Below are positions 1-38,900 of a stretch of DNA of 38,900 nt, in pieces; the stretch's first letter is position 1, and each line of letters begins with the position of its first letter. Position numbers and translations under genes: made by a program. Origin of the DNA: Planctomycetota bacterium (GTDB lineage: Bacteria > Planctomycetota > Phycisphaerae > Phycisphaerales > SM1A02); contig VGYQ01000020.1 of the NCBI GenBank assembly GCA_016872915.1, forward strand, positions 1 to 38,900. The letters run 5' to 3'. Below the pieces are notes generated by a model, which had not been told where the DNA came from, made no database searches, and worked only from the letters and a program-made list of their open reading frames with translations.

Positions 1-502
1 AAGCGCGCTGCGCCGCAGCGATCGCCTTCATCGCATCGATCGTGTCGAGCTCGTTGCGACCGAGTCGGCGCAGACGAAACTCTTCGATGCCCGCCGCGGT
101 ATCCCACGACCAGCGCCCATCGCGCTGGCGCAGTGGCACCACGAAGGGGAAACGATCGGGATCGTCCGCCGCACCGACCACCACAATCGCACCATCACCG
201 ACACGGTCGATCTGGTACCCCCGCTCGAGCCGCGTCAGGAACGCCGCGCGCATCCGCGGCGCCTCATCCGGCAACTGCCGGAGTTCGCTCCAGCGTGGAC
301 CAAACAGCGCCTCCGCAACCCGTGGGTTTGGATTCTGTAGAACGCCCTTCAGCGCTGCCACTGCCGCGTCTGGTGTGGAGAACTGGGCAGCCGCCGTGAC
401 CGTCGGCGCAGAATTGCACGCCGAGATGGTGATCACTACCGCGAGCGCAATGACCAAGCGAGAAACGACCGAACTGCCCATGCTGTTCCGTGACTGTGTC
501 AT
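1..502 (-). CDS. DUF2950 family lipoprotein, 3' end beyond window
   Basis: The frame is open from an ATG at 502 to the window edge, so only about the first 167 residues are visible. It begins MTQSRNSMGSSVV, followed by a hydrophobic stretch and a lipobox-like I-S-A-C at about residues 25-28, so an exported, lipid-anchored protein is likely. The mature part contains features I associate with DUF2950: F-x-T-P-D-A-A-V-A-A-L near the start, then F-P-F-V-V-P-L and W-S-W-D-T-A-A-G-I-E-E. The function of DUF2950 is unknown. The ATG overlaps the stop of the upstream DUF3300 gene (ATGA, 499-502), so the two are translationally coupled. DUF3300 and DUF2950 genes are often adjacent in Gram-negative genomes, which supports both calls. 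Confidence 0.85.
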   Translation of the reverse strand, partial: MTQSRNSMGSSVVSRLVIALAVVITISACNSAPTVTAAAQFSTPDAAVAALKGVLQNPNPRVAEALFGPRWSELRQLPDEAPRMRAAFLTRLERGYQIDRVGDGAIVVVGAADDPDRFPFVVPLRQRDGRWSWDTAAGIEEFRLRRLGRNELDTIDAMKAIAAAQRA

Positions 503-1797
503 CGGCGGCCTCCTCCCTCACCGCCGCGGCTGAACGATCTCTCATCACTCGATGCACCGCGCTGACTTGCTGCCGACGATCTGCGATCACCGGCGAATGC
601 TGAGTTGTCTCCGCCGCCGCTGTCATCACCGAATCTGCCGAACGCGCCAGCACCACCTGCACCCCATGATGGTCTGTCCGCATCGAGGCCGTTCAAGCCA
701 GCTAGGCGTCCACCACCAGGGATTTGTGAAGCGGCTGGCATGCGGACATCGCCTACGCCACCCGCACCATCGACCGGACCAACACCATTCGAGCCAGCGG
801 GCCGATAGGGACTCCCGACCTGACCAACGCCGCGCAGGGCAGATCCAACCGCATTCGATTTCAAGGCGGATGCAACAGACACATTCTGGAAACGCTGCCG
901 ATTATTCCAATCGTTGTGAAGTGTGTTGACGCCCGCAATACCCACATGTTCCCAGTTTGGGTTGTAAACCGTTTGATCCCACACGCAGTAACCACCGTAC
1001 CAGTCACAGTCAATCACGCCGAAGCTTGGACCGACATAGACGCCATCCGCGTACCCCCAGTAGCCGACTGGATACCCCGCTATGTACACATCAGGGTCTG
1101 CGTACACCACATCGGGCGAGTACAGCGGCACCGCGATCAGCTGCGAGTTCGTGGACACAATGGTGACCGTTGAATTCCCCCCATCCCCACTGGACTGCGT
1201 CACCGTCAGCTGATCATCCGACTTGAGCGCACCGTTCGCAATCGCCCTCGCACGCAGCTGCTGCGTCACACGCATCACATCCGATGGCTGCTTGAGATAC
1301 GCAGCGCCGAGTGCGCGCATCCAGTCGGGGTGCTGGCTCAGCATGTTCACAACCGTTGGCACGGCGGCGATTGCCTTGACTGGAAGCTCCCAGTTTGTTG
1401 CGTCAATCTGTGCTTGGGTCGGCGGCGAACCTGCGACGCACATGCGCGCCGCAGCCGCGACTTCATCGGGGTACAGACACGCCGTGAGCGTGTTTGCCAG
1501 AAGCGCATCGGGATAGAGCGCCACCGGTCCCACAAGCAACTTGAGCTGGTCATCCGTGTACTTCGTGGTTGCCGCCACCTCTGGAGTCGTCTTGCCGGGC
1601 GATCCCGGGACAGCATTGGAAGCGGGTGGTGTCGATGACTGCCCAGGAGCCCCCTGCCACGCGGCCGCATCCATCACGAGGCATGCCAGAATCACAACGC
1701 CGACACCAAGCACGCGCATCGCATTCGGACCTGCGAACCGTTCAACCGAGCTCCGATCAAGATCGCCGCATGCAAACGGACTTGTCTGACTTCTCAC
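499..1797 (-). CDS. DUF3300 family secreted protein
   Basis: 432 residues from a GTG start at 1797. The start is supported by AAAGGAGT about 7 nt upstream. A second possible start, Met27, begins a clean hydrophobic signal sequence (MRVLGVGVVILACLVMDAAA). The central part has the DUF3300 pattern: T-D-D-Q-L-K-L-L-V-G-P-V-A-L-Y-P-D-A-L-L, then Y-P-D-E-V-A-A-A-A-R, then repeated aromatic/Gly segments around Y-V-G-P-S-F-G-V. The last ~90 residues are low-complexity Gly/Ser/Arg. The biochemical role is unknown; an envelope location is inferred from the signal peptide. It is coupled by ATGA to the DUF2950 gene. The 115 bases upstream, to the ndh stop, hold no clear terminator. Confidence 0.85.
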   Translation of the reverse strand: MRSQTSPFACGDLDRSSVERFAGPNAMRVLGVGVVILACLVMDAAAWQGAPGQSSTPPASNAVPGSPGKTTPEVAATTKYTDDQLKLLVGPVALYPDALLANTLTACLYPDEVAAAARMCVAGSPPTQAQIDATNWELPVKAIAAVPTVVNMLSQHPDWMRALGAAYLKQPSDVMRVTQQLRARAIANGALKSDDQLTVTQSSGDGGNSTVTIVSTNSQLIAVPLYSPDVVYADPDVYIAGYPVGYWGYADGVYVGPSFGVIDCDWYGGYCVWDQTVYNPNWEHVGIAGVNTLHNDWNNRQRFQNVSVASALKSNAVGSALRGVGQVGSPYRPAGSNGVGPVDGAGGVGDVRMPAASQIPGGGRLAGLNGLDADRPSWGAGGAGAFGRFGDDSGGGDNSAFAGDRRSSAASQRGASSDERSFSRGGEGGGRR

Positions 1798-1912
1798 GTC
1801 TTGACTCCTTTCACCAACACGAGTTCACTGACTGTTGAGAGAGTACCGCGCCCACTGGTCACGGTTCGGCTCATCCGCTGACAGCAGTGACGAGCCCCGA
1901 CTCGGTCACCAC

Positions 1913-3268
1913 TTATGCCCGAGCGAGTCGCTGCATTTCTTCGCCGATGGGCGTCTTCAACCGCGACCGTGATTGACCTGTGATCAGGCGCGCGCCTTTG
2001 CTGTAGGCGAGGTATGCGAACGCCCATGACAGCAGCACAAACAGGCGATTGCGGAACCCGACAAGCAGCACGAGGTGCACGAGCAACCACGCAAGCCATG
2101 CGGACAGTCCGTGCAGTTGAAGTCCGCTTACTTCCGCAACCGCTCGCGCCCGTCCGATCGTGGCCATGGTTCCCTTGTCCTTGTAGCGGAAGGTTGGTCG
2201 GGGGGGCGGTGTCTTGCCACGCTGTTCAGCCTTGGTTTCCGCTGCGATGATGCCCGCAACCATCTCGGCCATCTGAATCGCGCCGGGTGCAACCCCCGGC
2301 ACTTGATGTCCACTCTTGGCGCAGGTTTGCGATGCCATGTCCCCGATGACAAAGACCTTGGGCGTTCCCGGCACAGAACAATCGGGCAAAACTTTCACAC
2401 GGCCCGCTGAGTCGAGTTCTGTACCGAGCGTTTCGCCAAGCGGGCTTGCGGAAACACCGGCCGCCCAAACGACCGTGTCTGCTTCGATGCGTTCACCCGC
2501 CACCACAACACCGCCATCAAAGACATCTGTCACCATGCTCTTCAGCCGAATCTCGACTCCGATAGCTTGCAGTGCCTTTCGCGCCGCTTCGCTCGATGCC
2601 TCACCCATCGATGAAAGCAGCCGCTCACCGGCTTCGACCAGAACAACCCGCGTCGACTCCGTCCGAACACGCCGAAAGTCGGGCGCCATCGCCTCCACCG
2701 CAAGTTCACGGATCGCTCCTGCGAGTTCCACGCCTGTGGCGCCACCGCCGACGATCACGAATGTCAAATGGGCACGGAGCGCACGCGGATCGGTTTCTGC
2801 TTCGGCATCTTCAAACGCCTGGAGAACGCGCGCGCGGATCGCCGTGGCCTCGTTCAGCGTTTTCATGCCGGGTGCAAGCCCGGACCATCCGTCTTTCCCG
2901 AAGTAACTCGACACTGCCCCCGCCGCGAGTACCAACCAGTCGTACGGTGCACGTGTGCCATCGGCGAAAACAAGTGAACGGTCGGCACGGTCCACGGCCC
3001 GGACCTCACCCAGACCCACGAGCGCATTCGCCTGCGATCGGAAGATGCGTCGAATCGGATAGGCAATCTCCGATTCGGTCAGCACGCTCGTCGCAACCTG
3101 ATACAGCAGCGGCTGGAAGAGATGGTGGTTCGAGCGGTCGATCAGCACCACGCGCACAGGCGCATTGGCAAGGCGCTGCACCAGTCGGATCCCACCAAAA
3201 CCGCCACCAACCACCACCACGAGTGGAAGGTCACGAAGCGAGGCTGGATGCGCGGGTACGGGATCCAC
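1913..3268 (-). CDS. ndh: Type II NADH dehydrogenase (NDH-2), FAD-dependent
   Basis: 451 residues from a GTG start, with AAGGAG 9 nt upstream. It oxidises NADH and passes electrons to quinone at the inner face of the cytoplasmic membrane without pumping protons. The FAD dinucleotide-binding motif GGGFGG is at residues 21-26. It is followed by the NDH-2 hallmark H-L-F-Q-P-L-L-Y-Q-V-A-T. A second nucleotide motif, V-G-G-G-A-T-G-V-E-L-A-G, lies near residue 172, and the C-terminal FAD contact V-F-V-I-G-D-M-A near residue 310. The C-terminal ~60 residues form an amphipathic/hydrophobic anchor (W-L-A-W-L-L-V-H-L-V-L-L-V-G-F-R-N-R) typical of membrane-bound NDH-2. Length is normal for the family. 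The neighbours share the strand but have no obvious functional link. Confidence 0.95.
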   Translation of the reverse strand: MDPVPAHPASLRDLPLVVVVGGGFGGIRLVQRLANAPVRVVLIDRSNHHLFQPLLYQVATSVLTESEIAYPIRRIFRSQANALVGLGEVRAVDRADRSLVFADGTRAPYDWLVLAAGAVSSYFGKDGWSGLAPGMKTLNEATAIRARVLQAFEDAEAETDPRALRAHLTFVIVGGGATGVELAGAIRELAVEAMAPDFRRVRTESTRVVLVEAGERLLSSMGEASSEAARKALQAIGVEIRLKSMVTDVFDGGVVVAGERIEADTVVWAAGVSASPLGETLGTELDSAGRVKVLPDCSVPGTPKVFVIGDMASQTCAKSGHQVPGVAPGAIQMAEMVAGIIAAETKAEQRGKTPPPRPTFRYKDKGTMATIGRARAVAEVSGLQLHGLSAWLAWLLVHLVLLVGFRNRLFVLLSWAFAYLAYSKGARLITGQSRSRLKTPIGEEMQRLARA

Positions 3269-3351
3269 GAGCCCTATCTCCTTGGGCGCGAAGGATAGGC
3301 ACGTCAGAGCCGGCAGACATTGCTCACGCGCTTTGCGTTTTTGCAGGGCGA

Positions 3352-4458
3352 CTACGGGTTCTTGGCGACGCGCAGCCCTGTGTCACTGACACGCAGCCCC
3401 TCCGGCTCATCCTCAAAACGCACCGAGACACGGCTCAACCACGGCCCGAGGTGCCAACAGCCACTTCGGAACACGCGTCCCCATGCGCTCGGCACGCCCG
3501 TGGGATCGACCTGCGGGGTACTTGGGTAATCACCGAACCAATCGTTGGTCCATTCGAGCACATTGCCCGCGATGTCATGAATCCCGAAACCGTTCCCGGG
3601 CTTCAGACCGATGGGACGCGTTTGCATCCCTGAGTTGATCCCAATCCATGCCACCAGCTGCAGATTCGATTCATCGTCGGTGCCATTGGGAAACCCGGGC
3701 ATGCTGTGGAACGCCGTGCGAGTTCCCGCGCGATACGAGTACTCCCACTCCGCCTCGGTCGGCAGCCGCATGCCGGCGGCATTGACGAACGCCTTCGCAT
3801 CGTTGTAGTTGATGCGCTCCACGGGGCGGCTCGCCGCGTCGGGGTAGGACGCGCCTTGAAAATGACTTGGGTTTGAACCCATCACGGCGGTCCACTGTGC
3901 TTGCGTCACTTCATAGCGACCGAGATAGAACGGCTGGGTGAGCGTGACCTGATGGACGGGGTTCTCTTCGAGCCAGCATCCGCTTTGCGGCGTGGGCGAG
4001 CAGCCCATATCGAAAGTGCCTGGCGGGATCAGCACCATTTCGATCTGCGTCACCGTGTGCCGCACGCGCCATGCGTAACCCGTTGCAGCGATCGCGGCGC
4101 GCGTCGCTTCATTGTGAACAGCTGCGGGATTCGGGCTCGCCTCGAGCAGCGTTGCCCATGCAGGGACGATCGGGGCACAGCTGCCCCACGCGGAGAGCAG
4201 CGCGGTCAGATCCGCTCCACCGACGATGCCATCGTTGTTGATGTCTGCGTCGTACTGCCCCTGACCGTTCGACGACCACGCAGAGAGCACGATCGAGAGA
4301 TCACTGCCGCCAATACTGCCGTCGCCGTTGACATCCGCTGGGCACTGCGCGAGGACTGGCGCCACCGCGACGAGCACCAAAGCACACTGCGCCGCAATCC
4401 ATGGAGGAAGGCACACACTCCGACAACCGAGCGCACATGAGTTTCGGCGGGCAATCAT
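3352..4458 (-). CDS. Secreted protein: EF-hand/dockerin-like pair + SUMF1 (FGE-sulfatase) fold
   Basis: I chose the ATG at 4458 (368 aa) because AGAGG lies 6 nt upstream and a signal sequence follows. An in-frame ATG at 4536 would only add an unlikely leader. Residues ~42-86 hold two Ca-binding-like loops, DVNGDGSIGGSDL and DINNDGIVGGADL, each followed by L-S-A-W. The rest is a SUMF1 domain: I-P-P-G-T-F-D-M-G, F-Y-L-G-R-Y-E-V-T-Q-A-Q-W, R-L-P-T-E-A-E-W-E-Y, G-N-V-L-E-W-T-N-D. The cysteine pair used by true formylglycine-generating enzymes near the C terminus is absent: that segment reads G-C-W-H-L-G-P-W-L-S-R. The protein is therefore probably a non-catalytic, binding-type SUMF1 domain, not a sulfatase activator. 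A damaged paralogue lies immediately upstream. Confidence 0.9.
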   Translation of the reverse strand: MIARRNSCALGCRSVCLPPWIAAQCALVLVAVAPVLAQCPADVNGDGSIGGSDLSIVLSAWSSNGQGQYDADINNDGIVGGADLTALLSAWGSCAPIVPAWATLLEASPNPAAVHNEATRAAIAATGYAWRVRHTVTQIEMVLIPPGTFDMGCSPTPQSGCWLEENPVHQVTLTQPFYLGRYEVTQAQWTAVMGSNPSHFQGASYPDAASRPVERINYNDAKAFVNAAGMRLPTEAEWEYSYRAGTRTAFHSMPGFPNGTDDESNLQLVAWIGINSGMQTRPIGLKPGNGFGIHDIAGNVLEWTNDWFGDYPSTPQVDPTGVPSAWGRVFRSGCWHLGPWLSRVSVRFEDEPEGLRVSDTGLRVAKNP

Positions 4459-4557
4459 GTTTGACCTCTGGAGCAAGATAACCCGGCAGAGGTGTCTGTC
4501 CACCCCTCTCTCGCAGATTGCACGATGAAAACACATGCGTAGCGCGCCGCAGGCGCT

Positions 4558-4901
4558 TCAATCGACCAAGCGCGCGGCTCGAAATCCGATCGAATCATCG
4601 GCGTAGCCCACGACGCAAACTCTCCGGCAGGAACGAGCAACATCTCTATGCCGCTTTCCTTGTGGCGAACTTTCCATGGAAGTTTGGTTGCGAGCATTGC
4701 GGCGCGCACATCTGCGGAGAGGACGATCTTCGGATCTGGATTCTCATCCATCACCTCAGCCCATTCGAGTCTCCGTTCTCGAGGTGAAGGAATCGGCTCG
4801 ACCTTCGATTCATCGACCGTCGAAGCAGCGAGGAGAAACGCGCACAACGAAGTCAGTCCAGAGGACATGTGGAAAACGGAACCGCAGTACTGTTCAGGCA
4901 A
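4558..4901 (-). pseudogene. SUMF1-domain paralogue with internal deletion and frame change
   Basis: The 5' part (4617-4901, TTG start, or ATG at 4868) encodes a signal-like leader and then W-A-E-V-M-D-E-N-P-D-P-K, P-W-K-V-R-H-K-E-S-G-I-E-M-L-L-V-P-A-G-E-F. This parallels the neighbour's W-R-V-R-H-T-V-T-Q-I-E-M-V-L-I-P-P-G-T-F. Right after GEF the frame is lost. Two frames on, at 4614-4558, the DNA reads VVGYADDSIGFRAARLVD and then stop, which is a classic C-terminal end of a SUMF1 domain. The ~200 residues expected between are missing, so this looks like a large internal deletion with its junction at about 4615-4617. Translated without correction, the frame runs on to 4455 (148 aa) and ends in an ATGA overlap with the next gene's start, so a short product could still be made. 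Confidence 0.8.
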
Positions 4902-4936
4902 CGTTCAGGCAACTCCCGTACAACTCGCCCCGCACC

Positions 4937-5809
4937 ATGGCAGACTGGACAGCACTCCTCATCGATGCAGCGATACCCGCCACCATCGCGGGCGGCGTGG
5001 CGGTCGCGGCGACTGTTTTGGTGGAGCGGCTTGGAGGCAGGATCGGCGGCCTTCTCTCGAGCGTCCCAACGACCATCGTCCCTGCAGCTGCAGCACTTCA
5101 TACACGCTGCGAAAGTCCCGAGGACTTTGCAACGGCCATGGCACTCGTGCCGGTTGGGACGGCGTTGAATGCCGGGTATCTCGGCTTGTGGCTGCTCCTG
5201 CCGCCGATCATCTGTGCGCATCGCATCGGTGCGCGTGCACCGCTTGCGCTCACGCTGGTAACCACACTCGGTCTTTGGCTGATCGCATCTGCGCTTCTCA
5301 TGCTGCTTGGGGCGGTCTTGGATCCCAGCCCCGGGCAGTGGCAGTTGGCCGCCATTGCCGCGACGCTCGTTTGCGCAACGCTCGGCATCATCGCGAACTG
5401 GTCGCCCGCCGAAGCGCCGCGTGGCACACGCACAGTCCCACCGCGAATACTGGTGGCGCGCGGGATCGCCGCTGCGGGTGCAATCGGTGCTGCGGTGGTT
5501 CTGGCTCGGCTGGATGTACCCATTGCCAGCGGGCTCGTCAGCGTCTTCCCGGTCATCTTTACGACTGTGATGGTGGGCACTTGGCTCGCACAAGGCCCGT
5601 CGGTGCCGCGCGGCGCCGCTGCACCCATGATGCTTGGATCAACGAGCGTTGCGGTCTTTGCTTACCTCGCTGCTGCCCTCTTGCCGCGTCTGGACATGGC
5701 GTCATCCGTTGCGCTTGCCTGGCTCGGATCCGTGATCATTGTTCACGGACCTGCAGCCTTGCTCCTTCAGTGGCGCGTTCGCATGAACGCGACGCGCGCG
5801 AATCAGTGA
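4937..5809 (+). CDS. Multipass membrane protein, family not recognised
   Basis: 290 residues from the ATG at 4937 (MADWTALL). The in-frame extension further upstream runs over the opposite-strand pseudogene and is not hydrophobic. About nine or ten hydrophobic segments cover the whole length. Two stretches look like an internal duplication: G-G-L-L-S-S-V-P-T-T-I-V-P near residue 40 and S-G-L-V-S-V-F-P-V-I-F-T-T near residue 200. This Gly/Ser-x-x-P pattern recalls small GlpM/DUF3147-type membrane proteins, but I cannot assign the family. A transport or membrane-scaffold role is only a guess. It converges with the potassium channel gene, and the two 3' ends overlap by 7 bp. Confidence 0.8.
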   Translation: MADWTALLIDAAIPATIAGGVAVAATVLVERLGGRIGGLLSSVPTTIVPAAAALHTRCESPEDFATAMALVPVGTALNAGYLGLWLLLPPIICAHRIGARAPLALTLVTTLGLWLIASALLMLLGAVLDPSPGQWQLAAIAATLVCATLGIIANWSPAEAPRGTRTVPPRILVARGIAAAGAIGAAVVLARLDVPIASGLVSVFPVIFTTVMVGTWLAQGPSVPRGAAAPMMLGSTSVAVFAYLAAALLPRLDMASSVALAWLGSVIIVHGPAALLLQWRVRMNATRANQ

Positions 5810-6564
5810 TGACCGGAGGACTGCGTCGATCCAGAACGCGGTAGTGCTGCGAGTCGCCCGATGAACAGCACAAGCAAAATGACACCGGTGAAGGCTTCGA
5901 GCATCGCGGCAGCGCGTGCCCAAGGTCCGATGGGCACGATGTCACCAAAGCCAACCGTTGTCATGATCACAGTCGAGAAATAGAGGGAGTCATTCCAGCG
6001 CAACGCGAGAGGAGCGTTGTTGAAGGTGTAGTTGTCTGGATTGACCGCAGAGATGTGATGATGAAGCATGGCGTAGAGGACAACTGTCAAGAGGTAGATC
6101 GCCAGCCCTCCGATCACACGGTCATCGAGCAGGGACTTTCCGTGCGTCAACTGGAATCCAAGCATGGCGATCGCCGTCGCGTAGTAACCAATGAATCCGA
6201 ACATCAGCTGGCTTCGCACGATGGCAGACTCATCAAAGTCGTGGAGGACTCCAGCGGCAACAACAAGAGCGAAAGCCCACACCACAAGGACGAGACCCTG
6301 GCGCCACGATCCCACACACAGGATTCCAAGCAGCGGCACGATGTCCAGGAGCAGCGGAAAGAGCGGCAACTCGATCCCACCACCTTTGACGAAAAATGGA
6401 TGAACCGCGAAGAGCGCGATCAGGGAGAGGAGAAGAGGCGTTGTTCGATTTCGAATCCAGCGCAATGAGACCTTGTACATCCGCATGGAGATCAGAGCGT
6501 ACATCTCGCGTGGTCCTGTATCCGGATGCTGTTCCCCTACACTGAAATCATCGTCCGTCACCAT
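5803..6564 (-). CDS. Two-TM type potassium channel (Ion_trans_2)
   Basis: 253 residues if read from the ATG at 6564. Met21 (6504), with AGGA 9 nt upstream, is an equally good start and would leave more room for promoters. The K+ selectivity filter T-V-G-F-G-D is at residues 203-208, preceded by a pore helix (Y-F-S-T-V-I-M-T) and followed by a final TM helix. N-terminal to these are about four or five further hydrophobic segments, as in small voltage-sensor-like or 'ion channel' proteins. No cytoplasmic RCK/TrkA_N domain is present. It acts in the cytoplasmic membrane, passing K+. It is divergent from the isocitrate dehydrogenase gene with only 19 bp between the outermost starts, and overlaps the convergent membrane-protein gene by 7 bp. 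Confidence 0.88.
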
Positions 6565-6583
6565 CTTTGTTCCCGAGGTCCCG

Positions 6584-8830
6584 ATGTCCCAGCCAACGAT
6601 TGTCTACACACTGACCGATGAAGCGCCTGCACTCGCCACGTACTCGCTGCTGCCGATCATTCGAGCAGTCACCGATGCGGCTGGCATCCGCGTCGAAGTT
6701 TCGGACATCTCCCTCGCGGGTCGAATCCTCGCAGCATTCCCAGAGCATTTGGAGCCGCGCCAGCGGGTGACCGATGCCCTTGCCGAACTTGGACGGTTGT
6801 GCCTGAAGCCTGACGCGAACATCATCAAGTTGCCAAACATCAGCGCCTCGATGCCACAGCTCAAGGCAGCCATCGCGGAGCTTCGAGCACAGGGCTTTGC
6901 CGTCCCCGAGTACATCGACACGCCATCGACGGACGCACAGCGAACCAGCAATGCTCGCTACGACAAGATCAAGGGAAGCGCTGTCAATCCGGTCATCCGA
7001 CAGGGCAATTCGGACCGCCGCGCGACCAATTCCGTCAAGGCCTTCGCGAAGGCGGCACCACACAAAATGGGGGCGTGGTCAACGGACTGCCGCACACATG
7101 TCGCATCCATGCATCGTGGCGACTTCTTTGGCAATGAACAGTCGATCACAGTTGATGCAGCGACCACTGTCCGCATCGAACATGTCAGTGGAGATGGAAC
7201 CGTTCGCGTCTTGCGCGATGGGATCGCTTTGTCCGCAGGTGAGATTCTCGACTCGACGTTCATGAGTGCACGCGCCCTGGCGACGTTCTGGAGCGAGTCA
7301 TTTGCTGCTGCAAAGCGTGATGGGCTGCTGCTGTCGGTGCATTTGAAGGCAACCATGATGAAGGTGTCAGACCCGATCCTGTTCGGTTCCGCGGTCCGAG
7401 CAGCGCTCGGCAGCGTGTTCGAGTCGCATGGTCAGGCGCTGCAGCAAGCAGGCGCAAACCCGCGCAACGGAATCGCCGACATGCTCGTGCGGATCGATAC
7501 GCTGCCCAGTTCACAGCGCGACATGATCCGAACAGCCATCACCGATGCGCTGAAGAGCGGACCTGCGATTGCCATGGTGGATTCGAACCGTGGTATTACG
7601 AACCTGCATGTTCCAAGCGATGTCATCATCGATGCGTCGATGCCCGCCATGATTCGCGAAGGCGGCGCGATGTGGAATGCAGAAGGTGTGACCCAAGAGA
7701 CAAAGGCGTGCATTCCTGATCGGACTTACGCGGGCGTCTATCAGGCAACGATCGACTTCTGCCGAGCGAATGGAGCCTTTGATCCGCGGTCCATGGGCAG
7801 CGTGCCCAATGTGGGGCTGATGGCGCAGCAGGCGGAGGAGTACGGTTCCCACGACAAGACATTCGAGATTGCAGCGCCCGGTACGGTGCGGGTGATTGAC
7901 GCGGCAGGTCGCGTTCTCACGGAGCACAAGGTCGAAGCTGGGGACATCTGGCGCGCATGCCAGACAAAGGATGCAGCCGTTCGAGATTGGGTACGACTCG
8001 CGGTCCAGCGGATGAGGCTCAGCGGTATCCCCGCCGTGTTCTGGCTCGACGAGTCGCGGCCACACGACCGACAGATTCTTGTGAAGGTCCGTGCCGAGCT
8101 CGCAGAGCATGAAACGCGCGGTGAACTTGCAGGGCTCGACTGGCGGATTCTGCCGCCTGCGGATGCATGCCGCCACTCGCTCGAGCGCATGAAGAAGGGT
8201 CTGGACACCATTTCCGTCACGGGCAATGTGCTGCGTGATTATCTCACTGATCTTTTCCCGATTCTCGAACTTGGAACAAGCGCCAAGATGCTCTCGGTTG
8301 TCCCGCTCATGAACGGCGGTGGACTTTTCGAGACCGGCGCTGGTGGATCTGCACCCAAGCATGTCCAGCAATTCAACAAGGAGAACTCGCTGCGCTGGGA
8401 TTCGCTCGGTGAATTCCTCGCGCTGAACGCTTCACTGGAGCACTTGGCACAGCGCACTGGCAATGCGAAGGCGAAGGTGATTGCGGATGCGCTTGACGCG
8501 GCGACCAGCACCTATCTCCAGAACAATCGGGGTCCGGCGCGTCGGGTGGGTGAACTCGACAACCGCGGCAGCCACTTTTATCTCGCGCTTTACTGGATGC
8601 AAGAACTGGCGCGGCAGAAGACCGACAGCGATATTGCGGCACGTTTTGCCCCCTTGGCATCTGAAATGACGCTGCAGGAGACCACAATCGTCGGAGAACT
8701 CAACAGCGTGCAGGGACGTTCCGTGGATGTCGGCGGCTACTACCGACCCGATCCGACGCGAGCCGCAGCCGCCATGCGACCAAGCGCCACCTTCAACGCG
8801 ATCGTGGACAACGCGATGGCGATGGCCTGA
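6584..8830 (+). CDS. icd: Isocitrate dehydrogenase, NADP-dependent, monomeric type
   Basis: 748 residues from the ATG at 6584, preceded by GAGG 5 nt upstream. The length matches the monomeric IDH family (about 740 aa) and is unlike the dimeric ~415-aa enzyme. It catalyses oxidative decarboxylation of isocitrate to 2-oxoglutarate with NADP+ in the TCA cycle, in the cytoplasm. Family-typical segments include [55 protein letters not shown] and, near the C terminus, V-G-G-Y-Y-R-P-D. No damage is seen. It stands alone, divergent from the K+ channel gene and convergent with the small membrane-protein gene. Confidence 0.97.
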
Positions 8831-8855
8831 GAACGTTCGGTTCTGCGGGTCCAGT

Positions 8856-9062
8856 TCAGCGCGGCTTCCAGAGCGCCGCGTCGAGAATGGACCAGAGATG
8901 GATGATCCATCCAAGCCAGATGAGCCAGAGCAAACTCGCTGCGACGAACATGATCACTGCAAGCAGGAGTCGCCCCTGTACCAGTTGACCAAGGCCTGGG
9001 ATAAAGAAGCTGCAGACCGCCGCGATGACATTTCCTGCTGAGCCTTGTCCGCCGTTTGCCAT
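8856..9062 (-). CDS. Small TM2-like membrane protein
   Basis: 68 residues from the ATG at 9062 (MANGGQGSAGN). The start is fixed by a strong GGAGG 5 nt upstream. Two hydrophobic helices, roughly residues 11-30 and 33-60, are joined by P-G-L-G-Q-L-V-Q-G-R. This 'FxPGxGQ' hairpin resembles TM2-domain proteins. It then continues L-L-W-L-I-W-L-G-W-I-I-H-L-W-S-I-L-D-A. Function unknown. It lies 66 bp downstream of the photolyase gene on the same strand and may be the last gene of that transcript. Confidence 0.75.
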   Translation of the reverse strand: MANGGQGSAGNVIAAVCSFFIPGLGQLVQGRLLLAVIMFVAASLLWLIWLGWIIHLWSILDAALWKPR

Positions 9063-9128
9063 GCCGACCTCCAGTGCACGAAGACTACCTCGCACGATCC
9101 GTTTCGTGACCGGCAAGGCGGCGTCGCT

Positions 9129-10685
9129 TCAGACGGGCTGCCCTCCGCCCGCTCGGATCGCACGTGCACGCGCACGCACGCCACGCACCGTGACCTCTGT
9201 CAGTCGCTGTGCATTCTTCACCTGCAGCGCCATCCGCGGATTGCTGCCAAGTCCCTTGGCATGGCGCAGCAAGAAGTCCCAGTAAAGCGTGGTGAACGGA
9301 CACGCATCCTCTCCTTCGGACTTCGCAGGATCGAAGCGGCATCCTTTGCAGTAGTTGCTCATGCGACTGATGTACTTGCCTGTGGCCGCATAAGGCTTCG
9401 ATGCCATGATCCCACCATCTCCGTACTGTGACATGCCAAGCGTGTTGGGGAGTTCCACCCACTCCACCGCATCCACGTACACGCCGAGATACCACGCGTG
9501 TACTTCCTGCGGGCGCACACCAAGCAGAAGGGCATAGAGACCCGTCACCATCAGGCGCTGGATGTGATGTGCGTAGCCCGACTCGAGCGTCTGCGTCAGC
9601 GCGGCGCGCAGACAACTCATATCAGTCTCGCCAGTCCAGTAGAACGCCGGCAATGACTGATCTGCCTTGAGTGCATTGCGCTCCACATAATCCGGCATGT
9701 GAAGCCAGTAGATGCCGCGCACGTACTCACGCCAACCGAGCACCTGACGAATAAACCCCTCTGCGCTTGCGAGCGGCACTGCCCCGCTTCGGTACGCCTT
9801 TTCCACTCGCTCGATCACCCGCCGCGGACTGAGAAGCTTGAGATTCATCGCAGACGAGAGTCGCGAGTGGAACAGCACTGGCTCGTCCGTCCACATGGCA
9901 TCTTCCCATCTGCCGAACTCTGAGAGTCGATGCTCGACGAAGTCATCAAGCGCATCCTCCGCCTGCGCGGGGGTGACCGGCCAGTCGAAACGGCCGAGAT
10001 CACCGGGGTGATCCTTCAGCATGCGCTCAACGACCGCGATCACATCGCGCGTTGTGGCATCAGGCTTGAATGCCTTGGGCTTTCGAACGCCTTCGGGCCC
10101 CTTCTTGCCAAACGACTCTCTGTTCTCATGGTCCAAGTTCCACTCGCCGCCCTCCGGCCCACCCGATCGGTCAAGCAGGACGCCGTACTTGCGTCGCTGC
10201 TCTCGGTAGAAGTACTCCAGACGGAGTTGTTTGCGTCCATCCGCATGCGCACGGAACTCTTCGATCGAGCAGAGGAAGTGGCGATCGGCCAGCACATCGA
10301 GCGGCACACCGGCGTTCTTCGCGGCTCGCTCCAGCATCTCCTGTACGCGCCACTCACCCGGCTGCACGAGGAGTATTCGGGCGGGTTTCCACTTGGCGAT
10401 GGAGTACTCCAGTGCGGATCCGAGATCCCTCCTGCCGTCATCCGCATCCAGTGTTCGATAGTCGACACGAATACCCTCTTTTTCCAGTGCCGAACGAAAG
10501 TGACGCATCGCGCTGAGAAAGAGCGCTGTGCGCACTTTCGATGAACGCACGTGTGTGCTCTCGCCCATCACTTCCGCCATCCACACGCGGTCGGTCGCAG
10601 CGTCGAATCCATCGAACGCTGCCGAGTCACGGTTGAGTTGGTCACCCAGGCACACAATCAGATTTCTGGTGCGGGGCGCGGGCAT
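9129..10685 (-). CDS. Iron-sulfur bacterial photolyase/cryptochrome (PhrB-like)
   Basis: 518 residues from the ATG at 10685 (MPAPRTRNL). It belongs to the deoxyribodipyrimidine photolyase-related, FeS-BCP family: an N-terminal antenna-chromophore domain (L-I-V-C-L-G-D-Q-L) and a C-terminal helical FAD domain. Four cysteines, at about residues 358, 446, 449 and 462 (S-C-L-R, Y-C-K-G-C-R-F, D-A-C-P-F), have spacings of 88, 3 and 13. This is the spacing I recall for the 4Fe-4S ligands of Agrobacterium PhrB. Members studied repair (6-4) pyrimidine photoproducts with light. Conserved FAD-domain stretches include F-I-R-Q-V-L-G-W-R-E-Y-V-R-G-I-Y-W and N-T-L-G-M-S-Q-Y. It follows the AmpG-like gene by 10 bp, so the two are probably co-transcribed. 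The exact repair substrate is inferred from family. Confidence 0.93.
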   Translation of the reverse strand: MPAPRTRNLIVCLGDQLNRDSAAFDGFDAATDRVWMAEVMGESTHVRSSKVRTALFLSAMRHFRSALEKEGIRVDYRTLDADDGRRDLGSALEYSIAKWKPARILLVQPGEWRVQEMLERAAKNAGVPLDVLADRHFLCSIEEFRAHADGRKQLRLEYFYREQRRKYGVLLDRSGGPEGGEWNLDHENRESFGKKGPEGVRKPKAFKPDATTRDVIAVVERMLKDHPGDLGRFDWPVTPAQAEDALDDFVEHRLSEFGRWEDAMWTDEPVLFHSRLSSAMNLKLLSPRRVIERVEKAYRSGAVPLASAEGFIRQVLGWREYVRGIYWLHMPDYVERNALKADQSLPAFYWTGETDMSCLRAALTQTLESGYAHHIQRLMVTGLYALLLGVRPQEVHAWYLGVYVDAVEWVELPNTLGMSQYGDGGIMASKPYAATGKYISRMSNYCKGCRFDPAKSEGEDACPFTTLYWDFLLRHAKGLGSNPRMALQVKNAQRLTEVTVRGVRARARAIRAGGGQPV

Positions 10686-10695
10686 CGTCAGAAGC

Positions 10696-11982
10696 CTAGG
10701 CAGTGCGCGAGCGCAGCATCGGAATGCAGAGGAGTCCGGGCACACCGAGCAAGACAGACCAACCAAAAAACGGTCCGTAGTCGAGGTGGCGAAGCAGCAC
10801 GCCACTGATACTGCCGCCGATGGCCCCCCCCACCGCCATGAGCGCAGTCAAAAGCGCATACTGCGTTGCAGCGACGCGCCGCTCGCACAGTGACATGAGT
10901 GCAGCGACAAAACCTGCACTGACCATCCCGCTTGCCAGGCTTTCCACCATCACGACAACCGTGAGGGCAGGCAGCGGAGCCGCGGCAACGGCGTCGCCCG
11001 CAATGCTGGCGCCCTGCATCGATGCGAGCCACAAGAAGCCGGCATTACTGATCGCTTGCAGGACTCCGAAGATCCACAGACACGGGCGCAGCCCGATGCG
11101 CCCGACGAGCCATCCGCCCGCGACGGCACCCACAATCGTGATGCCGAATCCGAGCCCTTGGCGGATGAAGGCGAGATCCTGCAGCGAGTGCCCCAAGCCC
11201 TTGAGCAGCAGCGGCTCGATCATGGCGTTCCCGACCTGATCGGGCAACTTGAATGTCAGCACAAAGAGCAGCAAGATCGGCAAACGCCTACCCCACTGTG
11301 ATGCAAACAGCGCGAGCGGTTCCCAGAGCGCGGCAGCAAATCCTGGCGCGGGTTGATCGCTTCTCGTTGGTTCGACCGCCCAGAGCGTCACAACAGCACC
11401 GACCGTCACCAGCGCGCATGCTGCCGAGGCGGCAAAGGTCCATCCCCAAACGGGCGCCACCGCAAGAACCGCCAGTCCAAGTCCTGCCCACGCGACTCGG
11501 TATCCGCTCACAAAGAGACCGGCACCCTTTCCAAAGGCCGCGCGAGGCAGTCCATCGATCTGATACGCGCTCGCAGCGATATCGATGGTGGCACTTGCGA
11601 TCGCTGCCACCGCAAGGAGAGTCAGAAACACCCGTGCATCGCTTGGACCAACCACACAGGCACCAGTCAGCAGGAGTGCGGCGATCAGATGCCCTGCAAA
11701 CAGCCAACTTCGTCTCTGCCCGAGGGCGCCACACAAGGGCGGCCGGAGATGATCCACGATGGGCGCCCATAGGAACTTCAGCGCGTAGGGCAATGACAGC
11801 AGTGAGAGAAGCCCGATGGACTCGATTGACCACTGCGCTGCGGTTGTCCACGTGCGCACGACCGACGTCAGCATCAGATTCGGGATTCCAGAGGAGAAGC
11901 CGAGTGCTGCAATCACAGCCAACGTTGCGGCGCTCGCATCCCCAACCGCGCCATCCTTGCGAACTCCGTCCGTGGAGATCAT
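10696..11982 (-). CDS. AmpG-like major facilitator permease
   Basis: 428 residues with about 12 predicted membrane helices. The N-terminal region A-L-G-F-S-S-G-I-P-N-L-M-L ... S-I-E-S-I-G-L-L-S-L-L-S-L-P-Y-A-L-K-F-L-W-A-P-I-V-D closely matches the AmpG/peptide-acetyl-CoA transporter signature. AmpG imports anhydro-muropeptides for cell-wall recycling. The substrate here is inferred, and some AmpG-like members carry other cargo. The ATG at 11982 lacks a well-spaced Shine-Dalgarno, having only GCAGG directly against it. A short ORF (11996-12118) ends 13 bp upstream. The downstream photolyase gene starts 10 bp after the stop, giving an odd but tight pairing. Confidence 0.85.
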   Translation of the reverse strand: MISTDGVRKDGAVGDASAATLAVIAALGFSSGIPNLMLTSVVRTWTTAAQWSIESIGLLSLLSLPYALKFLWAPIVDHLRPPLCGALGQRRSWLFAGHLIAALLLTGACVVGPSDARVFLTLLAVAAIASATIDIAASAYQIDGLPRAAFGKGAGLFVSGYRVAWAGLGLAVLAVAPVWGWTFAASAACALVTVGAVVTLWAVEPTRSDQPAPGFAAALWEPLALFASQWGRRLPILLLFVLTFKLPDQVGNAMIEPLLLKGLGHSLQDLAFIRQGLGFGITIVGAVAGGWLVGRIGLRPCLWIFGVLQAISNAGFLWLASMQGASIAGDAVAAAPLPALTVVVMVESLASGMVSAGFVAALMSLCERRVAATQYALLTALMAVGGAIGGSISGVLLRHLDYGPFFGWSVLLGVPGLLCIPMLRSRTA

Positions 11983-11995
11983 CCTGCGGTGCAGG

Positions 11996-12118
11996 CTAGA
12001 CGCAACACCGCCGAGGCGTGGTGTTCAGAACTCCCAAGAATCGAGGGAGAGAGACACGGCCATCCAGGCGCGACATGGCTGTGCGACGGAATCGAACGTT
12101 GTTCTTGTGCAAGGCCAT
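11996..12118 (-). CDS. Possible 40-aa leader peptide upstream of ampG-like gene
   Basis: An ATG at 12118 is preceded by AGGAGGGGGATCACCT, a strong but slightly distant Shine-Dalgarno. It opens a 40-codon basic reading frame (MALHKNNVRFRRTAMSRLDG ...) that stops 13 bp before the AmpG-like start. The AmpG start itself has no good ribosome site, so coupled translation through this leader is possible. I recognise no family, and the region could equally be non-coding 5' leader. Confidence 0.25.
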   Translation of the reverse strand: MALHKNNVRFRRTAMSRLDGRVSLPRFLGVLNTTPRRCCV

Positions 12119-12167
12119 AGGTGATCCCCCTCCTCTGACCCAATGGGGATGAGCCGCGCGACAGCGA

Positions 12168-13682
12168 TCACAACAGCAGCAGGCAGGCGAGTGTGATGAT
12201 GATCGCCGCACAGATGTTCAACTGAATCCCGATCCGCATCATGTGTCCGATGGGCAACTTCCCCGTCGAGAACACCATCGCGTTGGGCGCCGTGCCGACT
12301 GGGAGTGCGAATGCGAGGCTTGCAGCGAGCGCTGCCGCAACCACCATTTGATCGGCGGGCATGCCAAGTCCGACCGCCAGTGGCCCCACAATTGGAACAG
12401 CCGTCGCAGTCAGTGCAGTGTTGGAAGCGACCTCACTGGCGATGAGAAGTGTCGACACGAGGAGGAACAGAATCGCCCATGGCGGCAATGCCGCCAGCGA
12501 AGACGCGGTCTGCGCGATGGACTGTGAAACGCCGGTTCGGTCCATCGCATCGGCGAGGGAGAGCCCCCCACCAAAGAGTATGAAGACCCCCCACGGCAAT
12601 CTCCCAAGCATCTCCACTGGAACAATCCGTGTTCCCGGCGTTCCCGGCTCCGGGAGAGCAAGCAGCAGAATCGCCGCAAGCACCGCGACCGCCCCATCGG
12701 TCAGCGGCGGCATCGGCACACCAGCCGCGCGCGCCAGCGGAACGCCGATCCATCCGATCAGCGCCAACACAAAGACGGCGAGCGTGATCCATCCACCCCG
12801 ACTGATTCTCCCTGGCTCACGCCCGAATCCATCGATCGGCGCAGGCGCAAGGCCATCCAACGGAAGATTTGCCCGAAGCACGAGTGAAGCCGCGAGAAGT
12901 GTCGCAATGCCGACAGGCACGCCGAAGGACACCCAACGAATGAAATCCATTTCTCTGGTGCCGGGATGTTCGCGCGCATACTGATTGATCCACTCGGCTG
13001 CGATCGGATTCGGTGGGCTGCCAAGCACTGTCATCACACCGCCAATCGTCGCACCCCAGGCAACCGCCAACAGCAGACCACTTCCAAAGTTTCGCAGTGC
13101 AGAGGCAGTCGGTGGCACTGAGGCATTGCCACGCTCGACGGCAGCAATCGTCGCCATCACCATCGGCAGCAGCATCGCCACGGTGGCTGTGTTGGAGACG
13201 AATGCACTCAGCAGTGCGGACACGCACAAGAATCCAAGCAGAAGTCTCTGCGGTGTTGTGCCGACGATCCCGATGACGTATCGCAACAGTCGCGCCGCAA
13301 TTCCGTGACGCTCAAGCGCCAGTGAAAGCACACAGCCACCTGCAAAGAGGAAGATCAACTCGTTGGCGTAGGGTGCAAGCACTGCCGTGCCTTTGCCCGC
13401 GCCGATCAGCGGCAAGACAACAACTGGCAGCAGGCTCGTCACCGCAAGATCGACTGGTTGGAGTGCCCACCACAGCGCCATCCACCCGAGGAGCCCGATG
13501 GTTCCAGCCGCGGGTTCTGAAAAGCTCCCAAAGCCACCGTAGTGCGGATGAAAGAGAAACCAAAGCAGTCCGCCCAGGAGCGGACCTGATACAGCGACAA
13601 CACACCTTCGTGCGATCGAATCCGCCTGAACGGATCCTCCTGGTATCAAGGTCGTCCTCCCTCGACTGATGCGTTCCGCCAC
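12168..13682 (-). CDS. DASS/SLC13 family sodium-coupled transporter
   Basis: 504 residues from the GTG at 13682. A TTG at 13649 with GGGAGG exactly 6 nt upstream is the better-supported start and would give 493 aa. About 11-12 membrane segments. Both halves carry the S-N-T motif of the divalent anion:Na+ symporter family (F-V-S-N-T-A-T-V-A-M-L-L-P and V-A-S-N-T-A-L-T-A-T-A-V-P). The C-terminal signature reads L-A-F-A-L-P-V-G-T-A-P-N-A-M-V-F-S-T-G. Family substrates are C4-dicarboxylates, citrate or sulfate, and the sequence alone does not decide which. It is downstream of mntR on the same strand after 283 bases, and no direct functional link is apparent. Confidence 0.9.
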   Translation of the reverse strand: MAERISRGRTTLIPGGSVQADSIARRCVVAVSGPLLGGLLWFLFHPHYGGFGSFSEPAAGTIGLLGWMALWWALQPVDLAVTSLLPVVVLPLIGAGKGTAVLAPYANELIFLFAGGCVLSLALERHGIAARLLRYVIGIVGTTPQRLLLGFLCVSALLSAFVSNTATVAMLLPMVMATIAAVERGNASVPPTASALRNFGSGLLLAVAWGATIGGVMTVLGSPPNPIAAEWINQYAREHPGTREMDFIRWVSFGVPVGIATLLAASLVLRANLPLDGLAPAPIDGFGREPGRISRGGWITLAVFVLALIGWIGVPLARAAGVPMPPLTDGAVAVLAAILLLALPEPGTPGTRIVPVEMLGRLPWGVFILFGGGLSLADAMDRTGVSQSIAQTASSLAALPPWAILFLLVSTLLIASEVASNTALTATAVPIVGPLAVGLGMPADQMVVAAALAASLAFALPVGTAPNAMVFSTGKLPIGHMMRIGIQLNICAAIIITLACLLLL

Positions 13683-13965
13683 GCATCACGGGCTTGAATC
13701 TGCCAGCGTCCTACGCACAGCGTTTGATCGCAGAGCGCGTTCTTCGCCACTGGAGACCGAAGCGAAGTCCGCAGACCTGCCCGCTTGACCACGGAATGCG
13801 CGAGCCCTGCGGCTACTCGGACAACGTCATCATCACATATCGCGGTCCACTCTGCATGCCCTACTGCTCGTCTGCGCATCGCCGCGTCATCCATCATGCC
13901 GACTTCCGGCCAAGCATTCACACGTGCGCGGAAGTGCAGACTCTGGAGGACCGCGGGCGGCGCCA
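13683..13965 (-). other. Intergenic region, no gene seen
   Basis: 283 bases between the mntR stop and the DASS transporter start. Short open frames exist on both strands, but none has a ribosome site, a signal sequence or recognisable composition. A promoter for the transporter is expected here, but I cannot point to convincing -35/-10 boxes. Confidence 0.5.
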
Positions 13966-14688
13966 TCAAGACACCTTCACTTTGCGCGCAGTCAATCGTC
14001 GCTGCCGAGCGTTTCTGGCCCGGCGTTTCTTTGTGCCTACCCCTTGAGCCATCACACGCTGTGCCATGCTCCGCCGAAGGCTGATCGGCATGTCATGCCC
14101 AATGCGCAGTCGCATTGGGGTGACACCCCTTGCCGCCTGCACGACGACAATTGATGCACCAGGACGGAGTCCGCAGCGTGCCGCCTCACGCAGGAACTGA
14201 GGCGCCTGATGCATCACCCGTTCGATTCGTGCCACGGAGCCTGTGGGGAGGCAATCCAGTGAAACACCCTGCGCCGAGTGCAGACGGCCACGCGCACTTG
14301 GGATTGGATCGCCATGCGGATCCTTGGATGGCCGGCCGAGGAGTCCATCAAGCCGCTCCAAAACGCGAGCAGACAGCGCATGCTCAAGGCGCTCCGCCTC
14401 CGCGTGTACCTCCGACCAGTCAAGCCCAAGGAACCTCACCAGAAAACACTCAACAATGCGATGACGCCGAAGCACATCGAGCGCCTGACGCCTTCCCTCC
14501 GCCGTCAGCGTAATGCTGCCATACCTCGGCGCCCGAAGGAGTCCGCGCCGTGCAAGCCGCTGCACCATCGAGGTGACAGTCCCCTTGGTCAGGGCAAGCT
14601 CCTTGGCTAGCCGAGCAACACCGACTTCGCCACCTCGGCTCAAGGACTCGACAGCCTTCAGATAGTTCTCGACGGTTTCTGTTGCCAC
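13966..14688 (-). CDS. mntR: DtxR/MntR-family metal-dependent repressor
   Basis: 240 residues from a GTG at 14688. Longer readings would run through the operator, and [13 protein letters not shown] is where DtxR/MntR proteins normally begin. A winged helix-turn-helix ([22 protein letters not shown]) is followed by the metal-binding/dimer region [32 protein letters not shown]-terminal FeoA/SH3-like domain then leads into an unusually basic ~25-residue tail rich in Arg/Lys. It is divergent from the Nramp importer with a palindrome between them, so it most likely represses mntH when Mn(II), or possibly Fe(II), is bound. No Shine-Dalgarno precedes the GTG, so a leaderless mRNA is possible. Confidence 0.88.
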
Positions 14689-14731
14689 TGAGGAAGAATA
14701 CCGTCCGGTCCGCTCGGCACATCGCTGCTCG

Positions 14732-14751
14732 AAGTTTGACCATTCAAACTT
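14732..14751. promoter_or_regulatory. 20-bp palindromic operator, putative MntR site
   Basis: AAGTTTGA-CCAT-TCAAACTT: perfect 8-bp inverted arms around a 4-bp centre, between the divergent mntR and mntH starts. Size and symmetry suit a DtxR/MntR dimer. It overlaps the likely -35/spacer of the mntH promoter, so binding would block RNA polymerase. The assignment to this regulator is inferred from position. Confidence 0.75.
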
Positions 14752-14761
14752 TTTGTATAGT
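14733..14761 (+). promoter_or_regulatory. Putative mntH promoter
   Basis: TATAGT at 14756-14761 matches the sigma-70-type -10 in five of six bases. A -35 could be AGTTTG at 14733 (17-bp spacer) or TTGACC at 14736 (14-bp spacer); neither is ideal. Initiation would fall near 14768, directly at the TTG start of mntH, giving almost no leader. The operator palindrome covers the -35 and part of the spacer. Confidence 0.5.
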
Positions 14762-14768
14762 ACCCGTC

Positions 14769-16115
14769 TTGGAGCAAGACCCACTCATCACAGCGCCAAC
14801 TGCAGGCTGGCGTCGATCACGGCGCCACCTCTCCCTGCCGGAGGCGCACGCATCTATCCGAATACCGACTGGTCCGATTCGCTTCCGCACATTTCTGGCG
14901 TTCATGGGTCCAGGGCTGATGGTTGCCGTGGGTTACATGGACCCGGGCAACTGGGCAACCGATCTCGCAGGTGGGGCCCGCTTCGGCTACGCGCTGCTCT
15001 GCGTTGTTCTCTTGTCGAACCTGATGGCGATCCTGCTGCAGCATCTCGCGCTGAAGTTGGGAATCGTGGCAGAACGTGATCTGGCGCAGGCATGCCGAGA
15101 TCACTTTGGACCACGCACGAACTTCATCCTCTGGATGCTCTGCGAGGTGGCAATCGCCGCATGTGATCTTGCAGAGGTCATTGGCTCGGCAATCGCACTC
15201 AACCTGCTGTTTGGCATTCCGCTCGTGTGGGGAGTCGTCATCACCGCAGCGGATGTGCTTCTCATTCTGCTGCTTCAAGCCCGGGGTTGGCGTGTGCTGG
15301 AGGCCGTCGTAGCGGCCATGGTCCTGCTGATCGGCGCATGCTTTGCCTACGAGATCATCGCCGCGCGCCCGGATCTGCCGGGGATCCTGCGAGGATTGAT
15401 GCCACGCACCGAAGTTGTCGTGAATCCCGACATGCTCTACATCGCCATCGGGATTCTTGGGGCAACCGTCATGCCTCACAATCTGTATCTGCACTCGGCA
15501 ATCGTTCAGACCCGCGCTTATCCGCGTACCGAAGAGGGAAAGAAGCTCGCTGTTCGCCTTGCGACATTCGACTCCACGGCCGCCCTGCTCTTTGCATTCT
15601 TTATCAACGCAGCAATTCTCGTGCTTGCAGCTGCGACCTTTCATAACTCCGGCCATCAGGGTGTGGCTGGCATCGAGGATGCGTACACCTTGCTCACGCC
15701 GCTGCTTGGCGCACCGCTTGCGAGCACACTCTTTGCGGTCGCATTGCTCGCTTCCGGGCAGAACTCCACGTTGACCGGAACACTCGCTGGGCAAATCGTG
15801 ATGGAGGGATTCCTCGATATCCGACTGCCCGCGTGGTTGCGCCGACTCATCACGCGACTGATCGCCATCGTGCCGGCCGTCATTGTTGCTGCTCTCTATG
15901 GCGCAAGTGGGGTCAACGACCTGCTCATTCTCAGCCAAGTCATTCTGTCGCTGCAGCTTTCCTTTGCCGTTGTTCCGTTGGTCTGGTTCACGGGCAGTCG
16001 CGCCAAGATGGGGTCCTTCACAAACGCGCCGTTGCTGGCCATGCTCGCCTGGGTCGTGACGGCGGTGATCGTTCTCTTGAACGGCTACCTGCTGCTGCAA
16101 GTTGTGCTCGGATGA
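14769..16115 (+). CDS. mntH: Nramp-family Mn(II)/divalent metal importer
   Basis: 448 residues if started at the TTG at 14769, the only plausible start between the promoter and the first conserved segment. Earlier starts lie upstream of the -10 box. About 11 membrane helices. The metal-binding D-P-G-N motif of helix 1 is at about residue 58 ([14 protein letters not shown]). The helix 6 M-P-H-N motif ([12 protein letters not shown]) is also intact. It couples proton entry to import of Mn(II) or Fe(II) across the cytoplasmic membrane. It is divergent from mntR across a palindromic operator, which points to manganese-responsive repression. No Shine-Dalgarno is visible, and the transcript may be leaderless. 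Confidence 0.93.
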
Positions 16116-16151
16116 GATGACAGCACACCTTGCGGTAGCCTGCCGAGCACC

Positions 16152-16424
16152 ATGTCAGACCAAGCCCAAAACACGCTTCGCCAAATCTTTGCACATCCAA
16201 CCTCGCACAATATTCATTGGCGTGATGTTGTGCACATGTTTGAGGGACTCGGCGGGACGACCGAAGAGACCAAGAAGGAACACCTCAAGGTGAAGTTGCG
16301 CGGGAAAGAGATGACATTCCGCACGCCGCACCACGGGCATCACTCGCTCGATGACAACGAGGAGATCGGACATATCCGTCGTTTCCTCCGAGAGTGCGGA
16401 TTCGAGCCCGCAAAGGGACACTGA
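16152..16424 (+). CDS. HicA-like small protein
   Basis: 90 residues, with pattern I-F-A-H-P-T-S-H-N-I-H-W-R-D-V-V, then a beta-hairpin region L-K-V-K-L-R-G-K-E-M-T-F-R, then H-H-G-H-H and R-R-F-L-R-E-C-G-F. This resembles the dsRBD-like HicA fold seen in solitary hypothetical proteins. No HicB antitoxin partner is next to it, so a toxin role is not supported. Function unknown. It starts 36 bp after mntH with no clear ribosome site and may be read from the same transcript. Confidence 0.7.
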   Translation: MSDQAQNTLRQIFAHPTSHNIHWRDVVHMFEGLGGTTEETKKEHLKVKLRGKEMTFRTPHHGHHSLDDNEEIGHIRRFLRECGFEPAKGH

Positions 16425-16542
16425 TCACATCGCGGCGTTGAGAGACGGGCCGCCAAGAGCCTTCAGCATGCGGTAGAGAGGGGCGCAGCCTGGCTCCGTG
16501 CGGTTGGTCATGGTGCGCGATCGTTGTTGACGAGGCCAATAG

Positions 16543-17205
16543 TCAGACGGAGCGCGCTGCCGACTTCGTGGAGCGCCGGTGCGCCCACCACTCCCAGACC
16601 AGAGGAAGGACGCTGACAACGACGATGCCGAGCACGACCACACTGAAGTTGCGCTTGACCCAGGGGATATTGCCGAAGAGACACCCACCGCCGAACGCCA
16701 GAACGACCCACAGGGCCGCTCCAAGGATGTTGAACACGGCGAAGCGCCGATAGTGCATCGCGCCAACACCCGCGACAAAGGGCGCAAAGGTCCTCACGAT
16801 CGGAACGAACCTCGCGAGTACCACCGCGCGCCCCCCGTACCGCTCGAAGAACTTTTGGGTGCGCTCCAAGTAATCCTTCCGAAGCCACCGAAAACGCCCT
16901 GAAAATGCCGGCGGACCGATCCATCGACCAACGTGATAGTTGAGCGTATCGCCAAGAACGGCCGCCACGAACAGCACCGTGGCGGTGATCCACGGATCGA
17001 TACCGGTCTCGCGGACGGCAATCGCGCCCGCCGCGAACAGCAAGCTGTCGCCGGGCAAGAATGGAAGAATCACGAGCCCCGTTTCGCAGAAGACAATTGC
17101 AAAGAGAAGCGCATAGGTGAGCGTTCCATGATTGCTCACAAAGTCGCCAAGAAACTGATCCAGTTCGGTGAACAGCCGAAGGAATTCGTGGATCAGACCT
17201 TCCAT
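16543..17205 (-). CDS. DedA family (SNARE-associated Golgi fold) membrane protein
   Basis: 220 residues with about five or six hydrophobic segments. The DedA signatures are present: E-T-G-L-V-I-L-P-F-L-P-G-D-S-L-L-F at about 42-58, and G-G-R-A-V-V-L-A-R-F-V-P-I-V-R-T-F-A-P-F-V-A-G near residue 125. DedA proteins sit in the cytoplasmic membrane and are implicated in lipid-carrier (undecaprenyl phosphate or phosphatidylethanolamine) translocation and membrane homeostasis. Which one applies here cannot be told. It is convergent with the HicA-like gene, with 118 bases between the stops holding no clear gene or terminator. Confidence 0.92.
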   Translation of the reverse strand: MEGLIHEFLRLFTELDQFLGDFVSNHGTLTYALLFAIVFCETGLVILPFLPGDSLLFAAGAIAVRETGIDPWITATVLFVAAVLGDTLNYHVGRWIGPPAFSGRFRWLRKDYLERTQKFFERYGGRAVVLARFVPIVRTFAPFVAGVGAMHYRRFAVFNILGAALWVVLAFGGGCLFGNIPWVKRNFSVVVLGIVVVSVLPLVWEWWAHRRSTKSAARSV

Positions 17206-17240
17206 CGGATGTCCATGGCGCGAGCCGCGCGCTGATCGCT

Positions 17241-17549
17241 TCAGGCAATCTTGATGAAACGAGACACAGCCTGAATGTCAGGAATGATCTTGGCCGTGAC
17301 CTTCAATGGGAAGGTTGCCCCAAGGCTGGCAGACACGCAGCGCGTTGCAGGGATTCGCGAGGTCCACATTCGACCACCGCGCTGGTTGCGCGGATTCTCC
17401 CGGCCACGGCGCTTTGCCACTCGTGTCAGCGTTCGCTGCACTGCGGGTTGGAGTCGCATCAGCCGCTCGATCGTCTTGCGATGGCGCGGCGCGGCGGGCA
17501 CCTTCAGAACGGAGATGGTGACGGTCTTTCCAGCAGTGAGGGCGGTCAT
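17241..17549 (-). CDS. Small basic protein, family not recognised
   Basis: 102 residues from the ATG at 17549, fixed by AAGGAG 6 nt upstream. Strongly basic: R-H-R-K-T-I-E-R-L-M-R-L-Q-P-A-V-Q-R and then R-V-A-K-R-R-G-R-E-N-P-R-N-Q-R-G-G-R. It ends in a more hydrophobic stretch I-P-D-I-Q-A-V-S-R-F-I-K-I. There is no signal peptide or membrane segment. The central Arg/Gly region suggests nucleic-acid or ribosome binding, but this is inference only. It has its own good ribosome site, follows the beta-hydroxyacid dehydrogenase gene by 92 bp and precedes dedA's region of the opposite reading direction's end; dedA is on the same strand 35 bp further on. Confidence 0.75.
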   Translation of the reverse strand: MTALTAGKTVTISVLKVPAAPRHRKTIERLMRLQPAVQRTLTRVAKRRGRENPRNQRGGRMWTSRIPATRCVSASLGATFPLKVTAKIIPDIQAVSRFIKIA

Positions 17550-17641
17550 AGTGTGCTCCTTGCGAAGATTGGAAAGACTACACAAATCGCCTCCCTGCTG
17601 CAACATGCGCGCTGCTTCGCGAAGTCCACAGATAATCGGAC

Positions 17642-18529
17642 TCACCGAAGCGCGTCAGCGGAAGGATGAACGACGGCGAGCGCATGGGTGCCGCGGTCGG
17701 CCAAGCCCGCGGCAACGGCACTCGTATACACACGGTGCGCCAAGGCAGTGCCCGGCAGATCCAATCCAGCCTGATCGCTCGCCTCCAAGGCGATGCCAAG
17801 ATCCTTGACAAAGTGCTCAATACGAAATCCGGGCGCGAAGTCGCCGCGCAGCATCCGCGGTGCGAGATTGGCAAGCGTCCAACTGCCCGCAGCCCCAGCC
17901 CCAACCGACTCGAGCACTTTGTGCGGATCGAGGCCGCTTCGCCGCGCGAAGGCGAGCCCTTCGACAACCCCGACCATTGTTGATGCGATCAGAATCTGAT
18001 TGACCGCCTTTGCCAATTGACCGTTCCCTGCAGGCCCGTGCCGAATCACTGTTTTGCCCATGAGGCGGAGGAGTGGCTCGGCACGCGAAAATGCATCTTC
18101 GTCGCCACCCACCATGATCGAAAGGCGCGCCTCACGCGCACCAATGTCGCCTCCCGTGACAGGCGCATCCAGCGCGGCCACCCCCTGCGCACGCGCGCGC
18201 TCGGCAATCTGCGCAGCAAGCGCAGGGGTGCTTGTCGTCATATCAATCAACACGGAGCCGCGGGGCGCGCTGTGCAGCGTTCCATTTGGACCCAAGTGAA
18301 CGCTCTCAACATCGGCCGGCATTGAAACCATGGAAAAGAGAAACGCAGCATCTGCAGCCGCATCGGACGGCGATGCCGCCCACTGTGCTCCGAGTGCGAG
18401 CAGTGGCTCTGCGCGAGCACGGGTCCGTGAATGGATGCTCAGGGAATGGCCAGCACGGATCAGATGGCCTGCCATGGACAGCCCCATGACCCCTGTACCA
18501 ATCCACCCAATCCGAATGGGAGTACCCAT
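17642..18529 (-). CDS. Beta-hydroxyacid dehydrogenase (3-hydroxyisobutyrate/tartronate semialdehyde reductase family)
   Basis: 295 residues, full length for the family. The NAD(P)-binding Rossmann motif G-T-G-V-M-G is at residues 11-16 (I-G-W-I-G-T-G-V-M-G-L-S-M-A-G). The substrate-binding signature is D-A-P-V-T-G-G-D-I-G-A, and the catalytic lysine lies in G-N-G-Q-L-A-K-A-V-N-Q. These enzymes oxidise or reduce short beta-hydroxy acids in valine degradation or glyoxylate metabolism. The exact substrate cannot be set from sequence. The start is divergent from the moxR gene, with 83 bp between them. No clear Shine-Dalgarno. Confidence 0.92.
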   Translation of the reverse strand: MGTPIRIGWIGTGVMGLSMAGHLIRAGHSLSIHSRTRARAEPLLALGAQWAASPSDAAADAAFLFSMVSMPADVESVHLGPNGTLHSAPRGSVLIDMTTSTPALAAQIAERARAQGVAALDAPVTGGDIGAREARLSIMVGGDEDAFSRAEPLLRLMGKTVIRHGPAGNGQLAKAVNQILIASTMVGVVEGLAFARRSGLDPHKVLESVGAGAAGSWTLANLAPRMLRGDFAPGFRIEHFVKDLGIALEASDQAGLDLPGTALAHRVYTSAVAAGLADRGTHALAVVHPSADALR

Positions 18530-18535
18530 GCTGGC

Positions 18536-18587
18536 GGAGGTTACGCTTCACGCAGCACCGATTGTGGGCAGACTGGTACGAACCTCC
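18536..18587. repeat. 7-bp inverted repeat in the divergent moxR promoter region
   Basis: GGAGGTT (18536-18542) and AACCTCC (18581-18587) are perfect inverted arms 38 bp apart, inside the 83-bp gap between the dehydrogenase and moxR starts. It could be a regulator-binding arrangement or chance. No clear promoter boxes were found here. Confidence 0.3.
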
Positions 18588-18612
18588 GTATCGCACGCCG
18601 CGTAATACACAC

Positions 18613-19626
18613 ATGCAAACCACCATGACAAACACAGCACATACCGATATTCGCGAGATTGAACGACAAGTCGAAGCAGCCAGTCGACCATTCCGCAGCC
18701 TGAACGACCAGATTCAACGGGTCATTGTCGGGCAACACGGCATGATCGAAGGCATGCTTTGTTGCCTGCTCACCAACGGTCATGTGCTGATCGAGGGTGT
18801 TCCAGGGCTCGCAAAGACCACTGCTATTGCTGCGCTTGCGCGTGCCATCAATACCGGCTTCCGTCGCATCCAGTTCACGCCCGATCTGCTGCCGGCCGAC
18901 CTCATCGGAACGATGATCTACCGCCCCAATACGGGCGAGTTCACAGTCAAGCACGGACCGATCTTCTCGAACCTCATCTTGGCTGATGAGATCAACCGTG
19001 CGCCTGCGAAGGTGCAATCGGCGCTGCTGGAGGCCATGCAAGAACGGCAAGTAACGATCGGCGAGCAGACATTCCGACTGCCTGACCCGTTTCTGGTGCT
19101 GGCCACGCAGAATCCGATCGAGCAAGAGGGAACCTATGCGCTGCCCGAGGCACAGGTGGATCGCTTCGCGATGAAGCTGGTCGTGCGTTACCCATCTGCC
19201 AAGGAGGAACGCGCCATCCTCGATCGCATGGCATCCACGGATCCAAAAACGACGGTGGAAGCGGTGATGCAGCCTCAGGACATTGCTGCAGCTCGGCGAT
19301 TGGTCGATCAGATTTTCATGGAAGATCGGATCAAGGACTACATCGTCGATCTTGTGATCACAACACGCGATCCGAAGCGCCACCGCGTGCCGATGGATGG
19401 ACTGGTTCAGTATGGATGCTCTCCGCGCGCAACGATTGCACTCACGCTCGCGGCCAAGGCAAAGGCATTCCTCGATGGGCGTGGCTACGTCGTACCTCAG
19501 GATGTCAAGGATGTCGCACACAACACACTGCGACATCGCCTTGGGCTCTCCTACGAGGCGGAAGCATCCGAGCAAAGTGCAGATGACATCGTTCAACTTC
19601 TGCTCGATCATGTCCCTGTCCCGTGA
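18613..19626 (+). CDS. MoxR-family AAA+ ATPase
   Basis: 337 residues from the ATG at 18613 (Met5 at 18625 is an alternative). Walker A G-V-P-G-L-A-K-T is at residues 62-69. Walker B is in L-I-L-A-D-E-I-N-R-A-P, and sensor 1 in V-L-A-T-Q-N-P-I-E-Q-E-G-T-Y-x-L-P-E-A-Q-x-D-R-F, the MoxR signature. The C-terminal lid domain contains G-C-S-P-R-A-T-I-A-L. MoxR ATPases act as chaperones that load or activate VWA-domain partners, here encoded downstream. First gene of the eight-gene Bat operon, 55 bp before the DUF58 gene. Confidence 0.95.
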   Translation: MQTTMTNTAHTDIREIERQVEAASRPFRSLNDQIQRVIVGQHGMIEGMLCCLLTNGHVLIEGVPGLAKTTAIAALARAINTGFRRIQFTPDLLPADLIGTMIYRPNTGEFTVKHGPIFSNLILADEINRAPAKVQSALLEAMQERQVTIGEQTFRLPDPFLVLATQNPIEQEGTYALPEAQVDRFAMKLVVRYPSAKEERAILDRMASTDPKTTVEAVMQPQDIAAARRLVDQIFMEDRIKDYIVDLVITTRDPKRHRVPMDGLVQYGCSPRATIALTLAAKAKAFLDGRGYVVPQDVKDVAHNTLRHRLGLSYEAEASEQSADDIVQLLLDHVPVP

Positions 19627-19681
19627 GGCCTGAGGCAACCTCCACACGACACCACTGCAGAGGGAAGACGGGAGAACCGCC

Positions 19682-20563
19682 ATGCTGACGAGCGACACGA
19701 TCCAGAAGATCCGACGCATCGAGATCCGAACGAAGCGAATCGTTCAAGATGCGTTGTCTGGGCGTTATGTCTCCGCATTTCGCGGACGCGGCATGGAGTT
19801 CGAGGAGGTGCGCCCGTACATGGACGGCGATGATGTGCGCGCGATTGACTGGAACGTGAGCGCGCGCGCCGGCAGCCCGCACATCAAACTGTTTCGTGAA
19901 GAGCGCGAACTGACCGTGTTCGTCGTCGTGGATCTCTCGGCATCACTCGGTTTTGGCTCGCGCCAACGCACCAAGCGCGAACTGGTTGCAGAAGTTGCGG
20001 CGACGCTCGCGTTCAGTGCAACACGCAACAATGACAAGGTGGGTCTGCTGCTGTTCAGTGATCGGATTGAACGGCATGTCCCGCCGCGCAAAGGGCGTCG
20101 ACATGTGCTCCGCATCATCCGCGACCTGCTCGCGCATGATGCCGAAGGCACCGGGACAGATATGGCAGCTGCACTCGACGAGATCAACCGCGTGCAGAAG
20201 CGCCGCGCGGTCGTGTTTGTCATCAGCGATTTTCTTTCCGACGGTTGGGAGCGCCCGCTTGCGATCGCAGCCCAGCGCCATGATGTCATTCCCCTCTGCA
20301 TTCGGGATCGGCATGAGGAGTCCGTGCCCGCAGCGGGACTGGTGCAAGTCCGCGACTTGGAGTCTGGCATCATGCGGTGGCTCGACCTGAGCAGCCGTCC
20401 AGGTCGCGCAGCATTTGCGGCCGCGGCTGTTCAGCGTGCCGAAACCTTCGACCACGCCATGCGGCGTCTCAAGATCAAACCGCTGGTGCTCCGAACAGAC
20501 GAGGACTTTGTGCACCCCATGACGGAGTACTTCGAACGCCGCAGCGGAGGGAGAATGAGATGA
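19682..20563 (+). CDS. DUF58 domain protein of the Bat operon
   Basis: 293 residues from the ATG at 19682, with GGGAG 7 nt upstream. DUF58 signature: G-R-Y-V-S-A-F-R-G-R-G-M-E-F-E-E-V-R-P-Y, then D-D-V-R-A-I-D-W-N-V-S-A-R, followed by a VWA-like fold with V-V-V-D-L-S-A-S (a partial MIDAS D-x-S-x-S). There is no signal peptide, so it is cytoplasmic. In other bacteria DUF58 proteins pair with MoxR and membrane VWA proteins. Its TGA overlaps the next gene's ATG (20560-20563). Confidence 0.93.
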   Translation: MLTSDTIQKIRRIEIRTKRIVQDALSGRYVSAFRGRGMEFEEVRPYMDGDDVRAIDWNVSARAGSPHIKLFREERELTVFVVVDLSASLGFGSRQRTKRELVAEVAATLAFSATRNNDKVGLLLFSDRIERHVPPRKGRRHVLRIIRDLLAHDAEGTGTDMAAALDEINRVQKRRAVVFVISDFLSDGWERPLAIAAQRHDVIPLCIRDRHEESVPAAGLVQVRDLESGIMRWLDLSSRPGRAAFAAAAVQRAETFDHAMRRLKIKPLVLRTDEDFVHPMTEYFERRSGGRMR

Positions 20564-21579
20564 ACCGCGGTTTCTTCAAGTTCCTTCCACGCATCGTGGG
20601 TGCCACCATCGCCACAGCCATGCTCTCGCTGCACTGTGCGGCGCAAAGTCCCGTTGCGCCTCCCCCTGCTGCACGCGCGATTGATGAGGAGGCTTCCTTG
20701 GACGGCGTGCGTGCGCGATGGACGCTGCCAAGCAGCGTTGTCCAAGTTGGGGATGCGATCCCCTTCCGTCTGTCGGTGTATGCACCCGAGGGTCTCGCGC
20801 TCGAGTTCCCGGAGATCGGCTCGACCAGCGGGGCGTTTGACATCCGAGGACTGGAACGACAGTCGCGTGCATCGGGCAGCAACCGCGAATGGACGCTCTC
20901 GTTTACTGCGTCCACCTTCGATGCAGGCAGTCAACAATTGCCAGCCTTTTCTTTGGCGTGGAAGGACGCATCCGGTGATCCGCGCACACTGGAGGTCGGC
21001 GGTTGCACGCTGGACATCGTGAGCATTGCGGGTGACGCTGAACCTGCCGCATTCAAAGACATCAAGGGTCCGATTGCGATGGATCTTGGTGGCGTACCAA
21101 TGTGGTTGTCTGCGGTCGCCGCTTGCGTGATTGGGCTGCTGCTCGTGATGCTTGTGGTCTGGCTGATTCGCAAGCGACGTGCCGCGGCTCTTGAGCGCGC
21201 CATGACACCTGATGCGTGGGCACTCCGTGAACTCGATTTTCTTGAGAGGGATGATTTGGTCGGCAAGAGCGACTACCACACCTACTGGGTCCGACTGTCG
21301 GGGATCATCCGCCAGTACGTGGAGCGGCGTTTCGATATCGCAGCTCCCGAGAAGACCACCCAGGAATTCTTGGCGGCGGCTCGCGAGCATTCGGAGGTTG
21401 GGGCAGAGCACCGACATGTGCTGACGGACTTCCTCCGTGCAGCAGACATGGTGAAGTTTGCTGCGCTGCGTCCGGCCGATGAGGACTGCCGACGCGGACT
21501 TTTTGCAGCACGCGATTTCGTTCGTGATACCACCGCCGCTGTTGCGGAACGTCCACTGCCACAAGAGGTGCGCGCATGA
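20560..21579 (+). CDS. Membrane-anchored BatD/DUF4381-like protein
   Basis: 339 residues from the ATG at 20560, which overlaps the DUF58 stop as ATGA and has GGGAG 6 nt upstream. Signal sequence at 1-29 (ending L-H-C-A-A-Q). A ~150-residue periplasmic beta-rich domain follows, with Q-V-G-D-A-I-P-F-R-L-S-V-Y-A-P-E-G. Then a single TM helix near residue 185-207 (L-S-A-V-A-A-C-V-I-G-L-L-L-V-M-L) and a cytoplasmic helical domain with Y-H-T-Y-W-V-R-L-S-G-I-I-R-Q-Y-V-E-R-R-F. This last motif is typical of DUF4381-type proteins at the same operon position. Likely part of the Bat membrane complex, precise role unknown. Its TGA overlaps the batA ATG (21576-21579). Confidence 0.85.
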   Translation: MNRGFFKFLPRIVGATIATAMLSLHCAAQSPVAPPPAARAIDEEASLDGVRARWTLPSSVVQVGDAIPFRLSVYAPEGLALEFPEIGSTSGAFDIRGLERQSRASGSNREWTLSFTASTFDAGSQQLPAFSLAWKDASGDPRTLEVGGCTLDIVSIAGDAEPAAFKDIKGPIAMDLGGVPMWLSAVAACVIGLLLVMLVVWLIRKRRAAALERAMTPDAWALRELDFLERDDLVGKSDYHTYWVRLSGIIRQYVERRFDIAAPEKTTQEFLAAAREHSEVGAEHRHVLTDFLRAADMVKFAALRPADEDCRRGLFAARDFVRDTTAAVAERPLPQEVRA

Positions 21580-22673
21580 CATTCCTGACGATGCTCGATC
21601 CTTGGCTCCTGCCACTTGCGCTCTGTGCCATCGTTGCGCTGCTGCCGGCGCTCGATCGGCGCCGCCATGCACCGCTGCAATACTCATCACTTGCGATCGC
21701 CGCGCCGCTGACTCGATCTTGGGCGCTTCGTATGCGCTGGCTCCCTGCCGCTCTGCGCGCGAGTGCCATTCTGATGCTCGGGCTCTGCCTCGCGCGGCCT
21801 GTGATCGCCAACCAGCAGACAAAGACCTTTGTGGAAGGCGCAGCCATCGAAATCGTGATCGATCGTTCCAGCTCCATGCGTGCGCTCGACTTTTCCGTTG
21901 GCGGAAGCGCATCGGATCGGCTCGAGGCCGTGAAGGCCGTTGCGACATCGTTCATCGCCGGCGGAATGGGCCTCGAAGGCCGCCCCAACGACCTCATCGG
22001 AGTCACATGCTTCGCGCGCTTTGCCGACAGCCTTTCGCCCTTGACCCTCGATCACAGTTATGTGGTGGATGTCCTGCGCCAACTGGAGCCGGCTGGCGAG
22101 CGCGCCGAGGACGGTACGGCCATCGGTGATGCGGTTGCGCTCGCCGTGGAACGTCTTCGCGATGCGATGAAGAATGCACCCAAGGATGGAGGTCGGCAGC
22201 CAATCGAAAGCGCTGCCATCGTCCTGCTGACCGATGGCGAGAACAATGCCGGCGATGTGGACCCGCGTATTGCCGCGGACTTGGCGAAGACGTACGGCAT
22301 CAAGATCTATGCCGTGGGTGTCGGGTCCAAGGGCTCCGCACCCTTCCCCGTTGGCACGGATCCGTTCGGGCAAACGATCATTCGCAATGTCGCGGTCAAT
22401 ATCGACGAGGATCTGCTCAAAGACATGGCAGCCAGAACTGGCGGCGAGTACTTCCGCGCCACCGATACCCAGAGTCTTCGCGCCATCTACTCACAAATCG
22501 ACGCGATGGAGAAGACAAAGACTGAGCAGCGGCGGTCGATGCTCTACACCGATCTGGCTGTCCAGCCAGGATCCTGGCGCGGATGGTCCATGCCACCGCT
22601 CTTGGCAATCGCTGCCCTGTTGCTCGCCGCAGAAATCCTGTTGACCAACACGCGGCTGAGGGTGCTGAACTGA
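21576..22673 (+). CDS. batA: BatA-type membrane VWA protein
   Basis: 365 residues from an ATG overlapping the previous stop (ATGA), with GAGG 7 nt upstream. Two N-terminal hydrophobic helices (about 9-26 and 57-75) precede a von Willebrand factor A domain. The MIDAS motif D-R-S-S-S is at residues 96-100 and T-D-G-E-N-N serves as the distal metal-site loop. A final TM helix lies near the C terminus (P-P-L-L-A-I-A-A-L-L-L-A-A-E-I). In Bacteroides and Leptospira Bat proteins are tied to oxygen or oxidative-stress tolerance, although that role is debated. Acts in the membrane with BatB and the MoxR ATPase. 11 bp to batB. Confidence 0.92.
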   Translation: MTFLTMLDPWLLPLALCAIVALLPALDRRRHAPLQYSSLAIAAPLTRSWALRMRWLPAALRASAILMLGLCLARPVIANQQTKTFVEGAAIEIVIDRSSSMRALDFSVGGSASDRLEAVKAVATSFIAGGMGLEGRPNDLIGVTCFARFADSLSPLTLDHSYVVDVLRQLEPAGERAEDGTAIGDAVALAVERLRDAMKNAPKDGGRQPIESAAIVLLTDGENNAGDVDPRIAADLAKTYGIKIYAVGVGSKGSAPFPVGTDPFGQTIIRNVAVNIDEDLLKDMAARTGGEYFRATDTQSLRAIYSQIDAMEKTKTEQRRSMLYTDLAVQPGSWRGWSMPPLLAIAALLLAAEILLTNTRLRVLN

Positions 22674-22684
22674 AAGGCATTCCA

Positions 22685-23749
22685 ATGAACGGAATCGAAT
22701 GGAACAATCTGACGGCATTTCACTGGCTCTGGCTTGTGGCGGTGCTCGCCGTACTCGTCAGTTGGACGATTGCATGGCGCCGACGCGCGATGGACGCACT
22801 GATCGAACAGGGACTGCAACAACGCATTCTTTCAGGCGTGTCACGTGTCCGGCCTGCAGTGCGTTCACTGCTGTGCCTGGCAGCGCTCGGTTGCATCGTG
22901 GTGGCGCTGGCCGATCCACGCGCAGGTCGTCAGGAGGAGGAAGTCACGCGGCGAGGCGCGGACGTGATGTTCGTCGTCGATGTCAGCCGATCCATGCTGG
23001 CAGAGGACGCAACACCGAGCAGGCTCGACCGAGCGAAGACCTTCATCGATGATGCGGTGCGACGAATGGGTGGCGACCGTGCAGGTCTTGTGGACTTCGC
23101 CGGGAGCGCAGCGATGCGGACCCCACTCACGCTGAACTATGGCGCACTCATGGCGAGTGTGGACGATCTGACCCCGAAGGATTCGGCGCGTGGCGGATCC
23201 ATGCTCGGTGCAGCGATTGAGACTGCCGCGAGCAGTTTTCCGAGCGACTCCACGGCTGGGCGAGCGATCGTCGTATTGACGGATGGCGAAGATATGGACA
23301 GCAATCCTGCCGCTGCGGCGAAGGCTGCATTCGAGAAGGATGGGATTCGCATCATGACAGTCGGAATCGGTGACCCACGCGATGGCGGACGCATTCCAGT
23401 CGACGGCAAAGGTGGACGGACGTGGCTTGTCTACGAGGGGCAGGAAGTCTGGTCCAAGATGGATCCATCGACCCTGCAGGAAGTCGCGGATGCAGGCGGC
23501 GGGATTTTCATACCCGCCGGAACGGCACAGATCGACCTTGGAGAGGTCCTCGAGCGGGCGCTTGGAGACCTTGAGCGCAAAGACTTTGAAACGACGACCG
23601 TGGTGCTGACTTCACCGCAGTTTCAGTGGCTTGCGGGTGCGGCGCTCCTGCTACTGGTCATCGAACTGCTGCTTCCGAACCGTCGTACCGTATCTGCGGC
23701 CGTACCGAAGGCACGGCGATCGGCACCGCTGGTGGAGGTTGGATCGTGA
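22685..23749 (+). CDS. batB: BatB-type membrane VWA protein
   Basis: 354 residues from the ATG at 22685, with AAAGG 7 nt upstream. Two TM helices (about 12-31 and 58-77), then a VWA domain with MIDAS D-V-S-R-S at residues 99-103, the conserved L-T-D-G-E-D-M, and a C-terminal TM helix (W-L-A-G-A-A-L-L-L-L-V-I-E-L-L-L). The order M-F-V-V-D-V-S-R-S-M-L-A-E-D is typical of BatB. Paralogous to the preceding BatA, and the two probably form a heteromeric membrane complex. Its TGA overlaps the GTG start of batC. Confidence 0.92.
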   Translation: MNGIEWNNLTAFHWLWLVAVLAVLVSWTIAWRRRAMDALIEQGLQQRILSGVSRVRPAVRSLLCLAALGCIVVALADPRAGRQEEEVTRRGADVMFVVDVSRSMLAEDATPSRLDRAKTFIDDAVRRMGGDRAGLVDFAGSAAMRTPLTLNYGALMASVDDLTPKDSARGGSMLGAAIETAASSFPSDSTAGRAIVVLTDGEDMDSNPAAAAKAAFEKDGIRIMTVGIGDPRDGGRIPVDGKGGRTWLVYEGQEVWSKMDPSTLQEVADAGGGIFIPAGTAQIDLGEVLERALGDLERKDFETTTVVLTSPQFQWLAGAALLLLVIELLLPNRRTVSAAVPKARRSAPLVEVGS

Positions 23750-24912
23750 ATGCTCGCATTTTCATGTCACTGCTTGCTGCGTCTGCCACGCTGTATGCAT
23801 CAGCGGAGCCGCCGCCCGCGCAGCCTGCGCCCGCACAACAGAGTGAAATCGCCAAGCGACGCACGATCGACCGCGATGCATTCCGCGCGAGTGCGCGCGA
23901 GGGCTTGCAGGCGCTCGACGCCAAGGAGTATGCGAAAGCACAGACTGCGTTCACTGCTGCGATCTCGGCAGACCCCACCGATCCGCGCGCTGCGTACAAC
24001 CGTGGCGTTGCCGCTTACCGCAGCGATGACTTCCCCGTCGCAGGCGAGAGCTTTGCCGCATCAGGCAGTTCTGGCGATGCGGCTCTCGCTGCGTCATCGA
24101 TGTACAACCAGGGCACGGCCTCCTTTGCCCAAGCGCTCCGCATGTTGCCACAGGAGTCGGGAGCCCAGGGCGCCCAGCAGCCCCCAGACCTCAAACCAGC
24201 CATCGATGCACTGAAGACGGCCCTCACTCATTTCAAGGACGCTGTTGCAGCGGACCAGCGCGACCTTGATTCGCGCTTCAATGCCGAACTTGCCCAGCGG
24301 CTCCTCCGCCAGCTCGAAAAGCAGCAGGAGGAACAGAAGCAACAGCAGGAGAAGGACGAAGAGAAAGAGCAAGAGGAGAAGGAGGAGAAGGAGCAGAATC
24401 AAGACAAGCAGGACCAGCAAGGCAAGCAGGACAAGCAAGGCAAGCAGGACAAGCAAGACAAGCAGGACAAGCAAGACAAGCAGAGCGGGCAGGACCAACA
24501 GGAGAACCAGGAGAAGCAAGATCAGAAGCAAGGGCAGGGCGACAAGCCAGAGCAGCAACAGAAGCAGGACCAACAGCAAGACCAGAAGCCGGGCGACCAA
24601 ACGCAGGCTGGCGATCAAAAGGAAGAGAAAGATGGTCAGGCAAAGGATGGGCGGCAGGACAAGCAGGATGCCAAGGGAGATCCATCCAAGGCGGGCCAGC
24701 AAGAACCCTCTCCGAAGGACGGTGCTGAGAAGTCAGACGAAGGTTCGACAGAGTCTGCCTCAGGTCAGCCACAGACTGCGGCCCCACTGACACGCGAGGA
24801 GGCAGAACGGCTCTTGCAGATGGTTCGGGACCGTGAAAAGACCCGAGAAGATGCCAAGGAGCGCGCGAAGCAGGCGCAGCCTCGGCGGGCACCCGGGGGC
24901 AAGGACTGGTAA
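23746..24912 (+). CDS. batC: BatC-type TPR protein with long K/Q/D/E tail
   Basis: 388 residues from a GTG at 23746, which overlaps the batB stop as GTGA and is supported by GGAGG 7 nt upstream. Signal peptide at ~1-21, TPR repeats at about 45-180 (A-K-E-Y-A-K-A-Q-T-A-F, A-A-Y-N-R-G-V-A-A-Y). A ~150-residue highly charged low-complexity region follows, built largely of D-K-Q and Q-D/E runs, then a short C-terminal segment E-A-E-R-L-L-Q-M-V-R-D-R-E-K as in other BatC proteins. The low-complexity tail is probably disordered and periplasmic. The batD ATG is 4 bp after the stop. Confidence 0.88.
   Translation: MNARIFMSLLAASATLYASAEPPPAQPAPAQQSEIAKRRTIDRDAFRASAREGLQALDAKEYAKAQTAFTAAISADPTDPRAAYNRGVAAYRSDDFPVAGESFAASGSSGDAALAASSMYNQGTASFAQALRMLPQESGAQGAQQPPDLKPAIDALKTALTHFKDAVAADQRDLDSRFNAELAQRLLRQLEKQQEEQKQQQEKDEEKEQEEKEEKEQNQDKQDQQGKQDKQGKQDKQDKQDKQDKQSGQDQQENQEKQDQKQGQGDKPEQQQKQDQQQDQKPGDQTQAGDQKEEKDGQAKDGRQDKQDAKGDPSKAGQQEPSPKDGAEKSDEGSTESASGQPQTAAPLTREEAERLLQMVRDREKTREDAKERAKQAQPRRAPGGKDW
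24397..24483 (+). repeat. Short tandem repeat within batC (DKQ-encoding)
   Basis: Imperfect 9- and 15-bp units built on GACAAGCAG/GACAAGCAA and GGCAAGCAG encode the D-K-Q / G-K-Q runs. Such a tract can slip in replication by multiples of three, so its length may vary between strains without breaking the frame. Confidence 0.8.
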
Positions 24913-24916
24913 ACCG

Positions 24917-26749
24917 ATGCGTCACCTCATGAACACTCCGAGCCTCTGGATCACGCAACTCATCGCGCTTGCCGTTCATGTGTGTGCGTTCGCCGGCGAT
25001 GTCGCATTTGATTTGTCGCCACTGCAAGGGTGGGCTGGTACGCCTGCGAGCCTCAAGATCACCGTGCGCGACGGCACCATGATTTCGGACCCGGTGCTTC
25101 CCACAGTCAACGGGCTTGATTTCGCACTCCAGCCCGGCCGACAAACCATGAACTCGATGCAGGTCATCAACGGCCGAGTGACCCGAGACAATACGACTGT
25201 CCTGAATGTTCTCGTGACGCCGCGGACCGCAGGCACATTCACTCTTCCACCCATCACGATCGAGGTCGATGGCGTGCAGCATTCATCAGGTCCGCTCAAG
25301 TTCTCCTCACTCAAGTCGGAAGCGGGCGACCTGCTGAAGGTGCAGGTCGTTACCGATCAGCCGACTCTCTGGGAGGGGCAGACCGTGAACGCGACACTTC
25401 GCATCGAAGTGAAACCCTACCAGTCACGCGAGCATCGTGTCACCCTTCGAGAGGGAGACATGTGGCAGTTCATCGATCTCGAGAAGTGCGAACTTGGCCC
25501 ATTTCAGCAGCGCATGCGAGAGTTGCTTCAGTCCAGTCAGCGTCCACAGGGTCGCGAAGCGCTCGTCGATGGGCAATCGATGTTGGTCTACGAGCTCACG
25601 GCACCACTCACGATGGGAGCGCCTGGTGTTCCGGATTATTCGGATGTGCGCATCGTCTGGAACTATCCCTCGCGCCTCAGCGCAAATCAAGATTTCTTCG
25701 GGCGCTCAGAGTTGAGTGTGTCAGCGACTCGCCCCATCACCGCGGATGCCGTTGCATCTGGCATTGAGGTGAAACCTCTGCCGCAAGATGGCAGACCATC
25801 TGATTTCGGTGGTGCGGTGGGTTCATTCTCCGTCGAAGCCACCGCAAAGCCCTTGGCCGTTGGCGTGGGCGATCCGATCACCTTGACCTACCGCATCACC
25901 GATCAAACGAGCCAAGGTCGGCTTGACTCGGTTGGTCCACCCCGGTTGGATGCACCGGCGCTCGCAGAGGACTTCCGCATGCCGACGGCACCGCTCGCCG
26001 GCTCGATCCAAGGCAACACCAAGACCTTCACGCAAACGCTGCGCCCAACCGCAGAATCCGTTCGAGAGATTCCTCCGATTGCATTCTCGTGGTTCGATCC
26101 AGAGAAAGGTCGTTACGAGACAGCAGCATCCAAGGCAATTGCACTCTCTGTGAGCGCGGTGGAACGCCTGACGACCGATGCGATCCTCGGCAACACCCGG
26201 GTGCCTGTCCAGAGTGCGCCCACCTTGGTTGCCACTGCGGGCGGACTTGGTGCAAACGTGGCCGTCACTCCCGCAATCATTCAAAGCCGACCCATTGGTG
26301 CAACGTCGTGGCTCCTCGCGGGCATGGCACTGCTCGTTCCGCCGGTGGCCTGCGCCGCTCTGCTGTTGGCGCGGCGCCGTCAAGATCGTCTTCTTGGAGA
26401 CCGCGGTTTGGCGCAAGAACAGAATGCTCGACAACGTGCGACGGCGCGCGCACGAACAGGTGCTGGTGCAGAGGCTGTCCAGAGCTATATCGCGGACCGC
26501 CTGCACCGCCCAAGCGGTACGGTGACGCGTGCAGAGGCAAGCCGATGCCTTCGCGCAGCAGGTGCGGATGATGCTCTTCAGCAGCAGGTCGAGGAGATTC
26601 TCAGCCGAGCTGAACGTGCACGCTTTGCGGCGCCAGGGACCGCACCAAGCGCGAGCCCAGACGATGCTGCGCGCGCAGTCTCCTGCATCGCATCTCTTGA
26701 TCGACTGAATTGGCGCGCAGCACGCGCGGGAATGGGAGGTGCCGAATGA
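24917..26749 (+). CDS. batD: BatD-type oxygen-tolerance protein
   Basis: 610 residues from the ATG at 24917 (Met5 at 24929 is an alternative). Signal peptide to about A-F-A. The BatD N-terminal module reads V-A-F-D-L-S-P-L-Q-G-W-A-G-T-P-A-S-L-K-I-T-V-R-D, with repeated Ig-like beta modules after it (F-T-L-P-P-I-T-I-E-V-D-G at ~110, V-G-D-P-I-T-L-T-Y-R at ~320). A TM helix lies near residue 480 (S-W-L-L-A-G-M-A-L-L-V-P-P-V-A-C-A-A-L-L-L) and a helical cytoplasmic tail follows. Mostly periplasmic and membrane-anchored. Likely scaffold of the Bat complex. Its TGA overlaps the batE ATG. Confidence 0.92.
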   Translation: MRHLMNTPSLWITQLIALAVHVCAFAGDVAFDLSPLQGWAGTPASLKITVRDGTMISDPVLPTVNGLDFALQPGRQTMNSMQVINGRVTRDNTTVLNVLVTPRTAGTFTLPPITIEVDGVQHSSGPLKFSSLKSEAGDLLKVQVVTDQPTLWEGQTVNATLRIEVKPYQSREHRVTLREGDMWQFIDLEKCELGPFQQRMRELLQSSQRPQGREALVDGQSMLVYELTAPLTMGAPGVPDYSDVRIVWNYPSRLSANQDFFGRSELSVSATRPITADAVASGIEVKPLPQDGRPSDFGGAVGSFSVEATAKPLAVGVGDPITLTYRITDQTSQGRLDSVGPPRLDAPALAEDFRMPTAPLAGSIQGNTKTFTQTLRPTAESVREIPPIAFSWFDPEKGRYETAASKAIALSVSAVERLTTDAILGNTRVPVQSAPTLVATAGGLGANVAVTPAIIQSRPIGATSWLLAGMALLVPPVACAALLLARRRQDRLLGDRGLAQEQNARQRATARARTGAGAEAVQSYIADRLHRPSGTVTRAEASRCLRAAGADDALQQQVEEILSRAERARFAAPGTAPSASPDDAARAVSCIASLDRLNWRAARAGMGGAE

Positions 26750-27630
26750 ACGCGCTTGCGACAGTCTGCCGTCTGGTGGCCATCATTCCCTGCATACTCT
26801 GCACAAGCGCACAGGCAGGCACCATCCCTCACATGGTGCAACGGACACAGGTCTCTGATCCCTATGCAGTCGCTCGGGAGGCACAGCAGAACTATGACGC
26901 GGGGATGGAGGCAGTAGCCACCGACCCGGAGCGCGCACACGCCCTGTTTTCCAAGTCCGCTGAGCTTTATCAGTTGCTTGCCGATATACCAATCGCGAAT
27001 GGCGAACTGAACTACAACCTTGGCAACGCTTGGATTCAGGCAGGCGATCCAGGTCAGGCCATCGCGGCGCTGCTCGACGCGCAACTGCTCCTGCCAGGCG
27101 ATGCACGCGTGGCGGCCAGTCTCGCCCATGCCCGTGCACTGGTTGAAGCAGGGACGTCCACAGCGGACAGCATTCCCCCGCTTGACCGAGCCGCCGCATG
27201 GTGGTCTTGGCTGTCGCCGTTGGCGCGGAGCATCACGGCGGCTGGCACGTGGACAGTCCTTTGGCTGGTGGTGGCGTGCGGCATCTGGACGCGATGGAAT
27301 CTCCGCTTACCGTGGCGTGCAGTCATCACCTCGCTTGCTGCCACTGCAGCGGTCGTCACCGGAACCTGCGTGGTAGATGCGGTGCGAACGACCCTCCATC
27401 CACCAGGAGTCATCACGAGCGAGACAGCGGTCGCACGCAAGGGCAACGGAGAGGGTTTCGCGCCTGCATTCTCTGAGCCGCTGAAGCGTGGCATGGAGTT
27501 CACACTCATTGAAGCGCGCCCGCAGTGGGTCCATGTCAGGCTTCGCGATGGGCAGTCGGCGTGGGTACGCAGCAGCGATGCGCATGTTGCAGGCGCCTGG
27601 GACACGGACCGAACCGCAAGCAGCCTCTAA
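26746..27630 (+). CDS. batE: BatE-type TPR + SH3 protein
   Basis: 294 residues from an ATG overlapping the batD stop (ATGA), with GGGAGG 6 nt upstream. Signal peptide (1-24, ending S-A-Q-A). TPR-like region (L-N-Y-N-L-G-N-A-W-I-Q-A-G-D-P-G-Q-A-I), then two TM helices around 165-185 and 195-215, then a bacterial SH3 domain (V-I-T-S-E-T-A-V-A-R-K-G ... W-V-H-V-R-L-R-D-G-Q-S-A-W-V). This domain order is characteristic of BatE. It is the last gene of the operon, and a GC hairpin follows 17 bp after the stop. Confidence 0.9.
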   Translation: MNALATVCRLVAIIPCILCTSAQAGTIPHMVQRTQVSDPYAVAREAQQNYDAGMEAVATDPERAHALFSKSAELYQLLADIPIANGELNYNLGNAWIQAGDPGQAIAALLDAQLLLPGDARVAASLAHARALVEAGTSTADSIPPLDRAAAWWSWLSPLARSITAAGTWTVLWLVVACGIWTRWNLRLPWRAVITSLAATAAVVTGTCVVDAVRTTLHPPGVITSETAVARKGNGEGFAPAFSEPLKRGMEFTLIEARPQWVHVRLRDGQSAWVRSSDAHVAGAWDTDRTASSL

Positions 27631-27646
27631 ACGCACGAAGGGGAAA

Positions 27647-27676
27647 GGGCGTCCTCCTCCAGTCGGTCGGACGCCC
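27647..27676 (+). terminator. Hairpin after the bat operon
   Basis: GGGCGTCC (27647-27654) pairs perfectly with GGACGCCC (27669-27676) across a 14-base loop. No T-run follows, so it may be a weak or Rho-assisted terminator or an mRNA 3' end stabiliser. Confidence 0.55.
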
Positions 27677-27689
27677 ACACGCTATTCAA

Positions 27690-27777
27690 CGGAGAGGGTG
27701 AGATTCGAACTCACGAGCAGGACAAGCCCGCTACTAGTTTTCGAGACTAGCTCCTTCAACCGCTCGGACACCTCTCC
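27690..27777 (-). tRNA. tRNA-Ser (anticodon CGA)
   Basis: Read on the minus strand: acceptor GGAGAGG pairs with CCTCTCC. The D-arm begins TGTCCGAGCGG. The anticodon stem CTAGT/ACTAG frames loop CTCGAAA, giving anticodon CGA (decodes UCG). There is a long variable arm as expected for serine, and the T-loop GTTCGAATC. The discriminator base is G. The 3' CCA is not encoded. 88 bases including the discriminator. Confidence 0.97.
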
Positions 27778-27822
27778 AGAGCCGTGCCGAGTATAGCCGC
27801 GCGCGCCACGCGCTCCCCCGAT

Positions 27823-29364
27823 TCAGCCTCCAACATCATCCCAATTGGCAAGAAGCGCCGTGAGATCTGTTCCATTCACTGTGCCATCATTGTTGAAGTC
27901 TGCCGCTGGAAAGTTGCTCGCCCACGCTGCCAAGAGCGAACTGAGATCCATTCCATTGACCAGATTGTCCCCATTGACATCGCCGATGCGTCGTTCACAG
28001 ACCTCAGCCGTACCGTTGCCGTTCCCATCCGCACAGGTCGTGCCAGCCCCCTTCCATGACGCGCCGGCTGCTGCGGCATCTGCCTGCGAAAGAATCAAGC
28101 AGAATCCGTTGGTGAAGCAGGCTGCACCCTGAGGTGGCGGGCAGTTCTGCTGGGAACAGACGCTGTTGTTTCCGCGGTAGTTGCCCCCCTGCGCCGAACA
28201 TTGGGAAGGGCTCACAGGACCGACGCAGGAACCATCGGGCAAGCAGCATGCGCCCGTTGGGAAGCAGGTGTAGGTGCCACAGGCGCTTCCCTCCGGACCG
28301 GGGACACCACCAGCACCGACACAAGACTGATACGACAACGCGACACATCCACCCGTGGCTGCGAAACAGCACGCGTTGTTGCCTTGGGGCTGACAGATGG
28401 TGGACGTGCAGACCGAACCATCGCCGCGGTAAGACCCGCCCACAGACTGGCAGTTCGCCTGGGTGGAGAGCGAACAATTCGTGCCCACGCAGCACGCGCC
28501 TTGGCCAGGCGAGCACTGCAGCGGTGTATACGTCGCACGCATCACCCAGTCACCACTCGGACGGCACACACTCGGCAACTGTGCGAAAGTCTTCCAGCCG
28601 ACTCCACAACCGAACGATCCGCAATTGAGCAGGTACAGCCAGTTGCGCGTGGGTTGTGCAAGACCGCTGACATCGGTTGTCGGGAATGCATTGCTTGCAC
28701 TCGGCGGCGCCACAAAGCACGGGTTCTGCGTCTGATTGTTGTGATCATCAATGCGGTAGCCAATCGAGAATGTCTGCGTCCCGTTGTCATCGAGGTACAT
28801 CTGCTCCGGATCCTGCGGATCGATGAGAAACTGCACATTCACGCCACTCGTACCCGGGGGAAGAACAATGTGCGGAAGGATTTTGGCATCCGATGAGAAC
28901 ACATACTTGGGTGTTCCCGATGGATTCCCCTCCCAAACAAGTATGGACCACTTCGTTGTCGTCTGCACGGTTGCGCTGCTGGTGGCAAAGATGATCTCGG
29001 TCATGTCCAGTCGCATCGGAAACGCTGCGGCGGGAACAGTAAATGAGACAGCAGCGATCTCCTGCTCAGCGAATCCTGCTTGAACGATGTAAGACCCCCC
29101 CGTGAAACTCGCATCCGTGTGCGCCACCGTTTGTGATGGGCAGTTGCCTGCAAGCCCCCCTTCCGATTGTCCGCCACGCCGATAGATGGCCTGCATGGTC
29201 GGTATGTCTCGCGAAGCGGACCAGATCGGGAACAGGCGGCTCGATTCAACGTGCTGTTGCTCGCCCAAGACTTCTCGCGGCAAATCCGCGGCTGCGCGTG
29301 CGCTCTGCACACACCCAAAGGCAAGCGTGAAACACAAGGTCGTTGCAAAGGATCCGATTGTCAT
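27823..29364 (-). CDS. Secreted Cys-rich repeat protein with C-terminal EF-hand/dockerin-like pair
   Basis: 513 residues with a signal peptide (1-24, ending A-R-A). Residues ~25-280 form a beta-rich domain of no known family. Residues ~284-458 contain four Cys-rich repeats of about 40 residues (G-A-C-C-V-G-T-N-C, N-A-C-C-F-A-A, G-A-C-C-L-P-D-G-S-C, G-A-A-C-F-T-N-G), each with a G-x-Y-R-G-x-x-S-V-C-like second half in three of them. Two Ca-binding-like loops, D-V-N-G-D-N-L-V-N-G and D-F-N-N-D-G-T-V-N-G, close the protein. Such 'GACC' repeats are frequent in Phycisphaerae secreted proteins, and their role is unknown. The same EF-hand module occurs in the SUMF1 protein at 3352-4458. Confidence 0.85.
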   Translation of the reverse strand: MTIGSFATTLCFTLAFGCVQSARAAADLPREVLGEQQHVESSRLFPIWSASRDIPTMQAIYRRGGQSEGGLAGNCPSQTVAHTDASFTGGSYIVQAGFAEQEIAAVSFTVPAAAFPMRLDMTEIIFATSSATVQTTTKWSILVWEGNPSGTPKYVFSSDAKILPHIVLPPGTSGVNVQFLIDPQDPEQMYLDDNGTQTFSIGYRIDDHNNQTQNPCFVAPPSASNAFPTTDVSGLAQPTRNWLYLLNCGSFGCGVGWKTFAQLPSVCRPSGDWVMRATYTPLQCSPGQGACCVGTNCSLSTQANCQSVGGSYRGDGSVCTSTICQPQGNNACCFAATGGCVALSYQSCVGAGGVPGPEGSACGTYTCFPTGACCLPDGSCVGPVSPSQCSAQGGNYRGNNSVCSQQNCPPPQGAACFTNGFCLILSQADAAAAGASWKGAGTTCADGNGNGTAEVCERRIGDVNGDNLVNGMDLSSLLAAWASNFPAADFNNDGTVNGTDLTALLANWDDVGG

Positions 29365-29467
29365 CCGAGCATCTCCACAAGGGGGTCATGGGCCGAGAGC
29401 CGAGCAACACCCACCAACCACGGAGAACATAGCCCGAATCAACCCCAAGGCAAATAGTCGAGTCGCC

Positions 29468-29507
29468 AAAATTGGCTCGCAGGCCGTTTTTGGTGCCTGT
29501 TTGAGCC
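29468..29507 (-). terminator. Rho-independent terminator of rpoZ
   Basis: On the minus strand GGCTC-AAA-CAGGC pairs with GCCTG-C-GAGCC around a 10-base loop, followed by AATTTT. It lies 22 bases past the rpoZ stop in the right direction. Confidence 0.75.
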
Positions 29508-29528
29508 TTGCAGTCCCCCGAACAAGCC

Positions 29529-29750
29529 TCACCGAGTTTCAGCGGGCAGGTTCGAACGCTCCCAGTCGATCGTGATCTTGTCCGTCGCGATCTCCTCGAT
29601 CGCGACCTCAAAGTCACTCCGACCGTTGCGTTCTACCAGCGGTCGAGCACCACCAATCAGCTCCGCGATGCGGCGTTGAATCAGCGCAGTGAACTTGAAC
29701 CGACCACCGACCTTGGTAATGATTTCGTCACTCTTGAGCGCGTCGTGCAT
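29529..29750 (-). CDS. rpoZ: RNA polymerase omega subunit
   Basis: 73 residues from the ATG at 29750 (MHDALKSDEII), with AGAGG 9 nt upstream. Family-specific sequence: K-V-G-G-R-F-K-F-T-A-L-I-Q-R-R-I-A-E-L-I-G-G-A-R-P-L-V, then E-V-A-I-E-E-I-A-T-D-K-I. Omega helps beta-prime fold and assemble into RNA polymerase and, in some bacteria, binds ppGpp. Divergent from rnpA, 61 bp apart, with a good intrinsic terminator downstream. Confidence 0.92.
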   Translation of the reverse strand: MHDALKSDEIITKVGGRFKFTALIQRRIAELIGGARPLVERNGRSDFEVAIEEIATDKITIDWERSNLPAETR

Positions 29751-29777
29751 GATGGGGTGCCTCTGGGGGAAGCCCAA

Positions 29778-29807
29778 TAGAATAGCGGAAGAAACAGCAA
29801 CAGGCAA
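29778..29807. promoter_or_regulatory. Shared divergent promoter region of rpoZ and rnpA
   Basis: Minus strand toward rpoZ: TTGCCT (29807-29802), 17-bp spacer, TATTCT (29784-29779). Plus strand toward rnpA: TAGAAT at 29778-29783 matches a -10 in five of six bases, without a clear -35. The two -10 boxes overlap, so use of one promoter could exclude the other. Confidence 0.4.
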
Positions 29808-29811
29808 GCCG

Positions 29812-30171
29812 ATGCCCGAGCCACGAAGATCTTTCACGCGTTCCATGCGAATCACGAGCGGAACGGACTTTCAGCGGGTTTACTCCCGCCGTGTCCGCAA
29901 GGATTTGGGCTGGATCGTGCTGCATGCGGATTTGAACGGCCGTGCTTGGACACGGCTCGGACTTTCGGTTGGAGCCCGTGTGGGTGGTGCAGTCCAGCGC
30001 AACCGCATCAAGCGCCTGACACGAGAAGCCTTTCGCACGTTGCACGCACGACTGCCGAGCGGCATGGATTTGGTGATCTCAGCTCGACTGCCGCAGGAGC
30101 GCCCACTTGGTGACTACATCACAGCACTCGAAACAGAAGTACCGCGGCTCGCGCGCGTTCTCCTGCGGTGA
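29812..30171 (+). CDS. rnpA: Ribonuclease P protein component
   Basis: 119 residues from the ATG at 29812 (MPEPRRSFTRS). Met12 at 29845 is an alternative. RnpA signatures: F-Q-R-V-Y-S-R-R-V-R, L-G-L-S-V-G-A-R-V-G-G-A-V, and the RNA-contact motif Q-R-N-R-I-K-R-L-T-R-E-A-F-R. It binds the RNase P RNA and aids 5' maturation of tRNAs. The usual upstream partner rpmH (ribosomal protein L34) is absent here; rpoZ diverges instead. It converges with yidD, leaving 2 bp between stops. Confidence 0.95.
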   Translation: MPEPRRSFTRSMRITSGTDFQRVYSRRVRKDLGWIVLHADLNGRAWTRLGLSVGARVGGAVQRNRIKRLTREAFRTLHARLPSGMDLVISARLPQERPLGDYITALETEVPRLARVLLR

Positions 30172-30173
30172 GA

Positions 30174-30404
30174 TCACTCGCAACAGCGCTTCTCAGGGAC
30201 TGGGTCATCGCCGCATCCGCCCCAAGGGTGACAGCGTGCAAGTCGACGAAGGGTGAGCCACCCTCCACGCCACGCACCATGCCGTTCGAGCGCTTCCACC
30301 GCGAACACCGAGCAGGATGGATGAAATCGACAGCGCCCCCCAAAGATCGGCGACAGCAGCCACTGGTAGAGGCGAACCCCTTGCACGCAGCAGCGTGCAG
30401 CCAT
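30174..30404 (-). CDS. yidD: YidD membrane protein insertion efficiency factor
   Basis: 76 residues from the ATG at 30404 (an upstream start would overlap the FAH gene). YidD signature: G-V-R-L-Y-Q-W-L-L-S-P-I-F-G-G-R-C-R-F-H-P-S-C-S-V-F-A-V-E-A-L, then R-L-A-R-C-H-P-W-G-G-C-G-D-D-P-V-P. A peripheral inner-membrane protein that assists YidC/Sec insertion. The gene sits 19 bp after the FAH gene at the end of the long SPFH/ABC array and faces rnpA tail to tail, unlike the usual rpmH-rnpA-yidD order on one strand. Confidence 0.92.
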   Translation of the reverse strand: MAARCCVQGVRLYQWLLSPIFGGRCRFHPSCSVFAVEALERHGAWRGGWLTLRRLARCHPWGGCGDDPVPEKRCCE

Positions 30405-30423
30405 CGATGGGGACCCACGCAAG

Positions 30424-31086
30424 TCAGTCTTCCTCAACCACTGGATTGCGAAGCACACCCACCCGCTCAATGCGGATCTCGACCACATCGCCTTGCTTGA
30501 GATAGCGCGGTGGCTTCCGTGCGTGCCCAACGCCGGATGGTGATCCCGTGAGGATCACCGTTCCCGAGAGCAGGGTCATGCCACGCGACAGATCGGCGAT
30601 GAGCCGTGCCACAGGAAAGATCATCGACTCAGTCGATGCGTCTTGCATGCACTCGCCACTGACGAAGGTCTGGATTCGGAGTGCTTGCGGATCCGAAACT
30701 GCCGCAGCCGGCACAGCTGCCGACAACGGACAGAATGTGTCAAAGCTCTTGCCACGGCTGAATTGACCCCCCGCTCCCTCATTTTGCCACCAGCGCGCAC
30801 TCACATCATTCGCCACCGCGTAGCCCCTCACGCAACCAAGCGCACGCTCGAGCGGGATATCGCGGCAATCACATCCGAGGATGACCGCGAGTTCGCCCTC
30901 GTAGTCCACCTGCGGTCCACCCTCACGGCAAATCGCAGGAATCACGATCGGTTCTTCATTTCCAATGACCGCCGCTGGATTCTTGAAGAACACCATCGGT
31001 CGCTGTGGAACGGCATTGCCGAGTTCCTTTGCATGATCACCGTAGTTGCGACCAATGGCGATGATTGCCGGCGGGCGTGGTATCAC
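30424..31086 (-). CDS. Fumarylacetoacetate hydrolase (FAH) family protein
   Basis: 220 residues, a compact FAH domain typical of FAHD1-type enzymes. Signatures: G-R-N-Y-G-D-H-A-K-E, F-F-K-N-P-A-A-V-I-G, metal-binding D-Y-E-G-E-L-A-V (Glu63 and Glu65) and Asp94 in A-N-D-V-S-A-R, then L-L-S-G-T-V-I-L-T-G-S-P-S-G-V-G. Members are Mg-dependent acylpyruvate hydrolases, oxaloacetate decarboxylases or isomerases, and the substrate here is undecided. Its ATG overlaps the stop of the 651-aa gene (ATGA, 31083-31086). yidD follows by 19 bp. Confidence 0.93.
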   Translation of the reverse strand: MIPRPPAIIAIGRNYGDHAKELGNAVPQRPMVFFKNPAAVIGNEEPIVIPAICREGGPQVDYEGELAVILGCDCRDIPLERALGCVRGYAVANDVSARWWQNEGAGGQFSRGKSFDTFCPLSAAVPAAAVSDPQALRIQTFVSGECMQDASTESMIFPVARLIADLSRGMTLLSGTVILTGSPSGVGHARKPPRYLKQGDVVEIRIERVGVLRNPVVEED

Positions 31087-33038
31087 CGCGACTCCGCCTT
31101 TGAGCGTCTGCTGGTCTCCTCTGCTTCACGCCGTCGCGCCTCCTCCGCGGCGACAGCAAGGCGATGTTCTTCCATGCCTGGCGGCTCGGGAAGCACCTGC
31201 GCAAACGGAACCATCTGGGAGACCGGATCGAGGCTGTACTCCACCTCCATCGGTCCGCGCACGAGGTCGTACACCATCCGTCGCTCCGCCTCGCCTGCAC
31301 GGTTGTAGATCGTCAGACGGTCCATGAGCGGTTGCGATGGATCCACGAGTACGTTTGCGAAGACATCACGAATACTCGTGCGCAAGTCGCCAATGAGCGC
31401 AGCCATTCGCCGCTCACCAAACTTGTTCACAAAGTCGGCAATCTGGCTGCTTTGGAAGTAGTCCGTCAAGTCACGTGCAAACTTGAGGGCCTCTTCGAGA
31501 ACCTTCGGGCGATCAAGCAGCAATCCCTCTCGGAATCCACGCTGCAGCGCGGCATACACATCGCTTCGAGCGACATCGGGAGCCAGCCCATACTCGCCGT
31601 AGGTCGTATTCCGGACAAAGACTTCGAGCGGCGCTTCATATTTGTTGTTTGGAACGAGGCCACCGCGGCCAAACAGGTTGTCCAACTTGACCAGGATCTC
31701 CTGCGCACCCTCCATGTCCCCGAACCGATACAACTCGCGTACCGCTTGGGTCATGTAGTTCTGATAGAAGTCGCAGAAGGTGTCGCCACCGCCACCGCGT
31801 GTTCCGTAATGCTTGCGGTACAGATCACCGAAGTAGCGGTCGATCGCCTTGATCCAGCGTGGGTCGTTCAAACGTGACGGGTTATCGCTGCTGAAAACGT
31901 CATAGCCCATGAGTCCAGTACGGGCCAGCGCCTGCATCGCCTGAATATTGACTCGGTCATTGTTGAGAACCTTGTAGATGTCATCGGGCGCCTCGCTGCG
32001 CTTTGCCGCAGTGGTTGTTCCCTTGTGCGACCAGTAAAAGGCGTGGCTTTGTGGGTGACGCCAATCGAAGGGACCGAAGTCTCGCGTGTACTGCCACATC
32101 AAAGCCGGATCCATATTCAGCGATTCCAGCAGCACCTTGCGCCGCAGGAATGGAAGGAACTTTGCAAGGGCCTCACGCGACTCTGGCTTCGACAGCACGG
32201 TATCGAGCGCGAGATAGACCGGATCGTTGCGCTTGAATGTTGCCTCAAGCCCAAGCAATTTCGCGTAACGGCTTGATTGGACGGCCTCCCAGCGACCCAG
32301 ATTCATCAGAAAGTCCTTGTCGAGTCTGAACTGAAAACGGGCATCAAAGCCGGCCAAGTTGGATCGAAGCTCTTCCAGCAACTGCTTCACGCCCGGCTCA
32401 CGGACTTCGAGTTCATCGATCGTGTGCGGGGCATCCTTGATTGTGGCAATCCACTGAATCCGATCCGCAAAGGAAAGCGGTGGGACACCCAGCAGCAGTT
32501 GCCATTCGCGCGCAAACTCTCGTTTGTAGTAGAGGTGCGCATCGTCGGCGACACCATCGAGCTTGTGCGCCATCATGAAGGCCAGTTCCTTGTGCAGGAT
32601 CAAATCGTTCGGGTTGTAACGGAGGCCCTCGTCACGGATGAGATTGAATCCAGCTCGCACCCATTCCCACCGCTCCTGCGGCGTGTCTGTCATGACCGAA
32701 ATGTTGTAAGTCATGTTGTGGCCATGAAACCCCCAGACATCGCCGAACCTCGGCTGCAGCTTGGTGATCAGTGCCGCATCTGCCATCGCCTCGAAGAAGA
32801 GCCCCTTCTCCTTCATGATGTTGGTCTTGATCCACAGATAGTCAACGATCAGTCCACGCAGCGCACCGATCGCCGTGCCGATTGCCACGATCGGCGGCGC
32901 ACCCTCCACGGAGACGTCCGTGTAGCGGAGACTCTTCTCATCACTGATGCGCAGGATCTCTGGTAAGAGGCGCGATCCACCGAGCAGTGCCACGCCTGCG
33001 ATCACCACGCATGCCAGTTGCATCAACCGATCGCGCAC
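31083..33038 (-). CDS. Membrane-anchored protein of unknown family in SPFH/ABC operon
   Basis: 651 residues from a GTG at 33038, chosen because GAGGG is 5 nt upstream and it follows the permease stop by one base. One N-terminal TM helix (about residues 6-25, L-A-C-V-V-I-A-G-V-A-L-L-G-G), then a large, mostly helical soluble part with many aromatic residues: G-F-H-G-H-N-M-T-Y-N-I-S-V, E-R-W-E-W-V-R-A-G-F. TPR-like organisation is possible but not proved. The C-terminal ~40 residues are charged (E/R/K), likely coiled or disordered. I recognise no domain. Its tight coupling to the exporter permease and FAH gene suggests an accessory subunit, probably periplasmic. Confidence 0.85.
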   Translation of the reverse strand: MRDRLMQLACVVIAGVALLGGSRLLPEILRISDEKSLRYTDVSVEGAPPIVAIGTAIGALRGLIVDYLWIKTNIMKEKGLFFEAMADAALITKLQPRFGDVWGFHGHNMTYNISVMTDTPQERWEWVRAGFNLIRDEGLRYNPNDLILHKELAFMMAHKLDGVADDAHLYYKREFAREWQLLLGVPPLSFADRIQWIATIKDAPHTIDELEVREPGVKQLLEELRSNLAGFDARFQFRLDKDFLMNLGRWEAVQSSRYAKLLGLEATFKRNDPVYLALDTVLSKPESREALAKFLPFLRRKVLLESLNMDPALMWQYTRDFGPFDWRHPQSHAFYWSHKGTTTAAKRSEAPDDIYKVLNNDRVNIQAMQALARTGLMGYDVFSSDNPSRLNDPRWIKAIDRYFGDLYRKHYGTRGGGGDTFCDFYQNYMTQAVRELYRFGDMEGAQEILVKLDNLFGRGGLVPNNKYEAPLEVFVRNTTYGEYGLAPDVARSDVYAALQRGFREGLLLDRPKVLEEALKFARDLTDYFQSSQIADFVNKFGERRMAALIGDLRTSIRDVFANVLVDPSQPLMDRLTIYNRAGEAERRMVYDLVRGPMEVEYSLDPVSQMVPFAQVLPEPPGMEEHRLAVAAEEARRREAEETSRRSKAESR

Positions 33039-33039
33039 T

Positions 33040-35076
33040 TCAGCCCTCGCCTCCGCTGTAGATCGCAATCTCCTTGCGTGAGAACGCCCATCCGCCGATC
33101 GCAAACGCCAGCGCGCTCCACAAAAGTCCGATCAACCCCAACGCACGCACCACAGACCCCCACGGGATCACGCGCCCATCGACCAGGTCGGTCGAACTTC
33201 CGACGGATGCGAATGGAGCCAACAACCATTGGACGCTGCCCACAAACCCCCGAATGAACATCTCGAAAACCTGCATGAACCACGGGGCGTCGGTCGGCAC
33301 CGCGTACTGCTCGACCGCTACCTCCAAAAAAGGCGACATGGACCCGACGATAAACACCGTCATCGCAACGAGCACAGCAACCGGGAAGGAGAGAATTCCA
33401 GCCGCGCTGATCCCAAGCGCGGCAATGAACAGCAGCTTTCCCCAGTCGACCAGCATCGCACGCAGGAAGTTGCCCTCGAAGTTGCCGACGCGGTGCAGTA
33501 CCTCAAGTCCATCGGCGTCGAAGTTCATCGACCATGGTGCCTGCATGATGCGCCCACCCTCCATCATGGCCCCGTTCACAATGGTGACACGCAGCGTGCC
33601 ATCCTCGGCAATCGCCTCCACGGGGATACCGATGACATTCCGCTGTACCGGGACATAGTCAACGAGCACAGGCGGCAAGTCACCGAACAGGAACGAGACG
33701 GGGTAAACCTCGTGCGAACTGTCGGGCCCGCTATGAAAGGTGTATCGCAGCATCGGTGTGATACCTGCCTTTCGAGCCTCAAGCAGTCCCGAGAACGAAT
33801 AACTCCGCGACGCTCCAGCCGCGATGGTGCGCTGGGCCGTCGAGAACTCCGTGACCTTCTGAACACGAAGTTGGCGAACCACATCGGCCTCTGACTTTGC
33901 GCCCGCCTCGATTTCGCCGCGAAGCACAGAATCGTTTTCGATCTCCCGATTGACGGAATCCCGAAGCTCGATTGGATCAATGCTCTTGTACGCGGGACGC
34001 TCCGTCGCGCGGGCAACCAGTACCTGATTGTTCAGCGCCGCTGCGTCTTCCACGCTCCCCGCTGGCCGCGCACTGATGAGGGATACCTGGACAAGCACCG
34101 CCATGCCGGCCACGGACAGGATCAGTCCGTTCAACACCGCGAGTCCAAGCCACTTTCCTGCGAGGTACTGCAGTCGCGAGACGGGCTTCGTCAGCACGCT
34201 CCAGATCTGTCGATCACGGATTTCAAATGCCACAGTGGCACATGCGAGCAACAGCGTAAGAAATGCGGCGACAAGAAAGACGAGTCCACTCCCGCGCGCA
34301 ATGAATGTCTGCACTTGGTAGCGCAGCGGATCCTGACTGGAGATGAACAACGGCAACAGTGGCAGCAGGACCAAGAGCCCCGCGATGCACGCCACAGAAA
34401 TCTTCTGTCGGGTCGCTTCGAGCAGGAGCGTGTGCGCAATACCCGTGATGGCGCCCGCAGGCGACAGCATGCGAAGCGCCAACTGTGTCGCCACAAGGAA
34501 TAGAAAGAGCAAGACTCCAATGCCTGTAAAAGCAACAAACAACTGCATCTGTCCAAGAACAAAGCAGGCAGTCGCGAGAGGTGCCGTCACAAGCGTGATG
34601 CCGACCAGCGAAAGCGAGAGTCCCAGCCAAATCGCCATGACTGCAAGGCACGCAATGCCGATGCCAATCCCTCCAACCAACATCGGCTGCTCCACCACTT
34701 GCGGTGGTGCCCATCGCGGCGCTTGCGTTGCTGCAATGAAGGAAGCAAACACAGGAATCTCATCGACCGTTCCACTCTCGTTGAACATCCCAAGGGCCAC
34801 GGCTTGGACGCGTGCGCCTCCCACTTCACGACCGTTCAGTTGCACGAGGCCGCGGTCCACCAAGTTGACCGCTTGCTGATTGCGTTCCTGAATGTTCGCC
34901 TCTCGTAGAACGCCGACGATCTCGCCAACGAGTTGGGCATGTTGCAGCGAGGACCACCACAGCGGCACAACGGCGCCGCTCACCAGCAGCACGGCCAGCG
35001 CACTCAGCAGCATGCGGCTGCCGACCCGCTCCTGCCAAACGCCGAAGCGTTCCAACGCACTCCCGATCCATTTCAC
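33040..35076 (-). CDS. ABC-2-type transporter permease with large extracytoplasmic insert
   Basis: 678 residues from a GTG overlapping the ATPase stop (GTGA, 35073-35076). One TM helix near the N terminus, a group of six or seven between about 140 and 340, and a second group after residue 540. The segment R-D-R-Q-I-W-S-V-L-T-K-P-V-S-R-L-Q-Y-L-A-G-K is a common cytoplasmic coupling motif of ABC-2/NosY-like permeases. About 190 residues (345-535) between the TM groups form a hydrophilic, beta-rich domain (Y-T-F-H-S-G-P-D-S-S-H-E-V-Y-P-V), unusually large. Probably works with the upstream ATPase, and the cargo is unknown. Confidence 0.88.
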   Translation of the reverse strand: MKWIGSALERFGVWQERVGSRMLLSALAVLLVSGAVVPLWWSSLQHAQLVGEIVGVLREANIQERNQQAVNLVDRGLVQLNGREVGGARVQAVALGMFNESGTVDEIPVFASFIAATQAPRWAPPQVVEQPMLVGGIGIGIACLAVMAIWLGLSLSLVGITLVTAPLATACFVLGQMQLFVAFTGIGVLLFLFLVATQLALRMLSPAGAITGIAHTLLLEATRQKISVACIAGLLVLLPLLPLFISSQDPLRYQVQTFIARGSGLVFLVAAFLTLLLACATVAFEIRDRQIWSVLTKPVSRLQYLAGKWLGLAVLNGLILSVAGMAVLVQVSLISARPAGSVEDAAALNNQVLVARATERPAYKSIDPIELRDSVNREIENDSVLRGEIEAGAKSEADVVRQLRVQKVTEFSTAQRTIAAGASRSYSFSGLLEARKAGITPMLRYTFHSGPDSSHEVYPVSFLFGDLPPVLVDYVPVQRNVIGIPVEAIAEDGTLRVTIVNGAMMEGGRIMQAPWSMNFDADGLEVLHRVGNFEGNFLRAMLVDWGKLLFIAALGISAAGILSFPVAVLVAMTVFIVGSMSPFLEVAVEQYAVPTDAPWFMQVFEMFIRGFVGSVQWLLAPFASVGSSTDLVDGRVIPWGSVVRALGLIGLLWSALAFAIGGWAFSRKEIAIYSGGEG

Positions 35077-36299
35077 GTCGACCGCTCTCCCGACCCACCC
35101 GACGAGTTGTCCTGCTGCTGCTTTCGACTGTCCCCGAGCAGTCCTTCAATCACGGAGTTGTCCACTGCATCAGACTTCGGCTTGGTGACATCGGAGCCCG
35201 CAGGCTTTGGGGCGGCTGTTCCACTGGGCCGCTGCAACTCCGCAATGGCATCTAACTCTGGCCCCCTTCCCATGGGAGTCGATGCGGCGACCTGTACTGC
35301 TCGCTTTGACTCCGTGGCCGCACGCTCGAGATCAGCAATGAGTGCTCCAGCCTGCTGCCCCTCACCCTCACCCAAGAATGCTGCCGTCGGACCGCCACGC
35401 ATGGCGCCACTTGTTTCAGCCTGTTCGGCACGCGCTGCGTCCACGATCTGCAAAAAGAGATCCTCGAGTCGCTGCCGCGGCGACTCCACACGGTCGACCG
35501 CAACACCAACCTCACGCCGAATGGCAGCGTCGATCTTCGAGATCGCGGTCGCATCCAAGCGGGGCAGATGCAGTGTGGTGTGTTTCGTATCGCGAAGAAG
35601 CTCTTCCGCACTGCCGGACGCGCGAATCTTCCCACCATACAAAATGACCATGCGGTCGCAGACATCTTCCACATCGGCAAGCAAGTGCGACGACAGCAGC
35701 ACTGTCTTGCCCCTGCGTCGCAGGTCAAGCAGGAGATCCTTGACCTGCCGCGTCCCGATCGGGTCGAGTCCCGAGGTGGGTTCATCGAGAATCAGAAACT
35801 CAGGATCATTGATGAGCGCCTGTGCGATGCCGAGGCGGCGCGCCATTCCCTTGGAAAACTCCCCAACAACGCGGTGCGAGGCCCCCTCGAGCCCAACCAT
35901 CTCGAGCAGCTCATCCGTTCGACGACGACGGGTTGAACGAGGTAGTCCGAACAGTTTGCCAAAATATTCGAGCGTCTCCCTCGGATTGAGGAAGCGATAC
36001 ATATAGGTTTCCTCTGGCAGATAGCCGATTCGCGACTTGACGGATACGTCGGAGGGATCGCGTCCAAACACGCTCAACCGTCCCTTGGACTTCCGAAGAA
36101 GCCCGAGAATCATCTTGATCGTGGTGCTCTTGCCCGATCCGTTGGGACCGAGCAGACCAAAGATCTCATGTGGGCGAATCTCGAAGGTCACCCCGTCGAC
36201 GGCCCGCGCCTTCGCACGCAGCCAGAAATCCGAAAATGTCTTGACCAATCCTTCCGCTTCCACAACCGTCTGAACACTTGCCGCCTCGCGTCGATTCAT
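35073..36299 (-). CDS. ABC transporter ATP-binding protein with long disordered tail
   Basis: 408 residues from the ATG at 36299. Walker A G-P-N-G-S-G-K-S-T is at about residues 53-61, Q-loop region L-P-E-E-T-Y-M-Y, signature F-S-K-G-M-A-R-R, Walker B L-I-L-D-E-P-T-S-G-L-D-P, and H-loop S-S-H-L. It fits the ABC-2 exporter (CcmA/NatA-like) class. Beyond the ~300-residue nucleotide-binding part is a ~110-residue tail rich in Ala, Gln, Ser and Gly (ending S-S-G-G-S-G-E-R-S-T), a non-standard extension. It overlaps the permease start by GTGA and follows the SPFH gene by 13 bp. It energises the exporter at the inner membrane. Confidence 0.93.
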   Translation of the reverse strand: MNRREAASVQTVVEAEGLVKTFSDFWLRAKARAVDGVTFEIRPHEIFGLLGPNGSGKSTTIKMILGLLRKSKGRLSVFGRDPSDVSVKSRIGYLPEETYMYRFLNPRETLEYFGKLFGLPRSTRRRRTDELLEMVGLEGASHRVVGEFSKGMARRLGIAQALINDPEFLILDEPTSGLDPIGTRQVKDLLLDLRRRGKTVLLSSHLLADVEDVCDRMVILYGGKIRASGSAEELLRDTKHTTLHLPRLDATAISKIDAAIRREVGVAVDRVESPRQRLEDLFLQIVDAARAEQAETSGAMRGGPTAAFLGEGEGQQAGALIADLERAATESKRAVQVAASTPMGRGPELDAIAELQRPSGTAAPKPAGSDVTKPKSDAVDNSVIEGLLGDSRKQQQDNSSGGSGERST

Positions 36300-36312
36300 G
36301 CCCAGTTCCCCC

Positions 36313-37740
36313 TCAGTCCTTGCCGAACGTTTTGGTTCCCGACTTGTCGAGTCGCCGCCCTGGCCCATCCGGAGTGATCAGCCGAGAGCCAAGTTGGAAC
36401 GAGGGAGCGTCTGACCCGATGGCGGCAGCCGCCGCCTTCTTCCGTTCCAGCTCAGCGTCGCGCCTTGTCTGCATCGTGTCGGGTGAACTGCGAACTCGCA
36501 GAACATAGCGTCCGAGATTGTCGGGCACCGAGAACACTTCAACCTCGTCGCGGTTGACGACCTGCCGAACTGCATCCAACCAGAGCTGCTGAATCAGCTG
36601 CCGGGGGTTTTCTCGGAAGCTCGCCGCCAAACTCCCGACACGCCGCGCTTCCTGTGCAAGCGCAGCCGTCACCGACGACTGCTTCGAACGCGCCTGAGCG
36701 ATGATGCGTGACGCTTCGCCACCAATATCGGGTTGCTCGAAGCGCTGACCGATGCGCCGAAGAAGCGCGTCGGAGGCAGACACATCGCCTTTCGTGAGCA
36801 GCATCTCGTACTCGTGAATCATGTCGAGCACCTCACCAAACCGCGGGCCGGCTACACCGACCAACTTTGTGTTGGCGTCCTGGCGCGCGAGCTCCACATT
36901 TGTCTTCATTTCTTCGCGGGCCGTCTGGACTCGGCGAAGCGCACCTCGAACTGCAAATGGAGCAGTCCGCTCGAGAATGGTGACCGACACCACTTCGATA
37001 CCCGCACCCATGCTGCGAAGCGTCTCCTGCATCCGCTGACGGATCGCGAGTGCAGGCAGTTCCCGCTGCTCCAAGAACTCCGGCAGCGTCAATTCGGCAA
37101 CGGTTGAAACCGCAGCACGCCGCAGCACGGCGCGCATCAATTCCGCCGCGCGCTCGGGATCCATCAGCCGAAGCATGGCAACCGGATCAACCACGGTCCA
37201 CTCTGCCGAGAACTGCGCATGCGCAAGATCGCCATCAGCTGTCAGCAGCGAACCATCACGCCCCGGCCGAATGGGCTCGTCGGCACTTGCCGAATCCGTT
37301 GCAGCTTCGAGGGTCACATCCTTCAGAGCACGCTGCGGCCAGAAGGACTCCCGTACCTCAAAGGTCTGTCGTTGCGACAGCGTGACAAACTCGCCGATCG
37401 GCGTTGGCCAAAACGGTTGAAGTCCAGGCGTCACGACCTGACTGTCGCCCTCACCCACAACGCGGCCAAAGACGGTGCGAATTCCGGTGACTCCTTCGGG
37501 CACCGATTGGAAACCAGAAAACAGGAAAGTCACCACAAGACCGGCAATCGCGATCTGAAGAACTCGGTACGACAGCCGAAGCGCCTCGCCGAGACTCTGA
37601 TTGGCAGGGTCCATCGCCGCACGAAGGCTGGCGCGTTCACTCACAACATCCGACACCTGCAGTGTGGCGCGCTTCCTTGCGCGATGTGCGCGGTTCGCCT
37701 CTTCTGGCGATTCGGGCTCGTCGATGGGTTGGTCCGCCAT
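36313..37740 (-). CDS. Third, divergent HflK-like SPFH (band 7) protein
   Basis: 475 residues from the ATG at 37740, with AAGGAG 10 nt upstream. A ~57-residue acidic/basic cytoplasmic N-terminus, a TM helix at about 58-77, then an SPFH domain: V-P-E-G-V-T-G-I-R-T-V-F-G-R-V, V-T-P-G-L-Q-P-F-W-P-T-P-I-G, A-E-L-M-R-A-V-L-R-R-A-A-V-S-T-V-A-E-L-T-L. After it comes a long helical (coiled-coil-prone) region E-E-M-K-T-N-V-E-L-A-R-Q-D-A-N and a C-terminal extension of about 150 residues not typical for HflK. SPFH proteins form membrane microdomains or cage-like rings around partner proteins such as FtsH. Its stop is 13 bp before the ABC ATPase gene, linking it to the exporter. Confidence 0.85.
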   Translation of the reverse strand: MADQPIDEPESPEEANRAHRARKRATLQVSDVVSERASLRAAMDPANQSLGEALRLSYRVLQIAIAGLVVTFLFSGFQSVPEGVTGIRTVFGRVVGEGDSQVVTPGLQPFWPTPIGEFVTLSQRQTFEVRESFWPQRALKDVTLEAATDSASADEPIRPGRDGSLLTADGDLAHAQFSAEWTVVDPVAMLRLMDPERAAELMRAVLRRAAVSTVAELTLPEFLEQRELPALAIRQRMQETLRSMGAGIEVVSVTILERTAPFAVRGALRRVQTAREEMKTNVELARQDANTKLVGVAGPRFGEVLDMIHEYEMLLTKGDVSASDALLRRIGQRFEQPDIGGEASRIIAQARSKQSSVTAALAQEARRVGSLAASFRENPRQLIQQLWLDAVRQVVNRDEVEVFSVPDNLGRYVLRVRSSPDTMQTRRDAELERKKAAAAAIGSDAPSFQLGSRLITPDGPGRRLDKSGTKTFGKD

Positions 37741-37741
37741 G

Positions 37742-38683
37742 TCAGGGCTGCTCCTTGCCCTTCGGTTGTGCAAGGTAGGGTTCGCGCGGCTGCGGAATGC
37801 CTGCCGTGCTTCCTGCCTCGTTCAAATCAAGGAGATGGAAAGGCGCTCGATTGAGGTCGGTCACGAAGGTGGTGCTTCCCGACAACGAGCCCTTGAGCGT
37901 GTCCAGCCAAGCCAGAAAAATCGCAAGGTCTGCTTCCTGCTTCATGAGCTGGTAGTAGCGAGTGGATTCTTCATTGCCAAGCGCCTCGATTTCGGCTGCC
38001 CACTGTGCAGCGAAGTTGCGGATCGTGTCCGCCGAACTCGCGGCTTGGCTCTTGATGGCCTCGGCTTCCGAGTTCCCCTTCGACTCCTCCAGATTGGCCA
38101 AGGTCTCCTGAACTGCAGCCATGCGCCGAAGAACTGCCACAGAGGTCTTCGGCGGCAGAACGACCTGCGAAATACCGACGCTGACCGGCTCAATACCCGG
38201 CAAGCGAGTGGCCTTCATGTCGGCGAGAATCGATGCTTCCGCTTCTCCAATTCGACTGGACTGACCGATGAGTTCGGCAAATGTGTACCCACCAACCGCG
38301 CGCACCGCACCCTGCAGCTGTACTCCCAACTCCTTGCCCGCAGTATCGAGCGTCCCATGCGAAACGAAGAATTGCAGCGGTGCATCACCTGTTTCCTGCA
38401 CACGCCACAGGAGATAAGCCTGCACAAGCACCTGCTGGCCATCCTTGGTCAGAACGGTCTCGAGAGGGCTCTCGATGAATTGCAGGCGGACATCAAGCTT
38501 GGTCACCTGATCGATGAAGAGCGGCGCCTTCAGGTGGAGACCTGCCGAGCGTTCCACACCTGCCGGTTTCCCAAAGCGGGTCAAAACGGCAATCTCGTGG
38601 AAGTTCACCGTGTAGGTGGTACTAAAAAGCACAAGGACTGCGACAATCACGACTGCAACAACGACTGGAATCTTTCGCATCAT
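37742..38683 (-). CDS. hflC: HflC-type SPFH protein
   Basis: 313 residues with a TM helix at about 6-24 (V-V-V-A-V-V-I-V-A-V-L-V-L-F). The SPFH domain follows: N-F-H-E-I-A-V-L-T-R-F-G-K-P, G-L-H-L-K-A-P-L-F-I-D-Q-V, then helical A-D-M-K-A-T-R-L-P-G-I-E-P-V-S-V-G-I and S-K-G-N-S-E-A-E-A-I-K-S-Q-A-A-S-S-A-D. In E. coli HflKC encloses the FtsH protease and limits its access to substrates. The start overlaps the HflK-like stop (ATGA, 38680-38683), and the third SPFH gene starts 1 bp after the stop. The C-terminal ~40 residues are Pro-rich and variable. Confidence 0.88.
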   Translation of the reverse strand: MMRKIPVVVAVVIVAVLVLFSTTYTVNFHEIAVLTRFGKPAGVERSAGLHLKAPLFIDQVTKLDVRLQFIESPLETVLTKDGQQVLVQAYLLWRVQETGDAPLQFFVSHGTLDTAGKELGVQLQGAVRAVGGYTFAELIGQSSRIGEAEASILADMKATRLPGIEPVSVGISQVVLPPKTSVAVLRRMAAVQETLANLEESKGNSEAEAIKSQAASSADTIRNFAAQWAAEIEALGNEESTRYYQLMKQEADLAIFLAWLDTLKGSLSGSTTFVTDLNRAPFHLLDLNEAGSTAGIPQPREPYLAQPKGKEQP

Positions 38684-38900
38684 TTGTCTTGCTTCTCCAG
38701 ATAATCACCAAGGTTGAGCCCTGACTCTGGCTGCTCCATCTGCACATCGATATCCACACGGGTGGGATCCACGGCAAGCACGTACTTCACTCGAGCCTCC
38801 GACAGTGCACGCGTCAGGACTGCCATGATCGCTCGCTCTCGATAAAGGGCCGGTGCCGCGCGGTACGAGGGTGCTTGGCCGAGCACCTCACTCGCCGTGG
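38680..38900 (-). CDS. hflK: HflK-type SPFH protein, C-terminal end only
   Basis: The frame runs in from the right window edge, and about 72 C-terminal residues are visible. P-S-Y-R-A-A-P-A-L-Y-R-E-R-A-I-M-A-V-L-T-R-A-L-S-E-A-R matches the HflK C-terminal segment (Y-K-A-A-P-E-V-T-R-E-R-L-Y-x-E-T-M in E. coli). Its TGA overlaps the hflC ATG. Therefore it is the upstream gene of the SPFH/ABC array; its start lies outside the window. Confidence 0.8.
   Translation of the reverse strand, partial: TASEVLGQAPSYRAAPALYRERAIMAVLTRALSEARVKYVLAVDPTRVDIDVQMEQPESGLNLGDYLEKQDK

Follow-up and report, generated by a model that had tools for sequence, protein, structure and literature searches.

An SPFH Cassette Joined to an ABC-2-Type Transporter Module, with a Displaced P-Type ATPase, in a Family of Planctomycetota

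The window (the whole stretch of planctomycete DNA analysed here, 38,900 nucleotides) ends with an SPFH cassette of three paralogues, namely a polytopic HflK-like, an HflC-like, and an HflK-like third protein (SPFH3), which is denoted M1. It is joined to an ABC ATPase, an ABC-2-type permease, and a 651-aa protein (U651), denoted M2. M2 is a module separable from the cassette, and the trio is an old cassette that is present also on Pseudomonadota plasmids and is usually followed by a P1B-type ATPase. Gene content, gene order, conservation, tree grouping, and motif loss were observed directly; on these grounds we regard it as an evenly poised possibility that an SPFH ring formerly devoted to a metal pump here serves the ABC-2 transporter.

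Results

The gene content, order, strand, and junctions given in a previous sequence-only reading were reproduced, and its array of three SPFH genes, ABC ATPase, ABC-2 permease, 651-aa protein, FAH-family enzyme, and YidD was confirmed by coordinates and Pfam matches. All eight genes lie on the minus strand. The array begins with the C-terminal end (72 aa) of the HflK-like gene (38680–38898), which runs off the end of the contig; this contig (G000:C20) is the window in full, so that HflK is not readable beyond 38898. The HflC-like gene (37742–38683; Band_7, 1.2e-20) overlaps this end by 4 bp and is separated by 1 bp from SPFH3 (36313–37740, alternative start possible at 37773; Band_7, 6.7e-19). 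A 13-bp gap leads to the ABC ATPase (35073–36299, alternative start possible at 36368; ABC_tran, PF00005, 2.1e-30, 106.5 bits), which shares a GTGA overlap with the 678-aa permease (33040–35076; ABC2_membrane_2, 9.7e-6, below the cut-off). U651 (31083–33038; 673 aa if counted from 33104) follows after 1 bp and has an N-terminal hydrophobic anchor. The FAH gene (30424–31086; FAA_hydrolase, 1.7e-67) is joined to U651 by another GTGA overlap, and YidD (2.5e-26), lying within the ORF 30174–30530, is convergent with rnpA (29689–30171, plus strand). The order HflK-HflC-SPFH3-ATPase-permease-U651 recurs in all 18 loci of the window's family that reach HflK (20 stretches of approximately 20 kb were fetched, two of them too short), which exceeds chance and indicates that the grouping is real. 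The HflK-HflC-SPFH trio has this order in the window as well, and the full HflK was confirmed in a locus of the same genus (L247), where, at the position at which the window's contig ends, the HflK-like ORF is complete and is accompanied by a second, divergent permease.

FAH and YidD were not borne out as members of the array. They are syntenic neighbours with strand flips: of the 20 family loci, 11 have FAH running in the same direction as U651, 5 have it convergent, and in 4 the two genes do not adjoin; the FAH profile had no match in 60 fetched loci, all outside the window's family. Both were rejected as module parts on account of local synteny, and specificity of FAH to the window was rejected because this synteny is family-wide.

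The HflK-like ORFs of relatives span about 570–830 aa with 5–7 hydrophobic segments, the final one directly preceding the SPFH domain (hydropathy of four relatives), and the window's HflC and SPFH3 each have one N-terminal hydrophobic segment. These two window proteins exceeded the Pfam cut-off of Band_7, and the 72-aa HflK end matched no Pfam family. The window HflC scored 92.3 bits against TIGR01932 (cut-off 134.4) and SPFH3 60.4 bits against TIGR01933 (cut-off 159.4); in a relative (L093), HflC was narrowly over its NCBIfam cut-off (135.0), with HflK (75.4) and SPFH3 (126.3) under theirs. A quick SPFH tree, which contains several long rows and leaves out the window's HflK end, gave three separate groups (SH-aLRT 97 for HflC, 96 for SPFH3, and 93 for long HflK). 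Each mixes joined planctomycete, M1-only, and Pseudomonadota plasmid copies, with L211 labelled M1-only although it has an ABC ATPase. The window's HflC and SPFH3 fall within the cassette HflC (97) and SPFH3 (96) clades, respectively.

HflK and HflC of E. coli cage FtsH, forming a large membrane-anchored ring or dome. The trio could be the plain HflK/HflC of this genome, caging and tuning FtsH, with the ABC adjacency an inherited order without shared function. The SPFH domain and the neighbouring hflK and hflC genes are common to both systems, the closest solved relatives of the window HflC are E. coli-type HflC chains, and in the SPFH tree the sister groups of cassette HflC and of SPFH3 are canonical HflC and canonical HflK, respectively. 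FtsH is present in the window's genome, and a Band_7 search of that genome found only two places, both in the window, so that no other HflKC was seen in the 90.6% complete assembly. We nevertheless consider this explanation unlikely, since the window holds three paralogues, the HflK of relatives carries an extra polytopic domain, and the window's HflC and SPFH3 and the long HflK of a relative miss the equivalog cut-offs. They also group apart from the canonical proteins, the HflK/HflC of E. coli and Persicobacter falling outside all three cassette groups. In addition, FtsH lies on another contig (G000:C67), a genome of the same class (G142) has the cassette plus a separate short HflK-like match, and the trio's neighbour is a P-type ATPase in most loci read. 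The NfeD-linked SPFH operons (SPFH1, 2, and 5; PMC2636767) resemble the cassette in that an SPFH gene shares its operon with a conserved partner, but no NfeD occurs among the window's module genes, and the text of that paper contains neither "abc" nor "p-type" (0 occurrences each).

The M2 transporter resembles the DrrA/GldA-type ABC-2 exporters. The best NCBIfam matches of its ATPase are drrA and GldA, and its permease is weakly ABC-2-like (25.5 bits against ABC2_membrane_2, cut-off 27.2; 30.1 bits for the permease of relative L074), with a hydrophilic stretch of approximately 200 aa between hydrophobic segments as judged from hydropathy. Permease homologues adjoin the ABC ATPase across the phylum. 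The transporter differs from the Gld system in scoring well below its models (186.5 against 402.6 for the window ATPase with GldA; 23.5 against 288.5 for GldF with a relative's permease) and from DrrA/GldA-type exporters in falling short of their model cut-offs and in the addition of U651 and, in these lineages, of a second ABC-2 permease. U651 was found in 142 of the 199 sampled genomes of the phylum and in 58 of the 61 genomes of the window's family, and has a conserved N-terminal domain with the consensus LQPRFxxVWxFxAWNMAYNIS. The sequence-only reading could not assign this protein, and profile searches likewise found no known family, there being no match in Pfam, NCBIfam, or PADLOC; none of its PDB matches was convincing (best E 0.48). 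It is membrane-anchored and probably faces the periplasm. A defence role was rejected, as none of the six proteins given to PADLOC matched.

Outside the phylum, the searches for M1 and M2 covered plasmids, and the M2 triad was found on plasmids of Candidatus Manganitrophus. Around M2 loci that lack SPFH genes, 75 of 94 flanking ORFs were scanned; H+-pyrophosphatase (9) was the sole neighbour family in more than 2 of these 75 proteins, and no metal transporter was present among the 25 families listed of 93.

The cassette and the ABC genes are joined in many lineages, with a second ABC-2 permease (PERM2) beyond HflK. The proposed SPFH-ABC-U651 linkage is real and recurs in many families; what did not stand is the exporter as the defining partner of the trio, as the P-type ATPase described below lies near it in 101 of 108 loci. 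In the 199 phylum genomes, 26 of 57 long-HflK loci lie within 15 kb of a U651 match, among the matches listed. Of the 108 loci that have HflC and SPFH3, 85 contain ABC-module genes in the same stretch; U651 was used to pick most of these loci, which inflates the figure, and the former count is less biased. No ABC-module gene adjoins the trio in any of the five Pseudomonadota plasmid loci read. The SPFH and ABC/U651 genes, whose separation the sequence-only reading had counted against its own proposal, are unlinked in part of the phylum, and on the tree of ABC ATPases the "with SPFH" state requires 8 changes. When every locus absent from the M1-only and plasmid lists is counted as joined, PERM2 sits beside HflK in 75 of the 85 such loci with room for it, a class that takes in loci with no M2 gene in the fetched stretch both with PERM2 (L212, L213, L220, and L233) and without it (L206, L210, L214, L230, and L231). 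The corresponding counts are 1 of 15 for M1-only and 0 of 5 for plasmid loci. Among the 23 loci that carry the ATPase, permease, and U651 but no SPFH genes, PERM2 was seen in just 5 (L049, L050, L064, L065, and L071), so M2 does not always include it.

Of the 108 HflC and SPFH3 loci (L188 being left out of this count), 92 have a P-type ATPase as the module gene that follows SPFH3 and 8 have one upstream; that of L047, seen in a wider stretch, brings the total near the trio to 101. The 7 exceptions comprise the window, L032–L036 (five loci from its order), and one cut contig (L233). In the window, SPFH3 abuts the ABC ATPase, and the 20-kb family stretches contain no P-type ATPase, including beyond HflK in the 18 informative loci. 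Loss of the pump from the window's genome was ruled out, as a copy belonging to the cassette clade sits on contig C10, and 58 of 61 family genomes (own included, some matches partial) have one with at least 65% identity to it. In a quick tree, the linked copies, the displaced copies (from the window's genome and four genomes of f2, a family of its order), and L215 formed a clade with support of 99, outside of which fell 11 other P-type ATPases including ZntA and CopA. The joined-type copies, displaced copies, and L215 grouped with support of 98. The placement of the displaced copies rests on this quick tree, the relevant forks being below 80 in a careful one. The displacement is not order-wide: f3 genomes G077 and G198 and f4 genome G111 have a copy 62–68% like the f3 query, which, where read, is beside PERM2 and has CPC, and G185 (f4) has no close copy.

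The motifs of the pump differ between these groups. CPC with the TM8 His was present in 73 of 85 joined-type copies, a count in which L066 (reading CPL) was mis-scored and in which L213, L220, L229, and L230 are taken as joined-type with no ABC-module gene in the stretch, as are the first three in the P-type ATPase trees. It was present in 9 of 12 M1-only and 5 of 5 plasmid copies; the P2-type ATPases L077 and L085 were excluded from this count and the quick tree and included in the 90 P-ATPase loci. The copy of the window's own genome reads CPG and has Gln at the TM8 His position. CPC was absent from all 30 best-scoring family copies (CPG in 24, APG in 4, and TPG in 2), in which the catalytic motifs are retained; in this family survey the TM8 context of L285 was a false regex match and was not used. 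VPA replaced CPC in 4 of 4 f2 order-mates.

These data bear on the version of the sequence-only reading in which the SPFH proteins evolved here specifically to scaffold the ABC exporter, unconnected then or now with any metal pump. The tight junctions, the constant order across all 18 informative family loci, and the lack of a P-type ATPase in those stretches agree with it. We give it only a small chance of being right, since the pump adjoins the trio so widely elsewhere and the window genome's own copy lies within the cassette clade of the quick tree.

A counterpart of the cassette with its pump is the hmtA locus of P. aeruginosa (PA2434–PA2439), in which PA2439 is HflK, PA2438 HflC, PA2437 an HflC-family protein, and PA2435 a P-type ATPase, according to the accessible parts of PMC4542158 and PMC8531726. 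HmtA is reported to be a Zn/Cu importer. Compared through these published gene lists, the locus is like M1 in having three SPFH genes, HflK first, and a P-type ATPase; it differs from the window in that the ABC-2 transporter and U651 are not reported in those parts of the papers, and from the window's family in that its pump is within the locus, the family's being non-adjacent and without CPC. An operon of three SPFH genes in strain PA14, named PaFlo5-7 (PMC13086221, in part), is probably the same trio. As to the claim that no such system had been described, the literature search found no description of the whole SPFH-ABC-U651 composition; the part consisting of three SPFH genes and a P-type ATPase is matched in content by the described hmtA locus.

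The trio and its partners may alternatively form one metal unit: a P-type ATPase with a changed site that moves a metal, an ABC-2 transporter and U651 that transport or insert a metal-related cargo, and SPFH proteins that keep these components together. As far as the accessible text of each source goes, SPFH transcripts of the hmtA locus are more abundant in a znuA mutant depleted of zinc (PMC4542158), their proteins rise on zinc depletion with significance only in part (PMC11761036), the promoter of PA2439, with which the locus begins, is shifted by Zur (PMC8531726), and Caulobacter has a Zur-controlled ABC-2-type system, znuGHI (PMC4176598). The P. sprentiae plasmid cassette also lies some kilobases from zinc-uptake genes. 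We find this reading quite improbable in view of the replaced CPC in the family and f2 copies, the lack of a metal transporter among the families listed around SPFH-less M2, and hmtA mRNA that is constantly low, without repression by zinc (PMC8531726, in part). Furthermore, Zur-like boxes showed no excess upstream of HflK in 105 loci with approximate ORF starts, the upstream region of the window lying beyond its contig.

Discussion

SPFH proteins are credited with organising membranes, and to our knowledge few of their client transporters are known. We favour, with middling confidence, the composite module over the above alternatives. The window would then represent most of a membrane module composed of M1 and M2, with PERM2 beyond the contig end. 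The three SPFH proteins may assemble, like HflK/HflC, as a large ring or dome anchored in the membrane. In M1-only bacteria this structure would enclose or organise the metal pump; in those with M1 joined to M2 it would additionally gather the ABC-2 transporter, presumably an exporter. Since the pump gene is non-adjacent and its usual metal ligands are lost in the window's family and f2, the trio would there most likely serve the ABC transporter, possibly still with an altered pump in trans. A more specific version, which we offer tentatively and as well short of an even bet, is that the SPFH cage swapped partners in this one planctomycete family, from a P1B pump to an ABC-2 transporter with a TPR-like anchor, while the old pump, without its metal sites, moves a non-soft-metal cargo or has another job.

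The module offers two candidate SPFH client transporters with comparative evidence, one of which, the P-type ATPase, seems to have drawn little comment in the literature. The family with a non-adjacent, ligand-less pump provides a natural experiment on the role of an SPFH cage for its transporter, and U651, a large unannotated family, gains a transporter context. The analysis also draws attention to P1B-type ATPases whose metal sites are eroded and which the curated model TIGR01525 still names heavy-metal pumps (510.7 bits, cut-off 346.25).

Gene Array and the U651 Protein

The window is a complete contig of a 2.09-Mb assembly that is 90.6% complete. ORFs and profiles placed an HflK-like end, an HflC-like gene, a third SPFH gene (SPFH3), an ABC ATPase, an ABC-2-type permease, a 651-aa protein (U651), an FAH enzyme and YidD on its minus strand, from 38898 down to 30174, confirming the gene content, shared strand and junctions of the sequence-only reading. 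U651, which that reading could not assign, indeed matched no family in Pfam, NCBIfam or PADLOC, and a comparison with the PDB gave no convincing relative. A single clear N-terminal hydrophobic segment behind a basic N-terminus suggests a position outside the membrane; hydropathy marked a second, weaker segment at 69–90, and the orientation would be reversed if this segment spans the membrane. U651 was present in 142 of 199 genomes sampled across the phylum and in 58/61 genomes of the window's family.

FAH and YidD had been counted as array members, which was not borne out. Among 61 loci picked by U651 (the window's own and 60 fetched), their profiles matched only in the own locus. Within the family, FAH was present in 54/61 genomes and adjoined U651 in 16 of 20 loci, co-directionally in 11 and convergently in 5. 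Both were therefore rejected as module parts and regarded as neighbours, with FAH varying in strand. The region 29529–30530 contains an Rpb6/omega-type gene (minus), rnpA (plus) and yidD (minus), the last two convergent. A Bat-like set on the plus strand (21576–27630) encodes a pair of VWA proteins, one TPR and one BatD-like protein, and a weak SH3-match protein, and a Cys-rich protein (27823–29364) has a dockerin domain at its C-terminal end.

Two Separable Modules

The proposed SPFH–ABC linkage held in part: the genes are joined in many loci and form separate modules elsewhere in the phylum. Starting from long HflK (57 loci, 55 genomes), 26 loci lay at most 15 kb from U651 among the U651 matches listed; for the others, U651 was far away on the same contig (2), on other contigs (23) or not listed (6). 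Since several contig breaks fall within the module, linkage may be hidden in part of the 23. Of the 61 U651-picked loci, 51 contained ATPase homologues, 54 a homologue of either permease and 26 SPFH genes; 23 of the fetched ones carried ABC ATPase, permease and U651 without SPFH genes. Plasmids of Candidatus Manganitrophus (Nitrospirota) carry a similar triad, with a U651-like protein; in loci L190 (4744–7756) and L191 it has PilM-type genes nearby, and the permease of L191 is annotated in pieces. Homologues of U651 without ABC-module genes in the fetched stretch were seen in L053, L054 (where a large TPR protein adjoins), L061, L063, L070 and L076. In nine loci without SPFH genes, from five families (L072, L074, L077, L079, L081 and L084–L087), an H+-translocating pyrophosphatase ORF stood directly behind U651, the stop-to-stop ORFs overlapping by up to about 60 bp or lying up to 90 bp apart.

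The usual fourth gene of the SPFH module is a P1B-type ATPase. Profile search detected P-type ATPases in 90/141 loci, including L077 and L085, which are P2-type and unrelated. In the 108 loci with HflC and SPFH3, pooled from all sources, the P-type ATPase directly followed SPFH3 among the module genes in 92 and was upstream in 8; the remaining 8 were L047 (its ATPase found by a wider fetch), L233 (contig cut), the window and L032–L036, which belong to the window's own order. Of these 108 loci, 85 had ABC-module genes within the stretch, a number inflated because 80 contig-search and 60 phylum loci were selected by U651. Relatives' ORFs were read stop to stop, so their lengths are upper bounds. 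The trio and P-type ATPase without ABC-module genes ("cassette-only") were found in several planctomycete families (e.g., L195, L196, L197, L198, L202, L204 and L208), the list also including loci that end at a contig edge or close to it (L201, L203, L207, L209 and L213). Outside the phylum, plasmids were searched, and the four-gene cassette stood alone in Paraburkholderia, Rhizobium (two), Klebsiella and Burkholderia (5 loci read out of 10 records found).

A second ABC-2 permease was often upstream of HflK in the profile reading of the 141 loci. Among the 85 loci with room for it outside the cassette-only and plasmid lists, some of which show no ABC-module gene in the stretch, 75 had it beside HflK, as compared with 1/15 cassette-only and 0/5 plasmid loci. 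Where SPFH genes were absent, it adjoined the ABC ATPase in L049, L050, L064 and L065 and followed U651 in L071; no second permease was found in the remaining 18 of these 23 SPFH-free loci. By this distribution, it goes with the ABC genes, not the cassette, where the two are joined, without being a fixed part of the ABC module.

An SPFH-domain tree (69 rows, quick method, excluding the window's truncated HflK) separated HflC, SPFH3 and long HflK into three groups, each on one branch side (SH-aLRT 97, 96 and 93) and each holding planctomycete joined, cassette-only and plasmid copies, with E. coli and Persicobacter HflK/HflC outside. Canonical HflC was next to cassette HflC, and canonical HflK next to SPFH3. 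Placing SPFH presence on the tree of ABC ATPases took 8 changes, where shuffled labels needed 22 on average; the trait is clustered, with repeated loss or gain.

Displacement of the P-Type ATPase and Loss of Its Usual Metal Ligands

The CPx and TM8 positions are metal ligands, the TM8 site being Asp in ZntA and Met in CopA. Linked joined-type ATPases, a label that takes in L213, L220 and L229 (plus L230 in TM8 scoring) as stretches without an ABC-module gene, had CPC in 74/84, CPS in 4, CPT in 3, CPG in 2 and CPL in 1; cassette-only copies had CPC in 11/12 and CPG in 1, and plasmid copies CPC in 5/5. CPC together with a TM8 His occurred in 73/85 joined-type, 9/12 cassette-only (three not scored) and 5/5 plasmid copies; the remaining 12 joined-type copies comprised seven CPS or CPT with His, two CPG with Tyr and three not scored. 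The second Cys has also been lost from cassette ATPases of several other planctomycete families (CPS in L213, L229, L232 and L211; CPT in L056, L062 and L234; CPG in L051, L058 and L195; CPL in L066).

The window genome's own ATPase, on another contig (C10), has CPG and a TM8 Gln, and the heavy-metal ATPase model TIGR01525 still recognises it at 510.7 bits, above the cut-off of 346.25. Those of four order-mates in family f2 have VPA and Gln, and gpsA adjoins the gene in the window's genome and the order-mates. Matches of at least 65% identity to the own copy, some partial, were obtained in 58/61 family genomes, own included; G212 and G222 gave weak matches, and G244 none among the 61 searched. 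The best 30 family copies had CPG (24), APG (4) or TPG (2), Q or Y at TM8 in 29 (L285 being a false regex match), and the catalytic motifs DKTGT, TGE and HP in all 30. P1B-type ATPases with altered CPC and, where scored, no TM8 His were read in L267–L296, L177 (6504–8654) and L216–L219. The gene lies about 27–48 kb from U651 on the same contig in 12 family genomes (G203: partial match), far from it in single-contig G207 and G230, and on another contig elsewhere. Displacement is a feature of the window's family and f2, not of the whole order: G077 and G198 (family f3) and G111 (f4) keep a close ATPase beside the second permease, with CPC in those read there (G077 and G111), and no close copy was found in G185 (f4).

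A quick ATPase tree (68 rows) set one clade (99) against 11 outside rows, among them ZntA and CopA of E. coli. The clade held every linked copy, the unlinked L215 and the displaced copies from four f2 genomes and from that of the window. Cassette-only and plasmid copies grouped at 99, and joined-type, displaced and L215 copies at 98 (94 without the displaced). A careful tree gave 100/99 for cassette-only plus plasmid copies and for plasmid copies; its forks placing the displaced copies had support under 80, and this placement rests on the quick tree.

Comparison with the hmtA Locus and Possible Client of the Trio

By published gene lists, the P. aeruginosa hmtA locus resembles the cassette in gene content and order. 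The sources describe PA2434, PA2435 and PA2437–PA2439 transcripts as raised in a zinc-depleted znuA mutant (PMC4542158), locus proteins as raised on zinc depletion, significantly only in part (PMC11761036), the PA2439 promoter as shifted by Zur and hmtA mRNA as constantly low without zinc repression (PMC8531726), and HmtA as a Zn/Cu importer (PMC8456098, citing Lewinson 2009). The PA14 three-SPFH operon PaFlo5-7, probably the same trio, is described in PMC13086221 as dispensable for growth, its deletion slightly reducing biofilm and weakening virulence in wax moth. Zur-like boxes showed no excess upstream of HflK in 105 loci (ORF starts approximate).

Because the cassette resembles this locus, the SPFH proteins would assemble around a metal pump, and in part of Planctomycetota an ABC-2 transporter may later have joined this assembly. 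As the pump has left the cassette and lost its site while trio and ABC genes are still coupled, the ABC transporter is the likeliest present client of the trio in the window's family. The trio may have a role in FtsH control, since no SPFH genes other than the window's were found in the 90.6% complete assembly. In Paraburkholderia sprentiae (L186, 1–15420), the surroundings of the SPFH–ATPase cassette include zigA and genes encoding a GTP-binding protein, a zinc ABC importer and a PCu(A)C chaperone.
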